A stretch of 46,466 bases of DNA from Halococcus salifodinae DSM 8989. Its GTDB lineage: Archaea > Halobacteriota > Halobacteria > Halobacteriales > Halococcaceae. The stretch covers positions 303,815 through 350,280 of the forward strand of contig NZ_AOME01000070.1 in NCBI RefSeq assembly GCF_000336935.1. The letters are read 5' to 3'. Under the pieces are notes generated by a model that had not been told where the DNA came from, made no database searches, and was given only the letters and a program-made list of their open reading frames with translations. Position 1 is the stretch's first letter. Each line of letters opens with the position of its first letter. The position numbers and the translations under genes are program-made. Shown here piece after piece: positions 1 through 46,466 of the stretch.

Positions 1-320
1 CGTTCGCGAACACCACCCTCGACGTCGGCGAGGCCAACGAGTCGATGATGACCACCACCGGTGGCACCGAAACCACCGAGAACGGTACCGAGATGACTGA
101 ATCCACCGAGGATGGTACCGAAATGACTGAAGCCACTGAGGGTGGAGCTGAAACCACTGAGAGTGGGGCCGAAACCACTGAAAGTGGCGGTGAGAACGAG
201 ACCGACGCAAACGCCAGCGGTGGCGAAGAGACGACTAGCGGCAACGGTCCGGGCTTCACACTGGTCGCCGGTGTGGTGGCGCTGCTCGCGGCCGCACTCG
301 TGGCCGCACGCCGCGACTGA
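1..320 (+). CDS. C-terminal end of a PGF-CTERM surface protein (5' partial)
   Basis: The frame is open from the left edge and stops at 318-320, so only the C-terminus of a secreted protein is visible. The last residues are Asn-Gly-Pro-Gly-Phe, a hydrophobic stretch (LVAGVVALLAAALVAA) and a basic end (RRD). This is the tripartite PGF-CTERM signal that archaeosortase A cleaves while a lipid anchor is attached in haloarchaea. Before it lies a Thr/Glu/Gly-rich spacer of short repeats, of the kind that is O-glycosylated and spans the S-layer. The functional domains lie outside the window, so the protein's role cannot be stated. The sorting signal itself is clear. Confidence 0.85.
   Translation, partial: FANTTLDVGEANESMMTTTGGTETTENGTEMTESTEDGTEMTEATEGGAETTESGAETTESGGENETDANASGGEETTSGNGPGFTLVAGVVALLAAALVAARRD
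84..185 (+). repeat. Short tandem repeats coding for a Thr/Glu-rich spacer
   Basis: Two 30-base units (84-113 and 114-143) encode Gly-Thr-Glu-Met-Thr-Glu-[Ser/Ala]-Thr-Glu-[Asp/Gly]. Two 21-base units (144-164 and 165-185) encode Gly-Ala-Glu-Thr-Thr-Glu-Ser. All are in frame within the surface-protein spacer, so unit number could change by slippage without breaking the frame. Confidence 0.8.
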
Positions 321-345
321 ACCCGCTCGACGCATCGTTCAACGA

Positions 346-361
346 CTTTTTTGCGGCTTTT
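346..361 (+). terminator. T-rich archaeal-type terminator
   Basis: A run of six T, a short GC segment and a second run of four T lie about 25 bp after the surface-protein stop. Archaeal RNA polymerase stops at such T-tracts without needing a hairpin. Inferred from composition and position only. Confidence 0.5.
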
Positions 362-510
362 CGGGATGGCGTTCGGATGGACTGAGTGCCACGGCGACGG
401 ATCTCACCCCACGCCGTAACGAACACGAGCGTAGCGCCGGCTACTGGATCACTGGCATATTGCTGTCTCGGAGTACTGCAGTGTGGTTGGTGTCGAGCCG
501 GTCGGTCTGC

Positions 511-1260
511 TTACACGCCGTCGTGTGCGGTGAAGATCTCGTCGTGGAGCCGATCGGCGACGATATCCAGCAGCGATTCGAGGTTTGCCGTATCGGCACG
601 GTTGTACGACACCAGCGTCGAGAGCGCCTGCTCGTCGCCACGTTCGTACTGGTGCCACAGTCGGACCGCGTCCCGACCCGAGAGCTCCGGCTGATCGCGA
701 TCGATCCCGACCGTGCGCTCGATGTTCTTTAGGCCGCCTGTGAGGTCAAGCTGCCGACATGGGTACATGAGATCGATATGTGGACGATCGATGTCGAGAT
801 CGAACGACTGTTCCAGGAACGGGACGTCGAAGCGCTTGCCGTTGAACGTCACGAGGAGGCTGGCGTCGGCGAGCTGTTCTTCGACCGCTGTCCGGGTGAG
901 ATCCTCTCCGCGAACCAGCGTCGTCGTCTCGCCGGCACGGTGAAAGCTCACGGTCGTCACGTCGCTGTGACGTGCGTCGAGTCCCGTGGTCTCGATGTCG
1001 AAAAAACAGGTCGCGTCGCGGAAGTTCTCGTAGAGCCGCCACCGGCTGGCCGAGGGAAACGCTTCGTCGAAGAAGGCCGCGTCGCCCGCGTCGAGGCGGT
1101 CACGTGCGGTCGCGATGAACTCGTGGATGCGGCGCTCGGTCGTCGTGCCGACGGTCGAGCCGTCGAACGCGTCCCAGTGGGTGACGCCGTCGTTCCAGAG
1201 CCGGCGTTCGGTCGCCTCGCCCACGCCATGGACGGGAATGAAGCTGTTCTCGATGCGCAC
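511..1260 (-). CDS. YprB-like RNase H-fold 3'-5' exonuclease domain protein
   Basis: The 249-residue product matches the haloarchaeal YprB/ribonuclease H-like family. Residues 1-60 contain a helix-hairpin-like segment (FIPVHGVGEATERRLWNDGV). An RNase H-fold exonuclease domain follows: motif I is FFDIETTGLD near residue 86, motif II is LLVTFNGKRFDVPFL near 135, and the C-terminal motif is YNRADTANL near 220. The Asp/Glu residues in these motifs are the expected two-metal ligands. It probably trims DNA or RNA ends, but the substrate is unknown. The start is GTG at 1260, chosen because the FIPVHGVG motif begins just after it. It is transcribed convergently with the surface-protein gene, with about 190 bp between the two stops. 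Confidence 0.8.
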   Translation of the reverse strand: MRIENSFIPVHGVGEATERRLWNDGVTHWDAFDGSTVGTTTERRIHEFIATARDRLDAGDAAFFDEAFPSASRWRLYENFRDATCFFDIETTGLDARHSDVTTVSFHRAGETTTLVRGEDLTRTAVEEQLADASLLVTFNGKRFDVPFLEQSFDLDIDRPHIDLMYPCRQLDLTGGLKNIERTVGIDRDQPELSGRDAVRLWHQYERGDEQALSTLVSYNRADTANLESLLDIVADRLHDEIFTAHDGV

Positions 1261-1340
1261 ACTCTTCGATGGAACGGTGTCGACCTAAACGCTTCTCTCG
1301 ACGCTCGCGAGAAGCCACTTCCCGTCTTCGATGGGTGCGG

Positions 1341-3116
1341 TTAGAGGACGGTGCCGTGTTTCTTGTCGGGCAGCGATTTCTCGACGTCCTCGTAGAACGC
1401 GAAGCGTGCGGCGAGCTCCTCGCGGAGGTCGCTCGGCGGCACGATCTCGTCGATCACCACCTCGTTCGCCATCCGGTGGATGTCGATGTCCTCGCGGTAC
1501 TCCTCGCGGAGTTCGGCCTCGCGCTCGGCGCGCTCGTCGTCGTCCTCGATGTCGTCGAGCCGGTTGCGGTAGACCGCGTTGATCGCTGCCTCGGGACCCA
1601 TGATGGCGATCTCGCCCGACGGAAGGCCGAGCGTCGCCTCGGGATCGTAGGCCGGCCCACTCATCGCGTAGATCCCCGCGCCGTAGGCCTTCCGGAGGAC
1701 GACACACTGCTTCGGGACCGTCGCCGACGACGTGGCGTAGATCATCTTCTTGCCCTGTTCGAGGATGCCGTCCTTCTCGACCTGCGAGCCCGCCATGAAC
1801 CCCGGCGTGTCACAGAGATACAGTAGCGGAACGTTGTAGGCGTCACAGGTCCAGACGAACTCCGCGGCCTTCTCGGCCGCGTCGGGGAAGATCGCGCCCG
1901 CGCGGTGGGCGGGCTGGTTCGCGACCACGCCGACGGGCCGGCCGTCGATCCGACAGAACGCGGTGACGATCTCCGGGCCGTACTGCTCACGGAGTTCGAG
2001 CACCGAGCCCTGATCGGCGACGCGATCGATCACGTCGTGGACGTCGTACCCCTTGTTCGGTCGTTCGGGAATCACCGAATCGATCCCGTCGGGCGATCGT
2101 GCGGGCGGAGCACTGTCGGAGTGGGGTGGTTTTTCGTCCGAGTTGTCCGGCAGGTAGGTGATGAGTTGGGCGACGAGCTCGCGGGCGTGCTCTTCGTCCT
2201 CGGCGACGAGGTCGGCGCTGCCCGACTCTGCGGCGTGGACCTGCGCGCCGCCGAGATCCTCCATGCTGATCTCCTCGCCGGTCACCATCTCGACCATTCG
2301 GGGGGAGGCGATCGCCATCGCGGACATCCCCTCGACCATCACCGTGAAATCCGCAAAGACGGGCGTGTAGGCTGCACCGGCGATACAGGGGCCGTAGAGC
2401 ACACAGATCTGTGGGACGCGCCCCGAGAGCATCGAGTGGTTGTAGTAGTATTTCCCGATCCCCTCGCGGTTGGCGAAGAACCCGGTCTGCTGGTCGATCC
2501 GCCCTCCGGAGGAGTCCATCAGATAGAGGACTGGCTTGCCGGTCTTGAGCGCGCGCTGTTGCATCCGGAGGAACTTCTCGACGCCCTTTCCGGCCATCGA
2601 GCCCGCCTTGACGGTGAAGTCGTTCGCCATCGCGTGGATGTCCCGGCCCTCGAACTCTGCCGCGCCGGTCAGGAGGCCGTCCCCCGGTAGCCTCGTGTTC
2701 GGGTCCGATTCCTCGACTTCGGGACTGTCGGGATGCCAGTCGTCGAAACCCGCGAACCGGCCGTCCTCGAAGCTGAATCCGCCGTCGCCGAACCAGAGGT
2801 CGAGCCGGTCGCGGACGAACAGTTTGCCCTGGTCGTCGAGACGCTCCTTGTACTTCTCGGGACCGCCGAGTTCGATGTCCGCGATCTCCTCGCGCAGGCG
2901 TTCCTCGCGTTCGGTCGGGCCGTGATCCGACGCCCCACCCGACCCACCAGAGTCGCGTGGTTCGGATGACTCGGACTCGGGTGGCTCAACGTTCGCCGTG
3001 GATTCTTCGGCGTCACCGACGTAGACCGTGACGCTCTCGCCGACGTGTTCTGCCAGCGCACTGCCGACGACACGTGCCTCCTCGTCGCTCGCGTCCCCAC
3101 CGATGCGGATGTCCAT
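1341..3116 (-). CDS. Acyl-CoA carboxylase carboxyltransferase (beta) subunit with epsilon-like N-terminal segment
   Basis: This 591-residue protein carries the two crotonase-fold halves of biotin-dependent acyl-CoA carboxyltransferases (PccB/MmdA type). The N-half includes MDSSGGRIDQQTGFF and GPCIAGAAYTPVFADF, and the C-half includes CDTPGFMAGSQVEKDGI and AYGAGIYAMSGPAYDP. It should move carboxyl from carboxybiotin to an acyl-CoA such as propionyl- or acetyl-CoA. Family members are usually about 510-520 residues. The extra length is an N-terminal segment (MDIRIGGDASDEEARVVGSA...) resembling the acyl-CoA carboxylase epsilon/PccX small subunit, joined by a Ser/Glu/Gly-rich linker. I start at ATG 3116 rather than an upstream in-frame ATG at 3155, because the conserved segment begins there. 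No biotin carboxylase subunit is encoded nearby, so the partner lies elsewhere. Confidence 0.88.
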   Translation of the reverse strand: MDIRIGGDASDEEARVVGSALAEHVGESVTVYVGDAEESTANVEPPESESSEPRDSGGSGGASDHGPTEREERLREEIADIELGGPEKYKERLDDQGKLFVRDRLDLWFGDGGFSFEDGRFAGFDDWHPDSPEVEESDPNTRLPGDGLLTGAAEFEGRDIHAMANDFTVKAGSMAGKGVEKFLRMQQRALKTGKPVLYLMDSSGGRIDQQTGFFANREGIGKYYYNHSMLSGRVPQICVLYGPCIAGAAYTPVFADFTVMVEGMSAMAIASPRMVEMVTGEEISMEDLGGAQVHAAESGSADLVAEDEEHARELVAQLITYLPDNSDEKPPHSDSAPPARSPDGIDSVIPERPNKGYDVHDVIDRVADQGSVLELREQYGPEIVTAFCRIDGRPVGVVANQPAHRAGAIFPDAAEKAAEFVWTCDAYNVPLLYLCDTPGFMAGSQVEKDGILEQGKKMIYATSSATVPKQCVVLRKAYGAGIYAMSGPAYDPEATLGLPSGEIAIMGPEAAINAVYRNRLDDIEDDDERAEREAELREEYREDIDIHRMANEVVIDEIVPPSDLREELAARFAFYEDVEKSLPDKKHGTVL

Positions 3117-3202
3117 GTTCTTCGATGCGCAAGAATTGCGGAAAGGGTTTTCCATGCTGGCCCGCGCCAGGCGGATGCGAAACCGTTGCTACCCGAAACG
3201 CC

Positions 3203-4420
3203 TCACCCCGAGACCGCTTCCGCGAGCGCGACCGTCTCGTCGGTCGTCTCCTCGCTCACGACTGCGTGGGTGATGTCACCTTCCGTCCAGACGACGACTG
3301 TCCGTCCTTCGAGCGTGGCCGCGGTGGCGTCGTCGCCGTTCACCGAGACGGCAGTCCCGTTCAGTTCGTCGTAGGGGAGGCTCTCGGCGTCGGTCGTGAG
3401 GAGCGTGGCGTTCGACGCCCCGTCGACGTACTGCTGGGCGACGGTCGTCCCGCCGCCGGCGTTGGTGACGGCGGCCCCCTCGAACGCGAACGCGTCGGCA
3501 TTGAGCGTCGGCAGGTCGCGGTCGGTCGCGTCCTGTGCCGCCTCGAATTCATCATAGGTCGTCGATCCGACCGCGCTATCGCGGGCCGCGGGCGGCGCGA
3601 ACGTGCTCTCGTCGATACTGACGTTGAACCGCTGGTCGTCGTAGCGCACGACGGTCGCGTTCGTGCCGTCGCTCACGCGCTGTTTGAGTACCCGGTCATC
3701 CTCGGTCGCGACCCAGACCGTCCCGGTGGCGTCGACACTCTCGTTTTCGTGCTCGATTTCGACGACGTAGGCCTCGGTCCCGTCGACTGTCTCGGTCCCA
3801 GTCTGGGTCGCAGTGAAGTTCGTTTCGGACCAGTTCGCGGGCATCGATCGCTTCGCGTCCGTCCACTCCGTCGTCAGCGACTCGCAGTCGACCGCGGAGA
3901 CGTTCTCACGGATCGCCGAGACGTTCGCCTGCACCGCCGAGGCGTTCACGTCGTCCGGAAGAGCGGACCGATTCGGCGGCTCTGCCTCGCCCGCCTTGCT
4001 CTGGACGGCTTCACAGACCTCGCTTGCGTCCCACGACGACGCGTTCTCGACGTTCCACGCGCGCTGGACGCCGACCGCGGGAGCGGAGACCCACGCGACG
4101 CTGTCGTTCGTTCCGGCGGTCATCGTTGTGCCGTTGTACGTCGCGCTCATGCGTGCGCCCTCCTCGGCGAGCGCGTACTCGACGGTTGCCGAGCGTTCGT
4201 CGGTCGCGTTCGAGACGGTGACATCGGCGCTGCCGGTCAGGGTTTCCGCGCTCCGATACTGGTCGTGGGCGTTCTCCAGAACCGTCTCCCCGGACGGTCC
4301 GTCGGTGGTCGACTGGGCGAACGCCACGCCGCCGACGGCCCCCACCACGAGCACCAGCGCGAGGGCGATGGCGGGCGAGACGCGCCCGCGGTTCCCGCGA
4401 CTGTCCTCTTGGTCAGCCAT
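3203..4420 (-). CDS. LolA/RseB-like membrane-anchored envelope protein
   Basis: The 405-residue product starts with a short acidic/basic tail and one hydrophobic segment (residues about 17-36, AIALALVLVVGAVGGVAFAQ), which is a signal anchor or cleavable signal. The rest is Thr/Ser/Asn-rich beta-type sequence with many Asn-X-Thr/Ser sites, typical of extracellular haloarchaeal proteins. The pattern 'Y..A.TLTGSADV...' followed by 'VDGTEAYVVEIEHE' and 'VWVATEDDRVLKQRVS' fits the LolA/LppX/RseB fold. ATG 4420 is preferred over an upstream in-frame start because a TATA-like box lies 24-31 bp above it. The gene is divergent from a MacB-type ABC transporter, so a shared role in envelope lipid or lipoprotein handling is plausible but inferred. 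Confidence 0.7.
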   Translation of the reverse strand: MADQEDSRGNRGRVSPAIALALVLVVGAVGGVAFAQSTTDGPSGETVLENAHDQYRSAETLTGSADVTVSNATDERSATVEYALAEEGARMSATYNGTTMTAGTNDSVAWVSAPAVGVQRAWNVENASSWDASEVCEAVQSKAGEAEPPNRSALPDDVNASAVQANVSAIRENVSAVDCESLTTEWTDAKRSMPANWSETNFTATQTGTETVDGTEAYVVEIEHENESVDATGTVWVATEDDRVLKQRVSDGTNATVVRYDDQRFNVSIDESTFAPPAARDSAVGSTTYDEFEAAQDATDRDLPTLNADAFAFEGAAVTNAGGGTTVAQQYVDGASNATLLTTDAESLPYDELNGTAVSVNGDDATAATLEGRTVVVWTEGDITHAVVSEETTDETVALAEAVSG

Positions 4421-4443
4421 TGAAACACGTTGGAACTTGGCGG

Positions 4444-4451
4444 GTAAATAC
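4444..4451 (-). promoter_or_regulatory. TATA-like box for the LolA-like gene
   Basis: Read on the minus strand this is GTATTTAC. It lies 24-31 bp upstream of ATG 4420, the spacing expected for a leaderless haloarchaeal transcript. It supports the start chosen. Confidence 0.5.
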
Positions 4452-4555
4452 TCACCGTCGGTTGTCCCGATGGATCGTCGTGAAAGAATCCCGCACCGCC
4501 GCGGCGGCGCGAACCCCGACAATCTTCATGGTTCTGAGTCCCGTAGCGACTCCCA

Positions 4556-5418
4556 GTGAGCCAGCCTGCCTCCACGACGACATCGGCCGAGGACACAGCC
4601 GTGGTTCGCCTCGCGGACGTCCGGAAGACCTACGATCTCGGCGGCACCGTCGAGGCGCTCGCCGGCGTCTCGCTGACGCTCGACGAGGGATCGTACACCG
4701 CCGTGATGGGACCGAGCGGGTCGGGCAAGAGCACCCTTTTGAATCTCGTGGGTGCGCTCGACACGCCCGACGAGGGCAGTGTCGAGGTCGCGGGCCACGA
4801 CATCGATACCGATTCCGAGGACGACCGTGCCGCGATCCGTGGGACCGAGATCGGGTTCGTCTTTCAAACCTTTAACCTGATGCCACGATCGAACGCCGTC
4901 GAGAACGTCACGCTTCCGCTCGTGTTCGACGACTGGTCGCGCGATCGGCGGCGCGAGCGCGCACAGGAAGTACTGAAACGGGTCGGGCTCGGCGACCGAC
5001 TCGACCACCGTCCGACCGAGCTTTCGGGGGGACAGCGCCAGCGGGTCGCGATCGCGCGCGCACTCGCGCCCGATCCTTCGGTCGTGCTCGCCGACGAACC
5101 CACGGGCAACATCGACACCGAGACCGGCAGCGAGATCATGGCGCTGCTCGGCGAGGTACACGCCCGCGGGAACACCGTCCTGCTCGTGACCCACGAGCGC
5201 CGGATCGCCGAGCACGCCGATCGGATCGTCCATATCCGCGACGGCGTGATCGAATCCATCGAGTCACTCGATGGCACCGATGAACGCGATCCCACCGATC
5301 GACACGGCAGCGACGGCGTCGATGGTTTCGAGGCCGAGTCCAGCGGGCGCGGCGACGAGTCGGCGCGCGATCGATCCGAGGAACGCGAGTCGGCAGACGG
5401 TTCGGCTGGGCGGGGCGA

Positions 5419-5422
<4 letters not shown>
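4556..5422 (+). CDS. ABC transporter ATP-binding protein, MacB/LolD type
   Basis: This 288-residue ATPase has Walker [10 protein letters not shown] (about residue 59), Q-loop VFQTFNLMP, signature [15 protein letters not shown], Walker [13 protein letters not shown] and the H-loop in VTHERR. The ADEPTGNID form and the NLMP Q-loop are typical of the MacB/LolD/FtsE class, which powers mechanotransmission permeases rather than solute import. The last 55 or so residues form a hydrophilic Asp/Glu/Arg/Ser tail absent from most family members. The start is GTG at 4556. Its stop overlaps the GTG start of the permease gene by four bases (GTGA), so the two are translationally coupled. The substrate is unknown. 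Confidence 0.9.
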
Positions 5423-6681
<1,259 letters not shown>

Positions 6682-6743
6682 AAGCAGATCAATTCACAGT
6701 TCCTGTTCCTCGAATTGGGTTCGAATATGATGGTTGGATCACC

Positions 6744-7630
6744 TCATTTTATGCTGATTTCTGGAGCGGAATACAGCTTTGATTCGATCAGTTCACAGTC
6801 TAAATCGTAGCGACGAAGTACCCTTTCTACGAGGTCGGAAAACCAATCTGGCGCAATAGGAGAGATAACAACTCTTTCAATCAACGTGTCCTTGTCGACA
6901 TCTACATAAAATCCAGATCCTAAGTCTTCATCATCGTCTTCTTCAGAAAAGTACGAAGCTCTGAATTCATTTTCGTGTTCAAAGCTTTCACGTTTGTGAT
7001 ATATTGCTGGCAAATTACCTTGAGGTATCATATCTTCATCGTAGTCAATGTAATCTACTCTGCCAAGCACGAACTCTCGCTGGGATGGTTCCAAGGCTTG
7101 GTGTAATCTATCTACGGTCGTTCGAACTGCAACTCCTTCCCGTGCGTCCACATATTGTTCCCAGAGAGCTGCAGACTGGTGTTCGTTGACATTCCAACAA
7201 TTCACGTAAGCACCTGTCACCGAAATGTTTCGCCAACCACGCGCGTTTTCGAAAATTTCAGAGCGGTTTCGCGCGATACCTCAAAATTATCGACTAAATC
7301 CTCTATTTCGGACTCTAAGTTAGCTTCTGGAGTCGTACCTTCGTACGGATCATTGAATTTATTGACGTTATTGAACCATATTTTATCACGCTCTAGAATG
7401 GACAGTAACTGTGTAAAATTCAGGTAGCGCCAGATAAACGCATCAGATGATGGCTTTGGTGGGGACCAAACATCATTTTCAGTCTCTCCAATATTCAACA
7501 CGTACTCAATTATGCCTTTTAATTCCTCATCTTCTAAATCTGTATCAACTATTGGAAAAACCAGACCGTCCGTTGCATCGTAGGCAAATTGTCGTTCCCC
7601 TTCCTCTTCATGAATCTCTATCTTTGACAT
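6744..7630 (-). pseudogene. DUF2971 protein, split by a frameshift
   Basis: Two minus-strand reading frames (7630-7217, 137 codons; 7220-6744, 158 codons) make one DUF2971 protein of about 295 residues when joined. The first half ends with the family's entry motif (FIWRYLNFTQLLSIL...IWFNNVNKFNDPYEG). The second begins exactly where the family continues (YVNCWNVNEHQSAALWEQY). A one-base frame change near 7218-7222 separates them, and the overlap is GTGA. It could be a decayed gene, a sequencing error, programmed frameshifting or a coupled two-gene arrangement. DUF2971 proteins have no settled function and are often found in mobile or defence-associated settings. The DNA is far more AT-rich than its neighbours (around 40% GC in places), which suggests recent acquisition. 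Confidence 0.7.
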
Positions 7631-7654
7631 TGCTTGTGGTTATCGTTTGCAACA

Positions 7655-7663
7655 TTGTATATG
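7655..7663 (-). promoter_or_regulatory. TATA-like box for the DUF2971 gene
   Basis: On the minus strand the sequence is CATATACAA, 25-33 bp upstream of ATG 7630. The promoter looks intact even though the reading frame is broken. Confidence 0.45.
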
Positions 7664-7747
7664 TGCGGCTTTTCATTGAATCAAGAGACTGCCGAATTAT
7701 TGAAGTGTCGGTATAGCAGTATTTCCCTCAATATAGTCTCGTGGCGA

Positions 7748-7921
7748 TCAATCCACCTCAGTGACTATTTCTCTTTCGTCCTGCTGGAGTCGCTTTCGAA
7801 CCGCACGGACGCCGGTCACGAGAACGGCGACGGCACCGATGACTGCAGTACCGATCGCCAGCACCCACGGCCCTCGTGGTTCCCACGCATCATCGTCATC
7901 GGCATCCGAACGATCGGCCAT
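7748..7921 (-). CDS. Small single-pass membrane protein (57 aa) in the fbp operon
   Basis: ATG 7921 follows the fbp stop with one base between (TGAGATG). The 57 codons encode an acidic N-terminus (MADRSDADDDDAWEPRGPW), one transmembrane helix (VLAIGTAVIGAVAVLVTGV) and a basic then acidic tail. No family is recognised. Placement directly after fbp implies cotranscription with the aldolase and phosphatase genes, although a membrane peptide has no obvious role in gluconeogenesis. The inside-positive charge after the helix suggests a cytoplasmic C-terminus. Confidence 0.65.
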   Translation of the reverse strand: MADRSDADDDDAWEPRGPWVLAIGTAVIGAVAVLVTGVRAVRKRLQQDEREIVTEVD

Positions 7922-7922
7922 C

Positions 7923-8816
7923 TCACTCGTCGCCGCCGATCGCCGCCTCCAGGCGATCGATCAGGTCAGCGTCGCCGAGGTGGACCGGGACCCGATCGTG
8001 GAGGTCGTCGGGCTCGACGTCGAGTAGCGAGCGCTCGCCGTCCGAGGACTTCCCGTCAGCCGACTCCACAATGTACGCCATCGGGTTGCCCTCGAACTGG
8101 AGCCGGAGTTTTCCTTCGGGCGCGGAGTCGAGCGCCGGATAGGCGAACACGCCGCCGTAGGTCATCACCTGGTTCACATCGCCGATCATCGCACCGCCGT
8201 AGCGGAGCTTCAGCGAGGCGTCCGACTCGACCTCGCGCGCGTACTCGGTGAACTCCCCGGTCCAGTCGGGCACTCGCCCGCCGAACCCGTACACCGTCGG
8301 ATCGTCCGGCAGGACGACGTCCTCGCGAGCGGTGTGTCGTTCGCCGTCGTCTACCACGTACTCCGTCACACTTCCGTCGACGGCAGCCACCATCGTCGTG
8401 ATCGGGCCGAGGAGGACGTAGGCGGCGGCGACGAGGTCGCGACCGCTTGCGGGGAGCGGAGCGTCGTACACCGCGACGATCGTTCCCATTGCGTTGTTCG
8501 GTTTGAGATTCGAGGAACCGTCGAGTGGATCGACCGCGACCGACAGTTCACCGCCACCGCTACTGCCGTCCGCCGCTTCGTCGTCGCTCTCGACGACCGC
8601 CTCGCGTTCCTCGCTCGCGTAGCTGTCGACGCCGTCGATCGCGAGCAGTCGTTCTTCGAGGAGCTGGTCGGCGTGAACGTCCGCCGCGAGCTGGTCTTCG
8701 CCGCTGGGGTTCTCGCCCTCGACGTACTCGCGCCGGCCGACGAGCCCCTCGCGGATCTCGGGGGCCGTCCCGGCGACGGTGTCGAGGATCGCCCCGATCG
8801 TCGATGCGTGACTCAT
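7923..8816 (-). CDS. fbp: Fructose-1,6-bisphosphatase, class I
   Basis: The 297-residue product has the class I FBPase/inositol-phosphatase fold. The metal-binding signature DPLDGSSN is near residue 95, the upstream acidic segment [12 protein letters not shown] near 40, a substrate-phosphate region around [12 protein letters not shown] near 208, and [13 protein letters not shown] near 245. It hydrolyses fructose 1,6-bisphosphate to fructose 6-phosphate in gluconeogenesis, which fits haloarchaea that grow on organic acids and amino acids. ATG 8816 lies four bases after the aldolase stop, and the conserved N-terminus begins there. The longer in-frame extension overlaps the aldolase gene and is not protein-like. 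It sits between the aldolase gene and a small membrane-protein gene in one operon. Confidence 0.93.
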
Positions 8817-8820
8817 TGGC

Positions 8821-9615
8821 TCAGTCGAGCGCGGCGTCGACTGACGCCTCCTCGAAGATGACTGCTTCGAGTGCGTCGAGGAGCTCGGTCGGGTTCTCGC
8901 GCTGCCAGATGTTCCGGCCGACTGCGAGCCCCGCACCACCGGCGTCGATCACGGCCTTCACGTTCTTGAGGAACGCCTCGTCGGAGACTTTCGACCCGCC
9001 GGACATGATGACGCTGGTGCCGTTGGGTCCGCCCGCGGCCCGAACGGCGTGTTCCATCGCGTCGCGGCTGCCGGGGTATTTGACCTTCGCGACGTCGGCC
9101 CCGAGTTCGAGCGCCTGGCGCGCGGCGTAGGCGATGGTCCCTGGATCGGTGTCGTCCTTGAGTCCCTGGCCGCGGGGGTACGACCACATCACGGAGGGGA
9201 GATCGTACTCGCGGGCGGCCTCGTGGGCGTCGCGGAACTCCTCGGCCATCTCGATCTCGTGGTTCGATCCCCCGTAGAGGGTGAATCCGATCGCGTCCGC
9301 GCCCAGCTCGGCGGCGTACTCGACCGAGCAGTTGACCGCCGAATCGGGCTCGCCCATCCAGAGGTTCGAAGTGCCGTTCAGCTTCGCCAGCAGGGCGACG
9401 TCATCCTCGTAGGAGGGGTAGTACCCCTCCGCGATCCCCTTCTGGACCGCGATCGAGGTGACCGCGTCGTGGGTCGCGACGTCGAAGACGGTCTGGGGGT
9501 CCATCCGCTCTTCGAGCCCTTCGAAGTCGGTCGGGCCGTGTTCGAGACCGTGATCGTAGGCGAGGATCAGGATCTTGCCGTCGCGCGCGATCGCCGAGTC
9601 GTCGAGTGCGAGCAT
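8821..9615 (-). CDS. Class I fructose-bisphosphate aldolase, archaeal (FbaB/DhnA) type
   Basis: This 264-residue (beta/alpha)8 protein matches archaeal class I aldolases. The N-terminal [14 protein letters not shown], the Schiff-base lysine region [10 protein letters not shown], and the phosphate-binding ends [12 protein letters not shown] and [11 protein letters not shown] are all present. It interconverts fructose 1,6-bisphosphate with dihydroxyacetone phosphate and glyceraldehyde 3-phosphate. Related haloarchaeal proteins in the same superfamily make aromatic precursors (2-amino-3,7-dideoxy-D-threo-hept-6-ulosonate synthase). Linkage to fbp favours the gluconeogenic aldolase. ATG 9615 begins the conserved N-terminus, and a TATA-like box lies 24-30 bp upstream. 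It is the first gene of the aldolase-fbp-small ORF operon. Confidence 0.9.
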
Positions 9616-9638
9616 ACGTGAACCACCCGCGATGGCGA

Positions 9639-9645
9639 CTAATAG
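9639..9645 (-). promoter_or_regulatory. TATA-like box for the aldolase-fbp operon
   Basis: Minus-strand CTATTAG lies 24-30 bp above ATG 9615. The match to a consensus TATA box is weak, but the spacing is right. Confidence 0.4.
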
Positions 9646-9780
9646 TTTGTGTGAAAGACCGGGACACCCGTCGATGTGTCTCGTGGGTTGCGGTCGGGCA
9701 GTGGCGCGCGGGAGCACGCCGTTTATTGGCGCGCAATTCTCGTGCGGAGGTCTGCGCGAGCGGTGGGCGGCGCGAGTCGA

Positions 9781-10019
9781 GCGAGACGGCGAGCCGTCTC
9801 GCTGACCGTGCGAACGGGCCATGCGCGGCGCTACGCGCCGCGATTCGAGGCGGCTCCGTCGCCTCGCGCCGCCCGCGAGCAGAGCACGACCCGTGAGCGA
9901 AACGAGTGCAGGCTCGTCAGAGCGAAGCTCTGACGGTGGATGACTGAGTGAACGACCAGCGGGAGTGTGCGAAGGAGTCGGCTGGGGAGGAGTGTGGCTG
10001 CGGTCTCTCATTTGCATCG
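9781..10019 (+). repeat. Structured dispersed repeat, copy A, in a 648-bp non-coding gap
   Basis: No credible gene lies in 9616-10263. It holds four perfect hairpins in a row: 9781-9802 (10-bp stem), 9824-9842 (8-bp stem, TAC loop), 9846-9866 (7-bp stem) and 9915-9935 (9-bp stem, GAA loop). The right end, 9999-10019, is identical over 21 bases to the reverse complement of 25945-25965. The preceding 25 bases (rich in GTCGGTTGGGGAGG-like sequence) are also similar in the two places. It is therefore one of two copies of a dispersed element. It may be a MITE-like or REP-like sequence, or a structured RNA or terminator region. Confidence 0.65.
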
Positions 10020-10205
10020 TGGTCGTCGTCGTCGAAACGATACCGTCACCAAATCTACGACGGATTTGCACATTCTCCCAACAAACAGTATCATCCTCAT
10101 CCAGTAGTGGGAACGAGATGGTGGTTCGGCGAAAGTCCCTCGTCACACGGGGCTCGGTGGGGGTAACTGCTCGTCATCACCACCAACCGACCGTAACACA
10201 GCGGG

Positions 10206-10216
10206 GAACAAAAACT
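10206..10216 (-). terminator. T-tract after the Bat-type regulator gene
   Basis: Minus-strand GTTTTTGTTC lies about 50 bp past the regulator stop at 10264. It is a possible archaeal terminator; only composition supports it. Confidence 0.35.
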
Positions 10217-10263
10217 CCCTGTCGTGCGGCTCGGCTCGGGTCGGGTGGTTCGAACGAGTGCTG

Positions 10264-10902
10264 CTACGCGAACACCTGGCCGAACAACGCGCTCTGGCCA
10301 CGGTGGAGCCGTTCTAAGAACGCTGACTTGCTGATGTCGAGTTCCGCCGCTACCTCCGCGGCGGTCGCCCCGCGCGGCACGGCGAAGTAGTCCATCCCGA
10401 CGGCGGTTCGAAGTGCCTCCTCCTGGCGCGGCGTGAGGTCCCACTGCTGGACCACCGTGCTCTCCTCATCCGCACCCAGCGGGTAGGTGCGTTCGAGCGT
10501 GACGCCGACGGTCTCGCCGGCCGTGTCGAGCACCCCGCGGAGCACCTCTTGCCCCACCACCGCACCGGTGAGCGTCGCGCTGCCGTCGCGATACCGGAGT
10601 GATTCGACCATGAACCCCGCGCTCACGAGGTCGTGGACCACGCAGAGGTGTTTCGAGAGACACCGTCCGTTCCGCCGGCCGTCGACCGACGAGACGTGGA
10701 GATATCGGATCCGGTCGTCGGCGTCGAGTGTCGTCACGAACTCCGTGGAGTCGGGTGCGGTGAACCGGAGAAGTGCGTAGCCGTCGGCCCGGAGCTGGGG
10801 CGGCCGCGCGTCGACGGTCACGCCCGCTGTGCGCGTCGCATCGGCCAGCGGACAGTCGTCGTCCTTGACCTGGAATTCGACCACGAGGCACTCGTCGATC
10901 AT
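10264..10902 (-). CDS. Bat-type HTH transcriptional regulator, probable regulator of paa
   Basis: The 212-residue product belongs to the haloarchaeal bacterio-opsin-activator (HTH_10) family. Residues 1-150 form the N-terminal sensing domain without a clear ligand motif. Residues 156-208 (LTPRQEEALRTAVGMDYFAVP...DISKSAFLERLHRGQ) form the characteristic C-terminal HTH. ATG 10902 is chosen because TTTATATT, a good TATA box, lies 22-29 bp upstream on the minus strand. The gene is divergent from the phenylacetyl-CoA epoxidase operon, with 88 bp between the starts and a perfect palindrome in that space. It therefore most likely controls paa in response to phenylacetate or its CoA ester; this role is inferred from context. 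Confidence 0.85.
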   Translation of the reverse strand: MIDECLVVEFQVKDDDCPLADATRTAGVTVDARPPQLRADGYALLRFTAPDSTEFVTTLDADDRIRYLHVSSVDGRRNGRCLSKHLCVVHDLVSAGFMVESLRYRDGSATLTGAVVGQEVLRGVLDTAGETVGVTLERTYPLGADEESTVVQQWDLTPRQEEALRTAVGMDYFAVPRGATAAEVAAELDISKSAFLERLHRGQSALFGQVFA

Positions 10903-10923
10903 GGGGACGGTACCGTGCAGACC

Positions 10924-10931
10924 AATATAAA
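10924..10931 (-). promoter_or_regulatory. TATA box of the Bat-type regulator
   Basis: Minus-strand TTTATATT is the best TATA match seen in the window, 22-29 bp before ATG 10902. It abuts the palindrome at 10933-10948, which would overlap the TFB-recognition (BRE) position. A protein bound at the palindrome could thus block or assist initiation of this gene. Confidence 0.65.
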
Positions 10932-10932
10932 C

Positions 10933-10948
10933 CCCGTTCATGAACGGG
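10933..10948. promoter_or_regulatory. Perfect 16-bp palindrome, candidate operator
   Basis: CCCGTTCATGAACGGG is a perfect inverted repeat between the divergent regulator and paaA starts. Its right edge is 42 bp upstream of ATG 10991 and its left edge is 30 bp upstream of ATG 10902. It is placed to control both promoters. Binding by the adjacent Bat-type regulator is inferred. Confidence 0.6.
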
Positions 10949-10990
10949 TCAAGGTCTATCCGGTCCCGCCTACAAGATGGTGACAGAACG

Positions 10991-11935
10991 ATGGATCTCG
11001 ACACCGTAAAGGAACGCGCTGGACCGCGGGAGTTCAGCCCGAAAGACGACATGCCCGAGGAGTACCGCAAGGCCGCGACCCGGATGATCCAGTTCCACGC
11101 GAACTCCGAGATCATGGGGGCGTACCTCGAACGGCCGTTCATCCGGGAGGCTCCGAGTCTGGAGCGCAAACTCGCGTACTCGGCGAAGGTCCAGGACGAG
11201 CTCGGCCACGGCCAGCTCCTCTATCGGGCCGCCGAATCGCTCGGGATCAAAAGTAGGGATCAGATGCTCGACGAGCTCGCCAACGGCGAGGGGAAGTTCC
11301 TGAACTGCTTCCACTATCCGATGGACTCGTGGGTCGAAGTGCCGATGATCGCCTTCTTCGTCGACGGAGCCGCGATGCGCCGCCAGGCCACCCTCCGGCG
11401 GTCGAGCTGGGAGCCCTATGCCCACGCGATGGACAAGGTCTGCTTCGAGGAGGGGTTCCACATCAAACACGGCGAGAGCATCCTCGCCGAACTCGCGAGC
11501 GGCTCACAAAAAGAGCAGGAGATGGTCCAAGACGCCTTCGAGACGTGGTGGCCCCGTATCATCCAGTTCTTCGGGCCGACCGACGACAAATCGACCCACC
11601 ACGACTTCGCCGCCGAGGTCGGGCTGAAGCAGATGACGAACGACGGGCTCCGCCAGGCGTTCCTGAACTCCTACGTCCCGAAGGCGAAGGAGTACGGCCT
11701 CGAGATCCCCGACACGCCCACGATCGAGCACGACGAGGACTCGAACACCTACGAGATCGCCGAGGACGAACTCGACTGGGACGAGTTCTTCACGGTCTCG
11801 AAAAACGAGTACGAGGGTGGCAAGCAGCAGATCAACGCCCGCAAAGAGGCCCAGGACGCCGTGGCGTGGGTCCGTGAGAGCCTCGACGAGTACGAGACCG
11901 CCACCGGCGGCCACGCGCCGCAGGCGGCCGACTGA
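10991..11935 (+). CDS. paaA: 1,2-phenylacetyl-CoA epoxidase subunit PaaA
   Basis: The 314-residue product is the catalytic diiron subunit of the aerobic phenylacetate pathway monooxygenase, which epoxidises the ring of phenylacetyl-CoA. The ferritin-like four-helix bundle carries the paired E...ExxH sites: KVQDELGHGQLLY near residue 75 and CFEEGFHIKHGE near 160. The length agrees with bacterial PaaA (about 310), with an acidic C-terminal extension typical of haloarchaea. ATG 10991 gives the conserved N-terminus. It is first in an operon with paaB, paaC, paaD and a zinc-ribbon gene, which is separated from it in bacteria only by the absence of the reductase gene paaE. Confidence 0.95.
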   Translation: MDLDTVKERAGPREFSPKDDMPEEYRKAATRMIQFHANSEIMGAYLERPFIREAPSLERKLAYSAKVQDELGHGQLLYRAAESLGIKSRDQMLDELANGEGKFLNCFHYPMDSWVEVPMIAFFVDGAAMRRQATLRRSSWEPYAHAMDKVCFEEGFHIKHGESILAELASGSQKEQEMVQDAFETWWPRIIQFFGPTDDKSTHHDFAAEVGLKQMTNDGLRQAFLNSYVPKAKEYGLEIPDTPTIEHDEDSNTYEIAEDELDWDEFFTVSKNEYEGGKQQINARKEAQDAVAWVRESLDEYETATGGHAPQAAD

Positions 11936-11937
11936 TC

Positions 11938-12252
11938 ATGATCTGGGAAGTCTTTCGCCAGGAGAAGCAGGGCGAGTACCACACCCACTGCGGGAACGTC
12001 CACGCGCCCGATCGCGACATGGCGTTGATGTTCGCCCAGATCCAGCACGCCAGACGCAAGCCGACCCATAGCCTCTGGGTCGCCCCCTCTGATGAAATCA
12101 GCGAGGTCGACGAGAGCGAGGCGGCGTTCGGTGGGGCGACCAACAAAGCCTACCGGTGGGCGACGAGCTACAACATCGAGCCGGTCGCCGAGGAGGTCGC
12201 CGACTCCGAGAGCGAACAGGCCGAAGCCGAGCGTGTCCGAGGTGAGAACTGA
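11938..12252 (+). CDS. paaB: 1,2-phenylacetyl-CoA epoxidase subunit PaaB
   Basis: This 104-residue protein matches PaaB: MIWEVFRQEKQGEYHTHCGNV at the start, HAPDRDMALMFAQIQHARR, then SLWVAPSDEI. PaaB bridges PaaAC heterodimers in the epoxidase complex and has no catalytic residues of its own. The bacterial protein is about 95 residues; the extra length here is an acidic C-terminal tail. It begins three bases after the paaA stop codon, and its own stop overlaps the ATG of paaC by one base, so the three genes are tightly coupled. Confidence 0.94.
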   Translation: MIWEVFRQEKQGEYHTHCGNVHAPDRDMALMFAQIQHARRKPTHSLWVAPSDEISEVDESEAAFGGATNKAYRWATSYNIEPVAEEVADSESEQAEAERVRGEN

Positions 12253-13112
12253 TGGCCGCTACCGCCGATCTCTCGGCCCCCGGAGAGCTCTCGGACCGTG
12301 AGCGCGAGGCGATCGAGGCGCTGCTCTACCGGCTCGCCGACGACGAGTTCGTGATCGCGGACCGGTACACCGACTGGCAGGTCCACGCACCCACGATCGA
12401 GTCCGACATCGCGATCGCGAACATCGCCCAGGACGAGCTGGGTCACGCGCGGCTCTGGTACGACCTGCTGGAGGATTTCGGCTATACGGAGCCCGACCTG
12501 ATCTGGGAGCGCGATCCCGACACCTTCCGGCACAGCACGCTCTGTGAGCTCCCGTTCGCCGAGGGTGACTGGGCCGACGCGATCGTTCGGTCATACCTCT
12601 ACGACGAGGCCGAGCACCTTCGATTGGAAGCGCTCGAAGACTCGTCCTCGCCCCGCATCCGCGATCGCATTGGAAAAGTCACGAGCGAGGAGGACTACCA
12701 CCGCGAGCACGCCGAAAACTGGCTCCGCCGGCTCGCGGGCGGCGACGAGGGTCGCGAGCGTGTTCAGGATGCCGTCGATCGGCTGTTTCCGCACGCGCTG
12801 TCGCTTTTCGAACCCGTCGGTGAAATCGAGGACGACATCGACGATCTCGGGCTCCGGACTCGAACCCTCGAAGACATGCGGGCGGAGTGGATCGAGACCG
12901 TCACCGACACGCTGACCGGGATCGGGATCGATGTCGAGCGCCCCCGCGTCAAGGACGGCCGCGTCGCCGAGGAGGACCTGCCTGAGCACGTTGGCCGCGA
13001 CGGCGACCACACCGAGCACTGGCGCACGCACTTCGACGAGATCACCAACACGTACCGCGAACTCGATCGCCACGACGCCACCCGGTTGATGGAGGACCCC
13101 GACGATGAGTAG
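12252..13112 (+). CDS. paaC: 1,2-phenylacetyl-CoA epoxidase subunit PaaC
   Basis: The 286-residue product is the structural ferritin-like partner of PaaA. It retains the helix motifs IAQDELGHARLWYDLLEDFG (near residue 55) and YDEAEHLRLEAL (near 118). The family is known to keep the fold while being non-catalytic or only weakly metal-binding. The C-terminal region (residues about 190-286) includes RTLEDMRAEWIETVTDTL and HTEHWRTHFDEI, which are typical of PaaC. It overlaps paaB by one base and paaD by eight bases. Confidence 0.94.
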   Translation: MAATADLSAPGELSDREREAIEALLYRLADDEFVIADRYTDWQVHAPTIESDIAIANIAQDELGHARLWYDLLEDFGYTEPDLIWERDPDTFRHSTLCELPFAEGDWADAIVRSYLYDEAEHLRLEALEDSSSPRIRDRIGKVTSEEDYHREHAENWLRRLAGGDEGRERVQDAVDRLFPHALSLFEPVGEIEDDIDDLGLRTRTLEDMRAEWIETVTDTLTGIGIDVERPRVKDGRVAEEDLPEHVGRDGDHTEHWRTHFDEITNTYRELDRHDATRLMEDPDDE

Positions 13113-13527
13113 CGAGATCGACGCCGTCCCCGATCCGGACGCCGAGTACTGTGCGTACACCGACTACACCGACGGCGAGGAGATCGAAGGACTACCCGCA
13201 ACCGGTGAAGGCACGGAGGGCACCGAGCGCGACGTGTGGGATGCGCTCTACGACGTCCAAGACCCCGAGATGCCGATCAGTATCGTCGATCTCGGGCTGA
13301 TCTACGGCGTCGCCGTCGACGAAGGCCGTGCCGCGATCGACATGACGCTGACCTACACCGGGTGTCCCGCCCGCGACATGCTCCGCGACGAGATTCGTGA
13401 GGCCGTCGCCAGCGTGTCGGGGATCGAATCGGTGGACCTCCGGCTGGTCTGGAGTCCCGAATGGTCGATCGAGATGGTGACCGACCAGGGCGAGGAGGAC
13501 CTTCGCGAGTTCGGACTGAGTATCTGA
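13105..13527 (+). CDS. paaD: PaaD DUF59/MIP18 domain (phenylacetyl-CoA epoxidase maturation)
   Basis: The 140-residue product has a short acidic N-terminal extension and then the DUF59 (FeS assembly/MIP18) domain: YDVQDPEMPISIVDLGLIYG, the cysteine motif TYTGCPARDML and VWSPEWSIEMVTDQG. Bacterial PaaD (about 165 residues) has this domain fused to a C-terminal zinc ribbon and is thought to mature the epoxidase metal centre. Here the protein ends just after the DUF59 part, and the zinc ribbon follows as a separate gene two bases downstream. Confidence 0.92.
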   Translation: MSSEIDAVPDPDAEYCAYTDYTDGEEIEGLPATGEGTEGTERDVWDALYDVQDPEMPISIVDLGLIYGVAVDEGRAAIDMTLTYTGCPARDMLRDEIREAVASVSGIESVDLRLVWSPEWSIEMVTDQGEEDLREFGLSI

Positions 13528-13529
13528 CC

Positions 13530-13703
13530 ATGCCATCCAGAAACCTCGATCCGAGCGTCGATACGACCGGCAAGCACGATCACGCCGAGTGCCCGTACTG
13601 CGGATCGACCGAGACGGAGCGCGAGCACCCGAAAGGGCCGTCGCTCTGTCGCTCGATGCACTACTGTCACGACTGCGAGCAGCCGTTCGAGAAGTTCGAA
13701 TAA
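13530..13703 (+). CDS. PaaD-type zinc-ribbon protein (detached C-terminal domain of PaaD)
   Basis: The 57-residue protein contains two cysteine pairs: CPYCGST near residue 22 and YCHDCEQPF near 46, with an extra Cys in LCRSM. This is the zinc-ribbon arrangement that ends bacterial PaaD (C-x2-C ... C-x2-C-EPF-x2-F). It starts with ATG 13530, two bases after the paaD stop, so the two are surely cotranscribed and probably act together in epoxidase maturation. A longer in-frame start exists inside paaD but would add no conserved residues. Confidence 0.85.
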   Translation: MPSRNLDPSVDTTGKHDHAECPYCGSTETEREHPKGPSLCRSMHYCHDCEQPFEKFE

Positions 13704-14717
13704 CCGCCACCCGTCGCGGCTCGACGGCGACACGCTGCATTCGTCCGTTCCATACCCGTCGATACGCCTCTGGGTGTCGATCCTCCAAGATTTCTTCCGA
13801 TTCGACCACCGGTCGTCTCAGCTCACCGTCAGTATCGCCACAGACCAGATGTACTGAATAATGTTATAATACTCTACCCACCTATGCTGAGCACTTCCGA
13901 CACTATATGAGATCAATTTTCGTCACCAATACTCGATCGATTCGATGCTAATCGGACTGTAGCGGCCACTTGAACGAAATATAGGAGAATAAGCGACGAT
14001 TACCGACCCATACCTGGTGTAGAAAACAGAGAAGCAGGTATTACAGTATTTGGGGGAATTTACAGATAAGTTCGCATAGAACGAGGAGTATGGTCAGGTA
14101 TAGAATAAAAGTAGCGAAATATACTATGTTATTCGATATATGACTCGATACAGAAACGAAAATTAGTGTGCAATCTATTCTGATCTATTACTTCTCAAAG
14201 CGCGACCCGTTCGAGCTTGTAACAACCGTAGTGCTGTTCTAGAAACGCCATCGTCGGGATCGGTTGATCCGAGCTATTCGGATAACGCGGATCTACGGGA
14301 GCACCCTGAGCATCGGAAACGCCGATCCAGCGTTCGCCTCCACGACTGCGCCGTGAGCTTGGTCGGACATGATGTCGATCGTCCTCTCTTGTCACCTCCT
14401 GAAACATCTCGCACGTTGTTCGAAAACGTACACAGTTTAGATCGCCATAAAATTCGAAAACGCCTAATCTCGGCGCGATAAGGATAAAGATCGCAATTGC
14501 GATCCAACGACGGCCCACGAACACTGTCCAAGCTATTCGAACGTTCTGATCCACGATCCATTGGTTGGCGGAACGCCTCTGTTGGGATCGTCGCTGCTGG
14601 CAGTACGATTACCGGCCGATTTCGACCTCGCTATTCGAGAGAAGTTCGGACGAACCCCGTCGTTCGGCGTCCTTCACCTCGGATGGCCGTTGTGGCGGCG
14701 CTACCCGCTCTGGACGT
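13704..14717. other. AT-rich intergenic region, no convincing gene
   Basis: About one kilobase between the paa operon and a small minus-strand gene has markedly lower GC, especially 13840-14200, where stretches such as ATATGAGATCAATTTT occur. Short minus-strand frames at 14195-14561 show no family match, poor codon bias and no promoter. No hairpin array or transposase remnant was recognised. It may be decayed mobile DNA. Confidence 0.5.
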
Positions 14718-14954
14718 TCACCGGGTAGCCACGAACGATTCGAGACAGGCTGTGTCACACGTGGCGAACTCCTCGAAGGTCGATGTCGTGCTGGCGTCGG
14801 TCCGGAACAGTAGCCGCTTGTGGCGGCTCCCGGTCTCGATCTCGTCGCCGCAGCTCGCACATGTGGCCGGACACCCCACGAAGACCACCCGTGTCGAGAC
14901 CTGCTCGACGCGTGGATGACTCGTGGAGAGTCGGCTTTCTGGCGCTGCTGCCAT
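14718..14954 (-). CDS. Small cysteine-rich (zinc-binding) haloarchaeal protein
   Basis: This 78-residue protein has CPATCASCGDEIETGS in its first half and FATCDTACLESFVA at the end. That four-cysteine layout suggests a compact zinc finger of the small haloarchaeal CxxC type. I choose ATG 14954, not a TTG three codons upstream, because TTAAAACG lies 27-34 bp upstream and the family core starts later. Function is unknown; proteins of this kind are proposed regulators or RNA/protein-interaction modules. It lies alone between the AT-rich gap and the E1 operon. Confidence 0.65.
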   Translation of the reverse strand: MAAAPESRLSTSHPRVEQVSTRVVFVGCPATCASCGDEIETGSRHKRLLFRTDASTTSTFEEFATCDTACLESFVATR

Positions 14955-14980
14955 CGATACCAACTTCGTTCTCCGGTCGC

Positions 14981-14988
14981 TTAAAACG
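14981..14988 (-). promoter_or_regulatory. TATA-like box for the small zinc-finger gene
   Basis: Minus-strand CGTTTTAA lies 27-34 bp before ATG 14954. It supports that start and independent transcription. Confidence 0.45.
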
Positions 14989-15074
14989 TGCTGTTCGTGC
15001 CGTTCGCTATCGGATCGTGGAGAATCTCGAAAATTGCCTTCACCGCGTGTTCGGCACGCTGCGCCGCGATCGCC

Positions 15075-16091
15075 TCAGAACTCGACGGTTTCGAGGATGC
15101 CGTCCTGAATCCGCACCGCTTGAGGCAGATAGTAGTCTTCGAGCGCGTGGAGTGGCATCGGCGCGTCGAGGCCTGCAATCCGCTTTATCGGGGCCTTTTG
15201 GTACATGAGCGCCTCTTCCTGAATCGTCGTAGCGATCTCCGCACCGACGCCCGCAGTTTTCGGTGCCTCGTGGACCACCGCCGCACGACCGGTCTTCTCG
15301 AACGACGCCACGACGGTCCCGACGTCGAGCGGCGACAGCGTCCGAAGATCGACCACCTCGCAGTCCACGCCGTGCTCGTCGGCGAGGTTGTCGGCGGCGA
15401 TCAGCGTCGGGCGGGTCATCGCGCCCCACGTGTACACCGAGATATCGGATCCCTCGCGGCGGACCGAAGCCTCGCCCAGCGACACCTCGTAGGAGTTCTG
15501 GGGAACGTCCTCGCGGAACGCGCGGTAGATGAGCTTGGGTTCGAGGAACACGACGGGATCGGGGTCCCGGATCGCCGCGGTCAGCAGTCCCTTGGCGTCG
15601 GCGGGCGTGCTCGGAATCACTACTTTGAGGCCCGGTTCGTGAACGAAGAAGGCCTCCTTCGACTCGGAGTGGTGTTCGGGCGCGCGGATCCCGCCGCCGT
15701 AGGGCGCGCGGACCACCATCGGGCAGGTGTACTGGCCGTGGCTCCGGCTCCGAAGTCGCGCTGCGTGACTCACGAGCTGGTCGAATGCGGGGTACATGAA
15801 TCCCATGAACTGCATCTCCGCGACCGGCCGCAGCCCCGAGAGCGCGAGCCCGATCGCCGAGCCCACGATCCCCGATTCGGCGAGCGGCGTGTCGACCACG
15901 CGCCCGCCGCCGAACTCCTCCATGAGCCCCTCGGTCGCGCGGAACACCCCTCCATTTTTGCCGACGTCCTCGCCGAGCACCATCACTCGGTCGTCGCGCT
16001 CCATCTCGGTGTGGAGCCCCTCTCGAACCCCCTCAACGAGTGTCAGGCGCTCGGTCGGCGATCCCGCCTCCGTGGCCGCCGCCGAACTCAT
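15075..16091 (-). CDS. 2-oxoacid dehydrogenase E1 component, beta subunit
   Basis: The 338-residue product matches E1-beta of pyruvate/branched-chain 2-oxoacid dehydrogenases: VMVLGEDVGKNGGVF near residue 37, TPLAESGIVGSAIGLALSG near 68, VVRAPYGGGIRAPEHHSES near 127, and the C-terminal transketolase domain with CEVVDLRTLSPLD. With E1-alpha it forms the alpha2beta2 ThDP enzyme that decarboxylates a 2-oxoacid and passes the acyl group to lipoyl-E2. ATG 16091 overlaps the alpha stop by four bases (ATGA). No E2, E3 or lipoate gene follows; the next gene downstream is unrelated. Confidence 0.9.
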   Translation of the reverse strand: MSSAAATEAGSPTERLTLVEGVREGLHTEMERDDRVMVLGEDVGKNGGVFRATEGLMEEFGGGRVVDTPLAESGIVGSAIGLALSGLRPVAEMQFMGFMYPAFDQLVSHAARLRSRSHGQYTCPMVVRAPYGGGIRAPEHHSESKEAFFVHEPGLKVVIPSTPADAKGLLTAAIRDPDPVVFLEPKLIYRAFREDVPQNSYEVSLGEASVRREGSDISVYTWGAMTRPTLIAADNLADEHGVDCEVVDLRTLSPLDVGTVVASFEKTGRAAVVHEAPKTAGVGAEIATTIQEEALMYQKAPIKRIAGLDAPMPLHALEDYYLPQAVRIQDGILETVEF

Positions 16092-17236
16092 CCCAACACC
16101 TCCGCGAACGCGTCGTCGCCGTACTTCTCACGGAGCGCGTTCAGCTCGTCGAGCTGTTCTTGGAGCCGATCGGGCGTCTCCTCGTAGACGTGCTCGACCA
16201 TCCGCTCGGGGGACGTCTCGGCTCTCTCGGCAGTCTCGATCGCCGCGCTGACCTCGTCCTCGACCCGGGCCTCGATCACGGCCTCGCGCTCCGCGTCGAG
16301 GACGTCGGTCTGATAGAGGTAGGTTTCGAGGCGATCGAGCGGGTCGCGGTCGCGCCACGTCTCGCTCTCGGTCTCGTCGCGGTAGACCGAGGGATCGTCG
16401 GAGGTGGTATGGGCACCGTAGCGGTACTGGACCGACTCGATGAGCGTCGGTCGGCGCTCGTCGTCGGTGGGGGCCTTCGCCTTCTTGATCGCCGCGCGGG
16501 TGACCGCGTACACCGCGAGCGGGTCCATCCCGTCGACCCGGACGCCCTCGACGCCGTACGCGTGGGCCTTCTCCGCGATGGTCCCGCTCGCGGTCTGGCG
16601 CTCGCGGGGCATGGAGATCGCCCACTGGTTGTTGTTGCAGACGAACACCGCGGGCACGTCGAACACGCCCGCGAAGTTGAGCCCCTCGTGGAAGTCACCC
16701 TCGCTGGTCGCGCCGTCGCCGAGGTGACACAGGACGGCCGTGTCGTCGTTGCCCTGAAGGAGCTGTCCCCACGCCATCCCCATCGCCTGGGGGACCTGAG
16801 TCGCGATCGGGATGTACTCCGGCATGAGGTTGACGTCCTCCGGCACGGAGTACCCCTCACGGTAGCCTCGGAGCGTTTTCAGTAGCGTCGCGAGATCGGC
16901 TCCGTGGACGTACTTCGCGGCGTGGTCCCGATACGTGGGGAACAGCCAGTCCTCGTCGTCGAGCGCGTGACTGGTGGCGACCTGGGATCCCTCCTGACCG
17001 GTCATCGGTGCGTAGGTCGCGATCCGCCCCTGGCGCTGGAAGCTCACCGCCCGCTGATCGAAGTGGCGCGCGAGCTTGATGTCCGCGTACATCTCGAGGA
17101 GTTCCGCCTCGGACAGCGCCGGCGGCTCGGCGCTCGACAGGAGGTGGCCGTCGTCGTCGAGGACGCGAATGGGCTCGTCGCCTGACTGGGCGGCTCCGAT
17201 GCTGTGCTGGTAGTCGGCGTCGTCTTGGGTGCTCAT
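16088..17236 (-). CDS. 2-oxoacid dehydrogenase E1 component, alpha subunit
   Basis: The 382-residue product is the ThDP-binding E1-alpha. The ThDP/Mg motif runs from GDGATSEGDFHEGLNFAGVF to VCNNNQWAIS, and TYRDHAAKYVHGADL and the phosphorylation-loop-like YRYGAHTTSDDPSVYR are present. ATG 17236 is preferred over an upstream in-frame start at 17287, because the conserved haloarchaeal N-terminus (STQDDADYQHSIG) begins there. Substrate (pyruvate, branched-chain or another 2-oxoacid) cannot be told from these motifs. Haloarchaea often carry several such E1 pairs, and many also use ferredoxin-dependent oxidoreductases for pyruvate. Confidence 0.9.
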   Translation of the reverse strand: MSTQDDADYQHSIGAAQSGDEPIRVLDDDGHLLSSAEPPALSEAELLEMYADIKLARHFDQRAVSFQRQGRIATYAPMTGQEGSQVATSHALDDEDWLFPTYRDHAAKYVHGADLATLLKTLRGYREGYSVPEDVNLMPEYIPIATQVPQAMGMAWGQLLQGNDDTAVLCHLGDGATSEGDFHEGLNFAGVFDVPAVFVCNNNQWAISMPRERQTASGTIAEKAHAYGVEGVRVDGMDPLAVYAVTRAAIKKAKAPTDDERRPTLIESVQYRYGAHTTSDDPSVYRDETESETWRDRDPLDRLETYLYQTDVLDAEREAVIEARVEDEVSAAIETAERAETSPERMVEHVYEETPDRLQEQLDELNALREKYGDDAFAEVLG

Positions 17237-17805
17237 TGGTGGTCTGGTTCGGTCGGCTGGCTGTTGGCTGCTCGTTCGGTGCGACATCGGTGAGGACGGT
17301 CGAGTGGGCCAGACGTCGTCATCGACGCTCGCTCGAACGGTGGACCGTCACGGTGAGCCCGATCCATCCGGCTGCGACCGGCGAACGAACGCCGCGTCGC
17401 GGTCACGATGTACCGGGATGGCGCGTGTTCGGAGATCCGCCAGCATAACTGTAAATTTCCCAATCGCGCTAAGGGCGGCGCTAGAGCGCCACGATGGCTG
17501 GATAGCAGCGCGAATCGATGGTTCGCTGGCGGAAACCATACACTCCAATCGTGGGGGATAGAACATAATAGTTTCGTGACTCCAGTTCACACGGAGATAC
17601 CACCCGGAAATCGCGGAGTTTCTCCGCCGATACCGTCCCACTCTGGCGATAATTTCGAATAGCACGACACGCGAACGACGACTGCTGTTGTGGTGGCGGT
17701 GGTAGTGTCACTGGCTATCGACTGTTACGTGTGCCGGAAAACAGCGCTCCTGCTCGTCCGTTTTCCGGCGCAAGATTTTATTCCGTTCCTGCCAGTAAGA
17801 TCATC
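17237..17805. other. Divergent intergenic region, 569 bp, no gene seen
   Basis: This space separates the E1-alpha start (minus) and the MBL-fold start (plus). It has moderately lower GC in 17440-17660 and short frames in all directions without family resemblance. The only clear signal is the TATA-like box next to the MBL gene. I see nothing else I can support. Confidence 0.5.
17776..17782 (+). promoter_or_regulatory. TATA-like box for the MBL-fold gene
   Basis: TTTTATT lies 24-30 bp upstream of ATG 17806. It supports that start over an upstream in-frame ATG at 17731. Confidence 0.5.
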
Positions 17806-18648
17806 ATGGAAATAACAGTTCTCGGCACGGGGAGTCCGGTCCCGACACTCGAACGCGCAGGAACGAGCATCGCGATCGAGATCGACGACGAGACGCTGTT
17901 GGTCGACTGCGGGCCCGGCACCACCCACCGGTGTATCGAGCACGGCGTCCATCCGGCCGCAATCGAGACGCTGTTTTTCACTCATCAGCACATGGACCAC
18001 AACGCCGACTTCTTCCACTTCGTCATCGCGAGCTGGTCGCTCGGCCGCGAGTCGCTCACCGTATACGGCCCACCGGGAACCGATCGGCTGCTCGCGGCGC
18101 TCACCGACGTCTATCGGGAGGACATCGCCTATCGGAAGCGGTTCTACGACAACACCGGTATCGAGGACATCGAGTGGATCGAGACCGACGACGATCTCGT
18201 CGTCGAGGGCGAGGACTGGCGCGCGAGCGCGCTCCGGGTGGACCACTCGATCGAGACCTACGCGTACCGGTTCGACACCGACGCGGGATCGTTCGTGTTC
18301 TCGGCCGACACGACGCCCATCTCGTCGCTTTCGGAGTTCGCAGCTGGTGCGGACGTCCTCTTACAAGATGCCTGTGTCGCCCGCGAGACGACGCCACCAC
18401 GAGATCAGCAGGGCCTCGTCTGGGAGCGGCTTACCGAGCCGATGTCGGATGCGCAGGCCGACCGTCTCTCGCGGACCCACTGCTCGCCCGCCGAGGCCGG
18501 CGAAATCGCGGCCGAAGCCGGCGTCGAAACGCTCGTCCTGACCCATCTGCTCCCCTACCGGGACACGGACGCGATGGTCGAGGAGGCGGCATCGGCCTTC
18601 GGGGGCGAGATCGTCGTCGCCGAGGACGGAATGACGCTCTCAGTGTAG
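17806..18648 (+). CDS. MBL-fold hydrolase, ribonuclease Z-like
   Basis: The 280-residue product has the metallo-beta-lactamase fold: VLGTGSPVPTLERAG at the start, LLVDCGPGTTHR, the metal motif FFTHQHMDHNADFF (HxHxDH), FVFSADTTPISSL for the bridging Asp, and LTHLLPYRD for the last His. This subgroup (RNase Z/arylsulfatase-like) includes tRNA 3' processing enzymes, but also hydrolases of sulfate and phosphodiesters. It lacks an obvious RNase Z exosite arm, so catabolic hydrolase activity is as likely as tRNA processing. It converges on the Nramp-like gene, with 61 bp between the stops. Confidence 0.82.
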   Translation: MEITVLGTGSPVPTLERAGTSIAIEIDDETLLVDCGPGTTHRCIEHGVHPAAIETLFFTHQHMDHNADFFHFVIASWSLGRESLTVYGPPGTDRLLAALTDVYREDIAYRKRFYDNTGIEDIEWIETDDDLVVEGEDWRASALRVDHSIETYAYRFDTDAGSFVFSADTTPISSLSEFAAGADVLLQDACVARETTPPRDQQGLVWERLTEPMSDAQADRLSRTHCSPAEAGEIAAEAGVETLVLTHLLPYRDTDAMVEEAASAFGGEIVVAEDGMTLSV

Positions 18649-18709
18649 GTTCACGCCGATCGGGACGGTCACGTGCGGATCGACAGTGAGTCGACGAAAG
18701 CCAGTTTTC

Positions 18710-20074
18710 TCAGCCCACGAGCCCGAGCTGGGCACTCGCGCCGAGCAGCCCGAAGACGATCACGAGCAGTGTGGCGACGGCGTAGTACGCTTTCGCCCCA
18801 GAGCCGGGCTGGAACTGGGCGGGGAGGTGCTCACGAACGATGTAGTAGTTGGCGATGTAGTAGAAAAACTGGAAGACCGAGACCATGATCGCCGCCCCCA
18901 CGACGAGCGTGACCGGTAGCGAGCCGATGACGAGCAGGGGAACGAAGCTGATCACGGCCATCAGAACGACGAGCGTCTTGCGGACCCGCTCGGTGTCCAT
19001 CTCGCGTTCGAGCACTAGGGGCAGGATGTCGCTCGCGACTCGGGGTGCGCCATCGAGAAGGGTGATGACCGTCGAGTAGAGCGCGGCGAACGCGCCGATG
19101 ATCATCGCCCAGTAGGCCCACGGCCCGAACGATGCCTCCAGAATGGAGCCGAGCGCGATGGCGAGGTTCTGGTCGGTCGGCGGGTTCGGGTAGAGCACGT
19201 TCGCCCCGAGCAGGATCATCGCGACGATGAGGACGAACGTGAACGCGTACGCGAGGTTGAAATCGCGGCGACCAGTCTTGATCCACGCCGCGATGTAGTC
19301 GTGGAAGCGCTCGTCGTGGGGATCGAGGTCCCGCTCGCGGAGTGCGCGTGCGCCCTGCTCTTTCGCCATCGACCAGCTCGCGAGGTTGATCGTGGTGCCG
19401 AGGCCGGTCGGCGCGAACCCCGCCATCGAGGCGAACAGCCCGAGGAACACCGCCGACCGGAGCTCGGGCACGGCGAATGCGGTCTCGGCGATCACCTCGG
19501 CCGAGGGCGGCGCGACGAAGATGCCGAGCACTAACAGGACGCCGAGCAACACGACGAACAGTTTGAGAACCGTTTCGAGCAGGCTGTACCGCGAGGAGAC
19601 GACGAGGACGGTCGCGACAACGAGGAGGAGAGCGTACGCCGGAAGCCGCCCGAGGCCGGGGACGACCGCCGAGAGGAAACTGGCCGCCGCGACCCCGACC
19701 GAGCCGGCAATGATCGTCTGGGGAACGACGACGATGAGCAGCGTCACCCACTGCGCCCAGTGATTTGGTCCCGGTAAGTCGCCGTACCCCTCGACGGGGT
19801 TGCGTCCGACGCCGTAGTTGTACCTGACGCCGAGCTCCCAGCCGCCGTATTTCACGAGGAACACCGCCGCCGCGATCCAGATGGCGAAAACGCCGTAGAG
19901 CCCGCTGAGCGTCGGTGCGAGCACGATATGGCTCGATCCGATCGCGGTCAGCGCCCACAGCAACGAGGGCCCGAAGTGGTTCCGGAAGAACCCGCCCCAG
20001 CTCTCGGCGGGGTAGTTCAGCTCCTCGCCGACTCGTTCCTCCTCCGTCGTCGCGTCATCGATGCTTGTTGCCAT
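18710..20074 (-). CDS. Nramp-family transporter lacking the canonical metal-binding motifs
   Basis: The 454-residue product has about eleven hydrophobic helices and the Nramp/LeuT-fold layout. In helix 1 the usual DPGN metal-binding motif is replaced by GSSH (ALTAIGSSHIVLAPTLSG, residues 41-58). In helix 6 the usual MPH is replaced by ASMAGFAPTG (215-224). Canonical Nramp proteins use those residues to bind Mn or Fe. This protein therefore belongs with divergent Nramp-related transporters and may carry Mg, another ion or an organic solute. ATG 20074 fits the conserved start; an upstream in-frame extension is not protein-like. It is divergent from a ThDP-enzyme gene, with 258 bp between. Confidence 0.82.
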   Translation of the reverse strand: MATSIDDATTEEERVGEELNYPAESWGGFFRNHFGPSLLWALTAIGSSHIVLAPTLSGLYGVFAIWIAAAVFLVKYGGWELGVRYNYGVGRNPVEGYGDLPGPNHWAQWVTLLIVVVPQTIIAGSVGVAAASFLSAVVPGLGRLPAYALLLVVATVLVVSSRYSLLETVLKLFVVLLGVLLVLGIFVAPPSAEVIAETAFAVPELRSAVFLGLFASMAGFAPTGLGTTINLASWSMAKEQGARALRERDLDPHDERFHDYIAAWIKTGRRDFNLAYAFTFVLIVAMILLGANVLYPNPPTDQNLAIALGSILEASFGPWAYWAMIIGAFAALYSTVITLLDGAPRVASDILPLVLEREMDTERVRKTLVVLMAVISFVPLLVIGSLPVTLVVGAAIMVSVFQFFYYIANYYIVREHLPAQFQPGSGAKAYYAVATLLVIVFGLLGASAQLGLVG

Positions 20075-20332
20075 ACGCCAGCCGACCGAGCGCCACCACA
20101 AGTATCTACTGATCACGACGGCGAAACCACGCTGTGAGGACCGTCCATTCTGCGAGAACGTTCGGGTCGGCCGCCGCGTTCCCGAAGCGACCGACAGAAC
20201 GAAGTTCCCCGGATCGAAACGCAGGTGTATTGCCACACACGAACCCGATTTCGGTCTTGACACCGAGAACACGATCCGCCACCGGCCCTCTCTCCGCCCG
20301 TCGTGTGCGGCCAACCAGTTCACCACACAACC

Positions 20333-22033
20333 ATGACGAAAGTTAGCACGGAGATCGTTCGAACTCTGGAACGTCTCGACGTTGAGTACCTGTTCGGCTA
20401 TCCCGGTGGGCGGGCCATCGAACTCCTCGAAGCACTCGCCGGATCGGACATCGAGGTCGTCAGGCCTCGCGACGAGCGCGAGGCGAGCGTGATGGCCGAG
20501 ATGTACGGCCGATTCCATCGGAAACCTGGTGTTCTCACCGGCCAGGGGCCGTGGATCGGCTCCATCGGTGCGATCGGCCAGATGGAAGCCAGGCTCGGCT
20601 CGTCGCCGATGGTGGCCATTACCGAGGCCTCAGAGCGCGGCGACTACTCGACGCTCGCGCCCTACCAGCAGGCCCGCGGCGACTATGGAGGGTTCGCGCT
20701 CCCGAAGATCCTCGACGGCATCACCAAGGAGTGGTGGTTCCCGCGGACGGCGAACGAGACCCTCCGATCCACGCAGCTCGCGTTCAAACACGCCACCGCC
20801 GGCCGGCCGGGCCCGACAGCGGTGATTCTCGACGGCGACGCCGTCACCGCCGAAGTCTCCGAGAACGATGACCCGCCCACGCTCTGGTCGCCCGAAGAAC
20901 AGACGAAAAACTGGGAATCGAGCCCCACAGCGACCGACGTCGAACGCGCGGCCGACCATCTCGCGAACGCCGACCGCCCAGTCATCATCGCGGGCAACGG
21001 CGTTCACGCCGCGGGGGCCTACGACGAACTCGAAGCGGTCGCCGAGACCTACGACGCCGTGGTGACGACCTCGTATCTCGGCAAATCGACCATCGCCGAA
21101 ACCCACGACCTCGCGGCGGGCGTCATCGGCTCCTTTGGCCACGAGGGCGCGAATCAGGCGGTGAGCGAGGCCGACACGCTGCTCGTGGCCGGCTGCCGGC
21201 TGAACCCGATGGACACCAATTGGCAGGCAGCATCGTTCATCCGTCCCGACGAGCAGACCATCCTCCACGCCGATATCGACACCCGGAACGCGGGCTGGGT
21301 CTACCCTGCCGACGTCGGGCTGATCGGCGACGCGAAGCACAGTCTGAACGCGCTCGGAGAGGCCGCCGCGGCGTTCGCGCCAGGCAACGACTGGGCGCGC
21401 GACCGGGCCAGCGACGCCCGCGAGTCGTTCCGGGTCCCCGAATGCGAATCGGACGACGAGCCGATCCTGCCCCAGCGCGCGGTCGCGGCGATCGACGGGA
21501 TCGTGGACGAGGATACCCTCGTGACCGCGGACTCGGGCAACAACCGGTTTTGGTTGCTCAACTACCTCCAAACGCCCGCCCGGCGGACCTACTTCGGCAG
21601 CGGCGGCGTCGGCGGAATGGGGTGGGCCGGCCCCGCAGCGGTCTCGGCGGCGATCACCACCGACAGGGACGTGGTCTCGGTCGCGGGCGACGGCGGCTTC
21701 ACGATGACGATGACCTGCGTCGAGACCGCGGTCGAGTACGGCGTCGCGCCGACGTTCGTGGTGCTCAACGACACCAGTTTGGGGATGGTGCGCCAGATGG
21801 ACGACGAGATTCCTGGCGTCGACTTCCACGACACCGACTTCGTTCAGGTCGCCGAGGGGTTCGGGGCCGAGGGACTCCGCGTCCGCTCGCCCGATGACCT
21901 CGCGGATCGGCTCAAGGAGGCAAAGGCGGCCGACGTGCCCACCGTGGTCGATGTCCGGATCGACCGCGACGAGGAGATGGTCGACGCGCTCCAGTCGTCC
22001 TTTTACGAAGAGGTCGGCGGGCTCCACGAGTAG
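20333..22033 (+). CDS. Thiamine-diphosphate-dependent enzyme, acetolactate synthase-like
   Basis: The 566-residue product has the three domains of the pyruvate-oxidase/acetolactate-synthase family. The N-terminal Pyr domain has the catalytic Glu in RDEREASVMAEMYGR, near residue 51. A central Rossmann-like domain includes RPVIIAGNGVHAAGAYDEL. The C-terminal PP domain has the ThDP/Mg motif GDGGFTMTMT...VVLND. It should cleave or form a carbon-carbon bond next to a carbonyl, by decarboxylation, carboligation or lyase action. Anabolic IlvB is normally followed by ilvN and ilvC; here it heads a different cluster, so a catabolic role is more likely. ATG 20333 was chosen as the start of the conserved N-terminus. 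Confidence 0.85.
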   Translation: MTKVSTEIVRTLERLDVEYLFGYPGGRAIELLEALAGSDIEVVRPRDEREASVMAEMYGRFHRKPGVLTGQGPWIGSIGAIGQMEARLGSSPMVAITEASERGDYSTLAPYQQARGDYGGFALPKILDGITKEWWFPRTANETLRSTQLAFKHATAGRPGPTAVILDGDAVTAEVSENDDPPTLWSPEEQTKNWESSPTATDVERAADHLANADRPVIIAGNGVHAAGAYDELEAVAETYDAVVTTSYLGKSTIAETHDLAAGVIGSFGHEGANQAVSEADTLLVAGCRLNPMDTNWQAASFIRPDEQTILHADIDTRNAGWVYPADVGLIGDAKHSLNALGEAAAAFAPGNDWARDRASDARESFRVPECESDDEPILPQRAVAAIDGIVDEDTLVTADSGNNRFWLLNYLQTPARRTYFGSGGVGGMGWAGPAAVSAAITTDRDVVSVAGDGGFTMTMTCVETAVEYGVAPTFVVLNDTSLGMVRQMDDEIPGVDFHDTDFVQVAEGFGAEGLRVRSPDDLADRLKEAKAADVPTVVDVRIDRDEEMVDALQSSFYEEVGGLHE

Positions 22034-22101
22034 CCGAGGGCCTCACCCGCTTCACCGGAACAGCACAACCTTTTTGCCGATTTCCGCCGATTCCCGAATC
22101 G

Positions 22102-23076
22102 ATGGCAACCAACGAAACCGTCCTCGTGACTGGTGGCACCGGGTTCATCGGCTCCTACGTCGCGAAGGACCTCATCGACGCCGGCCACGACGTGGTCGCG
22201 TACGACCTCTCGACCGACGATCGAATTCTCTCGAAGCTCGGCGTTGCGGACGACGTCACGATCCGGCGCGGTGACGTGAGCGAGGCGACGGACGTCGTGA
22301 ACGCGGTCGCCGAGACCGGTGCGACCCACATCGTCCATCTCGCGGCGCTGTTGACGAACACCGCCGAGTCGAACCCCCGCGCCGCCCTCGACGTCAACGT
22401 CCAGGGGACGAGCAACGTCTTCGAGGCGGCGCGCACTCTCGACGATCAGATCGAGCGCGTCGCGTGGGCGTCTTCGGCGGCGATCTACGCCCCGCCGCAC
22501 AACTACGACGACGGCGGCGACTGGTGGGTCACCGAGGACGATCTCGTCTATCCCGATACGCTCTACGGCGCGACGAAGGGGTACAACGAACACCAGGCGC
22601 GCGTCTACAACGAGGAGTACGGCGTCGACCACGTCGCCATCCGGCCGACCGTCGCATACGGTCCCTACCGCGAGACCGGCGGGTCGGCCTTTCTCGCGAA
22701 CATCATCGAGAAACCCGCGCTCGGTGACTCCTTCTCCGTGGAGTACGGCGACCAGGAGATCGACTGGCAGCACGTCGAGGACATCGCCCAGGCGTTCCGC
22801 CTCGCGGCGTTCACTTCCGAAGACGACCTCTCCCAGCGGATCTACAACGTCCGCGGCGAACTCGCATCCATCCAGGAAGCCGCCGACACCGTTCGGGGGA
22901 TCGTCCCCGACGCCGACCTCGAAGTGAGCGGCGAGGGCGAGCTGCCGTGGACCCAACGCCTCGACATGACCGCGTTCCAGGAGGACACGGGCTACGAGGT
23001 ACAGTACGACCTCGAAGCCGGCTTCCGGAAGTACATCGACGTGCTCCGCGAGGAGAACGGACTCGACCCGCTCTGA
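22102..23076 (+). CDS. NAD-dependent epimerase/dehydratase, extended SDR family
   Basis: The 324-residue product has the extended SDR fold. The NAD-binding motif is VTGGTGFIGSYVAKDL near residue 9, the acidic residue binding NAD ribose is in VAYDLST, and the active-site YGATKGYNE gives Tyr-x3-Lys near 155 with WASSAAIYAPP upstream. Relatives act on nucleotide sugars, on sugar acids or on small hydroxy compounds. It lies 68 bp after the ThDP-enzyme gene on the same strand and may act on that enzyme's substrate or product. No nucleotide-sugar genes are nearby, so a catabolic dehydrogenase role is at least as likely as an epimerase role. Confidence 0.85.
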   Translation: MATNETVLVTGGTGFIGSYVAKDLIDAGHDVVAYDLSTDDRILSKLGVADDVTIRRGDVSEATDVVNAVAETGATHIVHLAALLTNTAESNPRAALDVNVQGTSNVFEAARTLDDQIERVAWASSAAIYAPPHNYDDGGDWWVTEDDLVYPDTLYGATKGYNEHQARVYNEEYGVDHVAIRPTVAYGPYRETGGSAFLANIIEKPALGDSFSVEYGDQEIDWQHVEDIAQAFRLAAFTSEDDLSQRIYNVRGELASIQEAADTVRGIVPDADLEVSGEGELPWTQRLDMTAFQEDTGYEVQYDLEAGFRKYIDVLREENGLDPL

Positions 23077-23114
23077 TCGCGTTCGGTTCGTTTCACAGCA
23101 AACAGACTAAAACC

Positions 23115-23714
23115 TCAGTCGGTCGTCTGGCTGTACTCGTCGACCCACTCGTTCAGGGTGATCCCCATCGCGGACTGGGTGATGGCGTTCGACGACGCCG
23201 AGTTGGCGCTTTTGAGGAGTTCGGCCTCCAGCGTGCGTTTCGGTACTTCCCCAAGGAAGTGGGGGATCGCGCGCTGCACAGTAAGGGGAACGCCGACCTC
23301 GTGGGCGAGCGCGTAGCCCGAGAGCGAGTGTGGGATCTCCTCGGAGGCGTAGCGTTCACGGTCGGTCCCCGAGAGGCGTTCGGCGTCGACGTGATCGACG
23401 TACTCGTAGCACTTCCCGACGTCGTGGAGCAGGCAGGCCGCGACGAGGACGTCGACATCGGGATCGGCGTCGTGGAACTCGCGCTGGACCCGTGCCGATT
23501 CGAGCGCGATCTTCGTCACACCGCGGACGTGCTCGACGTTCGTGATCTCGTGGATGTTCCACGCGTACGGGATGTCTTCGATGTCCTGCCAGCCGCCACG
23601 GTCGAGCCCGAGCGTCCACGCCTCGACGACCGCTTCCCTGAGGTCGGCGCTCTCGATCCGATCGAGTTCGGGGTAGGCCTCCCGGACCTGGTTCTCGTAG
23701 TCCGGTGTCCCCAT
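23115..23714 (-). CDS. HD-domain phosphohydrolase-like protein
   Basis: The 199-residue protein has the HD metal-binding signature: NVEHVRGVTKIALES gives the first His, LLHDVGKCYEYVDH the HD pair near residue 96, and later His residues in EIPHSLSGYALAHEVG complete the site. The family hydrolyses phosphate esters, nucleotides or related bonds, and some members oxidise or cleave non-nucleotide metabolites. It starts at ATG 23714, one base after the stop of the EthD gene, so the two are cotranscribed and probably work on connected substrates. Confidence 0.85.
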   Translation of the reverse strand: MGTPDYENQVREAYPELDRIESADLREAVVEAWTLGLDRGGWQDIEDIPYAWNIHEITNVEHVRGVTKIALESARVQREFHDADPDVDVLVAACLLHDVGKCYEYVDHVDAERLSGTDRERYASEEIPHSLSGYALAHEVGVPLTVQRAIPHFLGEVPKRTLEAELLKSANSASSNAITQSAMGITLNEWVDEYSQTTD

Positions 23715-23715
23715 C

Positions 23716-24450
23716 TCAGTACCCCTCGACGTCCTCGGTCTCGTTCTTCCAGACTTTCTCCTCGCCGATGAAGCGGGGGCGGCGTTCGACGTCGAGGAAG
23801 TTGTTGACGTCCTCACGGGCCTCCGCAGCCACCTCTCGAGTCGGATCGTAATCCCGGCTGCCCTCGCTGCCGAGGGCCTCGTGGAGATCGTCGAGCGTCT
23901 CGAAGTACAGCTCCGCGACCCCGTCGAACTCGGCGTTTTCGGGGTCGGTGGGGTACACAGTTTGATAGCGGACGACACCCTCGATGTCCTTCGCGAGCGG
24001 GGAGTGATTGCCCTCCCAGTACTCGCGGAACTCCTCGTGACTCATTCCTTCCTGTCGAACGAGAAACGCCGAGTGCTTGTAGAGCCCGTCGGTCTCGCCG
24101 TCCACTTCGTCCTTCCAGACCTTCTCTTCGCCGATGAATCGGGGGCGGCGTTCGACGTCGAGGAAGTTGTTGACGTCCTCACGGGCCTCCGCAGCCACCT
24201 CCCGAGTCGGATCGTAATCCCGACTGCCTTCGCTGCCGAGCGCCTCGTGGAGATCGTCGAGTGTCTCGAAGTACAGCTCCGCGAGTCCATCGAATTCGGC
24301 GTTTTCGGGGTCGTTTGGATAGACGGTCTGATAACGGACGACACCCTCGATGTCCTTCGCGAGCGGAGAATGGTTTCCCTCCCAGTACTCGCGAAACTCC
24401 TCGTGACTCATCCCCTCCTGCCGGACCAGCAACGCGACGTGCTTGAACAT
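23716..24450 (-). CDS. Tandemly duplicated EthD-domain protein
   Basis: The 244-residue protein is exactly two 122-residue EthD units (dimeric alpha+beta barrel, ferredoxin-like). Each unit has LVRQEGMSHEEFREYWEGNHSPL-type sequence at the start, FDG.AELYFETLDDL in the middle and VERRPRFIGEEKVWK at the end. Single EthD proteins usually dimerise; here two halves joined in one chain could form the barrel alone. Known EthD-fold enzymes include monooxygenases, 4-methylmuconolactone methylisomerase and decarboxylase-like enzymes of catabolic pathways. The conserved His in GNHSPL is the likely functional residue. It is divergent from the M24 gene and directly followed by the HD gene. Confidence 0.88.
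   Translation of the reverse strand: MFKHVALLVRQEGMSHEEFREYWEGNHSPLAKDIEGVVRYQTVYPNDPENAEFDGLAELYFETLDDLHEALGSEGSRDYDPTREVAAEAREDVNNFLDVERRPRFIGEEKVWKDEVDGETDGLYKHSAFLVRQEGMSHEEFREYWEGNHSPLAKDIEGVVRYQTVYPTDPENAEFDGVAELYFETLDDLHEALGSEGSRDYDPTREVAAEAREDVNNFLDVERRPRFIGEEKVWKNETEDVEGY
23765..24435 (-). repeat. 366-bp tandem duplication inside the EthD gene
   Basis: Bases from 23765 and from 24131 align with a 366-bp offset. By eye I count about 29 differences over roughly 305 aligned bases, most of them at silent positions. The two protein halves differ at only a handful of residues apart from the linker and the C-terminal end. Confidence 0.9.
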
Positions 24451-24566
24451 CTCATCCGGGCGTTCGGCGGCTCGTGTGATAAAATCACCGGGGTCGGTCG
24501 AATCCTGGAGCGGCCGACCGTTCAGTCGTCCGGCTCGATCCGCTCGGCTTTGCCGAGGTGGTGGGA

Positions 24567-24574
24567 TTTATGTA
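24567..24574 (+). promoter_or_regulatory. TATA-like box for the M24 gene
   Basis: TTTATGTA lies 28-35 bp upstream of ATG 24602, within the 151-bp divergent space shared with the EthD gene. It rules against the longer in-frame start at 24443. Confidence 0.55.
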
Positions 24575-24601
24575 CGATCTGGCGAACCATCCAGACGAAC
24601 G

Positions 24602-25870
24602 ATGTACGAACGAAGCTTCATGGAGGGAACGCGGGGAACTCAAGCTGTGGACTGGGAGGAGCGCATCGACGTCAAGCGCATGCGCGAGGAGCGCTACGAG
24701 AAGGCCCTGGAACGACTCCAGGACTCGGAGCTCGGCTCGATGCTCCTGGTCTCGGACCCCAACATCCGGTACGTCACCGGACTCGCGATGACTGGCGGAA
24801 GCGGGGCGGACCACTACACGCTGCTCACCGAGAACGGTGACGTGGTCCACTGGGACACCGCGGATCACGCCTCGAACCAGCGATTCAACTGCCCGTGGCT
24901 CGACGACATCCGGTACGCTGCCCCTGGTCTCGGGAACGTCCCGCGCGCGTCGGGCCGCGACTCCGCGCGCGGCTTCCTGACCCAGAAGATGGCGAGTCTC
25001 GTCGAGGAGGCGATGGCGGAGTACGGCGTCGCCAAGGAACCGATGGGGCTCGACGTCGGGAGCACAGGACTAGTCGACGCCTTCGAGTCGGACGGCGTCG
25101 ACGTTCGGACGAAGGAGTGCGTCGACCTGATGCACGACGCACGAAAGATCAAGACCAAAGACGAGATCGAGTGTCTCCGAATGGTCGCGGCGATCTGCGA
25201 GGCGGGGTTCCAGAAGATCACCGAATCCGCCCGGCCAGGCAAGCGCGAATCCGAGGTCTGGGGCGACGCGGTGGGCGAACTCTGGCGACACGGCGCGATG
25301 GCCCAGGGCGGGTACGTCACCAGCGGGCCGAACACGTGGCCGAAACACCAAGCGAACACCACCGACCGGATGATGCGACCGGGCGACATCGTCTACGCCG
25401 ACTTCTACAACATCGGCTATCTGGGGTATCGGTCCTGCTACTACCGCACGTTCTCGATGGGTGAACCCACGCAGGCCCAGCAAGACGCCTACGAGACCGC
25501 CCGCGACAACCTCTACGACGTCCTCGAACGCATCGAGCCAGGCGCGACCACCGACGAGATCGCGCAGGGGTTCCCGGACATGGAAGGCGAGCACGCCGAC
25601 TGGTACGACGCCGACGAGCACTGGCAGATGACGACGAATCACTGGGCGCACGGCCTCGGCCTTCAGCTCTACGAGGTCCCGCTGATCTGGCGGGGGCTCT
25701 CGCCGGAGCACCCGATCGAGATCGAGGAGGGGATGACGATGGCGGTCGAGACGATGGAGCCGGCCGATCGTCAGGGCGTCCGGGTCGAGGAGATGGTCGT
25801 CGTCCGCGAGAACGGCGTCGAAATCTTGAGTCAATGGCCAGTCGAGGAGATCACCCGAATCGACTACTGA
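24602..25870 (+). CDS. M24-fold (pita-bread) enzyme with an altered metal site
   Basis: The 422-residue product has the creatinase N-terminal domain (LLVSDPNIRYVTGLAMTGG, residue 49 on) and a C-terminal pita-bread domain. Of the five usual metal ligands, Asp267 (VYADFYN), His350 (NHWAHGLG), Glu383 (MAVETMEP) and Glu396 (GVRVEEMVVV) are present. The second Asp (normally in S-D-x-T-R) is Cys279 (GYRSCYYRTF). The family includes Xaa-Pro peptidases, creatinase (which has lost metal binding) and DddP-type DMSP lyase, whose N-terminal arrangement is similar. The enzyme therefore may not be a peptidase. It is divergent from the EthD-HD pair, and all three flank the ThDP and SDR genes. Confidence 0.82.
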   Translation: MYERSFMEGTRGTQAVDWEERIDVKRMREERYEKALERLQDSELGSMLLVSDPNIRYVTGLAMTGGSGADHYTLLTENGDVVHWDTADHASNQRFNCPWLDDIRYAAPGLGNVPRASGRDSARGFLTQKMASLVEEAMAEYGVAKEPMGLDVGSTGLVDAFESDGVDVRTKECVDLMHDARKIKTKDEIECLRMVAAICEAGFQKITESARPGKRESEVWGDAVGELWRHGAMAQGGYVTSGPNTWPKHQANTTDRMMRPGDIVYADFYNIGYLGYRSCYYRTFSMGEPTQAQQDAYETARDNLYDVLERIEPGATTDEIAQGFPDMEGEHADWYDADEHWQMTTNHWAHGLGLQLYEVPLIWRGLSPEHPIEIEEGMTMAVETMEPADRQGVRVEEMVVVRENGVEILSQWPVEEITRIDY

Positions 25871-26206
25871 GAAGAAACACGGAATCCACTTCGAGTGATC
25901 CGCTGCAGAATCCGCAGTCGAGAACTGGTGCGTCTGGACGATCCCGATGCAAATGAGAGACCGCAGGCCACACCCTCCCCAACCGACTGCGCTCCTCGCT
26001 CGCTTCGCTCGCTGTGGTGCTCATCCCTCGTGCGAGTCGCGCGTCTTCGACGCGCTCACGGGTCGCTTTCGCTCCCCGTTCACGTCCGCGGCCCTCTCTT
26101 CGGTCGCGCCGCGCTCCGCTCCCACGCGCCACCGCGCCTCAATGTGAGGAAAGCTCCACCGACAGCATAGAAACGTTTAGCAGGCTGCGCCCGCCATTGA
26201 CGACAA
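25871..26206 (-). repeat. Structured dispersed repeat, copy B, in a 336-bp non-coding gap
   Basis: The minus strand of 25945-26150 carries the second copy of the element found at 9781-10019. Bases 25945-25965 are the exact reverse complement of 9999-10019, and the GTCGGTTGGGGAGGG-like sequence next to it is shared. A perfect hairpin lies at 26039-26055 (7-bp stem, TTC loop). The rest is rich in GCGAGCGAAGCGAGCG-type sequence. No gene is seen. The element lies 75 bp past the M24 stop and ends just before the promoter of the luciferase-like gene. Confidence 0.6.
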
Positions 26207-27211
26207 ATGCAACTCGGTACCGGACTGTTCACCGGCCAGCGCCGCCCCGACGACGACCGATCGATGAGCGAGCTCTACGACGAGATGCTCACGCTCGGGC
26301 GCGCGATCGACGACGCCGGACTCGACAGCGCGTGGGTCTCCGAGCACCACTTCGCCGAGGACGGCTATCTCTCGGGGACGATGCCCGTTCTCGGGGCGCT
26401 CGCGGCCGCCACCTCCGACATCGAGATCGGGACGTGCATCGCGCTCGCGCCGCTCTATGATGGCGTCCGTCTCGCCGAGGACGCCGCGACGGTCGACCTC
26501 CTTTCCGATGAGCGGCTCACACTCGGTCTCGCGATCGGGTCGAACCCCGACGAGTTCGAGCAGTTCGGCGTTCCGATCGAGGAGCGCGCCGAGCGGCTTG
26601 CGGACCAAGTGAACCTTCTCCGGGCGGCGTGGTCCGACGGTCCACTCGATTACGACGCCGAGTTCCACGACGTCGCGCCCGACGTCACCGTGACCCCGAA
26701 ACCCGATCGTGAGGTTCCGCTGATGCTCGGCGGCGCGGCGAAGCCGGCTGTCAGGCGGGCCGCCCGGACCGCCGACGCGTGGTGTGCGCCCTCGAAGCTC
26801 TCGCTCACCGGGCTGGAAAAGCGCGTCGAGGACATTCGTGATGTTCGCGCCGAGGAGGACATCGACGGCGAGTTCACAGTCTATGCGCTCCAGCACGGCT
26901 GGGTCGGCGACTCGCGCGAAGAGGCGTGGGAGACGATGAAACCAGGCTACTTCTACATACAGCGCCGCTACGCCGAGATCTTCTCGGGCGAGCCGGTCGA
27001 TGAGCTCCCCGACGAACGCAAACAGGAATTGAAAGACCAGGCGATCTTCGGCACGCCCGACCAGGTCGCCGACGAGCTCGACCGCTACCGCGAGGCCGCT
27101 GGCGACGACGTTCACTGCGTGTTCCGTACGTACCACCCGGGTGTCGGCACCGACGCGATGGCCGAGTGTATCGAGCGACTCGGCACCGAAGTCGCACCGA
27201 AACTCCGCTGA
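26207..27211 (+). CDS. Luciferase-like (LLM) flavin-dependent oxidoreductase
   Basis: The 334-residue TIM-barrel protein matches the bacterial luciferase-like family: QLGTGLFTGQRRPDDDRSMS at the start, DSAWVSEHHFAEDGYLSGTM, IGTCIALAPLYDGVRLAEDA, and PLMLGGAAKPAVRRAARTADAW for phosphate or cofactor binding. It should oxidise or mono-oxygenate a substrate with FMN or reduced F420. The cofactor cannot be told, but haloarchaea have F420, and its ligase gene cofE lies in this window. A catabolic monooxygenase role fits the surrounding genes. It is followed closely by a convergent IclR regulator gene. Confidence 0.85.
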   Translation: MQLGTGLFTGQRRPDDDRSMSELYDEMLTLGRAIDDAGLDSAWVSEHHFAEDGYLSGTMPVLGALAAATSDIEIGTCIALAPLYDGVRLAEDAATVDLLSDERLTLGLAIGSNPDEFEQFGVPIEERAERLADQVNLLRAAWSDGPLDYDAEFHDVAPDVTVTPKPDREVPLMLGGAAKPAVRRAARTADAWCAPSKLSLTGLEKRVEDIRDVRAEEDIDGEFTVYALQHGWVGDSREEAWETMKPGYFYIQRRYAEIFSGEPVDELPDERKQELKDQAIFGTPDQVADELDRYREAAGDDVHCVFRTYHPGVGTDAMAECIERLGTEVAPKLR

Positions 27212-27238
27212 GACAAGGTCGTCGGCGGTCGTGCGGCG

Positions 27239-28036
27239 TTACTCGGGTCGGCCGCCCTCCTCGTTCGAGGCGTACCGGAGGTGGATGTGGATCTCGTCGA
27301 TCGCGGCGAGCAGTTTGTCGGGCAGCTCCTCTCGGAGGAGGTCGCCTTTCACCCGATTCGCGGGACCGGAGATGCTGATCGCGCCCACCGGATAGCCGTC
27401 GGCGTCGCGGATCGGCGCGCCGACCGCGTTCAGCCCCGTGATCGACTCCCCACGATTGAACGCGTAGCCGCGCTCGTCGATCCCGTCGAGTTCGCCGAGC
27501 AGCTCGTCGCGCTCGGTGATCGTGTGCTCGGTCTGTTCGGGGAGGCCACAGTGATCGAGAACGTCCCGAACTTCTTCATCGGGGAGCTGTGAGAGGATCG
27601 CCTTCCCGGCGGCGAGCTGGTGGAGATATCGTCGCTGGCCGACCCGTGCGGAGGTTTCGAGCGGGTTGTCGCCGTAGGACTTGTAGAGGTGGACGCTGAA
27701 ACGGCCGTCCTTCGCGACCAGCCAGACCTTCTCGTCGGTCTCGGACGCCAACCGATCGACGAGCGGGCGGGCGGCGTGATAGAAGTCGATCCGGTCGCGC
27801 GCGCGCATCCCGAAATCGAGCAACCGGAGTCCGAGGTGGTACTCGCCGTCCGTCCGACGGACGAGGTCGTTGTCTTCGAGGGTCAGGAGGTGGCGATGGA
27901 TGGTGCTTCGGGCCATCTCGAACTCGTCGGCGAGTCCCGCGAGACTCAGCCGTCCGTTGGCCTTCAGGAGTTCGAGGATCCGGATGGAGGTTTCGGTGGT
28001 GGTTACCGGACGATTCGACCGTTCGTTGCCGGACAT
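27239..28036 (-). CDS. IclR-family transcriptional regulator
   Basis: The 265-residue product has the N-terminal winged HTH (SIRILELLKANGRLSLAGLADEFEMARSTIHRHLLTLEDND, cited in part) and the C-terminal IclR ligand-binding domain (VGQRRYLHQLAAGKAILSQLPDEEV, RGYAFNRGESITGLNAVGAPI, GAISISGPANRV). IclR proteins bind small organic acids or aromatic compounds and control catabolic or transport operons. ATG 28036 opens the conserved N-terminus. Its likely targets are the divergent or adjacent genes: the luciferase-like gene, the symporter or the Liv-type ABC operon. This is inferred from position. Confidence 0.9.
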   Translation of the reverse strand: MSGNERSNRPVTTTETSIRILELLKANGRLSLAGLADEFEMARSTIHRHLLTLEDNDLVRRTDGEYHLGLRLLDFGMRARDRIDFYHAARPLVDRLASETDEKVWLVAKDGRFSVHLYKSYGDNPLETSARVGQRRYLHQLAAGKAILSQLPDEEVRDVLDHCGLPEQTEHTITERDELLGELDGIDERGYAFNRGESITGLNAVGAPIRDADGYPVGAISISGPANRVKGDLLREELPDKLLAAIDEIHIHLRYASNEEGGRPE

Positions 28037-28134
28037 GCCGAGGGGTATGTAGCTGCCCGTATTGGGCTTTGTGGACCACGACGATGCGAGACACCCCAAC
28101 CGAACCGCAGCCGCGAAACGGGGGCGCGATGGCG

Positions 28135-29562
28135 TCAGTCGGCCGCTTCAGCCGTCCCGGTCCGACCGCTTCCCTCGACCCAGCGAACGAGGCCGACGAA
28201 CGGGATCCCGGTGAGGAGCGCGAGTCCCGCGATCGCCATCGTCGAAAGCGAGAGCCCGGCGAAGTCGACGATCGACGAGTAAAACGAGAACAGGAGGAAG
28301 AGCGGGAACACCGTGCCGATCGCGTACCGCCACGGGGTGGCGAGCGCTCGTGCGATCGATCCCGCACCCTTCGTGAACTCCGCAACAGCCTCGTCGCCGA
28401 GCACCCACGCGGCGTAGATCATGAATCCGATCAGTCCGAGGGTCATGAGCTGACTCACGAGCGGGCCGGCGACGAACGCGAAAATCCCTCCGTTGAACGC
28501 GTTGATCGCGCCGGTTCCGAGGACGAGCACGAACAGACCGAGGGTGACCGGCGTGCGGTCGTACCCGAACTCGTCGACGACGTACGACACCGGGATCTCG
28601 AGCATGCTGATCGAACTCGACAGCGCCGCGAACAACACCACGAGGAAGAACGTCGCGCCGATGAACCGTCCCGCGGGAAGCTCGGCGAACGCCCCGGCGA
28701 TACTCACGAACAGCGCGCCCGTCCCGCCGCCGGTCGGCCCGCCGACGACCGAGAACAGCAGCGGGAACACCACGAGACCGGCGAGCACGCCGATCCCGAG
28801 GTTCAAGACTGCGATGATCGAGCCGTCGGCCGGGAGCGAGCGATCCTCGCCGAGATACGACGCGTAGGTCAGCATCGTTCCACCGCCGATCGAGAGCGTG
28901 AACAGCGCCTGACCGGCCGCCGCGCCGAGCACCGCCACGAAGTTGTCGGCGAGATACCCGCCGTCAAAGGAGAGGAAGAAGTCGTAGCCCGCGGCTGCGT
29001 TCGGCTGCTGGAACGCCCACACCGCGAGGGCGGCCAGCAACACCACGACCGCGGGCATCATGACCTTCGTGGTGGCCTCGATCCCCTTGCGGATGCCGGC
29101 GATGACGACCAGTGCGGTCAAGACGAGAAAGACCACCTGAAAGCCGAACGCCTGGAGACCGAAGTCGATACTGCTGAAGTGGGCTTCGGGCTGGGCGAAG
29201 TACGCGCCGGTGAAACTCTCGAGGAAGTACCGGAGCACCCAGCCGCCGACGACGCTGTAAAACGAAACCAGCACGAGCGAGGTCACGATACAGAGCCCGC
29301 CGAGCGCGGTCCAGCCACGGCCACCGCGGAGCGACTCGAACGCACCGACCGGGTTGCGGTTCGCACGCCGGCCGATCACGAACGCCGCGAGGAGGCCGGG
29401 AACGCCGACGCCGAGCACGATGAACAGATACGTAACCAGAAACGCGCTCCCGCCGTTTTCGGCCGTCATCCACGGAAATCGCCAGATGTTACCGAGTCCC
29501 ACGGCACTGCCGACTGCCGCGAGAATGAAGCCGACCCGCGTTGCCCAGGTGTCGCGTGTCAT
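28135..29562 (-). CDS. Sodium-dependent neurotransmitter:sodium symporter family transporter
   Basis: The 475-residue protein has about twelve helices and the NSS (LeuT-like) signature AAVGSAVGLGNIWRFPW, with the family sodium site in helix 1 and helix 8-type sequence LFAALSSSISMLEIPVSYVVDE. Bacterial and archaeal members import amino acids or related amines with Na+, which suits a halophile. ATG 29562 starts the conserved N-terminus (MTRDTWATRVGFILAAVG). It sits upstream of the IclR gene on the same strand, with the gap covering the IclR promoter, so regulation by that protein is possible. The substrate cannot be read from sequence. Confidence 0.9.
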   Translation of the reverse strand: MTRDTWATRVGFILAAVGSAVGLGNIWRFPWMTAENGGSAFLVTYLFIVLGVGVPGLLAAFVIGRRANRNPVGAFESLRGGRGWTALGGLCIVTSLVLVSFYSVVGGWVLRYFLESFTGAYFAQPEAHFSSIDFGLQAFGFQVVFLVLTALVVIAGIRKGIEATTKVMMPAVVVLLAALAVWAFQQPNAAAGYDFFLSFDGGYLADNFVAVLGAAAGQALFTLSIGGGTMLTYASYLGEDRSLPADGSIIAVLNLGIGVLAGLVVFPLLFSVVGGPTGGGTGALFVSIAGAFAELPAGRFIGATFFLVVLFAALSSSISMLEIPVSYVVDEFGYDRTPVTLGLFVLVLGTGAINAFNGGIFAFVAGPLVSQLMTLGLIGFMIYAAWVLGDEAVAEFTKGAGSIARALATPWRYAIGTVFPLFLLFSFYSSIVDFAGLSLSTMAIAGLALLTGIPFVGLVRWVEGSGRTGTAEAAD

Positions 29563-29727
29563 GTTACCCCAAGCGAGAGGTACTGCCATCAAAAGCCTTC
29601 CCGTTTCCCGGTACAGCCGAGACCGTGTTTTCCGTCAGCAACGTGTTGGCGGCTCGATGTACGGTCGTGGATCGATCACTCGTCTGCGGGTATGGATAAA
29701 GACGGCTGAAGCTGGCAGCCCGTCCGT

Positions 29728-30225
29728 TCACTTCTCGGCCGATTCGAACGTCGGCCACGCCGCCTCGACCCGGCGGCCGCCGACGAACGACTGATCTGGG
29801 TCGTAGCGTTCCTCGTAGGTGTCGTGGTACTCCATCAGCTGAAACAGGGTCCCGGTAGGGTTGCGCGGCGAGACGAACAGTTCGGTGTAAACCTCGTGTT
29901 CCGCCCGATCGACCACGGTGACGCCGGCGTCGGTCAGCGCCGCGGCCACGGCGTCGATGTCGGCGACTTCGCACGTGACGTGATGCAGGCCGGGCCCGTT
30001 CGCATCGAGGAACTCCTCCAGAAAGCTTCCCTCGGCGAGCGGCGTGATGAGTTCGAGTCGCGAGGCGTCGCCGAGGATGTAGCCGACCCACCGGAACTCC
30101 TCGCCCGGACCGGTGTCGTCGACGTACTTCTCCGCGCCGAGCGCGTGGAGGACGGCCTCGGCCGCTTCGAACTCCTCGACCGCGATCCCAATGTGATCGA
30201 TCCGGATCGGGGTCTCGTGGGTCAT
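29728..30225 (-). CDS. VOC-family protein, methylmalonyl-CoA epimerase/glyoxalase-like
   Basis: The 165-residue protein has two beta-alpha-beta3 modules of the vicinal-oxygen-chelate fold. Metal ligands expected from the family are visible: DHIGIAV, a Glu in LELITPL, HHVTCEV, and a Glu in LFQLMEYHD. The length and layout are similar to methylmalonyl-CoA epimerase (about 130-150 residues), but a C-terminal extension (YEERYDPDQSFVGGRR) is atypical of that enzyme. It could also be a glyoxalase or extradiol-dioxygenase-like protein. It precedes the Liv ABC operon in the direction opposite to operon flow, as its own transcript. Confidence 0.8.
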   Translation of the reverse strand: MTHETPIRIDHIGIAVEEFEAAEAVLHALGAEKYVDDTGPGEEFRWVGYILGDASRLELITPLAEGSFLEEFLDANGPGLHHVTCEVADIDAVAAALTDAGVTVVDRAEHEVYTELFVSPRNPTGTLFQLMEYHDTYEERYDPDQSFVGGRRVEAAWPTFESAEK

Positions 30226-30369
30226 CGATTCACCCGCCTCTCCCCGTTCGCGTGCTCAGTAGTGCGGTTCGCGGCTCGGGATCGCCCGGCTGGATCGTGC
30301 GACAGTTCGTCCGTCTGGGGTCGTGGTTCGGTCGTCATTGGTGTCGAATTGGATCTGGCAGTCGATGTG

Positions 30370-31092
30370 CTATTCGATCGCTCCCACGCCGAGGTGGCGA
30401 TCGAGGAGCTCGTCGTCGTCTCGCACCGCCGCAGCGGGACCGCTGTGGACGATCTCGCCGTGGGCGAGGATATGCGCGTGGTCCGCGACGTCGAGCGCAA
30501 CCGGGATGTTCTGCTCGACCAGCAGGACGGTGATCCCGTCGTCGTTCAACTCCCGGATGATGGCCTCGATCTCCCGGACGATGAAGGGTGCGAGCCCCTC
30601 GGTGGGTTCGTCGAGCAACAGGAGATCGGGATCGGCGACGAGTGCCCGTGCGATCGCGAGCATCTGCTGCTCACCGCCCGAGAGCACCGAGCCGTAACTC
30701 CCCTCACGCTCTCGGAGGTTCTCGAATCGGTCGAGTACCGCGTCGACTGAGGGACCACCCTCGGTCGGCACGCCGTGCTGCCCCATCTCGATGTTCTCCC
30801 GTACGGTGAGTCCGGGGAAAACCCGCCGATCTTCCGGGACGAACGTGATTCCTTTCCGAACTGTGTTCTCGGTCGCGAGCCCCGTGATCTCCTCGCCGTC
30901 GAAGGTGATCCGGCCGCTCGTGGGACTGAGGTTGCCGACGATCGACCGGAGCGTCGTGGTCTTGCCGACCCCGTTGCGACCCACCAGCGCGACCACCGAC
31001 CCGCGGTCGACGTCGAAGCTCACGCCCTGGAGCACCTCGGTCAGCCCGTAGCCCGCGTGGACGTCCTCGACCGCAAGCAGCGGGTCGCTCAC
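30370..31092 (-). CDS. livF: Branched-chain amino-acid-type ABC transporter ATP-binding protein (LivF)
   Basis: The 240-residue ATPase has Walker A VGRNGVGKTT (near residue 37), Q-loop FVPEDRRVFPGL, signature LSGGEQQMLAIARAL, Walker B LLLLDEPTEGL and H-loop VEQN (LLVEQNIPVAL). The LivF-specific LVEQN pattern and PEDRRVFPGLT support the assignment. It starts with GTG at 31092, overlapping the livG stop by four bases. With LivG it powers the fused permease for uptake of amino acids, amides or related organic acids. Confidence 0.92.
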   Translation of the reverse strand: MSDPLLAVEDVHAGYGLTEVLQGVSFDVDRGSVVALVGRNGVGKTTTLRSIVGNLSPTSGRITFDGEEITGLATENTVRKGITFVPEDRRVFPGLTVRENIEMGQHGVPTEGGPSVDAVLDRFENLREREGSYGSVLSGGEQQMLAIARALVADPDLLLLDEPTEGLAPFIVREIEAIIRELNDDGITVLLVEQNIPVALDVADHAHILAHGEIVHSGPAAAVRDDDELLDRHLGVGAIE

Positions 31093-31853
31093 TGACGGAC
31101 ACCCCCGAGATACGCGTCGCGCACGTCGTCGTCCCCGGCGATCGATTCCGGCGATCCCTCCGCGAGCACCTCGCCGCGGGTGAGGACCGTGATCCGATCC
31201 GAGACTCGCATCACGAGGTCGATGTCGTGCTCGATCAGGAGCAAACTTCGATCGGCGAGCACGTCCTCGATCAGGTCCATCGTCGCCCGGGTCTCCTCGC
31301 TGCTCATCCCGGCGGTGGGTTCGTCCAGCAGCACGAGGTCGGGATCGGTCGCGAGCACGATCCCGATCTCCAGCCGGCGCTGGTCGCCGTACGCGAGCGT
31401 CTCGGCGCGCTCGTCGGCGTGGCTCGCGAGGCCGATCCGGTCGAGCACCTCGTCGGTGTGTGCGGCAACGTCCCCGAACGAGTTCTTGTCACGGAACATC
31501 GCGTCGCGGCCGGAGATATCGTCGTCGAAAATCGACTGAGCCGCGAGTCGGACGTTCTCTCGGACCGCGAGGCCGCCGAAGACGTTCGTGATCTGGAACG
31601 ATCGGCCGAGCCCGCGCCGCACCCGATCGTGGGAAGGAAGGTTTGTGATGTCTTCGCCGCGGAACCACACCGTGCCCTCGGTGGGCGAAAGCGCGCCGGT
31701 GATGCAGTTGAACAGCGTGGTCTTGCCCGCACCGTTCGGCCCGATGACGCTCCGGAACTCGCCGGCCTCCACTGTCAAATCGACGCGATCAACCGCGGTC
31801 AGTTCGCCGAAGCGCTTCGTGATCCCCTCGGTTTCGAGCACGGCATCAGTCAT
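31089..31853 (-). CDS. livG: Branched-chain amino-acid-type ABC transporter ATP-binding protein (LivG)
   Basis: The 254-residue ATPase has Walker A IGPNGAGKTTLFNCITG near residue 37, Walker B LVLLDEPTAGMSSEET, and the LivG-type long insertion between Q-loop (RSFQITNVFGGL) and signature (LAYGDQRRLEIGIVLA). The signature Tyr-Gly-Asp-Gln variant is typical of LivG. Its ATG at 31853 overlaps the permease stop by eight bases, so translation is coupled. It is part of the LivK-HM-G-F operon. Confidence 0.92.
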   Translation of the reverse strand: MTDAVLETEGITKRFGELTAVDRVDLTVEAGEFRSVIGPNGAGKTTLFNCITGALSPTEGTVWFRGEDITNLPSHDRVRRGLGRSFQITNVFGGLAVRENVRLAAQSIFDDDISGRDAMFRDKNSFGDVAAHTDEVLDRIGLASHADERAETLAYGDQRRLEIGIVLATDPDLVLLDEPTAGMSSEETRATMDLIEDVLADRSLLLIEHDIDLVMRVSDRITVLTRGEVLAEGSPESIAGDDDVRDAYLGGVRQ

Positions 31854-33831
31854 CCGGGCTCACCTCCGTATCGTCGAGCCCGGCGGGTGGGTCACCCTCC
31901 TGGCTATCCCGCCACCGCGCCACGAGCGACGGGATCGAGACCAGGCCACGGGGGACGAACAGCACGAACAGCACGAACACCGCCCCGATCACCATGCGCC
32001 ACTGCTCGGTGTAGGTCGCGAGAACGTCTTCGGCACCGATGAACACCCCGGCACCGATCATCGGTCCGAACAGGGTTCCCATCCCCCCGAGCAGCGTCAT
32101 CACGATAACCTCGCCGGAGTTGATCCAGTAGAGTGTCTGATCCGGCGAGATCACGAACGTGTCGGGGTTCACCGCGAGCAGCCCGCCGGCGAGCCCCGCG
32201 AGCGCGCCGCTGATGACGAACGCGCGGCGCTTGTATTTCGTGACGTCGTACCCGATGAACTCCGTTCGCTCCTCGCTCTCGCTGATCGACTGGAGCACGC
32301 TGCCGAAGGGTGCGTTCATGAACCGCCGTGCGAACAGCAGCGCGGCGACCGCGAGGACGAGCGCGAGGTAGTAGAACACCGCCGCCGGTGTGATCGTCAA
32401 CCCCGCGAGCGTGAACTCGACTTCGGAGATCGGGGCTCCGACACCACCGATCCCGAGGAACGCGTCGAACCCGAGCAGCCCGTCGCTCCCGCCGGTCCAG
32501 TCGAGCTTGAACACCGCGTTGTAGAACAACTGAGCGAACGCGAGCGTGATCATCGCGAAGTACACCCCCGACACCCGGATCGAGAGGTTACCGACGACCC
32601 ACGCCACGACCGCACAGATCGCCATCGCACCGACGAGCGCGATCAGGAAGGAGGGCGCGAGGTGGAGCAGGACGAGCGCCGCAACGTACGCACCGATGCC
32701 GTAGAACATGGTGTGGCCGAGCGAGACGAGTCCGGCATAGCCCATCACGAAGTCGAGACTGAGCGCGAAGATCGCCCAGATGAAGATCTCGTTCAGCAGC
32801 GTCACGTAGTAGTCGTTGCCGGTCGCCAGCAGCACGATCGGAATCACCGCGAGTAGCGCCACCACCGCGATTCCGAGCCGTTCGCGGGTCTCCCGCGCGA
32901 ACACCCCGCCGTGCGCTCCGATCAGGAGCTCGCCTTCGTCCGACTCGGTGGTCTGCCACTCGGGGTTGCCGAACAGTCCCTGGGGCTTCAGGAGGAGCAC
33001 ACCGATCATCAACAGGAAGATCGTCAGTCCTTCGAGCACGGGAACGTACGTCCGGGTCATCGTCTGGATGACGCCGACGAGGAGCCCGCCGAAGACCGCC
33101 CCGCGGAAGCTCCCGAGGCCGCCCAGTACGACGATGATGAACGCGGGAATGATGACGCCGTTGCCCATCCCTGGGTTGACGTTCTGATATCCCCCAAGAA
33201 CGATCCCGCCGACCGCGGCGAGCGCGGCCCCGAAGCCGAAGACGAGGGTGTAGTACCGATCGATGTCGATACCGAGGTTTCGCACCATCTCGCGGTCCTG
33301 CGAGCCCGCCCGCACGATCGTCCCGTACGTGGTTCGATTCAGGACGAGCCACGTCCCGATCGCGAGCACGGCTCCCACGAGGATCATGAAGTAGTTGTAC
33401 ACCGAGAGCCGAACGCCGAAGACGGCGATCGACTGGTTGAGGACGTCGGGGACGGTGAGCTGGTGCTGGGAGGTGCCCCAGACGAGTTGAATGAGGTCAC
33501 TGATGATGAGCACCAGCCCGAACGTGAGGAGGATGTGATAGAGGGGGTCCCGGCCGTACAGCGGTCGGACGGTGAACCGTTCGATGGCCGCACCGATCAC
33601 GCCCACGAGTAGTGGCGCGACCACGAGCGCGACCCAGAAGCCGGTCGCGCCGAGCGGGGTGACGATGCTGAGTGCGAAGTACGCCCCCAGCGCGAACAGC
33701 TCGCCGTGCGAGAAGTTGATGACGTCCATCACGCCGAAGATGATCGACAGCCCCGCCGCCAGCAGGACGTACACCATCCCGAGGGTGACGCCGTTCACGA
33801 GCTGTTCGACGAAGGCGGATACGGATACCAT
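31846..33831 (-). CDS. Fused LivH-LivM ABC permease
   Basis: The 661-residue protein contains two complete permease domains. Residues about 1-300 are LivH-like (LAAGLSIIFGVMDVINFSHGE). Residues about 330-645 are LivM-like (LSLDFVMGYAGLVSLGHTMFYGIGAY). A cytoplasmic linker near 295-320 ends in a hydrophilic stretch (ESDEGELLIGAHGG). LivH and LivM are normally separate proteins of about 300 residues each; here one gene encodes both, giving an internal heterodimer. It is preceded by livK with a short gap and overlaps livG. Confidence 0.9.
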   Translation of the reverse strand: MVSVSAFVEQLVNGVTLGMVYVLLAAGLSIIFGVMDVINFSHGELFALGAYFALSIVTPLGATGFWVALVVAPLLVGVIGAAIERFTVRPLYGRDPLYHILLTFGLVLIISDLIQLVWGTSQHQLTVPDVLNQSIAVFGVRLSVYNYFMILVGAVLAIGTWLVLNRTTYGTIVRAGSQDREMVRNLGIDIDRYYTLVFGFGAALAAVGGIVLGGYQNVNPGMGNGVIIPAFIIVVLGGLGSFRGAVFGGLLVGVIQTMTRTYVPVLEGLTIFLLMIGVLLLKPQGLFGNPEWQTTESDEGELLIGAHGGVFARETRERLGIAVVALLAVIPIVLLATGNDYYVTLLNEIFIWAIFALSLDFVMGYAGLVSLGHTMFYGIGAYVAALVLLHLAPSFLIALVGAMAICAVVAWVVGNLSIRVSGVYFAMITLAFAQLFYNAVFKLDWTGGSDGLLGFDAFLGIGGVGAPISEVEFTLAGLTITPAAVFYYLALVLAVAALLFARRFMNAPFGSVLQSISESEERTEFIGYDVTKYKRRAFVISGALAGLAGGLLAVNPDTFVISPDQTLYWINSGEVIVMTLLGGMGTLFGPMIGAGVFIGAEDVLATYTEQWRMVIGAVFVLFVLFVPRGLVSIPSLVARWRDSQEGDPPAGLDDTEVSPDD

Positions 33832-33837
33832 GAGGGT

Positions 33838-35268
33838 TCAGTTCAGGCTACAGCCGAGCTCCGAGGCCGGCGGCAGCGCTGCCTCGCCCTCGGTCTTGTC
33901 GATGAGCTCCACGTCGGCCATGTCGCCGTCGCCTTCGACCAGCTCGCCCATCCACGTCGGGTTGGTGGCCTGGTGGTCGGACTCTCTGAGCGTGACGTCG
34001 CCAAGGACGGTCGTGAAGGTCCCACCCGAGAGGGCGTCTCTGACGTCGGCCGGATCCGTGCTGCCGGCTTGCTGAATCCCACGGGCGATGAGCCGGACGG
34101 AGTCGTAGCCGACCCGGGCGAAGTTGCCCGGTGGTCCGTCGTTCGCGCTCTGAAATGCCTCGACGAACTGCTGGTTGTCACCGAGATCGACCGACGGGTC
34201 GTACCGTACGCCACCGTACGTCCCGACGGCGTTGCTGCCGGTCGCGGCGCGCACGCTCTGGAAGCTCATCGTCGGCCCGACGAGGTTCACCTGGTCGGTG
34301 AGCCCCTGATCGGCGGCCTGGTTCACGAAGTTGACGAGATCGCCGCCGGTCATGCCGAGCACCGCGACCTCGGCGTTCGAGTTGGAGATCTGGCTGATGA
34401 AGGAGCCGTAGTTCGACGAGCCGAGCTGTGATTTCGTGAGCCCTGCCTCCTGATAGCTGTCGTTCGCCGACTCCATCCGAGAGCTGACGCGGTTGTACAC
34501 CGACTGGCCGTAGGCGTAGTCCGCGATGTGAAACCAGACGTTCGTGCCGAGGTTGTTGACCGAGTATCCCGAGATCGCCTCCGCGATCTGGGCGGTGTTG
34601 GTCTCACACCGGAACACCCACTCGTTGCAGTTCTCGCCGGTGATCGGAACGGCGGCCCCGCCAGGGAAGTAGACGAACTCCTCGCTCGCGGCGAACTCGT
34701 TGAGCGAGAGCGCGACCGAACTGCTGATCGCGCCGAAGAGGTACTCGGCACCCTCCTCCTGAACGAGCCGCTGGGCGTTCCCCTGGGCGGCGCTCGTGGC
34801 GGTCTCGGTGTCCGCGTACACCGGCTCGATCTCGACGCCGAACTCGTCGCTCCCGTTGATCTGCTCGACCGCCAGCTCCGCGCCGCTGCGCTGGCCTGGT
34901 CCGAGTGAGCTGTACGCCCCCGAAATCGGGTTCAGGATGCCGACGGTCACGCTCCCGAGATCCGCCGACCCGCCGCCACCCGAGCCGCTCCCGTTGCCAC
35001 CGGTTTCGTTCTCGCCGCTGGCGTCGCTGCTAGTGTTGCCACCGCTGGAGCCTTCGCTGCCGTTCCCGCCTGCCGAGCCACCACTTCCATTGGCGCTCCC
35101 CGCGTCGCCGCCAGAGTCGCCGCTATCGTTCGAGTCGTTCCCGCCACCGCCCCCGCTACAGCCGGCAAGCCCCGTGAATCCTGCCGCACCGGCGAGCGCA
35201 AGGAAACGGCGGCGTGAGCTAGCGCTCCTCATAGCCGGTGATTTCGACTCCTTGTCCTTGTCTTGCAT
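33838..35268 (-). CDS. Branched-chain amino-acid-type ABC transporter substrate-binding lipoprotein (LivK-like)
   Basis: The 476-residue protein begins with a Tat lipoprotein signal: RRRFLALAGAAGFTGLAGC, with Cys as the lipid-attachment site. A long Gly/Ser/Asn/Glu linker (residues about 40-105) precedes the type I periplasmic-binding domain (GILNPISGAYSSLGPGQRSGAEL on, cited in part). The fold matches the LivJ/K and AmiC-type family, which binds branched-chain amino acids, amides, urea or short organic acids. ATG 35268 is supported by a TATA-like box 30-37 bp upstream. It is the first gene of the transporter operon. Confidence 0.92.
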   Translation of the reverse strand: MQDKDKESKSPAMRSASSRRRFLALAGAAGFTGLAGCSGGGGGNDSNDSGDSGGDAGSANGSGGSAGGNGSEGSSGGNTSSDASGENETGGNGSGSGGGGSADLGSVTVGILNPISGAYSSLGPGQRSGAELAVEQINGSDEFGVEIEPVYADTETATSAAQGNAQRLVQEEGAEYLFGAISSSVALSLNEFAASEEFVYFPGGAAVPITGENCNEWVFRCETNTAQIAEAISGYSVNNLGTNVWFHIADYAYGQSVYNRVSSRMESANDSYQEAGLTKSQLGSSNYGSFISQISNSNAEVAVLGMTGGDLVNFVNQAADQGLTDQVNLVGPTMSFQSVRAATGSNAVGTYGGVRYDPSVDLGDNQQFVEAFQSANDGPPGNFARVGYDSVRLIARGIQQAGSTDPADVRDALSGGTFTTVLGDVTLRESDHQATNPTWMGELVEGDGDMADVELIDKTEGEAALPPASELGCSLN

Positions 35269-35297
35269 AGTCACACCGCGGACTGACCCGCACTCCG

Positions 35298-35305
35298 TAA
35301 TAAAA
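35298..35305 (-). promoter_or_regulatory. TATA-like box for the livK operon
   Basis: Minus-strand TTTTATTA lies 30-37 bp upstream of ATG 35268 and is a good consensus match. Confidence 0.55.
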
Positions 35306-35476
35306 CCTTCGACTACTATGATCAAATACTGATAGTAAGGACTCGCTGCGTCGGCGCGATCGAGAGGCCGCTACCGTTGTCTGATTGGGGTATGGGTTTG
35401 ATACAGACGATTCCTGTCGAAAACACCACCTTATGTGACGGAAATAAGTGCCGGCCGCGACCGAGGCGGAGATGCG

Positions 35477-35860
35477 CTATCCGGTTTTATATACGCCGCG
35501 AACGTCGGCCACCGACGTTCCGTCTTCCGCCGTCACGGCCACGTCTACCACGCCGACGTCGCCGCCCTCGCGAACGACGTCCGCCTCGGCGTAGAGATCG
35601 CCGGTGCCCGCTTCGAGATAGTCGATCCGCATGTCGATCGTCGGGACGGGTTGGTCGACGAGCGAGACCAGCGCCGCGCCGCCGACGGTGTCGGCGAGCG
35701 TGAACGTAACGCCGCCGTGTGCCATCATGCGATCCTGGTTCCACGACAGTTCCTCGCGCATCGCGATGTGGCCTTCAGCGTGGCCGTCCGCCGCCTCGGT
35801 CACTTCGACGCCGAGCAGATCGGCGAACGGCATGCCCTCGAAGAATGCCTCGATATCCAT
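35477..35860 (-). CDS. Hotdog-fold thioesterase, PaaI family
   Basis: The 127-residue protein has the hotdog fold with the PaaI-type motif MMAHGGVTFTLADTVGG. His, Gly-Gly and the acidic residue that positions the nucleophilic water are present. PaaI proteins hydrolyse phenylacetyl-CoA derivatives and other acyl-CoAs, releasing CoA trapped in dead-end esters. ATG 35860 is supported by a TATA-like box 27-34 bp upstream. The long upstream in-frame stretch to 36193 has no protein-like character. It could serve the paa pathway, although it is 22 kb away from that operon. Confidence 0.85.
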   Translation of the reverse strand: MDIEAFFEGMPFADLLGVEVTEAADGHAEGHIAMREELSWNQDRMMAHGGVTFTLADTVGGAALVSLVDQPVPTIDMRIDYLEAGTGDLYAEADVVREGGDVGVVDVAVTAEDGTSVADVRGVYKTG

Positions 35861-36432
35861 CTCGAATCGCCGGTTGGGTGGTCGGCTATTAAAGAATACC
35901 GGAGATCCATCCGTCTGCTTAGACACACCGAGCGTGCGCAGTATTTTTGAGAAGACGCCCACTGAGCCGGTCGCATCGAATCTGTACTGACCGAGAATTA
36001 AAATTATCTGCATGCCACCCGTCTCTAATCGATATCGCTTCCAGGCTCCCACAGCTAGTACTATGCGTGGGTCGTGGCGAATCTGAGATGGCGATCTATC
36101 CACGGTAGCTGCTTTGGATTGGCAAATTTCTGAATCAGTTGAACGGGTGACTACGACTCCGACCGGCACGAGGTCGTTCCTGTTGTGAGCCACGATAACT
36201 GAACCGATATAACCGACGGACCGACCGTTAAAACGACTAGATGTGTCGATATCGTGGGAGAAAACAGATATAGTCGCTAATCACTCGATCGAATGACAAG
36301 CAATCGTCGTCCCCACATTCGTGGGCATATTTCGAGTGATCTTTTTGTTTTCTCTGGCAATATCACACCAGGTACCTTCGATCCTGTATCGTCGTGGCTC
36401 CTGTGATGCTCCCGTTTTTCTGCCGGCCGGGC
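35861..36432. other. Intergenic region of 572 bp, no gene seen
   Basis: The stretch between the thioesterase start and the Nudix-fusion stop is lower in GC than its neighbours (35930-36350 especially) and shows only short frames. The only supported signal is the TATA-like box at 35887-35894. A minus-strand frame covering 35861-36193 is continuous with the thioesterase, but its sequence is not conserved-looking. Confidence 0.5.
35887..35894 (-). promoter_or_regulatory. TATA-like box for the thioesterase gene
   Basis: Minus-strand CTTTAATA lies 27-34 bp upstream of ATG 35860, at leaderless spacing. Confidence 0.5.
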
Positions 36433-37686
36433 TCACGTCCACGCCGCGAGTTCGCGCAGCTCTACTGCCGTCTCGGCGATGTCGTCCTGTTCGAGTCGGC
36501 CCTCCTCGGTGACGACGGTGACGTGTTCGGCCGGCGTCCGATCGAACGTCGGGTTCGTCACGGTGAGATTGGCGTCACCGTCGTAGACCGCACCTCGGTC
36601 TCGCTCCTCGAAGTCCGGCTCCGCCTCCGGATCGGGATCGATCTTGTCGCTCGCGGCGACGACGTACACCGAAACTTCCTCGTGGGAAGCGGCCACCGCG
36701 ACGGCCCGGGTTCCGACCTTGTTGAGGACGCTGCCGTCGGAGAAGACGGTGTCCGCGCCGACGATCACGGCGTCGACTACACGCTCGCAGAGGAGGTGGG
36801 CGGCCGCCGCATCGATCGCGAGCGTCACAGGACAGTCGTCCGCGAGTGCCTCCGCGACGCCGACCCCCTCACAGGCGGGTCGCGACTCACAGACGAGCAC
36901 TTCCTCGACCGACGCTTGGCGGAGCGCGTTGAGCACCGTCCCTGATCGCGAGAGCGTCAGCACCGTGCCATCGAGCCGTGCGGCCGCCTCGCGTGCGGCC
37001 GCCTCGTCGGTCTCGAACGCGCGGTCGATCCCCGCAGTTGCGGCGCGCTCGATCGCTTCGGGAGTTCGGTCGTCGCTCGCCGCGGCCATCGCGCGGTTGA
37101 TTCGGTTCCCAACGACCGTCATGCTCGACCGCGCTGTGCGGAGGTCCTCGGCGAGGGTCGAAAGCTCGCCCCACGCGTCCTCGCTCTCGGTGGTCGTTCC
37201 GAGCACGCCAGCGCGGTCACGGAGCACCTCCAGAGCACGCACCGAGAGCCATGCCGAGCCGTGATCGGTGTCCGCTTTGACTACTTCGACCGTCGGCGCG
37301 ACGCGCTCGTAGGACGTCCAGAGATCGGGCACCGTCTCGCGCCGCCTGATTTCGGACGGGGCGACCCACTCGACATCGGTCGTCTCGTAATTCGGCTCGA
37401 CCGCGCGTGACTCGCAGTCGAACAAGTACGGATGAACGGTCCACCGTGTATCGAGGTCGCCGTCCGTCACTGCGAACGAGTCGCCCGCACGAACGAACGA
37501 CACGGCATCGTCGAGACCCGTCTCCTCCGCGATCTCCTCGCGTGCGGCTCCGTCGGGATCGCTCTCGACGTGGCCCGCGACCGCACCCCACCGACCGGAA
37601 TACGAGCCGACGGCGTCGCTGCGGTGGAGCAAGAGAACCTCGCCGCGGTTCCGGAGAAAACAGGTGACGACGTGGGTTTCATCCAT
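36433..37686 (-). CDS. Nudix hydrolase fused to an eIF-2B-like (ribose-1,5-bisphosphate isomerase family) domain
   Basis: The 417-residue protein has two domains. Residues 1-145 form a Nudix fold (VVTCFLRNRGEVLLLHRSD; Nudix box end REEIAEETGL at 49-58). Residues about 160-417 resemble the eIF-2B alpha/beta/delta and ribose-1,5-bisphosphate isomerase family (TLSRSGTVLNALRQ, VLVCESRPACEGVGVAEALA, VIVGADTVFSDGSVLNKVGT). The Nudix box is about three residues shorter than consensus between GHVE and the RE pair. The fusion suggests hydrolysis of a nucleotide or nucleoside diphosphate compound linked to a sugar-phosphate isomerase step, or regulation by a nucleotide. It is divergent from the phosphodiesterase gene. 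ATG 37686 starts the Nudix domain. Confidence 0.85.
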   Translation of the reverse strand: MDETHVVTCFLRNRGEVLLLHRSDAVGSYSGRWGAVAGHVESDPDGAAREEIAEETGLDDAVSFVRAGDSFAVTDGDLDTRWTVHPYLFDCESRAVEPNYETTDVEWVAPSEIRRRETVPDLWTSYERVAPTVEVVKADTDHGSAWLSVRALEVLRDRAGVLGTTTESEDAWGELSTLAEDLRTARSSMTVVGNRINRAMAAASDDRTPEAIERAATAGIDRAFETDEAAAREAAARLDGTVLTLSRSGTVLNALRQASVEEVLVCESRPACEGVGVAEALADDCPVTLAIDAAAAHLLCERVVDAVIVGADTVFSDGSVLNKVGTRAVAVAASHEEVSVYVVAASDKIDPDPEAEPDFEERDRGAVYDGDANLTVTNPTFDRTPAEHVTVVTEEGRLEQDDIAETAVELRELAAWT

Positions 37687-37733
37687 AGGATCGCTACCGC
37701 GCGTTCGGTCTTGAACGTGGCGCGGGGAACTTT

Positions 37734-37746
37734 GAGCCTGAGGCTC
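37734..37746. promoter_or_regulatory. Palindrome between the Nudix-fusion and phosphodiesterase genes
   Basis: GAGCCTGAGGCTC is a perfect 6-bp inverted repeat around a central G, in the 72-bp divergent space. It ends 12 bp before ATG 37759. It may be an operator or a chance match; GC-rich DNA makes short palindromes common. Confidence 0.3.
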
Positions 37747-37758
37747 GAACGGGCGCGC

Positions 37759-38256
37759 ATGGTACGGATCGCGATCATCGGCGACACCCACATCCCCTCG
37801 CGCGCGGATCGAATCCCGGGGTGGGTCAGGGAGGAAGTCGAGGCGGCCGACCACACCATCCACGTCGGCGACTTCGATTCGGCCGACACGCTCGACGAGG
37901 TACGCGACCTCGCTGGCGTGGAACTCACGGCTGTGACCGGAAACATGGACCCACAGTTCGATCTGCCGTCGGTGACGACGGTCGAGCGCGGCGGCGTCGA
38001 ATTCGTCGTCGCGCATGGCACCGGCGACATCGAGGGGTACGAGGAGCGCGTAGCAGGCATCATCCGCGAGGAGGCAGCCGACGGGCTGACGGTCGGCGTG
38101 TCGGGTCATACCCATCAGGTGCTCGACACCGAGGGCGACGGCGTCCGTCTGCTGAACCCGGGCAGCGCGACCGGGGCTGAACCGGCCCAGACGGCGACGA
38201 TGATGATCGCGACGGTCGAGAACGGTGACCTCGACGTAACTGTTCACGAGCGCTGA
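37759..38256 (+). CDS. MJ0936/YfcE-type metallophosphodiesterase
   Basis: The 165-residue calcineurin-fold protein has all motifs of the archaeal MJ0936-like phosphodiesterases: IIGDTHIPSRAD, HVGDFDS, VTGNMDPQ, VVAHGTGDIEGY and VSGHTHQVL, then LLNPGS. Two metals are bound by these Asp, His and Asn residues. Family members hydrolyse phosphodiester bonds in vitro; the natural substrate is unknown. It begins at ATG 37759, 72 bp from the divergent Nudix-fusion start. It is followed by cofE with a 65-bp gap, so the two may share a transcript. Confidence 0.9.
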   Translation: MVRIAIIGDTHIPSRADRIPGWVREEVEAADHTIHVGDFDSADTLDEVRDLAGVELTAVTGNMDPQFDLPSVTTVERGGVEFVVAHGTGDIEGYEERVAGIIREEAADGLTVGVSGHTHQVLDTEGDGVRLLNPGSATGAEPAQTATMMIATVENGDLDVTVHER

Positions 38257-38321
38257 CGGACCAGCAGTTCCGGGTAGTGCCGACCCGAAGTACGGAAGTG
38301 TCCCCCCACCGGAGGCCGGTC

Positions 38322-39077
38322 ATGAACGTCACTCCCGTCCCCGATCTCCCCGAGATCCGCGAGGGCGACGACCTCGCCGCGCTGATCGACGAACGCGCGG
38401 ATCTCGATTCTGCCGACGTGGTCTGTGTGGCGAGTACGGTGGTCTCGAAGGCTGAAGGCCGGGCGCACGACCTCGACGCGTTCCCGGCGGGCCCACGCGC
38501 GACCGAGATCGCCGACCGGCTCGCCGAGATCACGGGCGAGGAGAAGGACCCCCGGTTCGCCCAGGCGGTGCTTGAGGAGAGCACCGATCTCCTGATCGAG
38601 GCCCCGTTCCTGCTGACCGAGACCCGGTTCGGCCACGTCGGCGTCAACGCTGGAATCGACCGCTCGAACGTGCCGGGCAGCGATATCCTCCTCTTGCCGA
38701 AACGCCCGGACGAGAGTGCCCGCCGGCTCCACGACGCGCTCTCCGTGCCCGTGATCGTGACCGACACCTGTGGCCGGCCGTTCCGCCACGGCCAGCGCGG
38801 AGTCGCCATCGGAAAAGCGGGCCTGCCGGCGAGCCACGACTGGCGTGGCGAGCACGACCGCGACGGCCGCGAACTCGGCGTCACGGTGGAGTCGATCGTC
38901 GACGAGCTCGCGGCGGCGGCGAACCTCGTGCTTGGCGAGGGGTCGGGCGGCGAGCCGGTCGCCGTAGTCCGGGAGTTCGAGCTCGACGGGTTCGCGGGGA
39001 GCGACGAGCTGTTCCGGGACGTCGAGACCGATTTCGTCCGCCAGGCGCTCCGGGAGTGGTCGTATGCGCGCGATTGA
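38322..39077 (+). CDS. cofE: Coenzyme F420-0:L-glutamate ligase (CofE)
   Basis: The 251-residue product matches CofE in length and motifs: VCVASTVVSKAEGR near residue 34, LLTETRFGHVGVNAGID, and VTDTCGRPFRHGQRGVAIGKAG near 148 with the GTP/metal residues. It adds glutamates to F420-0 using GTP to make the polyglutamylated deazaflavin F420. ATG 38322 follows a GGAGG-like Shine-Dalgarno sequence by six bases. The C-terminus overlaps the following mer-like gene by 14 bases, so F420 maturation and an F420-type reductase are made together. Confidence 0.93.
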   Translation: MNVTPVPDLPEIREGDDLAALIDERADLDSADVVCVASTVVSKAEGRAHDLDAFPAGPRATEIADRLAEITGEEKDPRFAQAVLEESTDLLIEAPFLLTETRFGHVGVNAGIDRSNVPGSDILLLPKRPDESARRLHDALSVPVIVTDTCGRPFRHGQRGVAIGKAGLPASHDWRGEHDRDGRELGVTVESIVDELAAAANLVLGEGSGGEPVAVVREFELDGFAGSDELFRDVETDFVRQALREWSYARD

Positions 39078-40044
39078 ACTCACACCCGAACATCCCACCG
39101 AGCGACTCGTCGATCTCGGTATCGCGGCCGATCGGGCGGGGTTCGACACGGTGTTCGCGAGCCACCACTACAACAACCGCGATCCGTTCGCCGCACTCGC
39201 GCTGCTCGCCGAACGAACGGACGAGATCCGGCTCGGACCCGGTGTCACGAATCCCTACGAGACTCACCCGGTGACGCTCGCTTCGCGGGTGGCGACACTC
39301 GACGAGCTCGCCGACGGCCGCGCGGTGTTCGGCGTCGGGCCTGGCGATCCCTCGACCCTCAGAAATCTCGGCCTCGAAGACGAACGTGGGCTCCGATCGG
39401 TGCTCGAATCGTTCCAGGTCGCCCGCCGACTCTGGAACGGCGAGCGCGTCGATCACGACGGCACGTTCGTCGCGCGGGACGCCGGCCTGAACTACGACGT
39501 CGGCGAGATCCCGGTGTACGTCGGCGGCGAAGGACCACACATGTGTCGGATGGCTGCAAAACACGCCGATGGACTCCTCTTCAACGGGTCACATCCCGAT
39601 GACCTCGCGTGGGCCGCCGACCGCGTCGCCGAGGGGCTCGACGAACGCCCAGCCGAACATGGAGAATTCGACCTCGCGGCGTACGCGAGCGTCAGCATCG
39701 CCGAAGACGCTACGGCGGCCCACGAGGCCGCCCGCCCGCCGGTGGCGTTCATCGCTGCTGGCGCGCCACCGCCCGTCGTCGAGCGTCACGGACTCGATTC
39801 CGACCGCGCGGACGCGATCGGCGACGCGATCGCGGCGGGCGATTTCGGTACCGCATTCGACCGGGTGAGCGACGCGATGATCGACGCGTTCTGTATCGCC
39901 GGCGAGCCCGGCGCGGTCGAGTCGCGGCTCACCGCAGTCTCAGAGCACGCTGACAGCATCGTGATCGGTGCGCCGCTTGGTCCGGATCCCGAGACGGCTA
40001 TTCGCCTTGCTGGGGCGGCGTGCGACCGAAGTTCTTGGGGATGA
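39064..40044 (+). CDS. F420-dependent reductase, methylene-H4MPT reductase (Mer)-like, luciferase-like family
   Basis: The 326-residue TIM-barrel protein resembles 5,10-methylenetetrahydromethanopterin reductase (Mer) and other F420-dependent LLM proteins: RAIELTPEHPTERLVDLGI at the start, VFASHHYNNRDPF, LGPGVTNPYETHPVTLA, and GVGPGDPSTLRNLG. Haloarchaea lack the methanopterin pathway and use folates, so in this organism the enzyme may reduce methylene-tetrahydrofolate or another substrate. The 14-bp overlap with cofE supports F420 as cofactor. It converges with a small membrane-protein gene, overlapping it by 47 bp. Confidence 0.85.
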   Translation: MRAIELTPEHPTERLVDLGIAADRAGFDTVFASHHYNNRDPFAALALLAERTDEIRLGPGVTNPYETHPVTLASRVATLDELADGRAVFGVGPGDPSTLRNLGLEDERGLRSVLESFQVARRLWNGERVDHDGTFVARDAGLNYDVGEIPVYVGGEGPHMCRMAAKHADGLLFNGSHPDDLAWAADRVAEGLDERPAEHGEFDLAAYASVSIAEDATAAHEAARPPVAFIAAGAPPPVVERHGLDSDRADAIGDAIAAGDFGTAFDRVSDAMIDAFCIAGEPGAVESRLTAVSEHADSIVIGAPLGPDPETAIRLAGAACDRSSWG

Positions 40045-40219
40045 TCCCCGAGACGAGTGCGCCGGCGGTGAGATAGCCGAACACGCCGACCGCGAACAGC
40101 ACGAAGATCGCACCGAACAGCAACAGGATCGCCGACAGCGGATCGCCGAGCGCGACCTGTGAAAACTTGTCTACGAGTTCGGGGATGTTGCCGAGCAATC
40201 GTGTGACGATGTTCGCCAT
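39998..40219 (-). CDS. Small membrane protein (73 aa) of unknown function
   Basis: This 73-residue protein has an amphipathic start (MANIVTRLLGNIPELVDKFS), one long membrane segment (AILLLFGAIFVLFAVGVFGYLTAGALV; two short helices possible) and a basic end. It resembles conserved small haloarchaeal membrane proteins. It overlaps the 3' end of the mer-like gene on the other strand by 47 bp. ATG 40219 was chosen because the longer in-frame extension has no hydrophobic or conserved character. Function unknown. Confidence 0.7.
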   Translation of the reverse strand: MANIVTRLLGNIPELVDKFSQVALGDPLSAILLLFGAIFVLFAVGVFGYLTAGALVSGIIPKNFGRTPPQQGE

Positions 40220-40294
40220 ACGCCCCGTCGGATGGGGAGGTACTTGTGCGTATCCGTCCACCACAGTCAAGCCGTCGGCGCGCTCACTGGGCGT

Positions 40295-40477
40295 ATGGTC
40301 GATGACACCGAACCGAGCGACGTCGCGGAAGCCGACCCGCCCGGCGGTGATGGGGAAGCCCTCCAGTCGACGTACGCGTGGTCACCGGACGCGTCCTGCG
40401 GCGAGTGTGGTGCGACAATCGCGGCGCGCTGGCGTGACGGTGAGAACCTGGTCTGCGACGCGTGCAAGTCGTGGTGA
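40295..40477 (+). CDS. Small zinc-ribbon protein (60 aa)
   Basis: The 60-residue acidic protein has a C-terminal zinc ribbon: SCGECGAT and LVCDACKSW provide two Cys pairs about 15 residues apart. The N-terminal half is acidic and probably unstructured. Such small zinc proteins are numerous in haloarchaea and of unknown function. ATG 40295 lies 76 bp from the divergent membrane-protein start. Confidence 0.65.
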   Translation: MVDDTEPSDVAEADPPGGDGEALQSTYAWSPDASCGECGATIAARWRDGENLVCDACKSW

Positions 40478-40653
40478 CGACCGATCCGGACGGTTCGGCT
40501 TGGATGATGGACGGTTCGACCATTCGCGCCCGACTCGTGTGACAGCCATGTCGAGAGTAGTCGGCGTTCACGAGTACACTCTCGACGACATCGGTCCTGT
40601 GGCGTTCAAGCGCGTAGAGCGGTGAGCACGCTCCGAGCAGCGAAACTCGATTG

Positions 40654-41052
40654 CTACCGCTCGTCCTTCCAGATCAGCCCCTCGAACCCCGATCGCATCA
40701 CGGTGGTCCCGTCCTCGTCGTGACAATCTACCGAACACGCGAGCTCGTAGCGGTCGTCACGCTCGGTGACTGTTGTGACTGTCACCTCGCAGGTGATCGT
40801 CTCGTCGGTGTAGACCGGTTTGCGGAACTCGAACTCCATCGTCCGCGCGAGGACACCGAGATCGCCGCCGATCTTGGTCGGAAGCGTCGCAGTGAGCAGC
40901 CCCTGGACGACGAGTCGTCCCTCGTCGTCGGGTTCGGTGTGGATCGCCTGGCGATCGCCGGAGACCTCGCCGAAGCGCTCGACGTCCTCGTGGGTGAACG
41001 TCCGCTCGAACGTGTGGACGTCACCTTCCTCGGGTCGCGCTGTCGCTGTCAT
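40654..41052 (-). CDS. MaoC-like hotdog dehydratase/hydratase
   Basis: The 132-residue protein has the MaoC hotdog hydratase motif: FTHEDVERFGEVSGDRQAIHTEP gives the catalytic Asp and His (D-x4-H), cited in part. VVQGLLTATLPTKIGG is the conserved middle. It should hydrate enoyl-CoA or a related thioester, for example in beta-oxidation, phenylacetate degradation or polyhydroxyalkanoate metabolism. It is transcribed alone, away from other pathway genes. Two TATA-like boxes (41060-41066 and 41077-41085) lie upstream. Confidence 0.85.
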   Translation of the reverse strand: MTATARPEEGDVHTFERTFTHEDVERFGEVSGDRQAIHTEPDDEGRLVVQGLLTATLPTKIGGDLGVLARTMEFEFRKPVYTDETITCEVTVTTVTERDDRYELACSVDCHDEDGTTVMRSGFEGLIWKDER

Positions 41053-41140
41053 CGACCGGCATAAATCCCGCGCCGTGATATACTATCGGTCGAGACCGGA
41101 CTGATTCCCCAGTCGTTCCGGTGTCGAAACGACAGCCAGT

Positions 41141-41156
41141 GTAAAGCTTCTTTTAC
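41141..41156. promoter_or_regulatory. GTAAA-N6-TTTAC site 1, before the DUF2178-XRE operon
   Basis: GTAAAGCTTCTTTTAC is a near-perfect inverted repeat ending 28 bp upstream of ATG 41185, on top of the expected TATA position. The same arms occur twice before the downstream ABC operon. Binding by the encoded XRE regulator would block initiation. Confidence 0.65.
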
Positions 41157-41184
41157 AGCAAGGTTCTCCCTCTCTGTATCGATC

Positions 41185-41601
41185 ATGTCACGGTCGAACT
41201 CGTCCGGGCGAGACAGACTCTCGAAACGGCGTCGGTACCGACGGCTGAGCTTCGGCTGTGCGATCGCTGGAACGCTGGGGTTCGTCGCCGCAGCCAACGT
41301 CGGCTATCCGTTGGTCGGCGTCGGACTGTACTGGCTCGGATTTCTCGCGTTCGTCGGCGTCTGGCGTGGCACCGCCGTGACGCTGTTCGACGAGCGCGAT
41401 ACAGCACACGAGCGGCGGGCGAGCCACATCACGCTCACTGTGATCGCCGTCACGGGGATCGCTGGCTGGCCGGCGTTGCTGGTGCTCGAAGAAACGGGCT
41501 ACTACACGATCCCGCCGGTGCTCGAAGGAGCGTTGTTCGGCTACTCGGCACTGTTCGGGTTGTTCGGGATCGCCTATCTCTGGGTCCGGTACCGACCATG
41601 A
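41185..41601 (+). CDS. DUF2178-like membrane protein
   Basis: The 138-residue protein has a basic N-terminus and four predicted helices: LSFGCAIAGTLGFVAAANVG, GVGLYWLGFLAFVGVWRGTA, HITLTVIAVTGIAGWPALLVL and LFGYSALFGLFGIAYLWV. It resembles the DUF2178 family, which is found in bacteria and archaea next to small XRE regulators. The next gene is such a regulator, overlapping by four bases (ATGA). The family has no known biochemical role; in other groups such pairs are linked to stress or peptide response. Confidence 0.75.
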   Translation: MSRSNSSGRDRLSKRRRYRRLSFGCAIAGTLGFVAAANVGYPLVGVGLYWLGFLAFVGVWRGTAVTLFDERDTAHERRASHITLTVIAVTGIAGWPALLVLEETGYYTIPPVLEGALFGYSALFGLFGIAYLWVRYRP

Positions 41602-41807
41602 AAAACGACATCCGCCAACGGCGCAACGTCGATGATCTGAGCCAGGCCGATCTCGCGGCGGCGGTCGGCGTCAGCCGCCAGACGATCAACGCCATCGAGC
41701 GCGAGCGCTACGACCCCTCGATCGAGTTGGCGTTCGAACTCGCTTGTCACTTCGACTGTCGGATCGAGGACCTCTTCGATCCCGAACTCGACGGTAGCGA
41801 ACAGTAA
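41598..41807 (+). CDS. Small XRE-family HTH regulator
   Basis: The 69-residue protein is almost entirely one helix-turn-helix domain (LSQADLAAAVGVSRQTINAIERERYDPSIELAFELACHFDC, cited in part, like YozG/Xre small regulators), ending in an acidic tail. It overlaps the DUF2178 gene by four bases. The palindromes before its own operon and before the following ABC operon make it the likely DNA-binding partner at GTAAA-N6-TTTAC. Confidence 0.9.
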   Translation: MKNDIRQRRNVDDLSQADLAAAVGVSRQTINAIERERYDPSIELAFELACHFDCRIEDLFDPELDGSEQ

Positions 41808-41872
41808 CGTCCCACCCGTCGTCGTGTTCTCTTGACGATGGTTGTCTCCCACCGACAGATTCAAGTGGGTGT

Positions 41873-41905
41873 GTAAAACATGCTTTACTGTAAAGTATGC
41901 TTTAC
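41873..41905. promoter_or_regulatory. Tandem GTAAA-N6-TTTAC sites 2 and 3, before the ABC exporter operon
   Basis: GTAAAACATGCTTTAC (41873-41888) and GTAAAGTATGCTTTAC (41890-41905) are near-perfect inverted repeats one base apart, each with the arms of the site at 41141-41156. They lie in the 229-bp space between the XRE gene and the ABC ATPase start. Confidence 0.7.
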
Positions 41906-41929
41906 GGAAAGCCCATTTGACACAGAGCC

Positions 41930-41995
41930 ATGCCACGACAGACTCACTTCGACACGACACGCGACGACCGTCCCCGACGCCCACACCGACCATGA
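41930..41995 (+). CDS. Possible 21-codon leader ORF
   Basis: ATG 41930 begins 25 bp after the tandem sites, the normal leaderless spacing, and encodes 21 residues rich in Arg, Asp and Pro. Its TGA overlaps ATG 41992 (ATGA), an in-frame upstream start of the ABC ATPase. It may be a leader peptide or a chance ORF. Confidence 0.3.
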   Translation: MPRQTHFDTTRDDRPRRPHRP

Positions 41996-42036
41996 CGGCC
42001 GAGTGTACCACCGAGAGGTCTCGAACGGAGGGGACG

Positions 42037-42831
42037 ATGAGCGATCCCGCCATCGTCGCCAAGGGGCTCACGAAGCGGTACGGCGACGACCCCGCAGTCG
42101 AGGAGCTGTCGCTCACGATCCCTTCGGGAACCGTCTACGGCTTTCTCGGCCCGAACGGGGCCGGCAAGACCACTACGATGCGGCTGTTGACGACGCTCAC
42201 CGAGCCGACCGCGGGGACGGCCACGGTGGCCGGTGTGCCGATCACCGATCGACCAGCGCTCACCGAGCGGATCGGCTATCTCCCGGCGGAGCCGCCGGTG
42301 TTCGACGAGCTCACGGGGTGGGAGCAGCTCAGACACGTCGCCAGACTCCACGGAATCCCCGACCAGCAAGCCGACGAACGGATCGAGGAGTTACTGGATC
42401 GGTTCGACCTACTCACAGACGCCGACCGGCGGATCGAGGGCTATTCGACGGGGATGACAAAGAAGGTCGGCATCATCGCCACGCTGCTCCACGATCCGGC
42501 GGTCGTGTTGCTCGACGAACCCACATCGGGGCTCGATCCGCGGGCCGCCCGCACGGTCAGAGAGACGATCGCCGACCTCGTCACCCGGGAGATGACGGTG
42601 TTCCTCTCGACGCACGTCCTGTCGGTGGTCGACGAGCTCGCCGACACGGTCGGCGTGATCGACGACGGCCAGCTCGTCGCCGAGGGACCGCCCGACGAGC
42701 TGAAAGCCCGAGCTCAGAAGGGAGCGGCGTCGGATCTCGAAGCCGCGTTCCTCGACATCACCGCTGCGGACGGTGCGGACGCCGACGGCACCGACGAGAG
42801 GGCCACCGCGACTGGAACCACGGATGACTGA
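42037..42831 (+). CDS. ABC transporter ATP-binding protein, drug-exporter type
   Basis: The 264-residue ATPase has Walker A GPNGAGKTTTMRLL near residue 38, Q-loop YLPAEPPVFDELTGWEQL, signature YSTGMTKKVGIIATLL, Walker B VVLLDEPTSGLDPRAA and H-loop STHVLSVV. The signature YSTGM and the Walker pattern are of the CcmA/NatA-like exporter group. ATG 42037 follows a GGAGG sequence by six bases; an in-frame ATG at 41992 would add 15 residues. It overlaps the permease gene by eight bases. Tandem palindromes upstream imply control by the neighbouring XRE regulator. Confidence 0.9.
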   Translation: MSDPAIVAKGLTKRYGDDPAVEELSLTIPSGTVYGFLGPNGAGKTTTMRLLTTLTEPTAGTATVAGVPITDRPALTERIGYLPAEPPVFDELTGWEQLRHVARLHGIPDQQADERIEELLDRFDLLTDADRRIEGYSTGMTKKVGIIATLLHDPAVVLLDEPTSGLDPRAARTVRETIADLVTREMTVFLSTHVLSVVDELADTVGVIDDGQLVAEGPPDELKARAQKGAASDLEAAFLDITAADGADADGTDERATATGTTDD

Positions 42832-44572
42832 GGAGTCGTCGCCGGCGCGTGAGCGTCGCCAGGATGTGGAGACGAGCACCGCCGAACCGCCGGCCACCGC
42901 CAGCGGTCGGCATGCTGACGGTCTCTCGACCCTGACCGCTGGCGTCGAACTCGCTCGGATCGAGCTGCGGCGCGGCTATCGCTGGCTCCGGGGTCAGGAT
43001 TTCTGGCTCTTGTACATGGCGGTGTCGGCACTCGGTCTCCTGTTCGGGAGCTGGGTGGCGTTCGACACTACCCGCAGTATCGGGACGGCCCTGGTCGCTG
43101 GCGAGTCGCCACCGCTATCGCTGGCGACGGTCGGGATCGCGTGGAGCGTTCTCTGGCTGTTTCTGACCGCCACTCTCGCCGTCGACGCTCTCGGATCGAA
43201 CGGCGGCCTCGCCAACGACGGTCACTACCTCACGATCAGACCGGCGGTCGATGTCGTCGTCGGGAAGCTCCTCGCCGCAGCGGCCAAGTTCGCGGTACTC
43301 GTGTTCGTTCTCCCGCTCGCAGCCACGCTCGGTCTGGCCGTCGGTACCGGCACCCCGCTCCCGCTCGTCGGTGGGTTCGCCGCCACCGCCGTCGCCATTG
43401 TGACCGCGACCGCAGCCGGCTATCCGATCGGGCTGGCAGCGAAGGGCGTTGTTCATCGGTCCGAACGGCTCTCTCGGTTCAAACCGATTCTCGGAGCCGG
43501 AATCGGCGTTAGCTACCTGATCGTGATGGTCTCCGGCGAGGTCGTGACCGTCATCGAGTGGATCACACCCGTGCTGCGAGCACCACCGCTCGGCTGGCTC
43601 GGCGACCTCGCGCTGTCGACGACTGTCGGCGCGGGTGCGTCCGGCGTGGGTGCCGTCGCCGTGATCCTCGTTGGGGGTGTCGCCGCCGTCGCCGGCACGC
43701 GCTCGACCGTCGTCGCCGCGCGCTACGCGTGGCGCGCCGATCGCGCACGGCCGACCGAGGACGACGCGGATGCGGCTGCCGTCGCTCCAGAGCACCGCAT
43801 CGATCGGCTGCTCCGTACCGTCTGCCGGCGACCGGCGACGCTCGGTATCGCCAGCACGGCGCTCGTTCGGGCCTACCGATCGCCGCTCCAGCTGGTCTTC
43901 GTCGCGTTCCCGCTGGTGGCCGCGATCCCGCTCGGCGAGTCGCTGCTGGCGACCGGCACGCTTCCGTGGTACGCCCCGTGGGCCGTGATCTGGTACGGCG
44001 CGTGGGCCGCCGGCGCTGCCGTCCCGCTGAACCCGCTGGGCAATCAGGGCGCGACGCTGCCGACGCTGTTGAGTGCCCCGGCCGGCGGCCGATCGGTCGT
44101 CCACGGTCACGTCGTGGCCGTCCTCCCGATTGCGCCGGTGATCGCCGGACTCGCGGTCGGCGTCGGCGTTCTCGCCGGCGAGTCAGGGGTGGCGCTCGCG
44201 GTGCTCGCGGCCAGCAGTGTGGCCGCCGTCGTCGCCGCGGCCGTTCTCGCGGCAGGTATCGGTGCAGTGTTCCCGCGGTTCGCGGCGGTCGACTTCGCCG
44301 GCGCGCGGCGAGCGGTCCCACCCAGCAAAGTCGCCTACGGCGTCTTCTCTCAGGCGCTTACTCTCGCAGTGGTTGCAGGGGCCGTCGTGATCGATGACGT
44401 CGTTCGCGAACTCGGGACGGTCGTACTGTCGGCGTGGCTCCCCTTCGGACTGACCGTGAGCGTCGACACGCTGACGACGGGAAGCTGGATCGTTCTCGGG
44501 TGCGTTGCGGTTGCGGTGCCGATCGCGTACCGTGTCGCGGTCCGGCGCATCGACGGGTACCGGCTGGACTGA
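42824..44572 (+). CDS. ABC-2-like membrane permease
   Basis: The 582-residue protein has roughly twelve hydrophobic helices with a polar cytoplasmic loop near residue 330, suggesting two six-helix halves. Sequence is Ala/Val/Gly-rich and only loosely like ABC-2 or NatB-type permeases (LLYMAVSALGLLFGSWVAF, VGKLLAAAAKFAVLVFVLPLA). It is coupled to the ATPase by an eight-base overlap, so the pair is an exporter or membrane-acting complex. The substrate is unknown. A 165-bp space separates its stop from the convergent coiled-coil gene. Confidence 0.85.
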   Translation: MTEESSPARERRQDVETSTAEPPATASGRHADGLSTLTAGVELARIELRRGYRWLRGQDFWLLYMAVSALGLLFGSWVAFDTTRSIGTALVAGESPPLSLATVGIAWSVLWLFLTATLAVDALGSNGGLANDGHYLTIRPAVDVVVGKLLAAAAKFAVLVFVLPLAATLGLAVGTGTPLPLVGGFAATAVAIVTATAAGYPIGLAAKGVVHRSERLSRFKPILGAGIGVSYLIVMVSGEVVTVIEWITPVLRAPPLGWLGDLALSTTVGAGASGVGAVAVILVGGVAAVAGTRSTVVAARYAWRADRARPTEDDADAAAVAPEHRIDRLLRTVCRRPATLGIASTALVRAYRSPLQLVFVAFPLVAAIPLGESLLATGTLPWYAPWAVIWYGAWAAGAAVPLNPLGNQGATLPTLLSAPAGGRSVVHGHVVAVLPIAPVIAGLAVGVGVLAGESGVALAVLAASSVAAVVAAAVLAAGIGAVFPRFAAVDFAGARRAVPPSKVAYGVFSQALTLAVVAGAVVIDDVVRELGTVVLSAWLPFGLTVSVDTLTTGSWIVLGCVAVAVPIAYRVAVRRIDGYRLD

Positions 44573-44737
44573 CCGACGCTCCCGTTTCGAACGACGGTCG
44601 CGAGAAGAACTCGGAGCGGCACCTCGCTCGTATCTACACCTTGTCGCCAGAGCCACTTAAACAACGAGCGCACAACGACGACAGAAACGTCTCACAGCCT
44701 CGCCGGTGAGGTGTGGACGACTCCCCGTTAGGCCGAA

Positions 44738-45790
44738 TCAGTCCTCGGACTCCGCTTCGGTCACGGATCCCTCGCCGAAAACGTTCGAAATCCGGCCGCG
44801 CCACGCGTCGATCTCCTCGATCTCGTCGCGGAGGTCGTCGATCCACGCCTGTGTCTCCTCGATTTCGGCTTGCACATCGGCGATCCCTTTGTCGAGCGCA
44901 TCGATGTCGGTCGCGTTTTCCTCGGTGCGGTCGGCGAGGTCGTCGACATCGGCTGCCGTTTCGTCCAGCCGGTCGTCGATCCCGTCGATCTCGGCCGCGT
45001 TCTCATCAGTATGGTCGACAACACTCTCGATCTCGGTTGCGTTCTCCGCTGTGCGCTCGGTGACCCTCTCGATCTCCGTCGTGTTCTCGTCGGTACGGTC
45101 GGCGAGGTCGTCGATCTCGGTCTCGATCGTATCGAGCCGGTCGGAGAGGTCCTCGATCGCCTCGTGGCCCGTCCCGTGATCGTCGATGAACGCTTCGAGC
45201 GCGTCGGTGTAAGCCTCCAGATCGCTGATCCGCGACTGGAGATGTGAGAGACGGACCGTTTCGCTGTCCTGTTGGCCGAACTCCTCGGTGAGCAGTTCGC
45301 GGTCGGCCGACGAGAGATCGTCGTTGCGGAGTTCTGCCGCGAGCGCCGCGCCGACGCCGTTCGCTCCGGCTGTCGTTGCTGTCGCCGCTTTCTCGGACGG
45401 TTCGGTGTCGTCGTGGTCGGCTTCGGGAGTGTCGGCGCTCGTGACGTCGAGCACTGGATCGATCACGAACTGTTCGGGATCGAGGTCGGCATTGCGGACG
45501 CCGTAGACTGTTTGATACTCCTCACCCGGGGCGAGTCGTCGTTCGAACACGGCGTAGCCGTCCTCGATCGACCAGTGATCCCCGCCGTAGTCAGGATTAA
45601 ATCCGATGTCGTCGAGCACGACGTCGTCGGGGGCCGCATCCACCATCCTGACCACCGCCGTGTCGTCGCGTTCGGAAATGAAATCGAACGTGACTGCCGG
45701 GACGGGAAACTCGTCGGTTGCCGTGGCTTTCCGGACGGTGATCCCATCCGACGCGACAGCCACTTCGGAGGGCGTGTCTGTATCGCTCAT
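44738..45790 (-). CDS. Coiled-coil protein with 14-residue repeats
   Basis: The 350-residue acidic protein has an N-terminal beta-type domain (residues 1-115, e.g. FDFISERDDTAVVRMVD and FERRLAPGEEYQTVYGV), a disordered Ala/Thr/Asp segment to about 160, and a long coiled coil (180-328). Residues 217-300 are six consecutive 14-residue units such as DRTDENTTEIERVT and DHTDENAAEIDGID, each two heptads. The end is acidic. No enzyme family is recognised; a structural or scaffolding role, possibly with a partner through the N-terminal domain, is likely. ATG 45790 is supported by a TATA-like box 24-30 bp upstream. Confidence 0.75.
   Translation of the reverse strand: MSDTDTPSEVAVASDGITVRKATATDEFPVPAVTFDFISERDDTAVVRMVDAAPDDVVLDDIGFNPDYGGDHWSIEDGYAVFERRLAPGEEYQTVYGVRNADLDPEQFVIDPVLDVTSADTPEADHDDTEPSEKAATATTAGANGVGAALAAELRNDDLSSADRELLTEEFGQQDSETVRLSHLQSRISDLEAYTDALEAFIDDHGTGHEAIEDLSDRLDTIETEIDDLADRTDENTTEIERVTERTAENATEIESVVDHTDENAAEIDGIDDRLDETAADVDDLADRTEENATDIDALDKGIADVQAEIEETQAWIDDLRDEIEEIDAWRGRISNVFGEGSVTEAESED
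44891..45142 (-). repeat. Six 42-bp in-frame repeats coding for the coiled coil
   Basis: Residues 217-300 are made of six units of 42 bases, each encoding 14 residues with the pattern [D/E]-[R/H]-x-D/E-E-x-[A/T]-x-[E/D]-[I/V]-x-x-[I/V/L/A]-x. The first unit is less regular. Units after 44891 continue as degenerate 14-mers. Confidence 0.75.
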
Positions 45791-45813
45791 AGCTACGCAA
45801 TCGGACACTTGCA

Positions 45814-45820
45814 CATAAAT
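45814..45820 (-). promoter_or_regulatory. TATA-like box for the coiled-coil gene
   Basis: Minus-strand ATTTATG lies 24-30 bp upstream of ATG 45790. Spacing and sequence support a leaderless transcript. Confidence 0.5.
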
Positions 45821-45955
45821 CTTCACTGGTGAGAGCACCGTTCGAGACATCGATCGATGTCGACGCCAGCAACCGCACACCATCAACAGTCGATCGGGTC
45901 GTTTTGGAAGAGATTTTGGCATAGGTTTTTGGAGGCTACCGTAGAAGTCATTCAC

Positions 45956-46466
45956 ATGACCGATCCATCGGCACGAACCGACGGCGGACGCTCACGGCGA
46001 GGGTTCATGAGTGATGCGGCGCTTGCGGGTGCCGGAGCACTCGCGCTTTCGGCCACCAGTGGCGTGGCAGCGGGCAATGACGGCAGCAGCGACGTCGATT
46101 CGTCGCCGAGCGACGTGGAGGTGTTGAACTACGCGCTGGCGCTGGAACACCTCGAAGCAGCGTACTACAACGACTTCCTCGCGGAATACACCGAAAGCGA
46201 GGTCGAGCGCTCGGCGGTGGCGGAGTACTTCGCGCGGCCGACGCTTCAATATTCGACCTACCAGCAGATCCAGGACGTGCGGGACCACGAGGAGGCTCAC
46301 GTCGACGCCTTGCGCCAGACGATCACCGATCTCGGCGGGACACCGGTCGAACCCGCCGCCTACGAGTTCTCGTACGGTTCCATCGCGGAGTTCGTGGCGA
46401 TCGCCGATCGGCTCGAAGCCGTCGGGGTGTCGGCGTACGCGGGCGCAGCACCGCTGATCGACAGCG
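45956..46466 (+). CDS. Tat-exported ferritin-like domain protein (3' partial)
   Basis: The reading frame from ATG 45956 is open through the right edge (170 codons seen). It starts with a twin-arginine signal: SRRGFMSDAALAGAGALALSATSGVAAG. A four-helix ferritin-like domain follows, with LNYALALEHLEAAYYNDFL (helix with Glu and His) and DVRDHEEAHVDALRQTITDL (Glu-His pair). These residues fit the DUF4439/ferritin-2 type of exported proteins seen in haloarchaea. The end and any metal-ligand pair beyond are outside the window. Because it runs off the edge, its full length is unknown. Confidence 0.8.
   Translation, partial: MTDPSARTDGGRSRRGFMSDAALAGAGALALSATSGVAAGNDGSSDVDSSPSDVEVLNYALALEHLEAAYYNDFLAEYTESEVERSAVAEYFARPTLQYSTYQQIQDVRDHEEAHVDALRQTITDLGGTPVEPAAYEFSYGSIAEFVAIADRLEAVGVSAYAGAAPLIDS

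Follow-up and report, generated by a model that had tools for sequence, protein, structure and literature searches.

A ThDP-dependent enzyme, an SDR, an HD protein, a tandem EthD protein and an M24-fold protein are encoded side by side at positions 20333–25870 of a 46,466-nt stretch of Halococcus salifodinae DSM 8989 DNA (NZ_AOME01000070.1; the whole stretch is hereafter called the window), and no account of the gene set was found in the searchable literature. A preliminary description had read the five genes as a possible undescribed catabolic pathway. The positions and strands it gave are right, and each domain scores above its Pfam gathering score (Table 1). The mechanical open reading frame of the M24 gene begins at 24443, and the ATG at 24602 is where the alignment of homologues starts. 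The interval stops short, however: the LLM gene just beyond its end belongs to the set, and we count it as the sixth member because its genome distribution follows that of the five genes.

Table 1. Features of the window, in window coordinates
Feature	Position	Strand	Length (aa)	Standing	Basis
paaABCD, phenylacetyl-CoA epoxidase genes	10994..13527	+			NCBIfam
2-oxoacid dehydrogenase E1 beta + alpha	15075..17287	-		optional partner	NCBIfam
Nramp-like transporter	18710..20074	-		adjoins module, not conserved part	Pfam Nramp
ThDP-dependent, acetolactate-synthase-like enzyme	20333..22033	+	566	core module gene	Pfam TPP_enzyme N/M/C
NAD-epimerase-type SDR	22102..23076	+	324	core module gene	Pfam Epimerase
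HD protein	23115..23714	-	199	core module gene	Pfam HD
Tandem EthD protein (EthD2)	23716..24450	-	244	core module gene	Pfam EthD, two stretches
M24-fold protein	24602..25870	+	422	core module gene	Pfam Peptidase_M24 + Creatinase_N
LLM-type flavin (FMN or F420) oxidoreductase	26207..27211	+	334	sixth module gene	Pfam Bac_luciferase
IclR-type regulator	27239..28033	-		frequent neighbour	Pfam IclR_C
VOC-fold protein	29728..30225	-		frequent neighbour	Pfam Glyoxalase_4
Liv-type ABC transporter: two ATPases, fused permease, binding protein	30370..35325	-			ORFs; LivG/UrtD match

Conservation of the set, a check that the preliminary description had proposed, was assessed in 292 haloarchaeal genomes, each counted singly with kinship ignored in the statistics; SDR and LLM were counted in a subset of 38 carriers and 33 non-carriers. 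The M24, ThDP and HD genes occur in exactly the same 95 genomes (about a third), and the tandem EthD gene is strong in 94 of these, probably being cut by a contig edge in the remaining carrier. The SDR was found in 38/38 carriers and 0/33 non-carriers, and the LLM gene in 37/38 and 1/33, respectively. Since the LLM gene is absent from one carrier (G030), this member may be replaceable. Carriers, among them the genetically tractable Haloferax mediterranei and H. gibbonsii, span 32 genera, ThDP identity is at least 67% (G195 being the sole genome at the low end), and the co-occurrence persists where the module genes are dispersed over up to 3.6 Mb; the five genes thus stay together by co-inheritance, often without adjacency. 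Mixed folds encoded on both strands might have pointed to chance neighbours without a common function, but identical or near-identical distributions over 32 genera and scattered loci, together with gain or loss of the whole block within genera, leave that explanation with hardly any credibility. We conclude, with near certainty, that the five genes and the LLM gene constitute one functional unit, as had been suggested for the five on the basis of their proximity and as their co-inheritance and published co-induction (see below) bear out.

Enzymes of the AHAS-type ThDP superfamily are characterized by three TPP domains and a GDG motif with a catalytic Glu. The ThDP enzyme of the module carries the TPP_enzyme N, M and C domains, all above the Pfam gathering score, and the motifs are conserved in 68 sequences. 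It shares its fold and ThDP domains with acetolactate synthase, IolD and BbmA, including an invariant RDERE that spans the catalytic Glu position, but has conserved motifs of its own, such as a C-terminal SSFY..VGGLHE. Its best acetolactate synthase score is 311.9 bits, below the NCBIfam cut-off of 538.35 for the biosynthetic large subunit, and acetolactate synthase, biosynthetic or catabolic, was rejected as an identity with scores far under every NCBIfam cut-off. The literature on BbmA gave no lead, and a search on IolD turned up only an unrelated paper. The window's own genome encodes two ThDP paralogues. The SDR scores 146.3 bits against Pfam Epimerase (gathering score 20.9), and its closest sequences of solved structure are L-threonine 3-dehydrogenase and UDP-glucose 4-epimerase.

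The metal ligands of M24 metallopeptidases such as prolidase and aminopeptidase P are Asp, Asp, His, Glu and Glu. While the module protein scores 111.7 bits against Pfam Peptidase_M24 (versus 23), its ligand set is incomplete: Cys takes the place of the second metal Asp in every one of the 88 locus sequences, with the other ligand positions conserved, and a GYRSCYYRTF motif is invariant across the 88. The best NCBIfam name, DMSP lyase DddP, aligns over most of the protein but was discarded, the score being 92.7 bits against an equivalog cut-off of 600 and the module protein having Cys for the second metal Asp. Bacterial homologues that share the Cys, at ∼34% identity, are found in Phaeobacter, Tritonibacter, Streptomyces and Paenarthrobacter, in clusters that also encode E1/E2 and a succinate-semialdehyde-type dehydrogenase, to which Streptomyces adds LLM, flavin reductase and VOC proteins; the bacterial stretches fetched contain no HD, tandem EthD or module-type ThDP gene and no paaABCD. 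No lead came from the genes that surround distantly related M24 proteins of Rhodococcus and Haloarcula JP-L23, and analogies to homarine and trigonelline led nowhere.

HD phosphohydrolases bind metal through an H...HD...D motif. The HD protein scores 41.7 against Pfam HD, above the superfamily cut-off of 22, but the last Asp of the motif is Asn171 in 37/37 sequences, and its predicted structure (pLDDT 85.8) matches generic phosphohydrolases. The tandem EthD gene lies beside or near the HD gene in 66/80 loci and is always or nearly always its neighbour. Its product is a duplication with two Pfam EthD stretches (95 bits versus 22) and a score of 88.4 against the EthD family model TIGR02118 (cut-off 30.5). 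The predicted structure (pLDDT 88.1) shares a barrel with its fold matches, namely the EthD family, MmlI and bacterial chalcone isomerase, from which it differs in being a tandem duplication; 4-methylmuconolactone methylisomerase MmlI was rejected as an identity at 23.4 bits (NCBIfam cut-off 180). Neither the HD nor the EthD protein gave a match at E 0.1 when compared with PDB sequences by phmmer. The LLM protein, with 153.6 bits against the F420-dependent subfamily TIGR03619 (cut-off 166.9), may use FMN or F420. Judged by sequence, then, the M24, HD and ThDP proteins each fall outside the definition of the nearest characterized family, and the metal sites of M24 and HD would be expected to be altered by Cys and Asn where Asp is usual.

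Neighbourhoods were counted at 80 HD loci and in 40 fetched M24 neighbourhoods. Near the HD gene, an IclR-type regulator is encoded in 29/80 loci, a VOC-fold protein in 22/80 and a Liv-type ABC transporter in 20/80. In the window, one Liv ATPase (31089–31853) matches LivG/UrtD models, and the transporter is a possible uptake system. Uptake had previously been ascribed, as a possibility, to the adjacent Nramp-like protein (Pfam Nramp 46.6 versus 29.8), a proposal that the counts do not support: an Nramp-like gene lies within 20 kb of M24 in 1/40 neighbourhoods and near HD in 0/80, less commonly than the Liv transporter, and was therefore rejected as a conserved part of the module. The Nramp protein of the Haloferax cluster is no counterpart of that in the window (22.5% identity, E 0.018). 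Some loci additionally have genes for penicillin acylase, aminotransferase and E1 nearby, whose products could supply a phenylacetyl-CoA hub. The E1 alpha of the window scores 428.9 (NCBIfam cut-off 411.35); at 65% identity or more it is present in 10/38 carriers and 0/33 others, and E1 was dropped as a core member.

The window also encodes a phenylacetyl-CoA epoxidase, as judged from NCBIfam scores for PaaA (TIGR02156, 305.9 versus 280), PaaB (haloarchaeal model, 183.5 versus 150), PaaC (166.2 versus 133.35) and PaaD (haloarchaeal model, 220.3 versus 180). PaaA occurs in 136/292 genomes, among them all 95 module carriers, leaving 41 PaaA genomes without the module. The phenylacetate (PAA) catabolon comprises paaABCDE, paaK, paaG, paaZ, paaF, paaH, paaJ and paaI. 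The module resembles it in occurring only with PaaA and in clustering with PaaK, PaaH, ECH, thiolase and MaoC genes, and single super-clusters of module and paa genes are found in Haloferax, Natrinema and Haloarcula. It differs in that none of its six families is a Paa enzyme and, to go by the distribution, PAA catabolism works without it in 41 of the 136 genomes. The MaoC of the paa cluster is present in 38/38 carriers, 20/21 PaaA-only genomes and 0/12 others; because PaaA-only genomes also have it, the core pathway is complete at the MaoC step without the module, and replacement of the oxepin step by the module was rejected. PaaK, at the threshold used, was detected in 36/38 carriers and 11/21 PaaA-only genomes, and a PaaK specific to the set was likewise rejected. 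Its absence from two carriers at this threshold was counted against the accessory-arm reading set out below.

Expression data are available from an RNA-seq study of Haloferax alexandrinus (PMC10694973), in which presumed counterparts of M24, SDR, ThDP and LLM, matched to the module by gene name and order, rise together with paaABCD, paaK, paaH and paaJ, in a region whose gene order is that of the module super-cluster of strain BNX82. Constitutive or unrelated expression, which the preliminary description had named as evidence against a shared pathway, is thus not what the M24, SDR and ThDP matches display. The inducer was silver nitrate, the Nramp-type gene of the cluster was induced as well, and the authors read the region as one of silver tolerance and amino-acid turnover, the accessible text proposing no module or pathway. 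A stress or metal-tolerance operon is nonetheless improbable: the induced block consists mostly of degradative enzymes, the module has no conserved Nramp neighbour, and co-induction is evidence of one regulon rather than of a stress function. We conclude that the module is very probably part of the PAA regulon.

All-or-none co-inheritance, strict nesting in epoxidase genomes, frequent paa clustering and co-induction lead us to favour, by a modest degree of confidence, the view that the six genes are a catabolic module that serves as an accessory arm to the phenylacetyl-CoA catabolon of haloarchaea. The catabolic pathway proposed earlier is thereby upheld and narrowed, without its Nramp uptake and with the LLM gene and the PAA connection that it lacked. 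That the arm lies upstream has about an even chance or slightly better. It would then convert a common aromatic compound, perhaps amino-acid-derived or nitrogen-containing, to phenylacetate or phenylacetyl-CoA, which PaaABCD would epoxidize. Going by fold, the LLM enzyme could carry out an oxygenation or oxidation, the EthD barrel an isomerization or rearrangement, M24 and HD the cleavage of a C–N or C–O bond and the SDR the oxidation of a hydroxyl, while the ThDP enzyme would break or make the C–C bond leading to the phenylacetyl unit. Two observations were counted against an upstream position: 95 of 136 PAA genomes are unusually many for a six-gene arm serving a peripheral substrate, and a single-EthD gene that adjoins paaABCD in some PaaA-only genomes hints at a role close to the epoxide step.

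That same gene, which overlaps or just precedes the ThDP gene in several carriers, would suit a downstream or salvage branch in which the module handles the PaaABCD product, be it the epoxide, the oxepin or a seven-membered-ring dead-end compound. IolD and cyclohexane-1,2-dione hydrolase open cyclic ketones by ThDP-type C–C hydrolysis; the module ThDP enzyme might reopen such a ring in the same manner, with the EthD barrel as isomerase. The nested distribution fits this branch equally well, and the presence of an EthD gene in an Exiguobacterium paa cluster prompted the authors of that study to suggest an oxepin-CoA-free route (PMC9416434). However, the MaoC step tracks PaaA and not the module, the 41 module-free PaaA genomes manage without it, and one of them (G059) keeps PaaABC, MaoC, PaaK, PaaJ, PaaH and ECH together, so that we regard a downstream branch as rather unlikely. 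Somewhat more doubtful still is a second, non-canonical fate in haloarchaea for the epoxidase product or a related ring, in which the ThDP enzyme would open a cyclic ketone by C–C cleavage and the tandem EthD, Cys-type M24 and Asn-type HD proteins would run steps without a known PAA counterpart. Nesting inside PAA genomes would also be expected if PAA intermediates were diverted to a tropone-kind secondary metabolite, as is reported for bacteria (PMC7497051). Such biosynthesis is improbable, given that the nearby uptake systems, IclR regulator, penicillin acylase and 2-oxoacid dehydrogenase point to catabolism and that six genes in 32 genera, at the ThDP identity noted above, are high for a secondary product.

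An accessory arm of PAA catabolism, our preferred reading, bears on the incompleteness of archaeal phenylacetate pathways noted in a 2026 survey (PMC13186573). Six genes that occur all-or-none across 32 genera of haloarchaea offer a strong lead to new enzyme chemistry because the M24, HD and ThDP proteins fail the definitions of their nearest characterized families, and since the module is present in cultured Haloferax species, its role is open to direct decision by gene removal.

The window derives from a 4.2-Mb haloarchaeal genome. The five genes that the preliminary description had located from ThDP to M24 lie where it had put them, with all domains above Pfam cut-offs, and Pfam assigns two EthD domains to the one EthD protein (EthD2). 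Together with LLM, these genes are here called the module.

Features of the window bearing on the module
Feature	Position	Strand	Remark
paaABCD			about 7 kb upstream of ThDP
Zinc-ribbon-like ORF	13530-13703	+	57 aa, immediately 3' of PaaD
Nramp-like	18710-20074	-	upstream of and divergent from ThDP (Pfam)
ThDP	20333-22033	+	
SDR	22102-23076	+	
HD	23115-23714	-	
EthD2	23716-24450	-	
M24	24602-25870	+	
LLM enzyme	26207-27211	+	downstream of the five genes
IclR regulator, sodium symporter, VOC protein, Liv-type ABC transporter			downstream of the five genes
CofE-like gene and methylenetetrahydromethanopterin reductase-type LLM	38277-40044	+	CofE-like gene first; coordinates cover both

A class-wide search of 292 haloarchaeal genomes (E≤1e-30 for M24 and HD, E≤1e-90 for ThDP) returned each of these three genes in 95 genomes, and a scripted comparison of genome handles showed the three sets to be identical. 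Tandem EthD gave a strong match in 94 of the 95 carriers; in the other (G222), one HD match begins at contig base 8, where the EthD gene would sit. EthD totals 125 genomes once weak single-EthD matches are counted. SDR, LLM, MaoC, PaaK and E1 were surveyed in 71 chosen genomes, comprising 38 carriers, 21 with PaaA (part of phenylacetyl-CoA epoxidase) and no module (PaaA-only) and 12 with neither. At ≥67% identity, SDR was present in 38/38 carriers and in 0/21 and 0/12 of the other groups, a 47% match in G025 falling below the threshold. LLM was found in 37/38 carriers (all except G030), in 1/21 PaaA-only genomes (G143, 60% identity) and in 0/12 with neither, a 31% match in G264 being left out. 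Fisher values across the 71 genomes, treated as unrelated, were 5e-21 for SDR and 7e-18 for LLM. Relatedness alone explains the co-occurrence poorly, given the variation within genera g1, g8, g9 and g56: in g1 all module genes are absent from G002 and G006 and present in seven genomes, G110 and G030 are the sole carriers among the listed members of g8 and g9, and G143 (g56) lacks M24, ThDP, HD and tandem EthD. Nor is linkage the cause, because among six genomes inspected the module genes and PaaA are spread over as much as 3.6 Mb (G285; 3.1 Mb in G061, 1.9 Mb in G284).

In 40 fetched M24 neighbourhoods of 20 kb, we found LLM (32), HD (26), EthD2 (26), SDR (25) and ThDP (24), followed by hotdog thioesterase (16), PaaK and IclR (15 each) and VOC (13); separate ORF clustering gave similar, mostly lower counts. 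Around HD, the best 80 of 90 matching loci, all named and haloarchaeal, some cut by contig ends and sharing species with the M24 set, contained EthD2 (66), SDR (46), M24 (44), ThDP (39), LLM (30), IclR (29), PaaK (23), VOC (22), hotdog (21) and Liv (20). Haladaptatus pallidirubidus has two HD loci (L152, L177) about 550 kb apart on one chromosome with the identical order M24, VOC, Liv, EthD2, HD, SDR, ThDP, a duplicated module segment. One 10-kb stretch in G069 (L199) holds an aminotransferase, SNF symporter, IclR, SDR, ThDP and E1 alpha/beta, with M24 and HD elsewhere.

PaaA occurs in 136 of the 292 genomes, and all 95 carriers fall within those 136 (hypergeometric 2e-44, genomes treated as unrelated). 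The MaoC of the haloarchaeal paa cluster (≥62% identity), which NCBIfam places closest to PaaZ in its C-terminal part (56.3 bits, far under the full-length cut-off), was found in 38/38 carriers, 20/21 PaaA-only genomes (not G261) and 0/12 others. On these distributions, genomes with the phenylacetyl-CoA (PAA) core may carry or lack the module, and no module was seen in a genome lacking the core. PaaK follows the pattern less closely: 36/38 carriers and 11/21 PaaA-only genomes have it, and the 12 others yielded a single match at 35%. Haloferax gibbonsii and H. alexandrinus carry the module inside one large cluster, in the order Liv, LLM, VOC, MaoC, PaaI, PaaK, thiolase, zinc-ribbon protein, PaaH, ECH, IclR, EthD, ThDP, SDR, cupin, HD, EthD2, M24, HyuB, HyuA, Nramp. 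The ribbon-like ORF after PaaD in the window, whose family recurs in 4 loci, is similar to the ribbon at the C-terminus of PaaD in bacteria, and PaaD may thus be split in haloarchaea.

Any assignment of reaction steps to the module enzymes is drawn from their folds. In M24, GYRSCYYRTF is invariant across 88 partly non-independent locus sequences, so that Cys replaces the second metal Asp; Cys is also found in 3/3 aligned bacterial homologues (∼34% identity). One Cys-type homologue, on a Paenarthrobacter sp. R1 plasmid (L110), lies near RidA, enoyl-CoA hydratase and sulR, which encodes a flavin reductase with a predicted part in sulfonamide resistance. In HD, four histidines are invariant and so is the Asp of the HD pair, but Asn171 stands in place of the motif's final Asp in 37/37 sequences; the HD model (pLDDT 85.8) best matches YhaM, with Z 13.6 and 163 residues aligned at rmsd 3.7. 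In g12 genomes (G033, G071, G167, G181 and others) one stop codon falls inside the HD match, possibly a start-side read-through artefact. Over 209 residues, the EthD2 model (pLDDT 88.1) superposes on anthrone-oxidase-like 5f9p with Z 15.6 and rmsd 3.5; one half of the model matches single EthD and MmlI structures. ThDP is acetolactate-synthase-like (311.9 bits versus a cut-off of 538), with BbmA its best PDB match. L-threonine dehydrogenases and UDP-glucose epimerase are nearest to SDR, and bacterial luciferase chains are the nearest solved sequences to LLM, which scores 153.6 bits against the 166.9 cut-off of an F420 subfamily. F420-related genes share the window: the reductase-type LLM (463.7 bits versus 276) and, ahead of it, what we take to be CofE. 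The Nramp-like protein lacks DPGN and MPH, motifs expected in Nramp transporters, and judged by sequence may be no standard divalent metal transporter; its suggested part in importing the compound was dropped.

Excerpts of a silver-stress RNA-seq study of H. alexandrinus DSM 27206 (PMC10694973) report that one silver level or several induced module-region and paa genes, whose ORF order is that of the large Haloferax cluster: mntH, hyuA, hyuB, pepQ, galE, ilvB, enoyl-CoA hydratase, paaH, pksG, paaJ, paaK, paaI, MaoC-type hydratase, epi, flavin-dependent oxidoreductase, paaI, putA, paaDCBA. By names and gene order, we infer that pepQ is M24, galE SDR and ilvB ThDP; the excerpts name neither HD nor EthD2. 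There, the authors address silver tolerance, view pepQ and ilvB as amino-acid turnover and put forward no pathway. No paper describing the six-gene set was found among the open-access papers searched. In the available portions, PMC13186573 counts 32 archaeal PAA pathways, every one in Halobacteria and none complete, with thiamine, acetolactate and peptidase unmentioned; PMC9007349 concerns a bacterial alternative oxepin-CoA hydrolase; and PMC3102087 names phenylacetate only in relation to a transporter family.

Within the reach of genomics and a single published RNA-seq study, the proposal of an undescribed catabolic pathway is supported, and the original observation is correct and weightier than first rated. 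Optional neighbours of the module, penicillin acylase and an aminotransferase with 2-oxoacid dehydrogenase E1, fit a phenylacetyl-CoA hub and could also just feed the core; window-type E1-alpha (≥65% identity) occurs in 10/38 carriers and 0/33 others. The main rival, a downstream or salvage role, draws on a single-EthD gene near paaABC in 2/10 fetched PaaA-only loci and on an EthD gene within an Exiguobacterium paa cluster, as given in part of PMC9416434. The nesting of the module inside PAA genomes fits its most likely role, a proposed upstream arm delivering phenylacetate or phenylacetyl-CoA.
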